Assembly: GCA_027491415.1 (NCBI GenBank) | Contig: JAOZFH010000036.1 | Coordinates: forward strand, 1-43,685 | Direction: 5' to 3' | DNA from: Thermoproteota archaeon | GTDB taxonomy: Archaea > Korarchaeota > Korarchaeia > Korarchaeales > Korarchaeaceae | Length of the DNA stretch: 43,685 bases | Shown: positions 1 through 43,685 of the stretch, piece by piece | Position numbering within the stretch: the stretch's first letter is position 1 | Layout: every line of letters begins with the position of its first letter | Translations under genes and position numbers: made by a program | The notes under the pieces: generated by a model | What the model saw: the letters and a program-made list of their open reading frames with translations, nothing else | Told to the model about the DNA's origin: nothing | The model's database searches: none

Positions 1-207
1 TATGAAGATGGTGGTCATCAGTTTTTTCTTGGCGTAGTCCAGGATGCCCCTCTCCGCGATCTCCCCCCTAAGCCTCTCGGCCATCCGGAAGAGCTCCTCC
101 ACCTCCTCCCTGGAGAAGTCCAGGGCGGAGATCACGTCTCTACCCCTCAGGCCACCCAACTCACGCACCTCCCAACTCTCCCGAGACCACGGGACGGGGT
201 TCAGCAT
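1..207 (-). CDS. Aspartate/ornithine carbamoyltransferase family, N-terminal part (cut by window edge)
   Basis: Reading leftward from ATG at 207 gives 69 codons that look like the start of an aspartate carbamoyltransferase: a GRDVISALDFS stretch, a charged helix, then ILDYAKKKLMTTIF, which in this family sits just before the carbamoyl-phosphate loop S-T-R-T (beyond the edge). The family transfers a carbamoyl group between carbamoyl phosphate and an amine. The N-terminus is about 18 residues longer than in typical archaeal PyrB. The ATG overlaps the TGA of the preceding iron-sulfur subunit (TGATG), so the genes are translationally coupled. It may be PyrB of pyrimidine synthesis, or, given the molybdenum hydroxylase in the same operon, a catabolic carbamoyltransferase such as a ureidoglycolate or oxamate type. 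The visible part cannot separate these. Confidence 0.8.
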   Translation of the reverse strand, partial: MLNPVPWSRESWEVRELGGLRGRDVISALDFSREEVEELFRMAERLRGEIAERGILDYAKKKLMTTIFI

Positions 208-725
208 CACCCCGACGCGGCGCCGGCGGCCGGCCCAGGTCTCCGGGACTTTGCCGCCTCGGAAGCGGCCCTCTTGATGGCCCTGACTATGTTGACGTAC
301 CCGGTACACCTGCAGAGGTTCCCTCGGACGTACTCCCTGATCTCCTCCTCAGTGGGGTTGGGGTTCTCTCTCAGGAGGGCCTGGGCGGTTAGTATGAAGC
401 CGGGCGTGCAGAACCCACACTGGATTGCCCCCTCCTCGATGAAGGCCCTCTGGAGAGGGGTGAGGTCGTCCTCCCCGGTGGCGAGGCCCTCTATGGTGGT
501 TATTTCCCTCCCGTCGACGTCGACGGCCAGGGTCAGGCACGACAGGACGGGCTCGCCGTCCAGCAGGACCGTGCACCCGCCGCACTCCCCTATTCCGCAC
601 CAGTACTTGGTCCCCGTGAGGTGGAGCCTCTCCCTGAGGACGTTGATCAGGAGTTCATTTGGCGCCACGCCGAGCTGGACCCACTCTCCGTTCAGCCTGA
701 ACCTGATGACCCTGGGCTCGGTCAT
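207..725 (-). CDS. [2Fe-2S] small subunit of a xanthine dehydrogenase/CO dehydrogenase-type molybdenum hydroxylase
   Basis: The 172-residue protein is a standard small subunit with two 2Fe-2S domains. The plant-type ferredoxin domain has C43, C48, C51 and C63 (CGIGECGGC then a later Cys). The second, helical domain has C103 and C106 in CGFCTPGF and C138 and C140 in NLCRCTGY. It relays electrons from the molybdenum centre to the FAD subunit, probably in the cytoplasm because no export signal is visible. The start ATG at 725 overlaps the stop of the FAD subunit gene upstream, and its own stop overlaps the carbamoyltransferase start, so it is third in a tight leftward operon. Length and motifs are complete. 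Confidence 0.95.
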   Translation of the reverse strand: MTEPRVIRFRLNGEWVQLGVAPNELLINVLRERLHLTGTKYWCGIGECGGCTVLLDGEPVLSCLTLAVDVDGREITTIEGLATGEDDLTPLQRAFIEEGAIQCGFCTPGFILTAQALLRENPNPTEEEIREYVRGNLCRCTGYVNIVRAIKRAASEAAKSRRPGPAAGAASG

Positions 726-1624
726 CCCACTCCACCCCCGACCCTAACCATCCCGAGCGCCTTGCGCAGGGCGTCCGCCACGATGACCTTGGTGACCTCG
801 CGCCTGTACTCGGCGGTCGACCTGACGTCCGTGATGGGCCTGATCTCCTCCGACGCTATATCCCCGACCCTCCTCAGCAGGCCCTCGGTGGGCGGCCTGC
901 CCTCCAGCGCGGCCTCCGCCTCCCTCGCCCTCATGGGCGTGGGCGCCACCGAGCCCAGGGCTATCCGGACGTTGAAGGCCGACCACCCCTTCAGGGTCAG
1001 CGCGACGGCCACGTTCACCTTGGCCAGGTCCATGGCGGTCCTCGCCACCTTGATGAATGCCGATCCCGTCCCCTCCGGCTGCCTGGGGATCCATATCTCC
1101 GTCAGCATCTCCCCGGGCCTCATTGCCGTCTGCCCCGGCCCGGTGAAGAAGTCCTCGAGCGGAAGAGTCCTCTCGCCCGAGACGCTGGCGAGCTTCACCC
1201 TCGCCCCGTAGACCATCAGGGGAGGCGCGGTGTCAGCCGCGGGGGAGGCGTTGCACAGGTTCCCTCCTATGGTGGCCATGTTCCTCACCTGCACCGAGGC
1301 CATCCACCCGATCGCCCGGTGCAGGGCCGGGAAGAGCCTCTTGATGGCGCCGCTCCTCTCGAGCCTCCTCAGCCGGGTGGCGGCCCCTATCCTCACGCCG
1401 GCGGGCCCCTCCCTGATGTAGTCCAGCTCCGGTATCCTCTTGATGTTGATGACGCACTTCGGCTCGACCCTCCGCATCTTCATCTGCACCAGGAGGTCGG
1501 TCCCCCCGGCCAGTATCTTGGCGTCCTCCCCCCACCTCGCCAGCAGCTCAAGGGCCTCCCTTATCGTCCTCGGCTCGTGGTACTCGAACTCCACCGGGAT
1601 TATGTGGGTGTTGAACCGATTCAC
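722..1624 (-). CDS. FAD-binding medium subunit of the molybdenum hydroxylase
   Basis: The 300-residue protein has the two FAD-binding loops of this subunit: AGGTDLL near residues 39-45 and TIGGNLCNASPAADTAP near 117-133, followed by the CO-dehydrogenase flavoprotein C-terminal domain. It passes electrons between the Fe-S subunit and an external acceptor. The start is a GTG at 1624 (GTG AAT CGG TTC); the conserved fold begins about ten residues later, so a slightly shorter protein is possible. It lies 52 bases downstream of the large subunit gene and overlaps the small subunit gene by 4 bases. The gene order large-medium-small differs from the medium-small-large order of classical cox operons. 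Confidence 0.93.
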   Translation of the reverse strand: MNRFNTHIIPVEFEYHEPRTIREALELLARWGEDAKILAGGTDLLVQMKMRRVEPKCVINIKRIPELDYIREGPAGVRIGAATRLRRLERSGAIKRLFPALHRAIGWMASVQVRNMATIGGNLCNASPAADTAPPLMVYGARVKLASVSGERTLPLEDFFTGPGQTAMRPGEMLTEIWIPRQPEGTGSAFIKVARTAMDLAKVNVAVALTLKGWSAFNVRIALGSVAPTPMRAREAEAALEGRPPTEGLLRRVGDIASEEIRPITDVRSTAEYRREVTKVIVADALRKALGMVRVGGGVG

Positions 1625-1676
1625 GGGGAGTTCCCGGATCCAGCCACCGGCCCCAGGTCCGGCTCCCTCGGTCAGC

Positions 1677-4070
1677 TCAGGCCACCCCCCTCCTCCTGGG
1701 CGGATTCTCGCCCGAAGCGCGCTCCCTCTCCCTGAGGGCCCTCAGTATCCTCTCAGGGGTGATCGGGAGCTCGTAGAACCTGATCCCTATGGCGTCGTAG
1801 ATGGCGTTCGCCACAGCGGCCGCAACTGGGTTGCTGGCGGCCTCCCCTATTCCCTTGGCCCCGAACGGGCCCGTGGGCTCGTAGGTGTCGGCGAATATCA
1901 CCCTGAAGTCCTCGATTGGCGGTATGTCCCCGGCGGTGGGGGCCTTGTAGTCGGTGATGAACCCCATGTTCTCCAGAGCCCCGGTCTCCGGGTTGTAGGG
2001 CGTGTCCTCCAAGACGGCCCAGCCCCAGCCCATGACGAATCCGCCCTGCACCTGCCCCTCCGCCAGCTCGGGGTTGATCACCTTGCCTATGTCGGCGCCC
2101 GCGACGACCCTGACGGGCCTGACCCTGCCCGTCTCGGTGTCCACCTCGACCTCCACGAAGTAGGCGGTGAAGCTTGGAGGTGCGGCGGTGGCCCTGAAGC
2201 TCACCGACGCCGAGATGGACCCCCAGTTCCTCTGCCAAGCCGTCCTGGCCACCTCGCTTAGGGTCGTTTGGGCGTCTGAACCCTCCACGTAGATGACCGC
2301 GTCCCCCAGCTCCTCGTCGTACCTCACCCTCAGGGCCTCGGGGCCCACGGCGACGTTCAGGATCCTAACCGCGTACTCCAGGATCTTCCTCTTCACCTCC
2401 CTGGCGGCCCTCCTGGCGGCCTCCCCTCCCACGTACACGCCCCTGGAGGCGTGGGTGCACACGTCGTAGACGGTGGTGGAGCTGTCCGACCAGACCACGT
2501 TGACCTTCTCCAGAGGGATGCAGAGCTCTTCCGCGATGATCTTGGCGTGGGCGTCCAGCGTCCCGCCGCCGTGATCCTGCAGGGCCGTGACGTAGTCCAC
2601 GCTCCCGTCCTCGTTCACCTTGAGGAACGCCCCGGAGTAATCGATCACCGATCCTGATAGGGGTCCGCCGGCCCCGGAGGTGTGGAACCCCCTGGCCACC
2701 CCTATCCCGCGCCTGTACCTGCCGGTCTGCTCCCCGGGCCTCGGCCTGTTCCTCCAGCCGATGAGCTCCGCTCCCCTTCTCATGAGCTCTGGGACGCCGT
2801 CGCTCCTGATGATGCTCTTCACGGTGGGCCCCTGCCCCCAGAACAGATCGCCCTTGCCCACGTAGTTCTTCAGCCTGAACTCCACGGGATCCACGCCCAG
2901 CTCCTCGGCGAGTTCGTCCACGACGGTCTCGACCGCCCAGGTGACCTGCGGGTTACCGTAGCCCCTGAGGGCGCAGCTCGGGACCTTGTTGGTGTAGACG
3001 GCTCTCCCGAAGTACCTGATGGCCCTCCACTTGTAGAGGGAAACGAACCAGCCCAGCGCGGTGCCCAGCAGCGGGTAGGGTTGAATTTGGTGGGCCCCTA
3101 CGTCCATGACGTTCTCGAACTCCGCCCCCGACAGCCTCCCGTTCCTCCTTGCCCCCGCCCTGATCCTCAGGTACATCTCAAAGGAGACGTGGTCGTGCAT
3201 CATGTCCTCCTCTCTCGTCAAGGCTATCTTCACGGGCCTTCTGGCCTTCCTGCTCAGGGCGACGGCCACCAGGGTCACGAGGTTGGTGTGGATGCTGGAC
3301 CCGAACCCCCCGCCCAGGAAGACCTTCTTCACCCTGACCTTGCTCTGGGGTATCCCAAAGACCTGCGATATGAGGATCTTGGTGTTGTGGATGGTCTGCG
3401 TCGTGGTCCAGACCGTGACGCCGCCGTCGGGGTCTGGCCTGCTGACGGCCACTTTTGGCTCGGGCTGGAGGTGATACCTTCTGTTGGTGTGAAACCTCCT
3501 CTCTACCACCACGTCGGCCTCCGACAGGGCTCGGTCGACGTCTCCCTCGGAGTACTCGAGGGTGCAGGCGACGTTGTCTTCCACGTTGACCCAGGCCCCG
3601 CCCCTCATGATCCTCTCGTGGATGGCCGGAGATCCCGGCCTGGTGGCCTCGAACGGATCGAGGAGGGGCTTGTACACCCTGACAGGCTCCAGCTTGATGG
3701 CCTCCAGGGCGCGCTGGGCCGCCTCCTCCGAGGCCGCCGCGACCGCGGCCACGGGCTCGCCCACGTACCTCGGGTGTTCGGTGAGGACCCTCCAGTCCTT
3801 GAAGGTGTCTTCCTCCACGCTGACCAGCCTTGGATTGAAGAGCACATCTGGCACGTCTCTCGGCGTGAGAACGACCGCCCCCAGCCTCTCGGCCTCCGTG
3901 GCGTCTACCCGAACCTCCGCGTGGGCGTAGGGGCTCTTGAGGATTCTGCCGTAGAGCATCCCGGGAAGCCAAACGTCGTAGGCGTACGTGGCTCTGCCCG
4001 TGGCCTTGAGGACCCCGTCCTTCCTGCCAACCCTCACGCCGACGAACCTGAACCGGCCCCCGGCGCTCAA
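1677..4070 (-). CDS. Molybdopterin-binding large subunit, xanthine dehydrogenase/aldehyde oxidase type
   Basis: The 797-residue protein is the catalytic subunit. It begins with an aldehyde-oxidase a/b hammerhead domain (about residues 15-130) and continues with the molybdenum-cofactor domain: GGGFGSS at 253-259, CALRGYGNPQ at 366-375, and the catalytic glutamate in GIGEAASNP (E743). The RGYGNPQ loop resembles the xanthine dehydrogenase/aldehyde oxidase branch and lacks the CO dehydrogenase active-site loop AYRCSFR, so carbon monoxide is an unlikely substrate. Purines, aldehydes, nicotinate-like heterocycles or other N-heterocycles are all possible. The start is TTG at 4070 (TTG AGC GCC). It is the first gene of a leftward operon and diverges from the cyclic amidohydrolase gene, with which it shares a 77-base promoter region. 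Confidence 0.93.
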   Translation of the reverse strand: MSAGGRFRFVGVRVGRKDGVLKATGRATYAYDVWLPGMLYGRILKSPYAHAEVRVDATEAERLGAVVLTPRDVPDVLFNPRLVSVEEDTFKDWRVLTEHPRYVGEPVAAVAAASEEAAQRALEAIKLEPVRVYKPLLDPFEATRPGSPAIHERIMRGGAWVNVEDNVACTLEYSEGDVDRALSEADVVVERRFHTNRRYHLQPEPKVAVSRPDPDGGVTVWTTTQTIHNTKILISQVFGIPQSKVRVKKVFLGGGFGSSIHTNLVTLVAVALSRKARRPVKIALTREEDMMHDHVSFEMYLRIRAGARRNGRLSGAEFENVMDVGAHQIQPYPLLGTALGWFVSLYKWRAIRYFGRAVYTNKVPSCALRGYGNPQVTWAVETVVDELAEELGVDPVEFRLKNYVGKGDLFWGQGPTVKSIIRSDGVPELMRRGAELIGWRNRPRPGEQTGRYRRGIGVARGFHTSGAGGPLSGSVIDYSGAFLKVNEDGSVDYVTALQDHGGGTLDAHAKIIAEELCIPLEKVNVVWSDSSTTVYDVCTHASRGVYVGGEAARRAAREVKRKILEYAVRILNVAVGPEALRVRYDEELGDAVIYVEGSDAQTTLSEVARTAWQRNWGSISASVSFRATAAPPSFTAYFVEVEVDTETGRVRPVRVVAGADIGKVINPELAEGQVQGGFVMGWGWAVLEDTPYNPETGALENMGFITDYKAPTAGDIPPIEDFRVIFADTYEPTGPFGAKGIGEAASNPVAAAVANAIYDAIGIRFYELPITPERILRALRERERASGENPPRRRGVA

Positions 4071-4097
4071 GATCTCACACGCTGCCGGCGCAAACGC

Positions 4098-4108
4098 TCT
4101 AAATTAAG
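4098..4108. promoter_or_regulatory. AT-rich box between divergent genes, probable TATA element
   Basis: TCTAAATTAAG is the only AT-rich stretch in the 77 bases between the molybdenum hydroxylase operon and the amidohydrolase gene. It lies about 33 bases from the leftward TTG start and about 45 bases from the rightward TTG start. The rightward transcript would therefore have a short leader carrying the GAGGG motif at 4136-4140. One element may serve both directions. This is inferred from position only. Confidence 0.4.
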
Positions 4109-4147
4109 CCTTGACAACAAGCTCCCTCGATTGCAGAGGGATGCGAC

Positions 4148-5494
4148 TTGCCCGGTGGAGATCTCCTGGTCAGGGGTGGGACCCTCGTCGTCCCCGAGGG
4201 GACCTTCGAGGCTGACGTCCTGATCGAGGACGGCACCATCGTTATGATCGGAAGAGGGCTGTCTCCCGCCGGTCACGAGGTCCTCGACGCGCGGGGTATG
4301 CTCGTGCTCCCCGGCGTGGTGGACGAGCACGTGCACATGAGAGAGCCGGGCCTGGAGTATAAGGACGACTTCACCCACGGGACGATGGCGGCGGCAGCGG
4401 GCGGGGTCACGACCGTGATAGAGATGCCGAACACCCTACCGCCCGTCGATGACGCCGACAAGCTGAGGAGGAAGGCCGACCTCCTCTCCGGCAGGGCCTA
4501 CGTGGACTTTGCCCTCTTGGGTGTTCTACACGACGAGAACCTCGACGAGCTGGAGGGCATGCTGGGGGCCGGAGCGGTTGGGTTCAAGGCTTTCCTGGGA
4601 CCCACGACCGGGAACATTCCCCCGCCGGGGGACGGATCCATATACGAAGCCCTCGAGAAGTCCTCCCGGCTCGGCTTCACGGTAGCGTTTCACGGTGAGA
4701 ACTGGGACCTGGTCAGGATGTTCACGGAGAGGGTGAGGTCTGAGGGGAAGGTTGACCCCCTGGCGCACCTGCGCTCCAGGCCCCCGGTCTGCGAGGAGGA
4801 GGCTGCCCAGAGGATAGCCCTCTACGCCAGGAGGACCGGCGGCAGGGCCCTGATAGTCCACGTGGCGGCGGCGGAGGCGATCAACGTGGTGAGGCGGGCG
4901 AGGTCCGACGGGGTCGAGGTTTACGCCGAGACCTGCCCCCACTACCTTCTGCTCTCCGCCGATGACTACGAGAGGTACGGCGCGCTCATGAAGGTGAACC
5001 CCCCAGTGAGGGAGCGGGACCACCAGAGGGAGCTCTGGAGAGCCGTCAACGACGGCACGATTCAGACGCTCGGTTCAGATCACGCCCCTCACTCGAGGGA
5101 GGAGAAGAGCGGGGACATCATGTCCGCCGCCGCCGGCGTGCCAGCGGTCCAGACGTTCCTCCCGTTGATGCTGGACGCGGCCCTGAAGGGAAAGATGCCG
5201 ATCACCAAGATACCTGAACTCATGGCCAGAAACCCGGCGAGGCTCTTCGGGCTCTATCCTAAGAAGGGCTCCCTCTCGGTGGGCAGCGACGGGGACCTGG
5301 CGATCGTGGATCCCAAGGCGGAGTGGACGGTTAAGGCCGAGGATCTATACGCCAAGCACCCAATGACCCCCTTCGACGGTCTGAGGGTCAGGGGCAAGGT
5401 GGTCTACACGATTCTAAGGGGGGTGGTCGTGGCGGAGTCCGGCAGGGTCGCGATCTCCGAGCCACGGGGAGAGTGGGTTATTGGACGGACCTAA
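4148..5494 (+). CDS. Cyclic amidohydrolase of the dihydroorotase/allantoinase family
   Basis: The 448-residue protein opens cyclic amide rings using two metal ions. The metal ligands are visible: H61 and H63 in DEHVHMREPG, K147 in GFKAFL (the lysine that is carboxylated), H182 in FHGEN, H238 in IVHVA and D311 in GSDHAPH. MPNT at 93-96 is a substrate-loop motif shared by dihydroorotases and relatives. The start is TTG at 4148 with GAGGG eight bases upstream; no other start fits this frame. It could be dihydroorotase (PyrC), because a carbamoyltransferase lies nearby, or an allantoinase/hydantoinase acting on products of the divergent molybdenum hydroxylase. Sequence alone leaves this open; family membership is clear. 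Confidence 0.9.
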   Translation: MPGGDLLVRGGTLVVPEGTFEADVLIEDGTIVMIGRGLSPAGHEVLDARGMLVLPGVVDEHVHMREPGLEYKDDFTHGTMAAAAGGVTTVIEMPNTLPPVDDADKLRRKADLLSGRAYVDFALLGVLHDENLDELEGMLGAGAVGFKAFLGPTTGNIPPPGDGSIYEALEKSSRLGFTVAFHGENWDLVRMFTERVRSEGKVDPLAHLRSRPPVCEEEAAQRIALYARRTGGRALIVHVAAAEAINVVRRARSDGVEVYAETCPHYLLLSADDYERYGALMKVNPPVRERDHQRELWRAVNDGTIQTLGSDHAPHSREEKSGDIMSAAAGVPAVQTFLPLMLDAALKGKMPITKIPELMARNPARLFGLYPKKGSLSVGSDGDLAIVDPKAEWTVKAEDLYAKHPMTPFDGLRVRGKVVYTILRGVVVAESGRVAISEPRGEWVIGRT

Positions 5495-5850
5495 CTTCCG
5501 GCTGGGATCCCTGGGGGCGTCCGTCCGCGTCCACACCCGCTGAGTTCCGGCCGGCAACTCGATTTCCACCCCTACCGGTCAAACAATGAAATAATCGCCT
5601 TTCCGGAGAGGGGCAATCAACGCTTTGTCCTACGCGACGGGCCGTCGCGCTCGCCAGATTTTCTTTGATTCTCCTGCGGCATGTGTCCTGAGTTGGAGTG
5701 TATGCTTGTCAACCTATCCATCTCTGAAGGGAAAACGGGGATTTAATCTAAGATTCGTACGCGTTGTCGATTGATACCACCGTTAGGATAATTCTAGAAC
5801 CGGCTTTGCGGAGAAAGTTTATTAGATTTTGATCCGGAAATTGTTTTAAC
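5495..5850. other. Intergenic region of 356 bases, no gene seen
   Basis: I see no convincing coding sequence on either strand and no tRNA. The left half is GC-rich. From about 5740 the sequence becomes AT-rich and holds the probable promoter of the Liv operon. There are several TTCCGG/CCGGAA elements (near 5507, 5546, 5600, 5834) that could be chance in this GC-rich DNA. Confidence 0.6.
5814..5826 (+). promoter_or_regulatory. Probable TATA box of the Liv transporter operon
   Basis: AAAGTTTATTAGA is centred about 30 bases before the ATG at 5851, with no Shine-Dalgarno motif in between. The distance fits an archaeal promoter giving a leaderless transcript. Confidence 0.5.
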
Positions 5851-7188
5851 ATGCGGCGGCGACCCGGGATAGGTAGAACGGTCCTCGTGGGGGCCCTGAT
5901 CGTCCTGATAATCCTGGTTGCCGTGGCTGCCATCTACGTTCGGAAGCCGGCTCCGACTCCTTCACCCACCCCCTCACCGACAACTGCAGCCCCAACCACG
6001 GCCCCTCCAGCCCCCAAGATTGAGGAGATAGTCATAGGAATGGTCGAGCCCCTGAGCGGGACGCACTCCATCTTTGGGATAGAGGCCAAGCAGGCCGCCG
6101 AGCTGATCATAGAGGACATTAACGCCAAGGGAGGGATAAAGTCCCTAGGCGGCGCCAAGCTCAAGCTGGTCGTGGAGGACTCCAAGGACAGCATCGAGGG
6201 GGCGAAGCTCGCGGCGGAGAAGCTGATCTCCCAGTATCACCCGCCGATCATAATCGGCGCCTACATCAGCAGGCACACGGCGGCCATGGCGGAGGTGACC
6301 GAGCGCGAGAAGGTCATCTTAGTGGCTGACGCCCTCGTGGACTTCCTCAGCGAGAAGGGCTGGAAGTACTTCTTCAGGGCCTGCCCGAAGACATCCATCC
6401 ACGGCAAGACCGCGATGGACTTCGTGTACGAGACCGCCCAGAGAAAGGGGATCGAGATCAGCACGGTGGTCATCATCAACGAGGACTCTGTCTTCGGGAG
6501 GTACACGGCCCTGGGAGCCTATCACGAGGCGCTAGGCCTCGGCCTGACCGTCTTAGACCAGATAGAGTACCCGTACGACATAGCCGACGCCTCCCCGATA
6601 GTCAGCAGGCTCATGGAGCTCGACCCGGACGTCGTGATCTCGGTGCCCTACTTCTCCGACGGCGTGCTCATCGCCACGACCATGGAGGAGGTGGGCTACA
6701 AGCCCATGATAGTCGCCGGGGCGGGAGGGTGCGGCTACTGCGACCCGGACTCCATAAGCGCGGCCGGGTCGGCGGTCGAGGGGTTCACCCAGACGTACAG
6801 CTACAACCCGTTCCTGAACACCCCGTACAACCGGGAGATAGTGCAGAAGTTCCAGGAGAGGTACGGCAAGCTGCCCACCGAGGCAGGCGGGATAATCTTC
6901 TACTCCCTCTGGACCATCAAGGAGGCCCTCGAGCTGGCGGGCCAGATGTTTCCGGAGGATCCGCTGAACCCCGACAACCTGAGGCAGGCCTTCCTGGCCC
7001 TGGACATAACCAGCGGGCCTGCCGCGGAGACCTACCCGTCCGGACACATCAAGTTCGGCCCGAACGGAGACAACATCTACGCGATGGCCGTGGTCCTCCA
7101 GGTTCAGGACGGGGAGCCCGTCCTGGTCTACCCGTTCGAGTACGCCCAGGCCGAGCCCATCTTCCCGATACCGGGGTACAAGCCGTAG
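5851..7188 (+). CDS. livK: Liv-type ABC transporter substrate-binding lipoprotein/anchored protein
   Basis: The 445-residue protein captures substrate outside the cell for the permease encoded next. Residues about 9-29 form one hydrophobic membrane anchor, followed by a Thr/Pro/Ser-rich linker (32-54), typical of archaeal binding proteins tethered to the membrane. The rest is a type I periplasmic-binding (leucine/amide-binding) fold starting at IVIGMVEPLSGTHSIFG. The family binds branched-chain amino acids, amides, urea or purine-like compounds; the ligand cannot be read here. It starts a five-gene operon. A T-run (CAATTTTTC, 7202-7210) in the 42-base gap before the permease could lower expression of the downstream genes. 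Confidence 0.92.
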   Translation: MRRRPGIGRTVLVGALIVLIILVAVAAIYVRKPAPTPSPTPSPTTAAPTTAPPAPKIEEIVIGMVEPLSGTHSIFGIEAKQAAELIIEDINAKGGIKSLGGAKLKLVVEDSKDSIEGAKLAAEKLISQYHPPIIIGAYISRHTAAMAEVTEREKVILVADALVDFLSEKGWKYFFRACPKTSIHGKTAMDFVYETAQRKGIEISTVVIINEDSVFGRYTALGAYHEALGLGLTVLDQIEYPYDIADASPIVSRLMELDPDVVISVPYFSDGVLIATTMEEVGYKPMIVAGAGGCGYCDPDSISAAGSAVEGFTQTYSYNPFLNTPYNREIVQKFQERYGKLPTEAGGIIFYSLWTIKEALELAGQMFPEDPLNPDNLRQAFLALDITSGPAAETYPSGHIKFGPNGDNIYAMAVVLQVQDGEPVLVYPFEYAQAEPIFPIPGYKP

Positions 7189-7230
7189 GCCCCCCTCCCC
7201 ACAATTTTTCCCGTTTCCGGAGGTGAGAGC

Positions 7231-8094
7231 TTGCTCGAGCTGCTCCTGCAGAACCTAGTGAACGGAATCCTGATGGGCTGCGTCTACGCGCTCGTCGCGC
7301 TGGGCCTCGCCCTGCAGTTTGGCGTCATGGACATCATCAACTTCGCCCACGGCGAGTTCGTCATGATCGCCATGTACCTGGTCTTCTGGATCAGCCTCTA
7401 CCTGGCTATCCCCGGCTCCCTGACGTCCCTGATCGTCGCGCCCATCTACTTCGTCTTCGGCCTCGTAATCTACAAGCTGGTCATAGACCGGATCGTCGGC
7501 ACCTACCCACTGGCCCAGATAGCGGCCACGATAGGGCTCATGGTACTCCTCAGGAACCTCGCCCTGGCGGCGTGGAGGGCCCAGCCAAGGGGCCTCCAGT
7601 ACGAGGTGCTGAGGGGAAGCGTGACCCTGGGGCCCGTGGTGGTGCCCATATCCAGGCTGACCGCCGCACTGGTGAGCGTCGGCACGATGCTGGCCCTCCG
7701 CTGGTTCCTGACGCACACCCGACTGGGCCTCGCACTGAGGGCCACGAGCGACGACATGCAGGCCGCCTCCCTCCTGGGGATCAACGTCAGGAGGATGTTC
7801 GCGCTTGCCTTCGGCCTGGGCTGCGCGATAATCGGGATAGCCGCCGCCTTCATCATGACCTTCCAGCAGGTTAACCCGGAGTCCGGGCTCACCTGGGGGC
7901 TGATAAGCTGGATAATCGTCGTCATGGCCGGGCTGGGAGGGGTAAGCGGGGTCCTCCTGTCCGGCCTGATACTGGGAATGGTCGAGGCCCTGGAGATCAC
8001 GTTCTGGGATCCAAGGGCCAGCTTGGCGGTGATGTACTCCCTCTTCATCCTGATCCTCTGGGTCAAGCCGAGGGGCCTCTTTGGGAGGAGGTAG
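7231..8094 (+). CDS. livH: Liv-type ABC transporter permease 1
   Basis: The 287-residue protein is a multi-pass membrane permease of the LivH type, with GIVYALVALGLAL-like opening (here GCVYALVALGLALQFGVMD) and the family segment FAHGEFVMI, then several hydrophobic helices to the C-terminus KPRGLFGRR. It forms half of the membrane channel with the next gene product. The start is TTG at 7231, supported by a strong Shine-Dalgarno motif GGAGGTGA at 7219-7226; no ATG lies nearby. Confidence 0.93.
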   Translation: MLELLLQNLVNGILMGCVYALVALGLALQFGVMDIINFAHGEFVMIAMYLVFWISLYLAIPGSLTSLIVAPIYFVFGLVIYKLVIDRIVGTYPLAQIAATIGLMVLLRNLALAAWRAQPRGLQYEVLRGSVTLGPVVVPISRLTAALVSVGTMLALRWFLTHTRLGLALRATSDDMQAASLLGINVRRMFALAFGLGCAIIGIAAAFIMTFQQVNPESGLTWGLISWIIVVMAGLGGVSGVLLSGLILGMVEALEITFWDPRASLAVMYSLFILILWVKPRGLFGRR

Positions 8095-8096
8095 CC

Positions 8097-9095
8097 ATGA
8101 GGGCGTCCGACCTAAAGCCCATAGTCGCGCTGACGGCCATGCTGGCCGCCCTCCCGCTGGCGGTCAGGATGAACAACTACTACGTCCTCCTCCTAACGTG
8201 GATCCTCTACTACTCAACTCTGGTGACGGCGTGGAACGTGATCGGAGGCCTGGCCGGTCAGCTGGACCTGGCGGCCGCGTCGTACATAGGTCTGGGCGCC
8301 TACACGATGGGGACCCTGCTGACGAGGCTCGATGTGACCCCATGGGTGGGTATACCGCTGGGAGGGCTGGTTGCAGCGGGTTTCGCGGCCCTTGTGGGCT
8401 ACCCGACCTTCAGGTTCGGGCTTAAGGAGGCCTGGTACGCCCTGGCGACGATAAGCAGCGTGGTCGTGCTGCAGAAGCTCTTCCTGGTGTGGGAGGAGAT
8501 CGGAGGTCCGGAGGAGAGGTACCTGCCAGCCAGGTACGGCGAGCTATACTACCTCAGGTTCAGGGGCTACGCGCCATACTACTACATCCTGCTGGCCGTC
8601 CTGGTCATGGTGCTGCTCCTGAACGTCAAGATCAGGAGGAGCAAGACCGGCTACTACCTGCTGGCGATAAGGGAGAACGAGGAGGCGGCCGAGATACTGG
8701 GGATCGACGTGAGGAAGTACAAGCTCAGGGCCCTGCTCATCTACGCCTTCGTCACGGGATGCATAGGGGGGATCTTCGCCCTGATCAGCGGGTACCTGCA
8801 CCCGCACCACTTCGACACCTGGACGAGCCTCCAGGTCGCCATCCTCGGCATAGTCGGCGGGGCGGGCGTGGGGTCCATCTACAGCCTGCCCGCGACCACG
8901 TTCATCATCTACTCTATATCGGAGCTTCTCAGGTCGACCCTGGGGGGGTGGATCCCCGGCATCCACCTTATCTTCTACGGCGTGATACTGACGGTCGTGG
9001 TCTTGCTTAAGCCGGAGGGCCTGTCTGAGACCTACGAGAGGCTCTACGGACGGATCAGGGCGGCCCTGCTCAGGAGGCGGGCGGGAGGTGGGTAG
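8097..9095 (+). CDS. livM: Liv-type ABC transporter permease 2
   Basis: The 332-residue protein is the second membrane permease (LivM type). It shows TAWNVIGGLAGQLDLAAASYIGLGAY near residues 40-65, which is the family's conserved region, the cytoplasmic coupling segment ENEEAAEILGIDVRKYK, and repeated hydrophobic helices. The ATG at 8097 follows the LivH stop by two bases and uses the GGGAGGAGG sequence at the end of that gene as ribosome site. It pairs with LivH to form the channel. Confidence 0.93.
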   Translation: MRASDLKPIVALTAMLAALPLAVRMNNYYVLLLTWILYYSTLVTAWNVIGGLAGQLDLAAASYIGLGAYTMGTLLTRLDVTPWVGIPLGGLVAAGFAALVGYPTFRFGLKEAWYALATISSVVVLQKLFLVWEEIGGPEERYLPARYGELYYLRFRGYAPYYYILLAVLVMVLLLNVKIRRSKTGYYLLAIRENEEAAEILGIDVRKYKLRALLIYAFVTGCIGGIFALISGYLHPHHFDTWTSLQVAILGIVGGAGVGSIYSLPATTFIIYSISELLRSTLGGWIPGIHLIFYGVILTVVVLLKPEGLSETYERLYGRIRAALLRRRAGGG

Positions 9096-9096
9096 G

Positions 9097-9834
9097 TTGA
9101 CAGAGGCCGAGGCCCTCCTCCGGGTGAGGAGGGTGACCAAGAGGTTCGGCGGCATAGTGGCGCTGGACCGCGTGGATGTCGACGTGTACGAGGGGGAGAT
9201 ACTCGGGATGATAGGACCCAACGGGGCCGGAAAGACAACCCTCTTCAACGTGGTCACCGGATACTACCCTCCGGACTCCGGGAGGATCATATTTCGGGGA
9301 GAGGACATCACAGGAAGGCCACCACACGAGATAGCCAAGTTGGGGATCAGCAGGACGTTCCAAGTGGTCAAGCCGTTCCTGGGGCTGACCGTCGAGGACG
9401 CCGTCAGGGTCGGGGCGTACAACCGCCTCTCCGACGAGGCCGAAGTCGAGAGGAGGGTGAGGGAGATCCTCGAGTTCATGGGCCTGGACAGGCTGAGGGA
9501 CAGGCTCTGCAGGGACCTCAACATAGTCCAGATCAAGCAGACCGCCATCGCTAGGGCCCTGGCCACGGATCCAAAGCTCCTGCTGCTGGACGAGGCGGCC
9601 GCGGGTCTCAACCCTGGCGAGGTGGACGACCTCATCGAGCTCCTGAGGAGGGTGAACAGGGAGATGGGGGTCACCCTCTGGGTGGTCGAGCACGTCATGA
9701 GGTTCGTGATGGGGATCTCGGACAGGATAGTCGTCCTCCACTACGGCGAGAAGATCGCTGAGGGTCCGCCCGAGCAGGTGGCCCACGACCCCAAGGTGGT
9801 GGAGGCCTACCTCGGAGCGGAGGTGGTGATATGA
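9097..9834 (+). CDS. livG: Liv-type ABC transporter ATP-binding protein LivG
   Basis: The 245-residue ATPase powers the Liv importer. It has Walker A GPNGAGKTT, a LivG-type insertion region (RTFQVVKPFLGLTVEDAV) and Walker B LLLLDEAAAGLNP. The signature motif is odd: where LSYGQ or LSGGQ is expected it reads LNIVQIKQ, so the canonical Ser-Gly is missing. I chose the TTG at 9097 because GGAGGTG (9084-9090) sits six bases upstream; the GTG at 9088 is inside that motif. The gene overlaps neither neighbour badly: LivM ends at 9095 and LivF begins inside the stop. Confidence 0.92.
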   Translation: MTEAEALLRVRRVTKRFGGIVALDRVDVDVYEGEILGMIGPNGAGKTTLFNVVTGYYPPDSGRIIFRGEDITGRPPHEIAKLGISRTFQVVKPFLGLTVEDAVRVGAYNRLSDEAEVERRVREILEFMGLDRLRDRLCRDLNIVQIKQTAIARALATDPKLLLLDEAAAGLNPGEVDDLIELLRRVNREMGVTLWVVEHVMRFVMGISDRIVVLHYGEKIAEGPPEQVAHDPKVVEAYLGAEVVI

Positions 9835-10541
9835 GGGCGCTGGAGGTTCAGAACCTCAACGTGGCCTACGGGAAGGTTCAGGTCCTCTGGGACGTCTCGT
9901 TCCACGTGGAGGATGGGGAGAGCGTATGCATAATCGGACCGAACGGCGCCGGCAAGACCACGACCCTCCACACGGTATCCGGCATACTCACCCCCCTCTC
10001 GGGGAGGATAACCTTCTACGGGGAGGACGTGACCGGGCTGCCAGCGTGGGAGCTGGCGGAGAGGGGGATGTCCCTCGTACCCGAGGGAAGGAGGATATTT
10101 CCGAACCTGACGGTCCTCGAGAACCTCATGGCGGCCTCCTACATGAGGAGGTCCAGGGAGGGCTTCGAGGAGAACTTGGAGACGGTCTTCGACCTCTTCC
10201 CGAGGCTGAAGGAGCGGAGGTATCAGGTCGCCAGGACGCTCAGCGGGGGGGAGGCCCAGATGCTGGCCATCGCCAGGGCCATGATCACCAACCCGCGGCT
10301 GCTGATGCTCGACGAGCCCTCCATGGGCCTCGCCCCGATCCTGGTGTCGAAGGTCTTCCGGTCGATACAGAGGCTCAGGGAGAGGGGGGTCACGATACTC
10401 CTGGTGGAGCAGCACGTGCCAGTAGCCTTGAAGGTCAGCGACAGGGCGTACGTCCTGGAGAACGGGAGGATAGTGCTGAGCGGGACCTCGGAGGAGGTCG
10501 CGAAGAACGAGCAGGTTAGGGAGCACTACCTGGGGATCTAG
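9831..10541 (+). CDS. livF: Liv-type ABC transporter ATP-binding protein LivF
   Basis: The 236-residue ATPase is the second nucleotide-binding subunit of the importer. Walker A is GPNGAGKTT, the LivF-type segment LVPEGRRIFPNLTVLENL follows, then signature TLSGGEAQMLAIARA and Walker B LLMLDEPSMGLAP. The ATG at 9831 overlaps the LivG stop (ATGA). It is the last gene of the rightward operon and runs convergently toward the leftward ABC genes, with only about 10 bases between stop codons if the interrupted tail of the next gene is counted. Confidence 0.94.
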   Translation: MRALEVQNLNVAYGKVQVLWDVSFHVEDGESVCIIGPNGAGKTTTLHTVSGILTPLSGRITFYGEDVTGLPAWELAERGMSLVPEGRRIFPNLTVLENLMAASYMRRSREGFEENLETVFDLFPRLKERRYQVARTLSGGEAQMLAIARAMITNPRLLMLDEPSMGLAPILVSKVFRSIQRLRERGVTILLVEQHVPVALKVSDRAYVLENGRIVLSGTSEEVAKNEQVREHYLGI

Positions 10542-10552
10542 TAGGGTAAGCT

Positions 10553-10729
10553 CTAGCGCTCAGATAGGGTCCTGATGTGCCTTATGGGGAGCTTAACGTA
10601 CACCTCATCCCCCTCCCCTATCTCCGCGGCGTCTGCGGATCCTCCCGGTACCCTAGCCCTCAGCATTACCCCTCCCACCTCGACCTCGACCTCCAGCAGG
10701 GGCCCGCGGGCGGCCACAGAGCGGATCAC
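10553..10729 (-). pseudogene. C-terminal part of the TOBE domain of the next ABC ATPase, separated by an in-frame TGA
   Basis: Directly after the TGA at 10732-10730 the same reading frame stays open for 58 codons to a TAG at 10555-10553. The translation continues the TOBE domain: VAARGPLLEVEVEVGG, then VMLRARVPGG, then GEGDEVYVKLPIRHI, which is the usual end of such domains. Relatives have a Gly at the stop position (NxFRG), and TGA differs from GGA by one base. It is either the severed end of a mutated gene, a read-through product, or evidence of a base error. A GTG directly follows the TGA, so separate translation is also possible. Confidence 0.7.
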
Positions 10730-11605
10730 TCACCTGAACGTGTTGAACCACCCCCTCCCCTCCACCCTCTTGGTGATCACGACCTTCTCCGGCGGGATCG
10801 CCAGCTTCCGGACGCGCCTCCCCTCGCAGGGTGCTAGGATCGTCAAACCCCCGCATCTGACTTCGGCCAGCCCCCCGCTCACGACCCGCGACTCCTCACA
10901 GTCCAGTAGGTTCTGCAGGCCTAGGAACTCGGAGACCTCCCGGGTGGCCGGACTGAAGATGACGTCCTCGGGGGTCCCTACCTGCAGGATCCCCCCTCCG
11001 ACCAGGACCGCCACCCTCCCGGACAGCTCCTCTGCCTCGACCCAGTCGTGGGTCACGAAGAGCGTGGTCACCCCAACCTCGCTCACCAGCCGCCTTATCT
11101 CGGATCTCATGGCCCGACGCGTCGAGGAGTCGAGGTCGTTGAAGGGCTCGTCCAGGAGGAGGACCCTCGGCTCAGCGGCGAGTGCCCTTGCTATGGCCAC
11201 CCTCTGCCTCTCTCCGCCGCTTAGCCTCGCCGGGTAGCGATCCCTCAGGTGAGAGATCTCCAGCAAACGCAGGGCTTCCTCGACGCGGACCCCGATCTCA
11301 CCTCGATCAAAGCCCCTCATCCGGAGGCCGAAGGCGACGTTCTCCCAGACGGTCATGTGGGTGAAGAGGGCGAGGCTCTGAGGCACGTAGCCGACCCCCC
11401 TTCGCTCCGGCGGTACGTCGTCCACCGGAACCCCGTCGAAGAGCACCGACCCCTCGTACTCCACCAGCCCGGCTACCACGTTCAGGAGGGTAGTCTTCCC
11501 GGCCCCGTTGGGCCCCATCACTGTCACCAGCTCTCCATCCCCGACCTCTAAGGATACGCCCCTGAGCGCGAAGTTCCTGATCTCCACCAGGCTGACGGAT
11601 GGCAT
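10730..11605 (-). CDS. ABC transporter ATP-binding protein (SsuB/TauB/NrtD-like) with TOBE domain cut by TGA
   Basis: The ATPase starts at ATG 11605 (MPSVSLVEI), which overlaps the permease stop (TGATG); an open frame continues farther upstream but is only antisense-like sequence over the permease. Visible motifs are GPNGAGKTT (Walker A), YVPQSLALFTHMTV (Q-loop), RLSGGERQRVAIARA (signature), VLLLDEPFNDLD (Walker B) and FVTHD. After the ATPase domain a TOBE-type domain begins (about residue 235) and is interrupted at 10732 by TGA after GWFNTFR, 291 residues in. The ATPase core is complete, so the shortened protein may still work. It energises the importer formed with the next two genes. Confidence 0.88.
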   Translation of the reverse strand: MPSVSLVEIRNFALRGVSLEVGDGELVTVMGPNGAGKTTLLNVVAGLVEYEGSVLFDGVPVDDVPPERRGVGYVPQSLALFTHMTVWENVAFGLRMRGFDRGEIGVRVEEALRLLEISHLRDRYPARLSGGERQRVAIARALAAEPRVLLLDEPFNDLDSSTRRAMRSEIRRLVSEVGVTTLFVTHDWVEAEELSGRVAVLVGGGILQVGTPEDVIFSPATREVSEFLGLQNLLDCEESRVVSGGLAEVRCGGLTILAPCEGRRVRKLAIPPEKVVITKRVEGRGWFNTFR

Positions 11606-12360
11606 CAGCCCGCGCCCCTCCTCTGGAGGATGGAAAGCTCCAGCCTCTCGAAGGCCCAGCTGAAGGCGTAGTTCGACGCGGCGAGGACGAGCACCACGGC
11701 GAGTATCTGATCCACCCTGAGGACGCTCTGCGCCTCCATGGCCAGGAGGCCCAGACCCGAGGACATCGCCACCATCTCCGTGACGAAGCAGGTCCTCCAC
11801 GCCATCCCCGCTTCCACTTTCAGCCCAGAGAGTATGTGGGGGAGAGCCTGTGGCAGCACGACCTCCCTCACCAGGACGAAGCCCTCGGCCCCGAGCGTCT
11901 TGGCAACTCGGATCATCTCCACGTCGACTGACCTCGCCCCGGTCAGGGTCGCGTAGGCCGTCGGAGGGAACGAGCACATGAAGACGACGGCCACGGGAAG
12001 CGCCTCGCCCAGCCCCACCCAGAGCATGAAGAGCGGGATCCAGGCGACCGCGGGGACGGCGTAGAGGAGGCCGATCAGGGGGTAGACCCCCCCGTAGGTC
12101 AGCCGGTGATATGCCGATGCGGCCCCGACGGCCACTCCGAGCGTCGACCCCAGCCCGAATCCGATCACGACGCGCGCCAGCGTCCTGACGTAGTGGAGCG
12201 GCAGCTCTCCGCTCGCCGCGAGCTCTATCAGGGCCCTGACGACCCCCGAGAACGGCGGGAAGAGCTGAGTCGGTACGGGTGCATACCGAGCCGCGAGCTC
12301 CCAGGCCGCGAGGGCGGCCAACACGGAGGCCAGGCCGGCCGGGCTACGGCTGAGGCGCAC
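11605..12360 (-). CDS. ABC transporter permease, SsuC/TauC/ThiX-like
   Basis: The 251-residue membrane protein has about six hydrophobic segments and the binding-protein-dependent permease (EAA) loop VAKTLGAEGFVLVREVVLPQ near residues 160-180, where the ATPase docks. I chose the GTG at 12360 because GGGGAGGTG lies six bases upstream; a TTG two codons earlier (12366) is almost inside that motif. Its start overlaps the end of the binding-protein gene and its stop overlaps the ATPase start, so the three genes form a tight leftward operon. Relatives import taurine, sulfonates, nitrate, hydroxymethylpyrimidine or other small molecules. Confidence 0.9.
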   Translation of the reverse strand: MRLSRSPAGLASVLAALAAWELAARYAPVPTQLFPPFSGVVRALIELAASGELPLHYVRTLARVVIGFGLGSTLGVAVGAASAYHRLTYGGVYPLIGLLYAVPAVAWIPLFMLWVGLGEALPVAVVFMCSFPPTAYATLTGARSVDVEMIRVAKTLGAEGFVLVREVVLPQALPHILSGLKVEAGMAWRTCFVTEMVAMSSGLGLLAMEAQSVLRVDQILAVVLVLAASNYAFSWAFERLELSILQRRGAG

Positions 12361-13303
12361 CCCCAAGCACCTCCCCTAGGATCGATGTGTAGACTAGCTC
12401 GTCCACGGGCACGGGCTCCTCGATGCACCCGTACCGCACCATGAGGTTCACGTACTCCTCTATCTGGTTGAGGTTCAGCTCGACCGAGTACTCCAGGTGG
12501 CTCATCGACTCTGTGGCCTCCTCCTTGGAGATCCCCAGCCTGTTGGCCACGATCCCGGCAGCCTCCTCCGGGTTCTCCAGTATGAAGTTGGTGGCCCGGG
12601 CCGTCGCCCTTACCAGAGCCCTGACAAGCTCTGGATCGGACTCCAGCAACTCCTCCCTCACGACCAGGACGCTGCCCGGCATATTGGGCCACACGTCCTG
12701 ACTCCGCACGAGGACCTTGCATTTTCCCCGCATGGCGGCGAGGGTCGCGTAGTGCTCTGGGAGGGCCGCGGCGTCCACCTGCCCGGTCATAACTGCATTA
12801 ACGGCTATCTGGGGGGCCATCTTCTTCACGGACACGTTGAGGCCGTACTTTTCCCTGACAATGGCTAGGAGGAGGTAGGCAGGGCTCCCCTTCCCCGGGG
12901 CGGCCACTACCCCGCTGGAGAGCTGGGACAGGTCCGTGATACCGGGGCGCGCGACGATGGCGTAGCCGTGCAGGTGAGCTCCGGCTACGACCTTGATCGG
13001 CACGCCCCTCGCCCTAGCCAATATGGCCGGCCCAAGGCAGGCCCACGCGACGTCCACGTCTCCCCTCGCCAGGGCCGCGGCCAGCTCCAGCCCGGTCCTG
13101 AAGGTCTCCAGGTGAGTTACGTTGATCCCGTTGGCCTCAAAGAACCCCACGTCCAGCGCCACCCACGCGGCGGCGGAGTGGTCGTTGAACTCCACGGCCA
13201 AGGATATCGGCTTCACCCCGGTCCCCTCGCGCTGGCTCGCCCCGAGCAGAGTCAACGCAATGAGGGCCGCGGCTAGGGCGATCAGGACTTCACGGCGGCT
13301 CAC
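12344..13303 (-). CDS. ABC substrate-binding protein, NMT1/THI5 (SsuA/TauA/ThiY) family
   Basis: The 319-residue protein has a signal or anchor helix MSRREVLIALAAALIALTLL and a type II binding-protein fold with the NMT1-like opening LAVEFNDHSAAAWVALDVGFFEANGI, ending near GGAPQP. I chose the GTG at 13303 because it places the hydrophobic segment at the N-terminus and lies about 27 bases after a TATA-like TTATTCG (13327-13333, minus strand), giving a leaderless gene. The open frame extends to 13414 but that part overlaps the divergent promoter. Ligand unknown; a nitrogen or pyrimidine-like compound would fit the neighbourhood, but that is inference. Confidence 0.88.
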   Translation of the reverse strand: MSRREVLIALAAALIALTLLGASQREGTGVKPISLAVEFNDHSAAAWVALDVGFFEANGINVTHLETFRTGLELAAALARGDVDVAWACLGPAILARARGVPIKVVAGAHLHGYAIVARPGITDLSQLSSGVVAAPGKGSPAYLLLAIVREKYGLNVSVKKMAPQIAVNAVMTGQVDAAALPEHYATLAAMRGKCKVLVRSQDVWPNMPGSVLVVREELLESDPELVRALVRATARATNFILENPEEAAGIVANRLGISKEEATESMSHLEYSVELNLNQIEEYVNLMVRYGCIEEPVPVDELVYTSILGEVLGGAPQP

Positions 13304-13370
13304 ATTAGCAGCAAACGCCGGTAACACGAATAAGGTTGCGCAAATGGCATGACTCCCCAGGGGCACCGGC

Positions 13371-13380
13371 TTTACATTTT
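13371..13380 (+). promoter_or_regulatory. Probable TATA box of the GDPD gene
   Basis: TTTACATTTT lies 33-42 bases before the ATG at 13413, the only AT-rich stretch there, consistent with a short leader. Confidence 0.4.
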
Positions 13381-13412
13381 TCGCGTTCCCTCGAGGACCG
13401 TCGCGAGCGGGC

Positions 13413-14105
13413 ATGCTCGAGGAGGTCAGGTTCTTCGTGGTCGCCCACAGAGGCGCGAGCGCCTACGAGCCCGAGAACACCCTGAGATCGGTCAGGAGGG
13501 CTCTGGAGATCGGCGCAGACGCCGTGGAGATCGATGTCAGGCTCTCGGCCGACGGCGTTCCGGTGGTCATTCACGACGAGACTGTTGACAGGACCACCGA
13601 CGGCACCGGGAGGGTGGCGGAGATGACGCTCGACGATTTGAGGAGGCTCGACGCCGGTCAGGGCGAGGGGATCCCAACCCTCGAGGAGATCCTCGATGAG
13701 GTCAGGGGCAGGGCGATTCTGTTCGTGGAGCTGAAGGTGGACGAGGCGGCGCTGCCGTCCCTGAGGCTGGTCAGGGATGTGGGGATGCTGGACGAGGTCC
13801 TGTTCATCTCCTTCAGTCAAAACGCCCTTTCACGGGTGAGGGCCGATGAAGAGGGGGCACACATTGGGCTGATCTACTTCAAGCCCTCCGACGGGATTGT
13901 CGGGGCCAAGAAGCTCGGCTGCGAGTTCGTCCTGCCGTACTACCGCCTCGCCACAGGGAAGGCCATTGCCTTCGCCCACAGGATGGGGCTGAGGGTCGTC
14001 CCGTGGACCGTGGACGACCTCGAGACGGCGAGGGAACTCAAGAGGAGGGGGGCCGACGGGGTGGCCTCGAACAGGCCAGACGTCATGATGCCCCTCAGGG
14101 AGTGA
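13413..14105 (+). CDS. Glycerophosphodiester phosphodiesterase family protein
   Basis: The 230-residue protein is a complete GDPD TIM-barrel enzyme. It has HRGA at residues 11-14, the PENT motif at 19-22, E38 and D40 in VEIDVRLSADG, and the second catalytic histidine in VIHDETVDRTTDGTG. WTVDD near residue 200 marks the last barrel strands. The enzyme hydrolyses glycerophosphodiesters to glycerol phosphate and an alcohol; in archaea it may recycle lipid headgroups. No signal peptide, so cytoplasmic. It is a single gene divergent from the ABC importer operon. Confidence 0.93.
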   Translation: MLEEVRFFVVAHRGASAYEPENTLRSVRRALEIGADAVEIDVRLSADGVPVVIHDETVDRTTDGTGRVAEMTLDDLRRLDAGQGEGIPTLEEILDEVRGRAILFVELKVDEAALPSLRLVRDVGMLDEVLFISFSQNALSRVRADEEGAHIGLIYFKPSDGIVGAKKLGCEFVLPYYRLATGKAIAFAHRMGLRVVPWTVDDLETARELKRRGADGVASNRPDVMMPLRE

Positions 14106-14348
14106 GCTGCGCAGACGACGCTAGAAACAGAGATTTGGACACCTGCCGAGATTAGGGGAATTGGGGTCGCCGGAGGACCACTCGGTCATCGCCTCCGGGG
14201 GGAGCTCCCCGCCGGTGCCACGGTGTCGGCTCATCCCCCAGTCATCGCTTCAGGGACAGATAATAAGCGCGGGCGCGTTGCGCCACCCCCTCTTGCTGAG
14301 GCGCGTCGCTAAACCTATCCGTGCGGGGTTACATCGGGGGGAGCGGCT

Positions 14349-14922
14349 GTGAGGGAGGTCGATCCAGAGGTCGCTTGGAGGATGCTGCACCCGAGGCCCG
14401 TCGTCTTGGTAGGGGCGGGAGACCTCGATGGGAAGTACAGTTTCGCCCCGGCCTCGTGGGACGCTAGTGTCCGACGAGCCGCCGGTCGTTGCGGTGGCGC
14501 TGAACGAGGAGTCCTACACCCGCGAGCTTCTGCTGGAGCGGGGCGAGTTCACGCTGTGCGTCCTCTCTATGGATCAGTTGGATGAGATCCTCTTCCTGGG
14601 CTCGGTGAGCGGGAGAGACGTGGACAAGCTCTCAGTCGTCGGCTGGAGAGCGGCTCAGGCTAGAGAAGTGGGTGCGCCGGTCCTGGACAACGCTCTCGGG
14701 GTGTTAGAGTGCAGGGTACGCCAGACCGTTCAGGTGGACGAGATGACCCTGATACTGGCCGACGTGGTCAGGGCCGAGGTGGTCGAGGGGACGTTCAACG
14801 ACAGGCACGGGTGGGACCTGAGGAGGGTAAAGATCCCCCTCCACGCGGCTGGGAGGGCGTTCGTGGAGCCCGGAAGGCTGGTTCTGGCCGACGCAGGGAG
14901 GTTCCGCGCGGGGAAGGGGTGA
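14349..14922 (+). pseudogene. Flavin reductase-like (FMN-binding split-barrel) protein with an apparent frameshift
   Basis: Two overlapping frames together encode one flavin reductase-like protein of about 190 residues. The first starts at GTG 14349 (REVDPEVAWRMLHPRPVVLV) and runs to SFAPASW at 14459. The second continues from ACG at 14461 with TLVSDEPPVVAVALNEESYT and ends with the usual KIPLHAAGRAFVEPG region at 14922. The join lies in TGGGACG; one extra G, or two missing bases (which would restore the usual family spacing), explains it. Everything else looks intact, including the FMN-binding region FAPASW and a GGGGGAG-type ribosome site. Either recent damage, a base error, or a programmed shift. 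The family binds FMN and reduces it or acts as an uncharacterised flavoprotein. Confidence 0.75.
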
Positions 14923-14942
14923 TCTAAGCTCCGGCCTAGGGA

Positions 14943-15815
14943 TCAGGTTCTACCGTAGAGCTCCCGCCTGCGGGCCTCCAGCATGTTAACGTCCTCGCCC
15001 GCCTCCTGGGCCGCCAGGATGAGCTTCACCCCCCTCTCCCTGGCCGCCGACACGACCTCTGAGAGGTGCTCCCAGCAGCCCAGGTCCCTCGCGAAGTGGT
15101 GGTCTAGGACGAGCGTCCTGAGGTCTGTCTCAGAGATGAGGGCGATCAGGTTCTCGATTGACGCCCTCAGGACCTCCTCGGGGTACTTGAAGCCCAGCAT
15201 GTAGGTCATGGGGCCGTCCACGTAGGCGACGGTCGGGTTCACCTCGAGTGCAAACTTCATCTGCTCCCTCAGCGCGGGCCCCTCGACGTCGGACGTGAAC
15301 AGGAAGGTCTCGTCCCCCTCCCTCACCGCCACCTGAACGACGTAACCCAGCCTGGAGTCCGCCCCGTGCGGCACGGCCTCGGAGAACAGGATTTCCGTGT
15401 CGCCCACGCGCAGGTAGCTTCCGTCGGCGTACTCCAGCCTCTCGGGCCGCCCCTCTATGGCCTTGAGGAACCTGGGCGCCCTCACGACCGCCTGGCTCCT
15501 GTTGATGTTCTCCTCTGGGTGCTTCACGAACACGAGCTTGCCGTCGTACACATCCAGGGGCATCCTCTTCCCCAGGTCGTGGTGGTCGTAGTGGTAGTGC
15601 GTCACAACCAGAATCCGGGCCCGCCTGGCGTGCTCCTCTATGACCCTGGCGAGGCTCCTGAGCCTCTCCCTCTCCACGTCGTGGGGAGGCAGGCCGAACC
15701 TCCTCGGCGCCAGGGCCACGCCCGGGTCGATCAGCAGGCTCACGTCCCTCGTCTCCACGTATGTGGCCATGCTGCGGACGCCCATGGAGTCGAACGCGAG
15801 AGGCCTCACGAGCAC
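14943..15815 (-). CDS. UPF0282-family metallo-beta-lactamase-fold hydrolase
   Basis: The 290-residue protein has the metal-binding motif THYHYDHHD at about residues 76-84 and later metal-ligand candidates (SEAVPHG, FTSDVEG, LDHHFARD), with the overall layout of the archaeal UPF0282 group. It begins with LAFDSMGVRSMATYVE and LLIDPGVALAPRRFGLPP, both typical of that group. Function is unknown; the fold suggests a metal-dependent hydrolase. Start GTG at 15815, about 25 bases after a TATA-like CTTTTTCGAT on the minus strand (15838-15847), so likely leaderless. Single gene, divergent from the MFS transporter. Confidence 0.88.
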   Translation of the reverse strand: MLVRPLAFDSMGVRSMATYVETRDVSLLIDPGVALAPRRFGLPPHDVERERLRSLARVIEEHARRARILVVTHYHYDHHDLGKRMPLDVYDGKLVFVKHPEENINRSQAVVRAPRFLKAIEGRPERLEYADGSYLRVGDTEILFSEAVPHGADSRLGYVVQVAVREGDETFLFTSDVEGPALREQMKFALEVNPTVAYVDGPMTYMLGFKYPEEVLRASIENLIALISETDLRTLVLDHHFARDLGCWEHLSEVVSAARERGVKLILAAQEAGEDVNMLEARRRELYGRT

Positions 15816-15910
15816 CTTACTCCGACGTCCGGACGAATCGAAAAAGGTTACCCAGCCCCGGCAGGCGCTCGCGGGCCCGTATCCTCCCGCGAGGCCGCCC
15901 CCGAGTGGCC

Positions 15911-15921
15911 AAACTTTTAAC
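15911..15921 (+). promoter_or_regulatory. Probable TATA box of the MFS gene
   Basis: AAACTTTTAAC is centred 28 bases before a GTG at 15944. That GTG is in a different frame from the transporter, but reads into it if one G of the GGG at 15951-15953 is ignored, which supports a start much farther upstream than 15999. Confidence 0.45.
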
Positions 15922-15998
15922 TGAAATGCCGAAGACCGCGCCGGTGACCCGGGACGGCCGAGTACACCCGCTCTGAGAGGTACTGGACGCTGTTCGTC

Positions 15999-17192
15999 GT
16001 GGTGGCTGGCTGGGCCTTTGACGCGTTTGACTTCTCGGTCCTATCTTTCGCGCTCAATCAGATGATGGCCGAGTTCGGCGTCTCCAAGACGGTCATCGGC
16101 TCCGTGTTCGGGCTGCAGCTGGTGGCCACGGGGCTGGGTGGGGTGCTCTTTGGGATCATAGCCGACGCGATAGGCAGGAAGAGGGGGCTTATGCTTGACA
16201 TTGCTCTCTACAGCGTGGCCACCGGGCTCACGGCCCTCAGCAGGAACCTCTGGGAGGTCGCCCTGCTCAGGTTCGTGGCTGGCCTGGGCATCGGGGGGGA
16301 GTGGGGCCTAGGCATGGCGATCCTGAATGAGGTCTGGCCCCCAGATACCAGGGGAAGCATGGTGGGCCTCACTCAGGCGGGTTGGCCCATAGGCATGGCC
16401 ATAGCCTCTGCGGACGCGGCCCTCGTCATGTCGAGGTTCGGCTGGAGGGCGGGGTTCGCCGTGGCCGTACTCCCCATAGTCCTGCTCGTGGTCGTCAGGG
16501 GGAAGATGCCCGAGTCGAGGCTCTGGCTGGAGTACAAGAGGGCCGTGGAGAGCGGCGAACTCCCGCCCGAACTATCCGAGAAGGCTGGGTGGCTCACCCT
16601 GCGCCAGCTCTTCCACGGGGACCTGATCGGGAGGACGCTGAAGAGCCTCGCCCTCGCGTCCCTCGGGATGTTCGCCTTCTACACGCTCTGGTCCTGGGCC
16701 CCCGCCTACCTAGAGACCGTCAAGGGCATGTCCATGGTGAGGTCAGCGACCTTCGTCGGGGCCTCCTGGCTCATTGGGTGGTTCGGTCACGTGCTCTTCG
16801 GCGTCGCGGCGGACAGGATTGGGAGGAGGCCGACCTTCACAATCTACGCCGCCATGTTCGCAGCCTCGGTCCTGGGGCTGACGGCCGCCGGGCCTGGGCT
16901 GACCGGGTTCTTGGCCTTGGCCGCAAACACGTTCGCCTGCGGTTTCTTCTCGGTCTACGGCGCCCTCTTCGGCGAGCTCTTCCCGACGAGGGTGAGGGCG
17001 ACCGGCGCCTCCCTCTGCTACAACGGGGCCAGGGCCGTCTCGTTCGCCGCACCGGTCGTCCTGGGATACGTGGCCGGAATCGCCGGGTTCAACGCTGGCC
17101 TCTTGGTTGCGGTCGCGGCCGTCCTCCTCGCCGCGGCGCTGATCTGGACGGTCCCCGAGACCAAGGGGGTGCAGCTGGAGGCGATAGGCTGA
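15999..17192 (+). CDS. MFS transporter, aromatic acid/sialic acid-type, N-terminus disturbed
   Basis: The protein has twelve hydrophobic segments and the MFS loop GIIADAIGRKRGL between helices 2 and 3, RFVAGLGIGGEWGLG in helix 4, and a matching ADRIGRRP in the second half. The fold places it among proton-driven organic-acid or sugar symporters. The first usable start in this frame is GTG 15999, but coding-like sequence continues upstream (RSERYWTLFVVVAG), needed for a full first helix, to 15954 without a start codon. A GTG at 15944 would supply the start if one G were removed from GGG at 15951-15953; see findings. Substrate unknown. Confidence 0.85.
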   Translation: MVAGWAFDAFDFSVLSFALNQMMAEFGVSKTVIGSVFGLQLVATGLGGVLFGIIADAIGRKRGLMLDIALYSVATGLTALSRNLWEVALLRFVAGLGIGGEWGLGMAILNEVWPPDTRGSMVGLTQAGWPIGMAIASADAALVMSRFGWRAGFAVAVLPIVLLVVVRGKMPESRLWLEYKRAVESGELPPELSEKAGWLTLRQLFHGDLIGRTLKSLALASLGMFAFYTLWSWAPAYLETVKGMSMVRSATFVGASWLIGWFGHVLFGVAADRIGRRPTFTIYAAMFAASVLGLTAAGPGLTGFLALAANTFACGFFSVYGALFGELFPTRVRATGASLCYNGARAVSFAAPVVLGYVAGIAGFNAGLLVAVAAVLLAAALIWTVPETKGVQLEAIG

Positions 17193-17210
17193 CTCGGCGA
17201 TGGATCGAGA

Positions 17211-17220
17211 GCGTTAATTT
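17211..17220 (+). promoter_or_regulatory. Probable TATA box of the HEPN-MNT pair
   Basis: GCGTTAATTT is centred about 26 bases before the HEPN ATG at 17243, with no ribosome site between, fitting a leaderless transcript. Confidence 0.5.
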
Positions 17221-17242
17221 GGAGCCCGTCGAAACTTCCGGG

Positions 17243-17665
17243 ATGCTGGACGAGGAGGAGTACCGCCGCTGGATGAGAAGCGCCAGGCACACGCTGCGGT
17301 CAGCCAGGAGGGACTTGGAGGGGGGCGACTACAACTGGGCCTGCTTCAAGGCCCAGCAGGCGGCTGAGTTCGCCCTGGAGGCCTACCTGTGGGGGGTGGG
17401 CAGGCCGGCGTTCGGGCACAGCCTCCTCAGGCTCTCGGAACAGGTCGGAGACGTGCCTGAGGACGTGAGGGACGCGTGCGCCAGGCTCGACAAGTTCTAC
17501 ACCGCCCCCAGGTACGCGGACATGTGGTCTGAGGGCGCGCCCCACGAGTACTACACCAGGAGGGAGGCCGAGGAGTCCCTTTATTATGCCGAGGCCATAA
17601 TGAGGTTCGTTGAGGAGAAGTGGAGGTCCTTGAGAGGCGAAGGAGGGAGCGGGAGGAGCGGCTGA
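17243..17665 (+). CDS. HEPN-domain protein
   Basis: The 140-residue protein is an all-helical HEPN domain: a first helix with RRWMRSARHTLRSARRDL, then NWACFKAQQAAEFALEAYLW, the stretch GRPAFGHSLLRL, and a Tyr-rich C-terminal helix (EYYTRREAEESLYYAEAI). R54 and H59 form an R-x4-H arrangement, the spacing of the RNase motif of HEPN toxins. The start ATG at 17243 is leaderless; a longer open frame upstream only overlaps the MFS gene. The last 46 bases overlap the nucleotidyltransferase gene, so the two are coupled as in known HEPN-MNT toxin-antitoxin or nucleotide-handling pairs. Toxicity is inference. Confidence 0.9.
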   Translation: MLDEEEYRRWMRSARHTLRSARRDLEGGDYNWACFKAQQAAEFALEAYLWGVGRPAFGHSLLRLSEQVGDVPEDVRDACARLDKFYTAPRYADMWSEGAPHEYYTRREAEESLYYAEAIMRFVEEKWRSLRGEGGSGRSG

Positions 17666-18015
17666 GGAGGGCCCGGAGGTTCGCCGAGGCGATCCGCCGG
17701 GAGGTGTCGCCAGCCTCGGTCGTCGTGATAGGGTCCACGGCCAGGGGGGACTTCAACGCGTGGAGCGACATCGACGTGGTGATAGTGTCCCCGAAGTTCC
17801 CGAAAAATCCCCTTAAGAGGTACGAGCTGCTCGAGTCGCACCTGGAGCCCGGAATTGAGCCGATCCCGCTTCGGCCCGAGGATCTCGAGAGACTCGTCGA
17901 GAGGGCCGCCCCGGTCGTGGAGGACCTCCTTCGGGGGGTGGTCCTCCTCGACGACCTGGGCGTGCTGAGGCGCCTCTCCGAGGTGGGCGCCAGGCGGGCG
18001 CGCCTCAATTATTAA
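17620..18015 (+). CDS. MNT-type nucleotidyltransferase domain protein
   Basis: The 131-residue protein starts at GTG 17620 with GAGGAG just upstream. After a charged N-terminal helix it shows the minimal nucleotidyltransferase motif GSTARGDFNAWSDIDVV (G38, S39, D50, D52), with a third acidic residue likely in the later strand near PGIEPIPLR. MNT partners of HEPN proteins can AMPylate the toxin and so silence it. It overlaps the HEPN gene by 46 bases. The C-terminus carries a TATA-like element for the next gene inside its last codons. Confidence 0.9.
   Translation: MEVLERRRREREERLRRARRFAEAIRREVSPASVVVIGSTARGDFNAWSDIDVVIVSPKFPKNPLKRYELLESHLEPGIEPIPLRPEDLERLVERAAPVVEDLLRGVVLLDDLGVLRRLSEVGARRARLNY
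18007..18015 (+). promoter_or_regulatory. Probable TATA box of the GTPase gene
   Basis: AATTATTAA overlaps the end of the nucleotidyltransferase gene and is centred 27 bases before the ATG at 18038, indicating a separate leaderless transcript for the GTPase. Confidence 0.5.
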
Positions 18016-18037
18016 GCCGTGGCATGGAGTCTTCCAG

Positions 18038-19618
18038 ATGCCCCCCGCCCGTGAGCCCGAGAGGGACGAGGGCTGCGTGGAGTACAAGCTCAGGCTCGAT
18101 CCCTCCACGCCAGAGAGAGTCCAGAAGCTCGCCACCCAGCTGAACTACAGGCTCAACGAGGGCGGGGGCGAGGCGTTCTACGAGCTGGGCGTGACGGACG
18201 ACGGGGAGCCCGTGGGGCTGACCGACGAGGAGGCCGAGAGGTCCCTCCAGGTGATGAGGCGGGTCTGCGAGATCGTCGGCGCCTCCTACATCGTCGTGAG
18301 GAGGGAGAAGGCCAAGAGGGGACACGTCTACGAGCTTCTCGTGAGGAGGACCGTCGACACCCCGCCGATACAGGTCTCCGTGGTCCTGCTCGGAAACGTG
18401 GACGCCGGGAAGTCCACCCTGAAGGGGGTCCTGGTGTACGGCCAGCTGGACGACGGGGACGGCCTGGCCATGAGCATGGTGGCCAGATACCTGCACGAGC
18501 TGAAGTTCCGCAGGTCCTCCAGCGTGACCTTTCACGTCCTGGGCTTCGACGAGATGGGGAGGAGCGTCAACGACGAACTCGGGGCCTACGACGAGGCTCA
18601 GGTCTACCTCAGGGCCTCGAAGGTAGTCACCCTGGTGGACCTAGCGGGGCACGAGCGCTACCTCAAGACCACCATGAGGGGCGTCCTCGGCTCAGCTCCG
18701 GACTACGCCTGCATGGTCGTGGCCGGCAACGCCGGACCCATAGGGAGCTTCAGGGAGCACCTAGGCATGGCGGTCGCCCTCAGGATTCCGGTCTTCGTGG
18801 TGGTCACCAAGGTCGACATGGCGCCCCCTGAGGTGCTGGGGAGGACCCTCAGGGACATCGAGGCCTACCTGAAGCTCCCGGGAGTCAACAAGATCCCGTT
18901 CGTCGTTAAGTCCCCGGGAGACGCCGCCGTGGCGGCGAGGAACATGCCACACGGAAGGGTCGCGCCGATATTCCTGGTGTCCAACGTCACGGGCGAGGGC
19001 CTCGGCCTCCTGAAGTCCTTCATAAACATGCTGCCGCCCAGGCTGGACTGGTCCGAAAAGCAGGGTGGGAGGTTCCTGAGCTACGTCGACGAGAAGTTCG
19101 ACGTCTCCGGGGTCGGGCTGGTGGTCTCCGGGCTGGTCGAGTCGGGCTCGGTGTCCGCGGGCGACAGGGTCCTCCTCGGCCCGTTCGACGACGGCTCCTT
19201 CAGGACGGTGAGGGTCAGGTCGATCCACGTGAACAGGCTCCCCGTTGAGAGGGCGGTCGCCGGACAGATGGCCGGATTCGCCCTCGCAAACGTCGAGTAC
19301 GACGAGGTCCGGAGGGGCATGGTCCTCCTCGATCTGAACGAGAGGCCCAGGGCGGTGAGGGAGTTCGAGGCCAAGATAAGGGTCCTCCACCACCCAACCA
19401 CAATAAGGCCCGGCTACGAGCCAGTGATACAGCTCAAGACCATAAGGCAGAGCGCGAAGCTGGTCTACTGCACCAAGGGCGTCCTCAGGAGCGGGGACGT
19501 TGACACGGCCGTCTTCAGGTTCAAGATCAGGCCCGAGTACATCAACGAGGGCGACGTGTTCTTCTTCAGGGAGGGCAGGACCAAGGGGATGGGCAGGGTG
19601 ACGAGGCTTCTCTCCTAG
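18038..19618 (+). CDS. Translational GTPase-like protein, GTPBP1/GTPBP2-related
   Basis: The 526-residue protein belongs to the elongation-factor GTPase superfamily. An N-terminal domain of about 110 residues precedes the G domain, as in GTPBP1. G motifs are GNVDAGKST (119-127), DLAGHE (201-206), TKVD (257-260) and SNVTGEG. Two beta-barrel domains follow (from about residue 345), as in EF-1A. It is not EF-1A itself: the N-terminal extension, the switch region and the C-terminal barrel (IRPGYEPVIQLKTIRQSAKL) are those of the GTPBP1-like group, which in eukaryotes helps with stalled ribosomes and mRNA decay. The archaeal role is not established. Confidence 0.88.
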   Translation: MPPAREPERDEGCVEYKLRLDPSTPERVQKLATQLNYRLNEGGGEAFYELGVTDDGEPVGLTDEEAERSLQVMRRVCEIVGASYIVVRREKAKRGHVYELLVRRTVDTPPIQVSVVLLGNVDAGKSTLKGVLVYGQLDDGDGLAMSMVARYLHELKFRRSSSVTFHVLGFDEMGRSVNDELGAYDEAQVYLRASKVVTLVDLAGHERYLKTTMRGVLGSAPDYACMVVAGNAGPIGSFREHLGMAVALRIPVFVVVTKVDMAPPEVLGRTLRDIEAYLKLPGVNKIPFVVKSPGDAAVAARNMPHGRVAPIFLVSNVTGEGLGLLKSFINMLPPRLDWSEKQGGRFLSYVDEKFDVSGVGLVVSGLVESGSVSAGDRVLLGPFDDGSFRTVRVRSIHVNRLPVERAVAGQMAGFALANVEYDEVRRGMVLLDLNERPRAVREFEAKIRVLHHPTTIRPGYEPVIQLKTIRQSAKLVYCTKGVLRSGDVDTAVFRFKIRPEYINEGDVFFFREGRTKGMGRVTRLLS

Positions 19619-19717
19619 CCAGCCCGCCCACGAGAGGTTCGATTTGGATCAAGCGCGCGAGGCTTTTCATTAATGTAAAACTTATCACTTCCGAGCTTCG
19701 GGTAGGAGCGATTCTCC

Positions 19718-20113
19718 ATGTACGGGGAGGCCTCACTCTCCGAGAGGCTGGAGAGGCTGCTGAGGTTCATGTCCTACGACTGCCCAGGCGTCGAGGCCGC
19801 CGTGCTGGTGAGCTACGATGGACTCATCATGGCCTCTTCTCTGGAAGGAGGCGCCGACGAGGACAGGGTGGCCGCAATGAGCGCGGCCCTCCTCTCGGTG
19901 GCCGAGAAGATTGGGGCCGAGCTAGACAGGGGGGAGTTCGAGACAGCGCTGGTGAGCGGCTCCAAGGGATTCGTGATAGTGAAGCCCGTAAATGGCGACG
20001 CTCTCCTCGTCGTGCTGGCCGGAAAGAACTCCAAGCTGGGGCTGATCAAGTACGAGATGAGCAGGATAGGTAGAATGCTCGCAGAAGAACTGGAGAGGTC
20101 CGGCTACGGCTGA
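19718..20113 (+). CDS. Roadblock/LC7-domain protein
   Basis: The 131-residue protein has the roadblock/LC7 pattern: a first helix, VEAAVLVSYDGLIMASSL, a long helix with VAAMSAALLSVAEKIGAEL, then ETALVSGSKGFVIVKPVNG and DALLVVLAGKNSKLGLIKYEM. Such small proteins regulate Ras-like or other GTPases in archaea and bacteria. It follows the GTPBP1-like gene by 99 bases, in the same direction, but has its own AT-rich promoter (GTAAAACTTATC at 19675-19686). It could act with that GTPase, which is inference from adjacency. Confidence 0.9.
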   Translation: MYGEASLSERLERLLRFMSYDCPGVEAAVLVSYDGLIMASSLEGGADEDRVAAMSAALLSVAEKIGAELDRGEFETALVSGSKGFVIVKPVNGDALLVVLAGKNSKLGLIKYEMSRIGRMLAEELERSGYG

Positions 20114-20150
20114 TGCCCACGCGCGCACCGGTGGAGGGCCCTTCGCCCGA

Positions 20151-21008
20151 TCACGTGAGCTGGAGCGCGACCAGGGCGAGTCCCAGGCTGATCAGCATCC
20201 CGCCCGCTAGTATCCTGGCGCTCAGAGGCTCTCCGCTGACCAGCCTCCCGGCGACCTGAGACACCAGTGGTGTGACCGAGCTGGCCAGAGACGAAGGCCC
20301 AACCCCCAGGACCTCCATGGCCGTGTAGTAGAGCACGAGCCCCACCCCCAGCCCTAGGGTGCCGCTGGCCGCCGAGACCCCTGCCGCCGGTGGGTCCTTG
20401 GACAAAGAGGATCCGCGGAGAGCGTACCAGCCTGAGAAGGCCGCCGCCAGCGCAGCGGCCCTCCAGGCGGCCACCGTGAGAGGGTGAGCGTAGAACAGCG
20501 CCTCCCTGGAGAGGACGGCGCCCAAGGCCCAGGAGGCCGACGTCAGGAGGGCCAGCCCAACGGCCGAGGGTCCTCGGGGGGCCTCTCCGCGGGACGACAG
20601 CACCCATATTCCCGAGACAGACAAGAGGGCTCCAGCCAGGGTGAGCGGCCCGACGGGCTCCCCGAAGAGGACCCCTCCCAGCATTTGGGCCCAGACGACG
20701 TAGGTGAAGGATATCGGTACTACCCTGGAGGGGCCCTCCCTGTTAAGCGCCTCCGTGTAGGCCAGGAGGCCTATTCCCGGACCCACGGCCGCGCTGGCCA
20801 GCGTGAAGGCCGCCGCCCGGGCGCTCATGCCCAGAACCCCCTCGTAGGCGCAGACCGGGATCAGCGCGGCCGCGGCCCCAACGTTTCGCCACGCGTTGAC
20901 GTAGACGGGGTCGGTTCTGCGGACGGCGAACTCGATCATGAGGGGTACGAGCCCCCAGATCACGGCCGCCGCCAGGGCCTCGAGCATGTATGTGATCAGG
21001 CCCGTCAC
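20151..21008 (-). CDS. EamA/DMT-family membrane transporter
   Basis: The 285-residue protein has about ten hydrophobic helices in two EamA repeats: AAVIWGLVPLMIEFAVRRTDP opens the first, LALLTSASWALGAVLSREAL the second, and SLASSVTPLVSQVAGRLVSGE is the usual end of repeat two. The start GTG at 21008 overlaps the HAD stop codon (GTGA); the open frame reaches farther upstream only as antisense of the HAD gene. Substrates of the family include amino acids and metabolites; no prediction is possible here. Confidence 0.87.
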   Translation of the reverse strand: MTGLITYMLEALAAAVIWGLVPLMIEFAVRRTDPVYVNAWRNVGAAAALIPVCAYEGVLGMSARAAAFTLASAAVGPGIGLLAYTEALNREGPSRVVPISFTYVVWAQMLGGVLFGEPVGPLTLAGALLSVSGIWVLSSRGEAPRGPSAVGLALLTSASWALGAVLSREALFYAHPLTVAAWRAAALAAAFSGWYALRGSSLSKDPPAAGVSAASGTLGLGVGLVLYYTAMEVLGVGPSSLASSVTPLVSQVAGRLVSGEPLSARILAGGMLISLGLALVALQLT

Positions 21009-21610
21009 CCCCCGGGCAGCAGGAGCAGAGGAACCTCCCTGAGGCTCCTCACGACGGCGCCCCTGAAGCCCAGGCGTTGAGCCCTCCTCAGGCAGTCTCC
21101 TGGGCCCGCCCTGCAGACCCATATCTCCCTCAGGCCCAGCCCCGCCGACTGGACCTCGACCAGCTGATCCAGGTGGTCGTCGACCAGCGAGAACCTGCCC
21201 CCCATATGCCTCATCAGCACCCTGGCCTGAGAGGCTCTGTCGGGACCGTCCTCCCTAGTTACGAGCCCCCTGAACAGCCTCCTGATTCCGTGGAACTCAA
21301 GCGCGGCCTCGGCCGCCTCCCTAGACTGGAGCGTTATCACGTAGAGGTCGAACTTGCTGACGAGTCCCTCCAGCACCGGCCTGACCTCCGGGAACAGGGT
21401 GGACTTTGGCACAGCCTCCATCTCGGCCTCTTTGACCATGGAGCTGACCAGCCAGTAGTCGTCTGTCCCCCACAGCTCCCTGAGGAGGTCTCTAAAGCTG
21501 TGGACCGGCCTCGAGAGGGTCCTCGACACCCTGATCTTGAGCTCCGGCCACTGGACCGGCAGGGTCAGCAGCGTTCCGTCCATGTCGAAGGCGACGGCTC
21601 CCCTTTCCAT
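21005..21610 (-). CDS. HAD-superfamily phosphatase-like hydrolase
   Basis: The 201-residue protein has HAD motif I FDMDGTLL at residues 8-15 (nucleophile D9 and D11), a helical cap (about 25-75), motif II ITLQSRE (Thr96/Ser99 region) and motif IV LVDDHLDQL. Motif III lysine is not in its usual place (RASQARVLMRHMGG), although K or R residues nearby could substitute. It probably dephosphorylates a small metabolite. The gene begins at ATG 21610 and overlaps the downstream EamA transporter gene by four bases. Confidence 0.87.
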   Translation of the reverse strand: MERGAVAFDMDGTLLTLPVQWPELKIRVSRTLSRPVHSFRDLLRELWGTDDYWLVSSMVKEAEMEAVPKSTLFPEVRPVLEGLVSKFDLYVITLQSREAAEAALEFHGIRRLFRGLVTREDGPDRASQARVLMRHMGGRFSLVDDHLDQLVEVQSAGLGLREIWVCRAGPGDCLRRAQRLGFRGAVVRSLREVPLLLLPGG

Positions 21611-21670
21611 GTCTCCGCACCCAGCCGGGCGCGCCTGGCTATAACCGTGCTGCGCCGGAGATCGGCGAGC

Positions 21671-22459
21671 TTAGAACACGGAGAGAATCCTCCCTCCGTC
21701 CACAGGGATCATGGCGCCCGTCACGTAGCTGGCCCTCTCGCTGGCCAGGAAGGCCACGACCCACGCGACCTCTTCAGGGGATGCCGCCCTCCTCATGGGC
21801 ACGCCGGAGGTCATCCTGCGAATTTCCTCCTCCACAGTCACCCCTTCCCTTCGGGCCCTCGCCTCGGCGAGCTGTCGGACCCTGTCTGTGAGGGTTATCC
21901 CGGGCATGACCCCGTTGACGAGCACGTTGTGTGGGGCGAGCTCTAGCGCCAGAGTCTTCAACAGCCCGGCCAAGGAGATCCTGGCGACGTTGGAGATGGC
22001 TATATCCGGAATTGGCTGCTTTATGGCCACGGACGTTACGTAGATGATCCTTCCCCACCTCCTCTCGATCATCCGCGGCGCGAGCCTCTTGGTTAGCCTG
22101 ACGGCGCTCATTAGGAGGAGCTCGAACGCGTGGTACCAGTCCTCCTCAGAGGTCTCAAAGAACTTGACGGGCCTGGGACCTCCGGTGTTGAAGACGAACA
22201 CGTCTGCCCCTCCTATCTCCTCCACAAAGTCTGCCAAGGATTCCACGTCCTCCCTCGACGTGAGGTCCGCCGCCTTCCACAGGACTTCGGACCCTGTCGT
22301 CGCCGAGATCTCCCGTGCCGTCCTCCTCAGAGCCTCCTCGCTTCTAGAAGATATGATGACCCTGGCGCCCTCCCTGGCCAGGGCTTCCGCACAGGCGCGG
22401 CCTATTCCCCTGCTGGACGCCGTCACCAGCGCCAGCTTGCCCCTGAGACCCAGGTCCAC
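21671..22459 (-). CDS. Short-chain dehydrogenase/reductase lacking the usual Tyr-x3-Lys
   Basis: The 262-residue protein is a Rossmann-fold SDR: TASSRGIGRACAEALAREG is the NAD(P) loop, AADLT and FNTGG (in place of NNAG) follow, and the C-terminus has PGITLTDRVR and YVTGAMIPVDGG. The catalytic Tyr-x3-Lys is absent: after the serine region (VTSVAIKQPIPD) the sequence reads IAISNVARISLAGLLKTLALEL. Some SDR subgroups share this S-N-x2-R form, so it may use another mechanism or be non-catalytic. Start GTG 22459 lies 28 bases from a TATA-like GGTTTAATGG on the minus strand. An upstream in-frame ATG at 22486 falls inside that box. Confidence 0.88.
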   Translation of the reverse strand: MDLGLRGKLALVTASSRGIGRACAEALAREGARVIISSRSEEALRRTAREISATTGSEVLWKAADLTSREDVESLADFVEEIGGADVFVFNTGGPRPVKFFETSEEDWYHAFELLLMSAVRLTKRLAPRMIERRWGRIIYVTSVAIKQPIPDIAISNVARISLAGLLKTLALELAPHNVLVNGVMPGITLTDRVRQLAEARARREGVTVEEEIRRMTSGVPMRRAASPEEVAWVVAFLASERASYVTGAMIPVDGGRILSVF

Positions 22460-22481
22460 AGCCCCAAATCGCGGGGGAAAA

Positions 22482-22491
22482 CCCATTAAAC
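22482..22491. promoter_or_regulatory. Shared TATA-like box between the divergent SDR and CDF genes
   Basis: CCCATTAAAC (GTTTAATGGG on the other strand) is the only AT-rich element in the 59 bases between the two starts. It is about 28 bases from the SDR GTG and about 32 bases from the CDF ATG, so one box could direct both leaderless transcripts. Confidence 0.45.
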
Positions 22492-22518
22492 CTGCCGTCG
22501 CTCTGTCGCTCGGAGCGA

Positions 22519-23874
22519 ATGTCAACCCGCGCTGAGAGTGCCGCGGCGGCATCGATAGCGGTTTCAGTTGCCACAGTGGCCGTGAAGGCGTTCGTTCAAC
22601 TGGTCACCGGGAGCGTAATGGTTGCAGCGGAGGTCGTCGACTCCCTAGGCGACGTGGCCACGTCGTCGGTCAGTCTCTTGGCAGTAAGGCTCTCTAGGAG
22701 GCCGCCCGACGCGGACCACCCCTACGGACACGCCAAGTACGACAGCCTGCTGGGACTCCTCACCTCGGCCCTCCTCTTCGAGGCCGAGGCCTACGTGCTG
22801 TTCAGGAGCGCCAGGTCCCTCCTCATCGGTTACGCAGCGCCCCGCGCGCCCGCTGTGGCTCTGTGGGCCCTAGTCGGCACCAGCGTCGTCAACGTCTTCA
22901 GGTCAGCCGCCCTCTGGGCCGTCGGCAGGGGCGAGGAGAGCAGGGTGCTCCAGTCGGAGGCCCTGAACTATGGCTGGGACGCCGGCAGGACTCTTGTGGT
23001 CGCTGGGGTCCTCCTGATATCCAGCAGGGTTGCGCCGTGGCTGGACCCCGCCTCGGCGATCGTGGTCTCGCTAACCGTCATGCCGTCGACGCTGAGGGTC
23101 GCCTACTGGTCGGCCACCGATCTGCTGGACAGGGTCGACCCGGGGCTCGTCGAGTCGATTCGGGAGGTCCTCTCGTCCGCGCCCGGCGTGAGGTGGGTCG
23201 AGAGGGTGAGGGCCCGGAGGGTCGGACGACTCGTGCTGGTCGACGCGGTGGTGGGCGTAGACCCGGAGCTCACCACCGAACAGGCTTCTCGGGTGATGAT
23301 GGAGGCCCATTGGGCCGTTGAGAGGATCGTCAACAGCCCTTGCGACGTGACCCTCGCCGTAAGGCCGGCCGGTGAGAGCCTGGCGGTCAAGGCCGCGAGG
23401 ATCGCGAAGTCCGAGGCCGGGGTCATAGGCGCCCACTCCATAGAGCTTTACGGACCGGGCAGGGACAGGCTTACCCTCCACCTGGTGATAGACGGGAGTC
23501 TGAGGCTGGGTGAGGCTGACGAGATCGCCCGGAGGGTCGAGAGGAAGATCGCCAAGGAGCTGTCGCTCCGACAGGTCGTGGCGCACATAGATCACTTCGT
23601 CCAGCGGCCTCGGCCTGACCCCGACCTCGAGGCCGTCAGGCGCGCCGTCGAATCTGTCCCCTCCGTGAAGTGGGCCAGGGTGATGAGCGTCAGGTGCGCG
23701 GACGGAGGACTCAGGCTAGAGGTCACCGTGGGGGCCGACCCATTCATGAGCCTGGCCGAGGCCAACAGGCTCGCCCACGAGGTGCAGGCTGCCCTCGCCG
23801 AGGTCGCCCCGGATGCCGTCGCCGTGGTTAGGGTGACCACAGTCGACCCGGGGGAGCGATCGACGGTAGGGTGA
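22519..23874 (+). CDS. Cation diffusion facilitator with an unusually long, repeated cytosolic part
   Basis: The 451-residue protein begins with a CDF membrane domain of about six helices. TM2 has D41 and D45 (VVDSLGD), the loop has HPYGHAKYD (67-75), which matches the second metal site of YiiP, and TM5 has N150 and D154 (NYGWD), where zinc transporters have His and Asp. The cytosolic part is much longer than usual: three consecutive ferredoxin-like segments (about 208-280, 285-360 and 367-440), each starting with a helix such as VESIREVLSSAPGV, AARIAKSEAGVIGA or EAVRRAVESVPSV. Metal specificity (Mn, Fe, Zn or Co) cannot be assigned. Start ATG 22519, probably leaderless. Confidence 0.9.
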   Translation: MSTRAESAAAASIAVSVATVAVKAFVQLVTGSVMVAAEVVDSLGDVATSSVSLLAVRLSRRPPDADHPYGHAKYDSLLGLLTSALLFEAEAYVLFRSARSLLIGYAAPRAPAVALWALVGTSVVNVFRSAALWAVGRGEESRVLQSEALNYGWDAGRTLVVAGVLLISSRVAPWLDPASAIVVSLTVMPSTLRVAYWSATDLLDRVDPGLVESIREVLSSAPGVRWVERVRARRVGRLVLVDAVVGVDPELTTEQASRVMMEAHWAVERIVNSPCDVTLAVRPAGESLAVKAARIAKSEAGVIGAHSIELYGPGRDRLTLHLVIDGSLRLGEADEIARRVERKIAKELSLRQVVAHIDHFVQRPRPDPDLEAVRRAVESVPSVKWARVMSVRCADGGLRLEVTVGADPFMSLAEANRLAHEVQAALAEVAPDAVAVVRVTTVDPGERSTVG

Positions 23875-23890
23875 GCCCGCAGCCCACTGA

Positions 23891-23899
23891 GTATTTAGC
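23891..23899 (+). promoter_or_regulatory. Probable TATA box of the GNAT-ABC fusion gene
   Basis: GTATTTAGC is centred 25 bases upstream of the GTG at 23920 with no ribosome site, fitting a leaderless gene. Confidence 0.45.
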
Positions 23900-23919
23900 A
23901 TTCGGGCCCCCGTAACCCC

Positions 23920-25842
23920 GTGCCGTCGAGGTCCAAGCTGAGGGGCCGCGTGGTCGGCTCAGAGATTCCCCGCTTCAGGAGCAGGTGGTTCGGGATCCTC
24001 CAGGTCGAGGTCGACGGCTCGGAGGTCTCCCTCCTCATGTCCGGGACGGTGGCCCAGTGGTTTGACACAGGCGAGCCGGTCCTGCTGGAGGTCAGGGATG
24101 GGCCACTGAGGGACGGCTCGAGGCTCGGGTTCGACGACTACTCTCTCTGGAGGGTCACCGTGGAGGGGGCCGTGCAGGCGTGGCCAGTCTTTTCCAAGGA
24201 CTACGAGTCCCAGAGGGTGAGCCCGGTGACGGGGGAGCCCATCTACACCTACAGGATCAGGGCGAGGGAGGCCGCCTACGAGAGGGACTTCGAGGCCGTC
24301 GCGGAGCTGGAGCAGTATCACTACGCCTCCGAGAAGGAGCTCGTCGCCCTGTGGAGGTGCGACGTCTGCGGCGAGATAATAAAGGCCAACACGAAGCCCA
24401 CGTGCCCGAACTGCGGCACCGACGAGCGCGTCCACATCCTGGAGATCAAGGGATCGACCCCGGCCTCGAGGTTTCTGGTCTTGGAGCTCGTCGAGAGGGA
24501 GGAGTACGAGCCCCAGTATGTGGCCTACGTGAGGATCGACCCTCCGGTGCCGAGGATGCACCGCAGGCTCCCGGACGGCTCGATTGTGAGGGACATCAGG
24601 GAGAGGGTGTTCCCGGAGGACTGGTTCCACCCGGTCTACAACCCCGAGGAACTCCTGAGGGAGAGGCTGGCCGAGCTCGGGAGGAGGTTCGGCAGGGAGG
24701 TCGGGCTGAGGAGGCTCTGGGAAGAAATCAAGTGGGAGGCGCTGAGGCGGACGAACGCCGCCGCGTCCAGGGTGGCGAGGGTCGTCGTTCACCCGGACTA
24801 CAGGTCCGACGGGCTGGGGCAGCTCTCGGTGAGGGCGGCCCTCGAGTGGATCCGGGAGCGTAGGATCCCCGAGATGAGGAGGAGGAAGCACCTGGTCGAG
24901 ACCATCGCCCAGATGGCCAGGTACAACCCCTTCTTCGAGAAGGTGGGCTTCAGGTACGTCTGGGACACCGCCTCGGGCAGGCCGGTCCTCTACTACCCGC
25001 TGACGGACGATGGCAGGGAGGCGCTGGAGAGGTTCCTGCGAACCGACCCTGTGGCCAGGGAGCACGGCGGTAGGCTTTGCGTCCCGACCTACGGGAAGGT
25101 CGAGCGGCTCGAGGGTCCGATAAGGCTCGAGGACGTCTCCATGGTGTTCGAGAGCGAGTTGAACGTCGATGGCCTCCCTGATAGGCTCAGGGAGCTCTTG
25201 GAAGCCTTTGGGGTGAGGAGCAGGGTCATACAGAGGCAGGTCCTGAGGAACGTGAACCTGGAGATCTCGCCAGGCGAGGTGATCGCTGTGGTTGGGGCCT
25301 CGGGGGCTGGCAAGACCACGCTGCTTAGGCTAATCTGGGGGGCCTGCAAGGGGCTGAAGGGGAGGAAGTTCGAGCCAACTGCGGGGAGGGTCCTGGCCCC
25401 GGAGAACGCCAGGGTGGGCGTGCTGATCCCTGGGGAGAGGGAGCCGCGGTTTGGGGACGAGTCCATCTTAGAGCACGTCTACGCCAAGCTAGGCGACGAG
25501 AGAACGGCGGTGGAGGTGCTGAACAGATGCGGCCTCTCCGACGCTGTCCTCTATAGGGCCAGGTACGCCGAGCTGTCCACGGGCCAGAGGGAGAGAGCGA
25601 GGCTGGCCAGCGTGCTCGCCGAGAGGCCCAACGTGCTGCTGGTTGACGAGTTCGCCGCCCACTTAGATGCTCTGACGGCGATGAGGATTGCCAGGGCCTT
25701 CGGGAAGCTGGCCAGAGAGGCCGGAATCGCGGCCCTGGTGGTGACGCACAGGGCCGAGGTGATAAGGGCGCTGGACCCCGACAGGGTCCTGTTTGTCGGA
25801 TACGGGGCCGTCTCGGAATCTATGGAGTGGAGGACAAGGTGA
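23920..25842 (+). CDS. Fusion of a zinc ribbon, GNAT-like domain and ABC ATPase
   Basis: The 640-residue protein joins several modules. Residues 1-140 form a domain I do not recognise. C147, C150, C162 and C165 (CDVC and CPNC) make a zinc ribbon. Residues about 275-350 resemble a GNAT acetyltransferase (RVARVVVHPDYRSDGLGQLS, then YNPFFEKVGFRYV). From about 395 there is a soluble ABC ATPase: GASGAGKTT (459-467), LSTGQRERA (552-560) and VLLVDEF (572-578). No membrane segments exist, so it is not a transporter. Similar fusions occur in other archaea without a known role; modification of RNA, protein or ribosomes is conceivable. Start GTG 23920. Confidence 0.85.
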   Translation: MPSRSKLRGRVVGSEIPRFRSRWFGILQVEVDGSEVSLLMSGTVAQWFDTGEPVLLEVRDGPLRDGSRLGFDDYSLWRVTVEGAVQAWPVFSKDYESQRVSPVTGEPIYTYRIRAREAAYERDFEAVAELEQYHYASEKELVALWRCDVCGEIIKANTKPTCPNCGTDERVHILEIKGSTPASRFLVLELVEREEYEPQYVAYVRIDPPVPRMHRRLPDGSIVRDIRERVFPEDWFHPVYNPEELLRERLAELGRRFGREVGLRRLWEEIKWEALRRTNAAASRVARVVVHPDYRSDGLGQLSVRAALEWIRERRIPEMRRRKHLVETIAQMARYNPFFEKVGFRYVWDTASGRPVLYYPLTDDGREALERFLRTDPVAREHGGRLCVPTYGKVERLEGPIRLEDVSMVFESELNVDGLPDRLRELLEAFGVRSRVIQRQVLRNVNLEISPGEVIAVVGASGAGKTTLLRLIWGACKGLKGRKFEPTAGRVLAPENARVGVLIPGEREPRFGDESILEHVYAKLGDERTAVEVLNRCGLSDAVLYRARYAELSTGQRERARLASVLAERPNVLLVDEFAAHLDALTAMRIARAFGKLAREAGIAALVVTHRAEVIRALDPDRVLFVGYGAVSESMEWRTR

Positions 25843-26278
25843 GCCTGCCGGCCGGCCTGAACCTAAGATCGGCGCCGGACTTGCGTATGGCGGGGTCAAT
25901 CTTTGATCGAGTGGCCCGGGATGAGCCCCTACTGGGGGGATAGTGGGCCAAGCAGAGGCGCTCACGACTGAGCCGCAACCCCACGCCCGTGGTCAGCACG
26001 ACTCTAGGAAGGGTGCAGGTCGGCGTGACGGGCTGCGGGATCGGGTGGAGTGGAGCGGATTCGCCCGGGTGGCCATTAGACGACCCTGAGACCGCCTCCC
26101 GGCTGGCGGACCACGCCACGAGTCACCCGCCCAGACACGACGCCCTCCTGAGGTAACTCCCAACGCCTCGCGCTCCTGTTCCTCAGCCATTCTAGACTCA
26201 CCCGTGTTCAGGTTATCAGGATCTCCCACCTTCTGGTCCCTGGGGGCCCCAGGTCCTCCCGCCGATACGGGCAATTTG
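25843..26278. other. Intergenic region of 436 bases containing repeat copy 1
   Basis: No intact gene is visible. The last part of the region (25958-26170) is a decayed sequence that recurs at 27670-27884. Short open frames on both strands here look random and do not match each other as proteins between the two copies, except a C-terminal stretch described with the repeats. Confidence 0.6.
25958..26170 (+). repeat. Diverged direct repeat, copy 1
   Basis: This 213-base segment matches 27670-27884 in order and orientation. Shared blocks are GCGCTCAC at the left end, TGGTCAGC, TCTAG, GAGACCGCC, AGACACGACG, CTCCTGAGGTA and CCCAA at the right end. Near the end both copies can be read in one frame as E-T-A, L-A, A-T, H-P, R-H-D and L-L-R followed by a stop, so they probably descend from the 3' end of one gene. 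Copy 1 has stops in that frame farther left and is more decayed. Confidence 0.65.
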
Positions 26279-26713
26279 TCACCTATTCGTCAGAATTATG
26301 GTAAAAAGGGACCAGGCTAAGGACGTCACGGCCAGCGCCGCCGCAACGGTAGCTGCGCTCCCCATCAGCTCACTAACTCGGACCCTCCCTTCCCCCCTGG
26401 CGGACTTGAGGATGATGGAGATTACCACACTGATGATCGCCAGCTCGAGGAGACCCCCCAGCATCAGAAAGGTCCATAGGCCTAGCTCAGCTCCGAGGAT
26501 CCTGAACACGACGGGCGAGGTGGCTCCTATCAACAGGTGGGCTAGGATCAGAAGGCCGACCACCTTGGCCGCAAACAGCATGCGGTCTCCCTTATCCTCT
26601 TTTCCTAGGAATGGGGCTAGGTCAGCGCTCAGAGCCGCCAACGACCCGTATATCCCTACTAGGGAGGCCGCCGCAAGGACATAAAGGAGGACATCGGTTA
26701 GTAAGGTGGGCAA
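26279..26713 (-). CDS. Four-helix integral membrane protein, unrecognised
   Basis: I do not recognise this 144-residue protein. It has four hydrophobic segments (about residues 7-30, 47-72, 78-102 and 117-141) with a charged loop DLAPFLGKEDKGDR after the first and SARGEGRVRVSEL before the last. The start ATG at 26713 is preceded by GGAGGGAGA (minus strand), a fair ribosome site, 8-9 bases away. It lies 15 bases downstream of the secreted protein gene, so the two may form a small operon. Both sit between the two direct repeats. Confidence 0.7.
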   Translation of the reverse strand: MPTLLTDVLLYVLAAASLVGIYGSLAALSADLAPFLGKEDKGDRMLFAAKVVGLLILAHLLIGATSPVVFRILGAELGLWTFLMLGGLLELAIISVVISIILKSARGEGRVRVSELMGSAATVAAALAVTSLAWSLFTIILTNR

Positions 26714-26728
26714 GACGGATCTCCCTCC

Positions 26729-27298
26729 TTAGTGACAGCTTCCCTGCCCATTTGCGTATATCTCAGCTGTTATGATTAAGTAGCCCCACAGCCCGGAGAT
26801 TAGGTTATAGTATAATCCAGAGCCCCTAATCCTCGCCCTCCAGTAGGTTTGAGATGTAATCCTAGAGGAATGGTATACGGGGATCCATCCCAGGTATCCC
26901 TCTGAGTGCGTCCAATGATCGATGTAAAGGATCCTCTGCCCGTCATACTCCCAATACACGTACAGATCGAGCCTATATACCGGCTTGTGAAGAGCATTGT
27001 ATGCTACTCTGGCGCAGTGAAGGGTTCTCCCGTAAACAACTCTTGGGGAGAGGTCAGTAGATGCAAGCAGCGCACCACGTCTCGTGGCCTCAAGAGGGGT
27101 GCTAAGTTCACAGAAGATTATAATATAGGCGGGCTTGAGAAGATCTTCGGCTCTGTCCGGGTAGAACTGGATATATCTACCCGGTCTCTGTGAAGCATTT
27201 GGAAGCCCAAATGCGCCGGTACAAGGGAATACGATTAAGAAAACTAGAACAACGGGCATCAGCGACTGGAGGGTCCTGATAGAGTCCCCTCCATTCAA
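26729..27298 (-). CDS. Secreted or membrane-anchored protein, unrecognised
   Basis: I do not recognise this protein. With the TTG start at 27298 (ribosome site GAGGGTGAT six bases upstream) it has 189 residues and opens with a signal-like segment: SLMPVVLVFLIVFPCTGAFG. The same frame is open to a TTG at 27355 and an ATG at 27325, either of which would lengthen the N-terminus. The mature part is rich in Tyr, Trp, Ile and Arg (YRLDLYVYWEYDGQRILYID, GLYYNLISGLWGYLIITAEI) and probably folds outside the cell as a beta-rich domain. Its base composition is clearly lower in GC than its neighbours, with many ATA and AGA codons, which suggests recent arrival. Confidence 0.68.
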   Translation of the reverse strand: MNGGDSIRTLQSLMPVVLVFLIVFPCTGAFGLPNASQRPGRYIQFYPDRAEDLLKPAYIIIFCELSTPLEATRRGALLASTDLSPRVVYGRTLHCARVAYNALHKPVYRLDLYVYWEYDGQRILYIDHWTHSEGYLGWIPVYHSSRITSQTYWRARIRGSGLYYNLISGLWGYLIITAEIYANGQGSCH

Positions 27299-27990
27299 GT
27301 TTATATCACCCTCTGCAAAATTCATATAGCTTTTCTTAAAAGGTCTTTCACTCAAAATTTCAGTCCCGGGCCTCTTCCTGAAATTTTATCCCGAGCAGGT
27401 CCTTGCTGCCGCATCTGGCTCGCCACCAGCCGCCTACCCACATAACACCTCTGACCGGGTTGATGTTGGTTGATTCCCCGGGTCGGTGGTCGTGGGTTCT
27501 TAACCGAGGATTAGGGGGCTAGGGTCCAAAGAGCCCGAGTATCCGAGAGAATTTTCACTTTTTAAAAAAGTACTTTTATTTTTAATGGCATTTGAGTCAT
27601 TAACTTTACTTCCAATCTAATAATCTAACCCTCCAGGCTTGGCATTGATCGGCAACCCCACTCAGCGTAGCGCTCACATGTGACCTGCAGCCCTATGCCG
27701 ATGGTCAGCTCCTTCTAGTCTTGGAGATGCGATTCGACGGGGGAAGGCTTGTTGTGAGATGGGCGTGGAACGGGTACGCCGACGCTGCTCAGCCAGCGGA
27801 CCTGGAGACCGCCTTCGTCCTTGCGAGCCAGGCCACCAAGCATCCCCTGAGACACGACGTGCTCCTGAGGTAGGCCCCAATCTCTCTTTTTCCCCGTCGG
27901 TCAAGCCGAGCGTCGAACCGAAGTTGTTGCCTCACGACTCGTCTCAGGCCCCTACCTCTCTGCAGGAGTTTCCTCTGGGCGCTACAGGTC
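27299..27990. other. AT-rich intergenic region of about 690 bases with repeat copy 2
   Basis: This is the least GC-rich part of the window, especially 27540-27630, where ACTTTTTAAAAAAGT forms a near-perfect dyad at 27558-27572 followed by CTTTTATTTTTAATGG. A promoter or terminator of a lost gene would look like this. The right part (27670-27884) is repeat copy 2. I find no tRNA or conserved RNA structure that I can support. Confidence 0.55.
27670..27884 (+). repeat. Diverged direct repeat, copy 2 (remnant of a gene 3' end)
   Basis: This 215-base copy matches 25958-26170. It keeps one open frame from about 27640 to the TAG at 27871-27873; readable parts include DLQPYADGQLLLVLEM, GGRLVVRWAWNGYADA and DLETAFVLASQATKHP. 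It therefore looks like the last 70-75 codons of a protein-coding gene whose upstream part is gone, as no start or continued similarity is visible to the left. I do not recognise the family. Confidence 0.6.
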
Positions 27991-28344
27991 TCATTGGCCC
28001 TGTAGCTTCGTCCGGATCCTCTGCAGGGCCTCCTCGACCGAGACACCAGCGAGCTCTACGGTCTCTATCCCCAGCTCCTCCAGCGCCGTCATGGCGTTCG
28101 GTCCGAAGGCGCCAGCGACCGCTACCCTGACGCCCTCCTCCAGCAGCCTCTGGACCGCCTTGATCCCCGCGCCGCTCCTGGCCGAGGCGCCGGGGTTCTC
28201 CACCACCCTCACTCCCCCGATTTCCCCGTCTTCCAGCTCGACTATGGCCAGGTATGGCGCCCTCCCAAACCTGGAACTTACCCTTGAGTCCAGACCAGAG
28301 TCGTCCTCCACAGCCAGACCCACCTTCACCGTTCCCACGAGCAT
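27991..28344 (-). CDS. NifX/NafY-like (dinitrogenase iron-molybdenum cofactor family) protein
   Basis: The 117-residue protein shows the small RNase H-like fold of the dinitrogenase Fe-Mo cofactor family (MTH1175 type): VGLAVEDDSGLDSRVSSRFGRAPYLAIVELEDGEIG, VENPGASARSGAGIKAVQRLLEEGV, and AGAFGPNAMTALEELGIETV. Members carry iron-sulfur or molybdenum-containing clusters. The genome region has no nitrogenase genes, so a general cofactor-carrier role is more likely. It is the last gene of the leftward Fe-S operon, nine bases after the second MinD-type ATPase. Confidence 0.9.
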   Translation of the reverse strand: MLVGTVKVGLAVEDDSGLDSRVSSRFGRAPYLAIVELEDGEIGGVRVVENPGASARSGAGIKAVQRLLEEGVRVAVAGAFGPNAMTALEELGIETVELAGVSVEEALQRIRTKLQGQ

Positions 28345-28353
28345 CCCCCCTCT

Positions 28354-29334
28354 TCAATCCCCCGGAAGCCCCTCCGGCCTTATTATGATGGGCCGGTACG
28401 GCTCGGGCTCTCTCGGCCTGAACCTCGTGAACCACGACTGCCAGTCGTCGACTATTGCCATGACCCTCTCCGCGACTTCCATCAGGGCCTTCGACGCGGG
28501 GCTGTCCGGAAAGGCCTCGACCACCGGCTTCATCATGGCCATGCTCTTGGGAATGGCATCGTCATAGGGGATCCGGCCCAGCAGGTCAATGTTCTTCCTC
28601 CGGGCGAACGCCTCCATCTCCTCCGTCACCCCTGGGTTGACGTCGTGCTTGTTGATGACCAGCCCGGCGGGCTGCATGAAGTGCCTCGTGAGCCTGAAGA
28701 CTCTCTTCAGCGCTGCGAAGCTCGCCGGGGTTGGCTCGGCCACCAGTATGGCAGCGTTGGCCCCGGCCAGGCTCGAGACCACCTGGCACCCTATCCCCGC
28801 CGCGGAGTCCACCACCACCAGGGAGTCCTGCGAGGCAAGCTCCTTGGCCATTGACTTCTCTTCGGTCACCAGCTTGCCGGAGTTCGGCCTCCCCGGGTTA
28901 AGCCTCGCGGAGACGAGCGGGAAGCCGTAGCTAGTGGTCGTCTTCCTGAGCCTCCCCGACTCGGCGGAGAGCAGCCTTATGGCCCCCCTCTCCGGGCACA
29001 CGAGGGAGCACGTCAGGCACCCCTCGCAGACGACCTGGTTCACCGCAAACCTCCCCCCCTCGTCAACGTGGATGGCCTCGTAGGGGCAGACCTCCCGGCA
29101 CCTGCCGCACCTCGTGCAGAGCGACTGGACTATCTCGGCGACCTTGCTCTCGACGTAGGGCTTTTCCCACTCCCACTCCCTGACCCCGAATATCAGGTGC
29201 AGGTTTGGCGCGTCCGCGTCGGCGTCGACGGCGATCACGCTCTTTCCGGATCTCGCCGCGGCCAGGACTATCGTGGCGGAGACGGTGGACTTCCCGACCC
29301 CGCCCTTCCCGCTGGCTATCGCCATCTCGATCAC
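28354..29334 (-). CDS. MinD/Mrp-type ATPase with inserted 2x[4Fe-4S] ferredoxin domain (second copy)
   Basis: The 326-residue protein has the deviant Walker A GKGGVGKST at the N-terminus, an inserted ferredoxin-like domain with LCTRCGRCREVCPYEAI and VVCEGCLTCSLVCPERGAI, then the ATPase continues with VVVDSAAGIGCQVVSSL. A C-terminal tail of about 40 residues rich in Arg and Pro follows. Such proteins (COG1149) are thought to build or transfer Fe-S or other metal clusters. I chose the GTG at 29334, which overlaps the stop of the first copy (GTGA); a longer open frame upstream only overlaps that gene. An ATG three codons later is an alternative. Confidence 0.92.
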   Translation of the reverse strand: MIEMAIASGKGGVGKSTVSATIVLAAARSGKSVIAVDADADAPNLHLIFGVREWEWEKPYVESKVAEIVQSLCTRCGRCREVCPYEAIHVDEGGRFAVNQVVCEGCLTCSLVCPERGAIRLLSAESGRLRKTTTSYGFPLVSARLNPGRPNSGKLVTEEKSMAKELASQDSLVVVDSAAGIGCQVVSSLAGANAAILVAEPTPASFAALKRVFRLTRHFMQPAGLVINKHDVNPGVTEEMEAFARRKNIDLLGRIPYDDAIPKSMAMMKPVVEAFPDSPASKALMEVAERVMAIVDDWQSWFTRFRPREPEPYRPIIIRPEGLPGD

Positions 29335-30200
29335 GAAACCACCCCCCTCACCATCTCTGCCAGCCGCCTGAACTCCTCCGCCTCCGGAGAGTCGGGTCTG
29401 TGGAGCACGATCGGGACGCCCCGGATGTATGACTCCACCACCCTCCTGGAGTAGGGTATCCGGGCGACTATCTCGGCCCCCCTCTCCCTCACCAGCCTGA
29501 CGTGGTCGTCTTCCGGTCCTATTCCGGCCCTGTTTATGACGACCCATGCTTCTATCCCCAGGGTCTGGGCCATCTCCAGAATCAGGTCGAGGTCGTGCAG
29601 GCCCAGGGGGGTGGGCTCCGTGACGGCTATGAGGAGCCTGGATCCGTCCACAGCCGCAGCGACGGAGTTGCTTGTCCCCGCGGAGGTGTCCACCAGGTGC
29701 AGGTCCGCCTCGACGGAGAGCGCCCTGCGCCTGGCGGCCAGGACGACGGGCGGAGTGTGCTCCTCTCCCTCCCTCAGGGATCCGGTGACCAGCGTGATCT
29801 TGGACTCGCCGAGCTCGAGTTCCGACAGGTAGGTGTACCCGATCGTCCTCTTCCCCTCCACGATGGCGTCCACCGGACACGCGAAGTAGCAGGACCTGCA
29901 CCCGCTGCAGAGCCTGGGTATCACGTAGGGGAGGCCATCAGGCGAGATCAGCATGGCTCCGGTGTCGCACACCCTCCCGCAGGCCCCGCACTTGATGCAC
30001 TTCTGGTAGTTCACGAAGGGCAGCATGATGTTGACGGGCCGCTCGCCCGCGAGTTCGGCCCCCAAGAGGATGTGGTCGTTGGGGTTCTCCACGTCTAGAT
30101 CAGCCAGCACAAGCCTGAGGTCCCGCGAGAGGAGCGCGGCCAGGTTAACGGCCACCGTCGACTTTCCCGTACCCCCCTTCCCGCCCGACACCGAGACCAT
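29331..30200 (-). CDS. MinD/Mrp-type ATPase with inserted 2x[4Fe-4S] ferredoxin domain (first copy)
   Basis: The 289-residue protein is a paralogue of the next one: Walker A GKGGTGKST, ferredoxin insert with KCIKCGACGRVCDTGAM and LCSGCRSCYFACPVDAI, then LHLVDTSAGTSNSVAAAV and TEPTPLGLHDLDLIL. The two gene products probably act together, as paired ATPases of this group usually do. The ATG at 30200 follows a TTG at 30203; either could start it. The gene lies 5 bases after the Panacea-like gene and overlaps the next by four bases. Confidence 0.92.
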   Translation of the reverse strand: MVSVSGGKGGTGKSTVAVNLAALLSRDLRLVLADLDVENPNDHILLGAELAGERPVNIMLPFVNYQKCIKCGACGRVCDTGAMLISPDGLPYVIPRLCSGCRSCYFACPVDAIVEGKRTIGYTYLSELELGESKITLVTGSLREGEEHTPPVVLAARRRALSVEADLHLVDTSAGTSNSVAAAVDGSRLLIAVTEPTPLGLHDLDLILEMAQTLGIEAWVVINRAGIGPEDDHVRLVRERGAEIVARIPYSRRVVESYIRGVPIVLHRPDSPEAEEFRRLAEMVRGVVS

Positions 30201-30205
30201 CAACT

Positions 30206-30622
30206 CTACCGCCCCCTGCCAGTCAGCTCGACGTATCTCTCGTCTCGGGTTACCATCCGGTTCAGCTCCCGGTCGCTCAGGTCGTAGACTTCTCGGATAA
30301 CCTCATCAAGGACCTCGCGCTCTTGGGGCGTGAGACTAGGCTTGGCGCACGTGTACTCTAGGCACCTCTCCTCCTCTCTGCGCCTCAAACACCCAGATCG
30401 CTCCAGGCGCTCCAGGACTCCTTGCAGGCCCTCGACGTAAAACCCGTAGGGCTCCGCCACGTAGCTCAGCCCCTCCGTGAGCCTCCCCAGTCTGACCTCC
30501 TCGGCCCTCCAATCTGCCAGCAGGAGGATTCGGGATACCCTGAAGGGGTGGGTGCAGCCGAGCCTCGCAAGGATGTAGGCGACCAACCTCGAATCTCTGT
30601 CCGGCTCCCCCAACAGGATCAC
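30206..30622 (-). CDS. Small protein with weak Panacea (DUF4065)-like features
   Basis: The 138-residue protein starts at GTG 30622, overlapping the stop of the MIP18-like gene (GTGA). It reads RVSRILLLADWRAEEVRLG, then LTEGLSYVAEPYGFYVEGLQGVLERLE, then PSLTPQEREVLDEVIREVY. That order (a KLLYLAD-like helix, a T-G-x-x-Y-V-x-x-x-x-G stretch, and a late helix with vldevi) resembles Panacea/DUF4065 antitoxin domains, but the match is weak. Three or four Cys residues (C33 and C88-C101 region) are notable in this Fe-S setting. Its position inside a tight Fe-S assembly operon argues for a role there rather than in toxin neutralisation. The assignment is tentative. Confidence 0.72.
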   Translation of the reverse strand: MILLGEPDRDSRLVAYILARLGCTHPFRVSRILLLADWRAEEVRLGRLTEGLSYVAEPYGFYVEGLQGVLERLERSGCLRRREEERCLEYTCAKPSLTPQEREVLDEVIREVYDLSDRELNRMVTRDERYVELTGRGR

Positions 30623-31014
30623 CCCCCCTTGGCCTTGGCCCTCTTGATCCACTCCCCAACCACATCGTATCCGTAGATCTCCCTCAGCCTATCCCTGCCC
30701 TGGGGGGTCACCCTCTCCGGGGTCCAGGGCGGGTCCCACACGAGGTTCACCTTCACCCTCCTGCCGGGACCCACGGCCTCCCTGATGGCGGCCTCGGCCA
30801 TGGCGATTACCATCCCCGCCACCGGGCAGCCGGGGGCCGTCATCGTCATGTCGACCTCCACGTTCCCCTCCTCATCCACGTCGATCCTGTACACGAGCCC
30901 CAGGTCGTAGACATTCACCGGGATCTCCGGGTCGAAGGTGCCCTTCAGGGCCTCGATCACCCTCCGCCTTATCTCTCGACTCTGTTTCTCCCCTCTATCC
31001 GTCAACCCGCCCAT
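30619..31014 (-). CDS. MIP18/PaaD-family (DUF59) iron-sulfur assembly factor, SufT-like
   Basis: The 131-residue protein is a DUF59 domain: VIEALKGTFDPEIPVNVYDLGLVYRID, MTMTAPGCPVAGMVIAMAEAAI with the conserved cysteine in APGCP, and VNLVWDPPWTPERVTPQGRDRL, the family's C-terminal signature. Relatives help insert Fe-S clusters into target proteins. It is the first gene of a leftward five-gene operon with two ferredoxin-bearing ATPases and a cofactor carrier. Start ATG 31014; a TATA-like GGATATAACG (31051-31060, minus strand) lies upstream and gives a short leader. Confidence 0.93.
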   Translation of the reverse strand: MGGLTDRGEKQSREIRRRVIEALKGTFDPEIPVNVYDLGLVYRIDVDEEGNVEVDMTMTAPGCPVAGMVIAMAEAAIREAVGPGRRVKVNLVWDPPWTPERVTPQGRDRLREIYGYDVVGEWIKRAKAKGG

Positions 31015-31178
31015 CCCCCTAGATTTAGGCTCACCTAACTCCGATGAATGACACCGTTATATCCTTTTCTCCAGCCCGCAGGCGCGGCTGGACCGGCCTG
31101 TTTGCCGCGCGCACGCTGAATCCACCCCTAGACTGCCAACCCAAGGTCTCTGAGCACCTGATGGTCACCGCCAAACCG

Positions 31179-31185
31179 TTATATG
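31179..31185 (+). promoter_or_regulatory. Probable TATA box of the ModE-like regulator gene
   Basis: TTATATG is centred 26 bases upstream of the GTG at 31208; no ribosome site is seen, fitting a leaderless gene. Confidence 0.5.
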
Positions 31186-31207
31186 CGATATTCCCGATGG
31201 GGATAGT

Positions 31208-32284
31208 GTGGAGGAGATCCTGAACGAGCTGAGGCCTCGCGTCGCCCTGGTCCTGGAGTATCGCGGCGAGGTGGTTTTGGACGACAGGCTGGCCAAGATA
31301 CTGGAGGAGGTTGAGAGGAGGGGGTCCCTGCTCTCCGCCTGCAAGTCCGTCGGCGCCTCGTACTCTCGAATCTGGGAGAGGATATCGGACCTGGAAAGCC
31401 TGCTTGGCAAGAGGATGCTGGAGGTGAGGAGGGGCGGCCCGGGAGGCGGCGGGGCGAGGCTCACCAGGTTCGGAAAGGCGCTTCTCAGGATCTACGTCGA
31501 GGAGAGGGCCAAGGTGAGGGGAGGCTCAAGGGTTGGCCCCCTGGGCAGGAGCTTGATGACCCCGCCAGACTTCCTCCTGCTGGGGAGCCACGACCCGGCC
31601 CTCGACGTCATACTCTCCGAGGTGAGGGAGTCGGCGCCGGACATCGAGCTCAGGAGGGAGTGGCTTGGATCGGCGGGCGGACTCGCCGCGCTGATGCTCG
31701 AGTACGCGGACGCCGCGGGGACGCACCTCTTGGACCCCGAGACGGGCCGCTACAACGTCCCCTACATTCCCAGATACTGGCTCGAGGACCGCGTCGTGAT
31801 GATCAGGGGGTACCAGAGGGAGATCGGCCTGGTCTTCAGGAGGGGGGAGGAGTACGGCCTCAGGGACATCTTGGCGGGGAGGGCCAAGCTCGTGAACAGA
31901 AACCCCGGGTCTGGGAGCAGGATCCTGCTGGACTACCTGCTCAAGAGGGCGGCGCTCGACGAGGGCGCGGATCCTGCGGAGATCCCCAAGAGGGTTAAAG
32001 GGTATCAGCTGGAGGTCAGGACGCACGTCGGCGTTGCCAGGAAGGTCTCGTCCGGGGATGCCGACGTCGGAGTGGCCATTCGATACGTCGCAGAGCGGTT
32101 CGGGCTTGGATTCAGGAGGCTGGCGTGGGAGTGGTACGACCTCGCCATAAGGAGGGACTCGCTGCGCAAGCCAGCCGCCCAAGAGATCCTCAAGCTGTTC
32201 AGGTCCGGGGAGGTTGGCGAGATCATATCTGCCATGCCGGGCTACAGGCTGACCCCGGACTCTGGCCGTCAGATCTACCCCTGA
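31208..32284 (+). CDS. ModE-type winged-helix regulator fused to a molybdate/tungstate-binding-like domain
   Basis: The 358-residue protein has a ModE-type DNA-binding domain at residues 1-100 (SLLSACKSVGASYSRIWERI, LLGKRMLEVRRGGPGGGGARL, TRFGKALL) and a periplasmic-binding-protein-like domain at about 115-345 (LLGSHDPALDVILSEV, AGTHLLDPETGRYN, VNRNPGSGSRILLDYLL, GDADVGVAIRYVAERFGL), the COG1910 type. No signal peptide is present, so it is cytoplasmic and can sense an oxyanion or another small ligand. Regulators of this kind control molybdate or tungstate uptake or molybdoenzymes. Likely targets in the window are TupABC or the molybdenum hydroxylase operon, which is inference. Confidence 0.9.
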   Translation: MEEILNELRPRVALVLEYRGEVVLDDRLAKILEEVERRGSLLSACKSVGASYSRIWERISDLESLLGKRMLEVRRGGPGGGGARLTRFGKALLRIYVEERAKVRGGSRVGPLGRSLMTPPDFLLLGSHDPALDVILSEVRESAPDIELRREWLGSAGGLAALMLEYADAAGTHLLDPETGRYNVPYIPRYWLEDRVVMIRGYQREIGLVFRRGEEYGLRDILAGRAKLVNRNPGSGSRILLDYLLKRAALDEGADPAEIPKRVKGYQLEVRTHVGVARKVSSGDADVGVAIRYVAERFGLGFRRLAWEWYDLAIRRDSLRKPAAQEILKLFRSGEVGEIISAMPGYRLTPDSGRQIYP

Positions 32285-32328
32285 GTAATTCAAGCGAATT
32301 AGAGGTATATCACACGTAATGTTGACAG

Positions 32329-32336
32329 TTTAAATA
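32329..32336 (+). promoter_or_regulatory. Probable TATA box of the PIN-like gene
   Basis: TTTAAATA is the best AT-rich box, about 41 bases before the TTG at 32374, leaving a leader that contains GAGG at 32360-32363. Confidence 0.4.
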
Positions 32337-32373
32337 GAGGGCTTACATTAGGTGTAGTAGAGGTTAGGTCAGC

Positions 32374-32877
32374 TTGAGCGTGGTCTGGGGAGGGTCCCTG
32401 TCGGCCCTTTTTCTGGGTGGGGCGGCCGCAGCAGGGGCGGTCGGGTCCACGGGATCCAGGGTAGTCGTGGAGCCGGAGATCCTCCGACTCTTCAGCGACC
32501 TCGGCTACCCCTGGCTCGTGGGGAGGACCTACGACGAGATCCTGATGGACCGCGAGCTCTGCGCGGCCGCGGCGGATGAGGTTCCCTGGGGACTTTACAT
32601 AACTGGGGAGCTCCTCCGGACGGCGCCTTCTCCGGGGGCGGCCGTCGAGCTTGCCGAAGAGCTGTTGGGCCTGGGCCTCTCCGTCGGGGAGGCTGCGACG
32701 ATAGCCGCGGCCGTAGCGACGGCCCACGACATGGTCTTACTGGTGAACGACCGCGCTAGGGCGGTGGCCAGGGAGTTCGGGCTCACCCCAGCCTCTCCCC
32801 TGCAGGTGATAGTCGACGCCTTCAGGAAGGAACTGATCACCCCAGAGGAGTTCGTCAGGCTGGCCAGCGAGCTATAG
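32374..32877 (+). CDS. PIN-like domain protein, divergent
   Basis: The 167-residue protein resembles PIN-domain nucleases of the DUF3368 type in its C-terminal half: LSVGEAATIAAAVATAHDMV, LLVNDRARAVAREFGL, then PLQVIVDAFRKELITPEEF. In the N-terminal half the expected first catalytic aspartate (as in VVDTSAL) is not present; the segment reads VVWGGSLSALFLGG. It may thus be inactive or only a relative. The start is TTG at 32374 (GTG at 32380 is possible). It is followed 19 bases later by a small membrane protein, suggesting co-transcription. No partner antitoxin is recognised. Confidence 0.7.
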   Translation: MSVVWGGSLSALFLGGAAAAGAVGSTGSRVVVEPEILRLFSDLGYPWLVGRTYDEILMDRELCAAAADEVPWGLYITGELLRTAPSPGAAVELAEELLGLGLSVGEAATIAAAVATAHDMVLLVNDRARAVAREFGLTPASPLQVIVDAFRKELITPEEFVRLASEL

Positions 32878-32896
32878 AGATGGGAGAAGGATTGAG

Positions 32897-33208
32897 ATGG
32901 AGGAGTCCATGAGTTTGGAGTACGGTGTGGCTCCCCGGGAGGTCGGACCGAGGTCCCCCGAGGAGCTGAAGTCGGCCCTCGAGAGGGCTTGGGAGGAGGT
33001 AGAGAGGGTCAGGAGGGCCCGGATGCGGAGGTACGCCATAGCGGCGGGCTTCACCTCTGCAGGGATCTTTCTGCTCTTCCTATCCCTCATGATGCTCTTG
33101 GAGAGGCTGGCGATCTGGCCGCTGGGCGTAGCGTCCACGTACGTGGCCCTGACGTCCTTAGGGGCGCTCTCCTTCGGGTACGGGTTCTACCGGATGGGGG
33201 CTCACTGA
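32897..33208 (+). CDS. Small membrane protein with two helices, unrecognised
   Basis: I do not recognise this 103-residue protein. An N-terminal charged stretch with a likely coiled coil (PEELKSALERAWEEVERVRR) precedes two hydrophobic helices (about residues 47-68 and 74-98). The start ATG at 32897 has GGAGAAGGA upstream at 32883-32891. It sits two bases before the glycosyltransferase gene, so it is probably translated with it and may assist that membrane enzyme. Confidence 0.75.
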   Translation: MEESMSLEYGVAPREVGPRSPEELKSALERAWEEVERVRRARMRRYAIAAGFTSAGIFLLFLSLMMLLERLAIWPLGVASTYVALTSLGALSFGYGFYRMGAH

Positions 33209-33209
33209 A

Positions 33210-34292
33210 ATGGGGAGGGGGGATGACCCCCTTCGCCTCTCCGTCACCGTGGTGATCCCGGCGTACAACGAGGAGGAGGGGGTTAGGGCCTGCTTGGAGA
33301 GCGTTCTACGGCAGACGGTGGCTCCCGATCAGGTTATCGTAGTGGACGACGGCTCGACGGACGGGACCCCCCGGATACTCGAGGAGTTCCGCGGCCGGGT
33401 CGATGTGGTGACCCTGGTCGAGAACTCAGGCAACAAGGCGCTGGCCCTCAGGGCGGCCCTCCCCCACATCAAAGGGGACGTGGTGGTCTACACCGACGCG
33501 GACTCCGAGCTCGACCCCCGTGCCGTTGAGCTCCTGCTCGCGCACTTTCTCGACCCCCGGGTGGGGGCTGTCTCGGGAATTGTCGTCTCCCGCAGGCACA
33601 ACCTCCTGACCTCGGTCAGGGAGCTCCAGTACATAATGGGGCAGGAGGTATACAAGAGGGGGATGGGGGTCCTCGGGACGATCATGGTCATCCCCGGCTG
33701 CGTCGGGGCCGTGAGGAGGGATCTGTTCCACCCCAGCCCAGACACGATCACCGAGGACATGGACCAGACCCTCACGGTCGTGAAGGCCGGCCGCAGGGTC
33801 GTCTACGAGCCGAGGGCGGTGGCGGTGACCAGCGACCCGCCCAACCTACGGTCCTACGTCAGGCAGAGCTGGAGGTGGTTCTCGGGGTACTTCCAGAACG
33901 TGAGAAAGCACTTCTCCTCTCTGCCGAGGAGAATGAAGTTCCAGATGGCCTATCTCTCGATCGAGAACATGATGGGCACCGTCACGCCCTTCCTCGCGGT
34001 GTACCTCGCGGGCGCCCCCAGGAGGGAATCCCTCGCGCTGGCGTTCGTGTTGGGAGAAGTCGTCTCGTGGCTTGCGGTGGCCCTCTACGGGGCCCTCCGT
34101 CTCGGGAGGATCGACTTGATCCCCGCGGCCCTGTTCTCCCCGGTAGTCAGGGTCATCGACGGGTTCCTGTGGACGGGGACAGCTGTGAGCGAGCTCCTCC
34201 TGAGCAGGGGGGACGTCACCTGGAGGAGGGCAGACAGATTCCGCTTTGCCGCAAAGAAGGAGGAACTCCGAGGTCCGAGCCCAGTACTGTGA
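33210..34292 (+). CDS. Membrane-bound family 2 glycosyltransferase
   Basis: The 360-residue protein has a GT-A domain opening with VTVVIPAYNEEEGV, VVDDGSTDGTP, VYTDADSELDP (metal site), EDMDQTL (catalytic acid) and QSWRWFSGYF (the Q-x-x-R-W-type acceptor motif). Three hydrophobic segments follow (about 245-270, 275-300 and 305-330). This layout is that of processive or polysaccharide-type GT2 enzymes, acting at the cytoplasmic face of the membrane on a sugar-nucleotide donor. Its acceptor is unknown; it may extend surface glycans. Start ATG 33210, tightly following the small membrane protein. Confidence 0.92.
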   Translation: MGRGDDPLRLSVTVVIPAYNEEEGVRACLESVLRQTVAPDQVIVVDDGSTDGTPRILEEFRGRVDVVTLVENSGNKALALRAALPHIKGDVVVYTDADSELDPRAVELLLAHFLDPRVGAVSGIVVSRRHNLLTSVRELQYIMGQEVYKRGMGVLGTIMVIPGCVGAVRRDLFHPSPDTITEDMDQTLTVVKAGRRVVYEPRAVAVTSDPPNLRSYVRQSWRWFSGYFQNVRKHFSSLPRRMKFQMAYLSIENMMGTVTPFLAVYLAGAPRRESLALAFVLGEVVSWLAVALYGALRLGRIDLIPAALFSPVVRVIDGFLWTGTAVSELLLSRGDVTWRRADRFRFAAKKEELRGPSPVL

Positions 34293-34325
34293 GAGAGCGT
34301 GAAAAAAGGCGCGGCGGAGGAGGGA

Positions 34326-34973
34326 TCAGACGATCGGCCTGGCAATGCCCCGCCGGATCTCGATGAGCCCCCTCTCAGAGAGTCTCTTGAGGGCGGCCAC
34401 GATCCAGTACCTGTCGACGTTGAGCGAGTCGGAGAGTTCTCCGACGCCAGCCTCTCCGCGCTCCCGAAGGATGTCCATGACGGACCCCTCCAGGATGCCC
34501 ATCAGATCATCCGACGTGGGTCTGACGTATCCCAGGACTATGGAGGCAAGCTTGACGTCGATCCCCAGGGTCTCCGCGATGTCCAGCGCTGAGGGGGAGG
34601 CCGGCAGCCCGGGTCCCTCCATCTTCCTCCTGACGTACTCTAGGGCGAGGCTCGCCACCCTGTCCTCGGATCCGACCTCAGCGTACAGGGGCAGGTCGAC
34701 CTCTATCACGACCCTCGGGCTGGAGAGGGCGTAGAGCTTGGCTGGCCTGCCGCGCCCGACCCGGGCGTAGCCCGCCGTCCTCACCAGGCCGGCGGCCTCC
34801 AGGTCGCGCAGGTGCTCCGTAACCACGCTGAGCGCCATGTCGAGTTCCCTCGCCATTGAGGCTGGTGAGGCGGGACCCCTCGCCAGCACCCTGAGCAGTC
34901 TGAGCTTGGCGTAGCTCGAGAGCGCCTGCATGACCCTCCGGGCTGCCAGGGGCCTGTTCGACGGTATCCTCAA
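34326..34973 (-). CDS. Winged-helix transcription regulator (ArsR-like) with second HTH
   Basis: The 215-residue protein has an ArsR-type winged helix at residues 15-80 (YAKLRLLRVLARGPASPASM, RELDMALSVVTEHLRDLEAAGLV, GYARVGRGRPAKLYALS), a linker, and another HTH-like segment near the C-terminus (AGVGELSDSLNVDRYWIVAALKRLSERGLIEI). It is the last gene of a leftward operon with a DUF4097-like and a Yip1-like protein; its TTG start overlaps the preceding stop (TTGA). An 11-bp inverted repeat at the operon promoter may be its operator, making it an autoregulator. This is inferred from position. Confidence 0.88.
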   Translation of the reverse strand: MRIPSNRPLAARRVMQALSSYAKLRLLRVLARGPASPASMARELDMALSVVTEHLRDLEAAGLVRTAGYARVGRGRPAKLYALSSPRVVIEVDLPLYAEVGSEDRVASLALEYVRRKMEGPGLPASPSALDIAETLGIDVKLASIVLGYVRPTSDDLMGILEGSVMDILRERGEAGVGELSDSLNVDRYWIVAALKRLSERGLIEIRRGIARPIV

Positions 34974-35671
34974 GGCCCGGACACCCTGACCTCCGCGTCT
35001 CCCATCCCCAGGTCCACCTCAAGGGTGAAGCCGCTCCCTGAGCCCAGGGTGGCCCTAACCTCCCTGGGGCCCTCAGAGGTGGAGTCGAACCCGTAGGCCT
35101 TAGCGGACCCCGTCCCAACGCTCAGCGTCGCGACTCCGCTCGGGGACTGAGGGGACAGGTCGAGCCGGACATCTCCCGTTCCCAGGTCGACCTCCGCTGA
35201 ACCACCGGGGGAGATGGGCAGCGTGCCGCGAACCTCACCGGTGCCGACCTCGATCGTCAGGTTGTCGAAGGCGAAGCCAGGCGGGAGGTAGACCCTCACC
35301 TCCCCGAAGCAGAGGGAGATGACGTTCTCGCTGGGGGCCCACTCCCTCACCCCCTCCATCTCAACGACCACAGCCCCCTCGCTGGAGTCCGACGGGTTGA
35401 GCTCGACGCTGCCGACGCCGACCCTAATGAGCATCGCTCGAGCCTCTTGGGGATCAAGCTCGATCCTCCACTGCCCGCCGGCGCTGGACGCCCCCCCGCA
35501 CACCCTAGCAGGTCCGAGAACGTCCTTCACGATCTGGCTCAGGAGGACTCCCAGCTCTTCGACCTCCTGCTGGGTGGGCTTAGGGGCGAGGGCGGGCGCA
35601 GCCAGGCTGGCCCCGACGCTGAAGATCACCAGACCGACGATCAGTAAACCCACCGCCTCCTCGACCCTCAC
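34970..35671 (-). CDS. Secreted DUF4097-like beta-repeat protein
   Basis: The 233-residue protein has an N-terminal membrane or signal segment (VGLLIVGLVIFSVGASLAAPAL) and then repeating short beta strands: VRVYLPPGFAFDNLTIEVGTGEV, AEVDLGTGDVRLDLS and LEVDLGMGDAEVRV. The recurring G-T-G / G-x-G-D patterns are characteristic of DUF4097-type putative adhesins, which form a right-handed helix-like stack on the outer face of the membrane. Start GTG 35671 overlaps the stop of the Yip1-like gene (GTGA). It sits between a membrane protein and a regulator in one operon. Confidence 0.82.
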   Translation of the reverse strand: MRVEEAVGLLIVGLVIFSVGASLAAPALAPKPTQQEVEELGVLLSQIVKDVLGPARVCGGASSAGGQWRIELDPQEARAMLIRVGVGSVELNPSDSSEGAVVVEMEGVREWAPSENVISLCFGEVRVYLPPGFAFDNLTIEVGTGEVRGTLPISPGGSAEVDLGTGDVRLDLSPQSPSGVATLSVGTGSAKAYGFDSTSEGPREVRATLGSGSGFTLEVDLGMGDAEVRVSGP

Positions 35672-36444
35672 CTCTCCCCACCTCCATCTTCCCCCGGCCT
35701 TTCCTCATCCAACTCCTCGGGGGCGATCTCACCCACGTCCGCGCCTACCGGCTCCCGTGCGGGGGCCCACGCGACTCCCCCCGCCCTCGACTGCCTGCTG
35801 AAGTAGTACGCCAGCGCGTAGGCCGCCATCAGCAGGACGAGCCCGTACTTCCCCAGGAATATCACCACGAGCAGGTCCACCAGCGGTATGAGTAGTGCGG
35901 CGAGGAACGCAGATCCCATGTCGACGTTGTAGAACACAGAGACCCCGATGACCAGTAGGGCTACCCCCCAGACGGCCGCGACGAGCCAGAGCACGCCGCC
36001 GAGGGCGAGCCACCCGATCGCCCCCAGCCCCCCGACGAGCACCGCCAGGGAGAAGGCCCCAAGGGGGAGGGCCGAGGGCAGGACCGAGTAGGCCACCACG
36101 CTGAGGGCCCTGGTGACGTCTCCCGTTCCCCCGAGGAGCCGGGCGTCCAGGTGGATCAGCAGGGCCGCGATGACCATCAGCACGACGTTGGAGACGGCCG
36201 CGCCTATGCCCACGAGAGGGCTGGCTATGGAGATGACGGGGGCGAGGGGGAGCGGAATGATCCTGAGGACGGCGGCGACGAAGAGGGCCCCCTCGGCGAA
36301 GGATATGCCGGCCGCTAGCAGCAGCGGAAGCCCTATTGACACGTCCTCGTGCGCCATTACCTCAAAGGTCTGCCTGGGGTGGAGGAGAACTCCGCCGACC
36401 CTGTAAAGACCGCTCCTGAAGGGCCCGGCCATACCCGACATCAC
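35668..36444 (-). CDS. Yip1-domain-like membrane protein
   Basis: The 258-residue protein begins LYRVGGVLLHPRQTFEVMAHE, the typical Yip1/YIF1-type opening in archaea and bacteria, and has five to six hydrophobic segments (about 38-60, 70-96, 108-135, 140-170, 180-215), ending with a hydrophilic acidic tail (PEELDEERPGEDGG). The start is GTG at 36444 or ATG at 36441. It is the first gene of a three-gene operon with the DUF4097-like protein and the HTH regulator. Function unknown; membrane stress or envelope organisation is a reasonable guess from the neighbours. Confidence 0.8.
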   Translation of the reverse strand: MMSGMAGPFRSGLYRVGGVLLHPRQTFEVMAHEDVSIGLPLLLAAGISFAEGALFVAAVLRIIPLPLAPVISIASPLVGIGAAVSNVVLMVIAALLIHLDARLLGGTGDVTRALSVVAYSVLPSALPLGAFSLAVLVGGLGAIGWLALGGVLWLVAAVWGVALLVIGVSVFYNVDMGSAFLAALLIPLVDLLVVIFLGKYGLVLLMAAYALAYYFSRQSRAGGVAWAPAREPVGADVGEIAPEELDEERPGEDGGGER

Positions 36445-36447
36445 CCA

Positions 36448-36484
36448 AATAACTTCGGTTTGTTAGAACTTATCCGAAGTTATT
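36448..36484. promoter_or_regulatory. Perfect 11-bp inverted repeat, probable operator
   Basis: AATAACTTCGG (36448-36458) and CCGAAGTTATT (36474-36484) are exact reverse complements, 15 bases apart. Between them the minus strand carries GATAAGTTC, about 27-30 bases before the GTG/ATG start of the Yip1-like gene, which is where a TATA box belongs. A dimeric regulator binding both arms would block that promoter. The right arm adjoins an AT-rich stretch leading to the divergent gene. The likeliest binder is the regulator at the end of the operon. Confidence 0.7.
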
Positions 36485-36510
36485 CGATTATAAACCTTTC
36501 CTAGGGCAAG

Positions 36511-36520
36511 GCATATATCG
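36511..36520 (+). promoter_or_regulatory. Probable TATA box of the PLD-like gene
   Basis: GCATATATCG is centred about 29 bases before the ATG at 36544, fitting a leaderless transcript. A second AT-rich box, GATTATAAAC at 36487-36496, lies farther up. Confidence 0.45.
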
Positions 36521-36543
36521 GGAAGGCCGCAGGGGGCGGGCAA

Positions 36544-37266
36544 ATGCCCCAGGTGTCTCTGGAACTCGCCCTCCTCTCTGTGGAGTTCGTCCTGCTCATC
36601 GCGACCGTGATACTGCTCTACCTGAGCAGGAGGGAGCACGCCGGGAGGCACGAACTCCTGAAGCTGCTCAGCCTCGCCATAACCGCGCTGACCAGGAGGG
36701 AGTACTTCTCGGCCGTTCAGGACGCCCTCCGCGACGCCAGGAAGAGCGTGATCGCGGTCATCACCGGAACGCCGCCCAGGGACGAGGAGGAAGAGGAGGT
36801 GTTGAACTCCATAGCCGAGAAGGTCCGGGAGGCCTCGAAGAGGGGCGTGAGGATCAGGTACCTCATCCCCAGGTCCGCCGCCCACCTCCACGTGGGCCAC
36901 CTGCTCTGCCGGGCGGGGGCCGAGGTGAGGTACAGGGCAGGCCTGGCCGTCTACGACCTCAGGTACATGGTTGTGGATGAGAGCAGGGTGATAATCGGAC
37001 AGCCGAGGGGGCAGGGCGAGGAGGAACCCACCAAGAAGGGTTACGTTATAGAGTCGCCCACGCTCGCCTCGATGCTGCTGGAGAGGTTCGAGTCCCACTG
37101 GGGCGCGGAGGGCACCGTGAGCTACGAGGAGTACGTCAGGCAGGAGGTGAAGTCCCTGTACGAGACGAACCCCGGCCTGACCCCGGAGACGGCGGCCGGC
37201 CAGCTCAACCTGCCGGTCGAGGAGGTCAAGAGGCTGGCGGGGGACCTGTGGGCCCACGGGGGGTAG
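36544..37266 (+). CDS. Membrane-anchored protein with PLD-like (TrmB-effector-like) domain and C-terminal HTH-like end
   Basis: The 240-residue protein has one N-terminal membrane helix (residues 7-27), a helical region with REYFSAVQDALRDARKSVIAV, and a PLD-like half-domain (EKVREASKRGVRIRYLIP, HLLCRAGAEVRYRAGLAVYD, YMVVDESRVIIGQP). The phospholipase H-x-K-x4-D motif is absent, as in the effector-binding domain of TrmB-family regulators. The end (GLTPETAAGQLNLPVEEVKRLAGDL) looks like a small HTH. It diverges from the Yip1 operon across the inverted repeat. It may be a membrane-bound sensor or regulator; no activity can be claimed. Confidence 0.75.
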   Translation: MPQVSLELALLSVEFVLLIATVILLYLSRREHAGRHELLKLLSLAITALTRREYFSAVQDALRDARKSVIAVITGTPPRDEEEEEVLNSIAEKVREASKRGVRIRYLIPRSAAHLHVGHLLCRAGAEVRYRAGLAVYDLRYMVVDESRVIIGQPRGQGEEEPTKKGYVIESPTLASMLLERFESHWGAEGTVSYEEYVRQEVKSLYETNPGLTPETAAGQLNLPVEEVKRLAGDLWAHGG

Positions 37267-37298
37267 CCGATGTAGGACCCCCTCCCCACAACGCGCCT

Positions 37299-37979
37299 CT
37301 AGAGTCCCTCGAGGACTTCTGACGGACCACCCTCCGCCGCCACGAGCCCGTCCTCAATTAGAACGGCCCTATCCGATATCTCCAGGGCTAAGAGGCGGTC
37401 GTGGGTGGCCACAGCCACGCTCACACCCTCCCTCGCCAGGGTCCTCAGGACCCGCGCGACCCGCCTCCTGTTCTCCCTGTCAAGGTTGGCCGTGGGCTCG
37501 TCCAGCAGGAGGTGCCTTGGGGAGACCGCCAGCGCCCTGGCCAGGGCTACCAGCTGCCTCTGGCCAGCGGACAGGGTTCTCGCACTTGCGGACGCGAGTT
37601 GGGACAAGCCGAGCATCTCCATGGCCTCCCTCACGCCCTCCCTCGCCTCCTCGTCCGGCACCCCCCTGAGCCTCAGCCCGAATGCAACGTTCTCCTCGAC
37701 GGTGCCCCTCATCACTACCGGAGACTCGTGGACGTAAACAACAGATCTCCTCAGCCGGAGTCTCTCCTCCGGGTCAGCGCTCCACAGGTCTGAGCCGTCC
37801 ACCAGGACCTGCCCGGCCGCTGGACGGAGGAGGCCAGCTGAGATCTTTAGAATGGTGGTCTTCCCGGAGCCGTTGGGTCCCACCAGGGAGGTTATTCCCT
37901 CCCGGATCGTGAGGGCCACCCCCCTCAGCGCCTCCGCCCCACGAGGGTAGCTGTACCGAACGTCGAGGAGTTCGATCAA
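37299..37979 (-). CDS. tupC: Tungstate-type ABC transporter ATP-binding protein
   Basis: The 226-residue ATPase has GPNGSGKTTILK (Walker A), VVYVHESPVVMRGTVEENV (Q-loop region with His in place of Gln, typical of TupC/WtpC relatives), RTLSAGQRQLVALARAL (signature) and HLLLDEPTANLDRE (Walker B), then ATHDR. Start TTG 37979 is supported by GGAGGTGATCGG immediately before it. It is the third gene of the tupABC operon, four bases after the permease gene. Confidence 0.92.
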   Translation of the reverse strand: MIELLDVRYSYPRGAEALRGVALTIREGITSLVGPNGSGKTTILKISAGLLRPAAGQVLVDGSDLWSADPEERLRLRRSVVYVHESPVVMRGTVEENVAFGLRLRGVPDEEAREGVREAMEMLGLSQLASASARTLSAGQRQLVALARALAVSPRHLLLDEPTANLDRENRRRVARVLRTLAREGVSVAVATHDRLLALEISDRAVLIEDGLVAAEGGPSEVLEGL

Positions 37980-37983
37980 CCGA

Positions 37984-38601
37984 TCACCTCCTCTCCCCCA
38001 TCCTCCTGATCGCCACGTTGACCACGATGGCCAAGCTGAGGAGGATGCCGCTCAGCGAGAGGGCTAGCTCGAACTCTCCCCTGGAGACCTCCAGCGCTAT
38101 GGCCGTCGTCATCACCCTGGTGAATCCCCTGATGTTGCCCCCCAGCATGAGGGCTATTCCCAGCTCGCCCAGCGCCCTGTTGAACCCGAGCAGCACCACG
38201 GTGAGGATGGAGGGGAGGGCCTCCCTCAGCATGGCCCCCGCGGCCTGCCTCTCCGTCGCCCCCAGGGCCATGGCCATCTCCCAGACGACCTCGTGGACGC
38301 CAGAGAGAGAGGCCGCGGCCGCGGAGGTGATGAGGGGCGTCACCAAGACGGCCTGGCCCAACGCTATCGCGACGGGCGTGTAGAGGAGGTTGAGAAATCC
38401 CAGCGGACCTGATCGCGAGAGGATCAGGTACATGACGAGCCCTATCACCACGGTCGGCACGCTGGTGAGGGAGTTTAGCAGGTCCAGGGCTAGCCTACTC
38501 GCCCTGGAGTCTCCGCCGATCACCAGCTTTACGGCAAGCGGGATGCTCCAGGTCGAGGCCAGCAGCGTTGCCGAGCCGGATATCGCGAGCGATCGGGCCA
38601 C
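37984..38601 (-). CDS. tupB: Tungstate-type ABC transporter permease
   Basis: The 205-residue membrane protein has the TupB layout: helices at LNSLTSVPTVVIGLVMYLIL and TPVAIALGQAVLVTPLITSA, the coupling loop MAMALGATERQAAGAMLREALP, and LGFNRALGELGIALMLGGNI. The first start codon in frame is GTG 38601, which would cut into helix 1. Coding-like sequence continues upstream to 38636, where a CTG lies six bases after GAGGTGA (38643-38649), so the true start may be that CTG. It pairs with TupA and TupC to import tungstate, or a related oxyanion. Confidence 0.88.
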   Translation of the reverse strand: MARSLAISGSATLLASTWSIPLAVKLVIGGDSRASRLALDLLNSLTSVPTVVIGLVMYLILSRSGPLGFLNLLYTPVAIALGQAVLVTPLITSAAAASLSGVHEVVWEMAMALGATERQAAGAMLREALPSILTVVLLGFNRALGELGIALMLGGNIRGFTRVMTTAIALEVSRGEFELALSLSGILLSLAIVVNVAIRRMGERR

Positions 38602-38695
38602 GATCTGGGCGACCTCGGCGGCCAGACCACTCAGGGCAGCTCACCTCACGCGTTCGGCGTCCTCAGGGGTGGGAGGAAATAAAGGCGTGGGGGCG

Positions 38696-39598
38696 TCATC
38701 CCCCGGTCGCGAGTCTCTCCCAGGCTGCCCTGAGCTCCCCAGTCGGGTCACCCCGGGCCGGGTAGAAGAGGGGTCTGCCGAACTTCTCTGTCCCGTAGCT
38801 CCCTATGAGTTCCTGCGCCTCGTCTGACACCAAGAAGTCAGCGAACGCCTTCGCCAGCCTGGAGTTCACGCCGGGAACCTTGTCCGGGTTCACCACGTAC
38901 ACGCTGTAGATGTTGATGAGCTCCTCTCCCCTGTCGAGGAGTATGGTAAGTTCTGCCAGCCTTTCGGACATCTTGAGGTACGTTCCGATGTCTGAGAGAG
39001 TGTAAGCCCTCTTCTCGTTGGCCAGCATGAGAGTCTGAGACATTCCCGAGCCGCTCTCTATGTACCAGGGCTTCCCCCTTGGATCGAGACCGGCAGCCTC
39101 CCAAAGCGAGAGCTCCTTAACGTGGGTCCCGGAGTTGTCTCCCCTAGACACGAAGAGGGCATCACCCCTCTCTCCGGCCTCGTAGATCCTCCTCATGGCT
39201 TCGACGGGGTCGACCCCCGAGATCTCGGCGGGGTCCTCGGGCGGGCCCACGATGATGAAGTGGTTGTACGCGAATACCCTCCCATCGATCAGGTAGCCCT
39301 CCTCTATGTACTGGTCCTCTAGGGATGGGGCGTGGACGGTGACTGCGTCGGCGTCTCCCAGGGAGGCTCGACGCAGCGCCTCGCCGCTGCCCAACGGGAT
39401 GAACTGAACACTCACTCCGGGGTACTTCTTCTGGAATTCATCGGCCAGGAGGTCCAACAGGCCCGTGGCGTAAAGGCTCGTGGTGGTGGTCACCCTGAGG
39501 GTGCCTCTGTATCTCCCCTGAAGCCACATCAGTCCGGATAGAGAAGCCACTAGGAGGATTGCAATCACCATTGCGACGGTCTTAAGACTCCAATTCAC
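38696..39598 (-). CDS. tupA: Tungstate-type ABC transporter substrate-binding protein
   Basis: The 300-residue protein has an N-terminal anchor or signal helix (LKTVAMVIAILLVASLSGLM), then the TupA signature TTTTSLYATGLLDLLADEF and the conserved FVSRGDNSGTHVKEL, which bind the oxyanion. It captures tungstate (possibly molybdate) outside the cell. The start is GTG 39598, preceded by GAGAGGTGG about seven bases upstream. It opens the leftward tup operon. Tungsten or molybdenum import suits the molybdopterin enzyme at the left end of the window. Confidence 0.92.
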   Translation of the reverse strand: MNWSLKTVAMVIAILLVASLSGLMWLQGRYRGTLRVTTTTSLYATGLLDLLADEFQKKYPGVSVQFIPLGSGEALRRASLGDADAVTVHAPSLEDQYIEEGYLIDGRVFAYNHFIIVGPPEDPAEISGVDPVEAMRRIYEAGERGDALFVSRGDNSGTHVKELSLWEAAGLDPRGKPWYIESGSGMSQTLMLANEKRAYTLSDIGTYLKMSERLAELTILLDRGEELINIYSVYVVNPDKVPGVNSRLAKAFADFLVSDEAQELIGSYGTEKFGRPLFYPARGDPTGELRAAWERLATGG

Positions 39599-39641
39599 TC
39601 TCCGCCACCTCTCTTCGCGTTATCAGTAGGCGAATTTCGAT

Positions 39642-39654
39642 ACGATAAAATCGT
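39642..39654. promoter_or_regulatory. Short dyad upstream of tupA, possible operator
   Basis: ACGATAAAATCGT is an inverted repeat (ACGAT, three bases, ATCGT). It lies about 45 bases upstream of the tupA GTG in an AT-rich stretch, near a likely TATA box on the minus strand. A ModE-like regulator or another repressor could bind it; evidence is position and symmetry only. Confidence 0.35.
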
Positions 39655-39818
39655 TATTCACAATCGAGATAACATAACTGGGCCAGCCGCTCCCAGGCCC
39701 TGATTTTCAGAGATTGAGACGGAGGGTGCGCCAGATCCCAGAGAAGTCGCCGAAGATTGCCCTGCCGAAGTAGTGGAAAAGAATTTCATGAGGCCCACGG
39801 GCGGCTTCTCGACCAACC

Positions 39819-41012
39819 ATGGGCAGGAGAGAACTGCTCGCCCTTGGCGTTGGGTGGGCCTTCGTGGCGTCCAACTCCGGCCTGATCTCGTTCGCGCTCC
39901 CACTCATAGCTTCGGAGTGGGCCCTGAAAGGCACGCAGATAGGCCTTCTCTTGAACCTCTACCTCCTAGGAATGCTGATCGGGGGCTTCGCGCTGGGCAA
40001 GCTCGCAGACATCCTCGGCCGAAAGCCCGCGGCCGTGATCTCGCTGACGCTCCTCGCGATAGGGACGGCGGCGTGCGCGCTGGCGCCTAACTGGATCACC
40101 ATGGGGCTGATGAGGCTCCTGGCCGGCGTCGGCGCCACGGGGTACATGGTGGTCGCCAGCACGCTGCTATCGGAACTCTCGCCCACAGACGTCAGGGGGA
40201 GGAACGTCGCGATACTCGAGTCGTTCTGGGCTTACGGCTGGCTGCTCGCGTCTCTCCTGGGGCTCATAATAGCGCCCTCTAAGGGGTGGCGGCCGATCTT
40301 CCTCGCCGGGGTGGCCCCGCTGGCGGCGATACCGCTCCTCGAGATCGTACCAGAGTCCTCCAGGTTCTTGGAGGAGGCAGCCAAGCCTGAGAAGCTACCG
40401 ATATCCACGCTCTTCAGGGGCGAGTACCTCCGCAGGACCCTGATGCTCTGGATCCACTGGTTCATCATCGTGATGGCCTACTGGGGTGTCTTCCTCTGGT
40501 TCCCGAAGATCCTGGTGGCCCAGAGGGGGCTGACGCTCGTCAAGTCGCTTCAGTGGTCCTTCCTGATTACCCTGGCCCAGGTCCCCGGGTACTGGAGCGG
40601 GGCCTGGGTGATCGAGCGCCTGGGCAGGAGGCTGAGCCTCTCACTCTACATGGGCCTCGCGGGCCTTGGGACGCTTCTATACTGGTTCGCGTCCACGCCC
40701 GATCAGGCCTTGGCTGGGGCGATAGCGCTGTCGTTCTTCAACCTGGGCGCCTGGGGGATTACCTACGCCTACACGCCTGAGCTCTACCCGACCAGCCTCA
40801 GGGGGCTCGGGGCGGGGGCCGCCAACTCCTTCGGCAGGCTCGGCGGAATACTCGGGCCGTACTTGGTCGGCGCCATCCTCGACGCCACCGGCAGCTACTC
40901 GCTGGCCTTCCTCACCTTTGGAGCCGCCCAGCTGATCTCAGCAGGAGTGGTGGCCGGGCTGGGGGTTGAGACGGCTGGCAGGTCGCTGGAAGAGGTCTCT
41001 CCTGGGGGCTGA
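39819..41012 (+). CDS. MFS transporter, sugar porter or aromatic acid type
   Basis: The 397-residue protein has about twelve hydrophobic helices. The loop between helices 2 and 3 is GKLADILGRKPA, helix 4 has RLLAGVGATGYMVVASTLLSEL, the loop after it has PTDVRGRNVA, and the central loop holds PESSRFLEEA. The second half has ERLGRRLSLSL and PELYPTSLRGLGAG, both common in sugar and metabolite porters. It is distantly similar to the first MFS protein in this window. The start ATG at 39819 (MGRREL) is the best; the last 75 bases overlap the convergent saccharopine dehydrogenase-like gene. Substrate unknown. Confidence 0.9.
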   Translation: MGRRELLALGVGWAFVASNSGLISFALPLIASEWALKGTQIGLLLNLYLLGMLIGGFALGKLADILGRKPAAVISLTLLAIGTAACALAPNWITMGLMRLLAGVGATGYMVVASTLLSELSPTDVRGRNVAILESFWAYGWLLASLLGLIIAPSKGWRPIFLAGVAPLAAIPLLEIVPESSRFLEEAAKPEKLPISTLFRGEYLRRTLMLWIHWFIIVMAYWGVFLWFPKILVAQRGLTLVKSLQWSFLITLAQVPGYWSGAWVIERLGRRLSLSLYMGLAGLGTLLYWFASTPDQALAGAIALSFFNLGAWGITYAYTPELYPTSLRGLGAGAANSFGRLGGILGPYLVGAILDATGSYSLAFLTFGAAQLISAGVVAGLGVETAGRSLEEVSPGG

Positions 41013-42185
41013 TCCCCCCACTAATCCCAGCCGCCCCTCCGTGGTCACCCTCTCCTGAATCACGATGCCCCGTCGGGCCAGCCACTGGGCCACATGGCTC
41101 ATGAGGGACTCTTCCATCCCGAGGGCCTCTGGGGGCACCACCCCAGGTCCTGGCGCCATTCCCTCAGCCAGCAGTTCCGCGACCGCGGTCGCCGTGAATG
41201 CGGCGGTCCTGGCCGTGGCCGTGAGGCCGCTTGAGTCGTCGTACCGATCAACCATCTTGTACTCCACCTCCACGCTGCCCTCAGGCGTCATCCCCCTGGC
41301 CCTCACAAGCAGGACGACCAGGTCTCTCTGGTCTCCGGAGAGCCGCCTCCTGAACAGCTCTGCGGCGACGGACGCCGGGGCCACGTTGGTGCCCTCCACC
41401 GATAGAGGGGTAGAGTCAAAGAAGCCGAGGTCTCTCAGCACGGTCACCCTCTCCGCGTGCCCGGGCCATCGAAGGGTCTTTTCCTCCATCCTCCGAACGC
41501 CCCTCAGGGTTCTGATCATCGTCCGCAGGCCGTCGGTGAGGAACGCCTCCATCCTACCCACTCCCTCCATCTCGACCTCCTCGACCTCGGAGAGGGCTGG
41601 TAAGGAAGCCAGCCTTCCGTCCCTTATCACCCGCGCGGGCCTGGTGTACTCCTCAATGAGATCCTCCGGGATCCACGTGACCACGTACCCCAGCGGGGTC
41701 GTCGGCCTCTCGGGTACGGCGCCGACGTATATCACCAGCTCCCCGACCCTCCCCTCGAGCTTGGCGTAGGCTCTTCCCGCCAGCATGTTGCTGAGGCCTG
41801 GAGCCACTCCGGCGTCCGGCACTATCGTGACCCCAGCCTCTTTGGCTTGGATATTGAGGGAGAGAGGGTCATCCGGAGAGTAGGAGACGTCCACGAGGTC
41901 GACACCAGCTTTGAGGGCCGACAGCCAAACGTTCCTCCCGAGCCTCCCTGGTAGAGCCCCGACGGCCACATCCACATCCTTGATCGCCCTTGCAAGCGCG
42001 TCCACATCGGAGGCGTCTACTTTAACCGCTCGGCTCCCCTTCAGCCTGGTCGAGACCTCCCTGAGAGCGGTCTCGTCCCTGTCCACCAGCAGGAGGTCCC
42101 TCCCAGACACCCGCCCGTAGAGGTCCCACGCCGCCGCTCGGCCGACGGATCCCAGTCCTATCACGGCCGCCCTCGCGTGGAACAC
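40938..42185 (-). CDS. Saccharopine dehydrogenase-family oxidoreductase
   Basis: The 415-residue protein starts with a Rossmann nucleotide-binding site AAVIGLGSVGRAAAWDLY and LLLVDRDETALREV, followed by DVAVGALPGRLGRNVWLSAL, DLVDVSYSPDDPLSL and PDAGVAPGLSNMLAGRAY, which is the layout of saccharopine/lysine dehydrogenase-like proteins. It probably oxidises an amino acid or a derivative. I chose GTG 42185, about 33 bases after AAGCTTTTG (minus strand, near 42218); GTG 42212 is in frame but close to that box. The last 40 residues are rich in Arg and Pro and lie antisense to the MFS gene, so they may be a late extension. Confidence 0.85.
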   Translation of the reverse strand: MFHARAAVIGLGSVGRAAAWDLYGRVSGRDLLLVDRDETALREVSTRLKGSRAVKVDASDVDALARAIKDVDVAVGALPGRLGRNVWLSALKAGVDLVDVSYSPDDPLSLNIQAKEAGVTIVPDAGVAPGLSNMLAGRAYAKLEGRVGELVIYVGAVPERPTTPLGYVVTWIPEDLIEEYTRPARVIRDGRLASLPALSEVEEVEMEGVGRMEAFLTDGLRTMIRTLRGVRRMEEKTLRWPGHAERVTVLRDLGFFDSTPLSVEGTNVAPASVAAELFRRRLSGDQRDLVVLLVRARGMTPEGSVEVEYKMVDRYDDSSGLTATARTAAFTATAVAELLAEGMAPGPGVVPPEALGMEESLMSHVAQWLARRGIVIQERVTTEGRLGLVGGSAPRRDLFQRPASRLNPQPGHHSC

Positions 42186-42239
42186 CCCTCGTCTGCGAGG
42201 AGCCGCGAGCACAAAAGCTTGAGTGGTTCACTCGGAGCT

Positions 42240-43685
42240 CTATTCACCGTACTTCCTCTTCAGCTCCTCGTAGGTCTCCCTCGATATCTTGCCAGACCTG
42301 TACCTCTCCTCAAGTAGAGCCAACTTCCTCTCCCTCTCCGAGGATTTCCGAGCCTCCGTCCGGCCTGGCCTTCGTCTGGCGGCAGCCACCAAGACAGCCC
42401 CTACCACGGCCACGAGGACCACCGCCAGCCCCAGCAGCGGGGCCCTTCCACCTCCCTCCTCTCCGGCGCCCTGGGGGCCGGGTGTCGGTGCTTCGGTGGC
42501 CTGAGGCTGGGTCGGGGGCGCCGTCGAGGTCGGCGCGCCTGGCTGGGGCGTCTCTGCCCACGCTAGGACGTCTTCCGGAGCGCCCGGCGCTCCCTCGCAG
42601 GAGGATCCGAACTCGTGGGGGCCTATGTCCGGCGCGCCCACTACCGCACCCCACTCTATGTCGGGCTGTCCCCCCCAACACCCCCGATCGATGGCCGGGC
42701 TCCCCTCCCTCAGGTGGAAGTCGTCGGACTCTGGATCCACGAACATGGGGTCCGCCACGATGCTGTGCTCGCCCTGGCCGCTCTCTCTGGTCCAGGCGCC
42801 GGAGGTCATGTCCTCCCACGTCACGTCCCTCTGCTGTCCCTCCAGCCATATCTCAGAGTCGCTCCTGCTGTACCAGATGTTGCAGTCCTCCACGAACTCG
42901 ACCACACCCGCACCAACGTAGATCCCGACGGGGGCTTCCTTCGGGCCGTTGAAGGCGAAGACGGAGTCGTATATCGTCAGCCTGATTCCGCTCTGGGGGG
43001 CGAGGGGCTCGGGCTCCGGGTAACCGGCCGATAGGGAGTAGGCCCTGTTCTCGACGGAGTTGAACGCCACCAGTGTGTTGAGAACCCTGTACTCCCCCTC
43101 GTAGATGAAGTCTATCCCCGTCAGCCCGTTCCTGTAGACCTCCGAGTATTCCACGTTCCCGCCATTCCAGAGCTTCACCCCCTCCAGCCCGTTGTGGTGC
43201 ACCCTGCACCTCTTGACCAGGTAGAGGCCGAGGGAGTACGGGAACGGGTACAGGGGGCTCCTGGAGCCCAGGTCGATCCCGTCCCCGCCGTTGTGGTGCA
43301 CGTCGCTGCTGAGGATCCCCCACCTGTACCCGCTCTCGGCCGAGATTCCGTCCCCGCCGAAGTCGCCCTCCGCCCCGTTGTTGAAGACGGAGCACCACCT
43401 TATCACGACGTCGCTGCAGGGTCCGGGGGTGCAGTCTATACCTCCATAGAGGTTGTCGTGTATGGCGCTCTCCTCTATGGTCACGTTGTCAACGGGCCCG
43501 TGGGTCGGCCACTTACCGCTCTCGCCGACGGTCATGTGGATCCCCACCTCGGCGCCGGAGACGTCCAGCCTGAAGAGCTCGATGTGGCTGTTGTTCCCCT
43601 CCAGCGAGACGGCCCACACGTCGGCCCCCACGAGCCTGAGGTTCCCGAACCTGACGTAGGACACGCCCGGCCTGAAGATGACCCC
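42240..43685 (-). CDS. Right-handed beta-helix surface protein, N-terminus beyond window
   Basis: The frame is open to the right edge, so the 5' end is missing. From the edge on it reads many short repeats of the pectate-lyase-like beta helix (IRWCSVFNNGAEGDFGGDGI, GILSSDVHHNGGDGIDLGS, KRCRVHHNGLEGVKLWNGG, NVEYSEVYRNGLTGIDF), a domain end with YIGPHEFG-like PDIGPHEFG, a Pro/Thr-rich stalk, one membrane helix (LLGLAVVLVAVVGAVLVAAA) and a cytoplasmic tail LALLEERYRSGKISRETY resembling a SHOCT motif. It is probably a cell-surface anchored carbohydrate-binding or lyase-like protein. Specificity is unknown. Confidence 0.82.
   Translation of the reverse strand, partial: GVIFRPGVSYVRFGNLRLVGADVWAVSLEGNNSHIELFRLDVSGAEVGIHMTVGESGKWPTHGPVDNVTIEESAIHDNLYGGIDCTPGPCSDVVIRWCSVFNNGAEGDFGGDGISAESGYRWGILSSDVHHNGGDGIDLGSRSPLYPFPYSLGLYLVKRCRVHHNGLEGVKLWNGGNVEYSEVYRNGLTGIDFIYEGEYRVLNTLVAFNSVENRAYSLSAGYPEPEPLAPQSGIRLTIYDSVFAFNGPKEAPVGIYVGAGVVEFVEDCNIWYSRSDSEIWLEGQQRDVTWEDMTSGAWTRESGQGEHSIVADPMFVDPESDDFHLREGSPAIDRGCWGGQPDIEWGAVVGAPDIGPHEFGSSCEGAPGAPEDVLAWAETPQPGAPTSTAPPTQPQATEAPTPGPQGAGEEGGGRAPLLGLAVVLVAVVGAVLVAAARRRPGRTEARKSSERERKLALLEERYRSGKISRETYEELKRKYGE

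What the first reader, a model, noticed from the sequence alone, without database searches (positions are those of the whole stretch)
25958..27884. AT-rich two-gene island bracketed by decayed direct repeats
Segments 25958-26170 and 27670-27884 match in order and orientation over about 210 bases, and the DNA between them includes the least GC-rich part of the window with two unfamiliar genes. The repeats look like two copies of the 3' end of one gene. Insertion next to a gene end with duplication, or recombination between copies, would produce this.
Basis: partly seen in the sequence, partly recalled or inferred. Interest (0 to 1): 0.66.

Follow-up and report, generated by a model that had tools for sequence, protein, structure and literature searches.

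The report
Recombined-in two-gene island, archaeal genome
In this archaeal genome a block of about 1.9 kb, carrying a foreign gene end, a broken copy of a small gene and two genes of unknown kind, replaced a short native stretch and left the native small gene, cut at its start, on the far side; this is ordinary gene exchange that looks like a flanking duplication.

Summary
The repeat is real: 25948-26163 and 27658-27880 align over 210 ungapped columns at 70% identity, far above shuffled DNA. The island between them is AT-rich (GC 48-58% in its genes; about 65% around) and holds two orphan genes. The only same-genus genome held lacks the island and has one copy of the repeat unit, directly downstream of the same ABC/GNAT gene. 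There the unit is a 102-codon ORF overlapping that gene's stop codon. The window's right copy is the native one (about 93% identical) with its 5' part missing. The left copy is 73-74% identical to both and frameshifted. The block begins before the repeat: identity to the relative falls from about 95% to about 75% near 25720, inside the ABC/GNAT gene, at a highly significant breakpoint. So 25720-27647 looks like one imported block (donor gene end, donor copy of the small gene, island) that replaced about 200 bp, with homology on the left and probably an illegitimate join on the right: the footprint of homology-facilitated illegitimate recombination. The copies are then probably diverged homologues brought together, not a duplication made by insertion. 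Two other blocks of about 78% identity lie in the window. Ordinary, low interest; function of the orphan pair unknown.

The parts
23920..25842 (+). ABC/GNAT gene (640 aa: rubredoxin-like zinc ribbon, GNAT-like region, ABC ATPase), the left anchor; conserved in other archaeal phyla
   Evidence: Pfam; orthologues in G001, G006, G033, G035, G037
25720..27647 (.). proposed imported block: donor 3' end of the ABC/GNAT gene, spacer, donor copy of the small gene, island
   Evidence: breakpoint at codon 600, chi2 73.6 against at most 17.2 in 300 permutations; collinearity with G001 resumes at 27647
25925..26156 (+). copy 1 of the small gene: diverged (73-74%) and frameshifted
26279..26713 (-). island gene, 144 aa, about four hydrophobic segments, orphan
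26729..27298 (-). island gene, 208-codon ORF from 27355, more likely start TTG at 27298 (189 aa) with a signal-like N-terminus; orphan
   Evidence: the choice of start is inferred from the sequence
27356..27646 (.). AT-rich (GC 0.48) DNA without a recognised gene or RNA
27647..27873 (+). copy 2 of the small gene: native, 5' part missing, frame open to the stop
   Evidence: about 93% identical to the G001 gene
27991..28344 (-). Nitro_FeMo-Co family gene, the conserved right flank
   Evidence: Pfam PF02579; collinear in G001

Best explanation
A piece of DNA from a related archaeon about 20-25% diverged in sequence recombined into this genome. Its left end paired with the conserved body of the ABC/GNAT gene and crossed over near 25720. 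Its right end was joined just inside the 5' part of the native small gene, near 27647, without long homology. Some 200 bp of native DNA (the gene's own 3' end, the spacer and the start of the small gene) were lost; the donor's gene end, its copy of the small gene and its two neighbouring genes came in. The outcome is a donor copy on the left and the truncated native copy on the right, which read as direct repeats around an island. Shown: single copy and no island in the relative, the breakpoint, the relatedness of the copies, the frameshift and the truncation. Inferred: the donor, the direction (gain here rather than loss there) and the illegitimate nature of the right junction. The island genes probably encode a secreted and a membrane protein and may act as a pair; this is not shown.
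For: G001 (same genus) has ABC/GNAT gene, small gene and Nitro_FeMo-Co gene adjacent, with no island and one copy. Sharp rise of divergence inside the ABC/GNAT gene: synonymous codon differences 62/602 before, 17/32 after (Fisher p 1e-8), breakpoint at codon 600 (chi2 73.6, permutation maximum 17.2). Copy 1 is diverged from copy 2 to a similar degree (third positions 11/25) as the gene end is from G001 (19/32); copy 2 is nearly identical to G001. The native DNA between breakpoint and small gene is missing. The outgroup G006 agrees more often with G001 than with the window (10 to 5 sites, 3 to 0 amino acids). Two more blocks of about 78% identity with sharp edges lie in the same window. Island genes are of foreign composition and absent from the 28 other genomes of the phylum (the 144-aa gene).
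Against: No donor genome was found, so neither the donor's order nor microhomology at the right junction can be seen. The first 25 bases of copy 2 are less like G001, which would also fit a homologous right crossover with a donor that has a second copy. Polarity rests on few sites. The left copy is decayed, so its divergence may partly be decay.
Confidence: 0.68

Rival explanations
1. Old tandem duplication of the small gene with the two island genes placed between the copies; G001 lost copy 1 and the island by deletion.
For: Two homologous copies at one place, one in G001. Loss of the left copy and island between repeats is a common event.
Against: Does not explain the sudden divergence of the ABC/GNAT gene end, which begins well before the repeat. 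Copy 2 matches G001 from its very start, not a hybrid of the two copies. No other genome of the phylum has two copies.
Confidence: 0.15
2. Two homologous crossovers, one in the ABC/GNAT gene and one within the small gene, with a donor that already had two copies of the small gene around these genes.
For: The first 25 bases of copy 2 are less like G001 than the rest, as if the crossover lay inside the gene.
Against: Needs a donor that already has the arrangement, which only moves the question; 25 bases are too few to tell.
Confidence: 0.12
3. Chimeric assembly of two strains or species in a metagenome.
For: The genome is a draft in 63 contigs, and a run of about 48 identical bases to G001 lies just left of the breakpoint.
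Against: A second false join would be needed at 27647, where no long shared word is seen; the two copies share exact words of only about 10-11 bases.
Confidence: 0.05

Closest known systems
Homology-facilitated illegitimate recombination (described in PMC3240628)
   Same: Homologous exchange on one side, join without long homology on the other, foreign DNA gained (here about 1.9 kb) and native DNA lost (here about 200 bp)
   Different: Known from bacteria in experiments; here inferred from sequence in an archaeon; microhomology of 3-10 bp at the right junction cannot be checked without the donor; the loss is smaller than the gain
Effector-immunity module displacement leaving the old immunity gene downstream (Vibrio T6SS, PMC5361080)
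   Same: Conserved 5' part of a gene, replaced 3' end, incoming downstream partner gene, old partner gene left further downstream
   Different: No sign that the ABC/GNAT gene is an effector or the small gene an immunity gene; the incoming partner copy is broken; the added genes face the other way
Integrative element at a gene 3' end with att direct repeats
   Same: Insert between direct repeats of a gene end
   Different: No integrase, repeats only about 70% identical, no tRNA, divergence reaches beyond the repeat

Membership tests
Homology-facilitated illegitimate recombination product | one junction in homologous sequence | tested here: met
   breakpoint inside the ABC/GNAT gene, which is collinear with and about 95% identical to G001 up to that point
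Homology-facilitated illegitimate recombination product | insertion coupled with loss of native DNA | tested here: met
   about 200 bp of the G001 order (gene end, spacer, start of the small gene) replaced by about 1.9 kb
Homology-facilitated illegitimate recombination product | other junction without long homology, often 3-10 bp microhomology | tested here: inconclusive
   similarity to G001 begins at 27647 but the donor sequence is unknown
Integrase-driven element at a gene end | near-identical att repeats and an integrase gene | tested here: not met
   repeats 70% identical; no recombinase among the ORFs of the island
Transposon or miniature transposon | terminal inverted repeats, target duplication, further copies | tested here: not met
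   no long terminal inverted repeats, no other copy in the genome, no transposase
Effector-immunity displacement array | match to effector or immunity families | tested here: not met
   no Pfam, NCBIfam, PHROGs or PADLOC match for the island genes, and no Pfam, NCBIfam or significant PHROGs match for the small gene

The most novel reading that the evidence does not exclude
The two orphan genes are a new, rapidly exchanged archaeal pair of a secreted protein and a membrane protein (for example an antagonistic protein with its immunity protein), and the 3' end of the ABC/GNAT gene with its small partner gene is an exchange hot spot in this genus.
Probability: 0.08. Interest if true: 0.45.

Novelty: new member of a known kind. 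Interest (0 to 1): 0.2.

Why it matters
It is a worked example in which 'decayed direct repeats' around an island are best read as donor and recipient versions of one gene, recognisable because the divergence starts outside the repeat. It would add a likely archaeal case of gene gain by one-sided homology and points to frequent exchange with a lineage 20-25% diverged in sequence. Otherwise it is ordinary genome plasticity.

Tried and rejected
RNA feature: no credible Rfam match (one chance hit, E 0.64) and no tRNA. Mobile element: no recombinase, no long inverted ends, no second copy. The 23-nt identical word in contig C28 lies in an ABC ATPase gene and is taken as chance in a similarly coded motif. 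Weak protein hits of the island genes in G005, G009, G019, G048 and G057 (E 0.01-0.07): the two loci read (L015, L016) showed only unrelated ORFs. Viral, phage, plasmid and genome collections gave no relative of the 208-codon ORF, and viral and phage collections none of the 144-aa protein. The single-sequence model of the secreted protein has mean pLDDT 34, mostly strands, too poor for a fold search. The ABC/GNAT gene is found in other archaeal phyla, but the small gene was found only in this genus.

Full report
OBSERVATION. The direct repeat is real. A local alignment joins 25948-26163 with 27658-27880, 147 of 210 ungapped columns identical (70%), score 117 against at most 54 in 500 shuffles. 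The island between is the lowest-GC stretch of the window, and its two genes have low third-position GC (0.52 and 0.69 against 0.79-0.90 in five other genes). No other copy of the repeat or of the island was found in the genome, apart from a 23-nt match in an ABC ATPase gene.

RELATIVE. The window is a whole contig (C25) of a draft archaeal genome of 1.78 Mb. Of the 28 other species held for its phylum, one is in the same genus (G001). G001 is collinear with the window from 17243 to 25831 and from 27647 to 37792, the end of the stretch fetched, and lacks the island. In G001 the ABC/GNAT gene is followed at once by a 102-codon ORF whose GTG overlaps its stop codon, then by the Nitro_FeMo-Co gene. 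That ORF is the repeat unit. Relatives of it were found only in this genus.

THE TWO COPIES. Copy 2 (27647-27873) is about 93% identical to the G001 gene, but its similarity begins only at about residue 31 of the G001 protein. Copy 1 (about 25925-26156) is 73-74% identical to both in its best part. Its 5' half matches the G001 protein in one frame (ALTTEPQPHARGQ against ALTRDLQPYAGGQ) and its 3' half in another (DPETASRLADHATSHPPRHDALLR against DLETAFVLASQATKHPLRHDVLLR); each match exceeds all of 1000 shuffles. So it carries a net frameshift. Substitutions between the copies are enriched at third positions (2, 7, 11; p 0.04), modest support that the unit is or was coding. This genome therefore seems to hold no intact copy (inference).

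THE BLOCK IS LARGER THAN THE ISLAND BETWEEN THE REPEATS. Against G001 the ABC/GNAT gene has 62 synonymous codon differences in its first 602 codons but 17 in the next 32 (Fisher p 1e-8). The best breakpoint is codon 600, near 25720, with chi2 73.6 against 17.2 at most in 300 permutations. The divergent DNA thus begins inside the upstream gene and runs through copy 1 and the island to 27647, where native sequence resumes. The divergence of copy 1 from copy 2 (11 of 25 third positions) is of the same order as that of the gene end (19 of 32). About 200 bp that G001 has between the breakpoint and the body of the small gene are absent. Two other blocks of about 78% identity, with sharp edges at 18050 and 21000, lie nearby, so replacement by DNA from a lineage at that distance may be frequent here.

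MECHANISM. The simplest account is one import event: homologous crossover in the ABC/GNAT gene on the left, and a join without long homology in the 5' part of the small gene on the right, with loss of the native DNA between. This is the footprint described for homology-facilitated illegitimate recombination (PMC3240628) and proposed for effector displacement in Vibrio, where an old partner gene is left downstream of a new one (PMC5361080). Shown are the anatomy and the breakpoint. The donor, the direction and the nature of the right junction are inferred. Polarity has weak support: at the informative sites the outgroup G006 agrees with G001 ten times and with the window five times, and three to nil in amino acids.

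ISLAND GENES. The 144-aa protein has about four hydrophobic segments. The 208-codon ORF probably starts at TTG 27298, behind a Shine-Dalgarno-like GAGGGTGAT, and then has a signal-like N-terminus (for hydropathy; start inferred from the sequence). They are adjacent on the minus strand. No family, solved structure or relative was found, and the structure model was too poor to use. My best guess is a secreted protein with a membrane partner; this is a guess from layout only.

VERDICT. Ordinary; interest 0.2.

Noticed in passing
window 17243-18050: Block of 64-90% identity to the same-genus genome with a sharp right edge at 18050 (about 96% beyond); it overlaps the end of a HEPN-domain ORF (PF05168, E 4.5e-29). 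Left of 17243 no similarity in the stretch fetched.
   Followed up: partly
window 21000-22550: Second block of about 72-90% identity to the same-genus genome with a sharp left edge at 21000, covering a HAD-like hydrolase gene and a short-chain dehydrogenase gene.
   Followed up: partly
L003 1501-1523 (contig C28 48923-48945): A 23-nt exact match to copy 2 inside the 3' part of an ABC ATPase gene (coding ADLETAF), the only other match in the genome.
   Followed up: partly
window 23920-25842: A 640-aa protein joining a rubredoxin-like zinc ribbon, a GNAT-like region and an ABC ATPase; orthologues at 45-71% identity in several archaeal phyla, yet absent from most genomes of the window's own family.
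   Followed up: partly
window 39501-40000 and 5501-6000: Two further dips in GC (0.556 and 0.552) in the composition profile.
   Followed up: no
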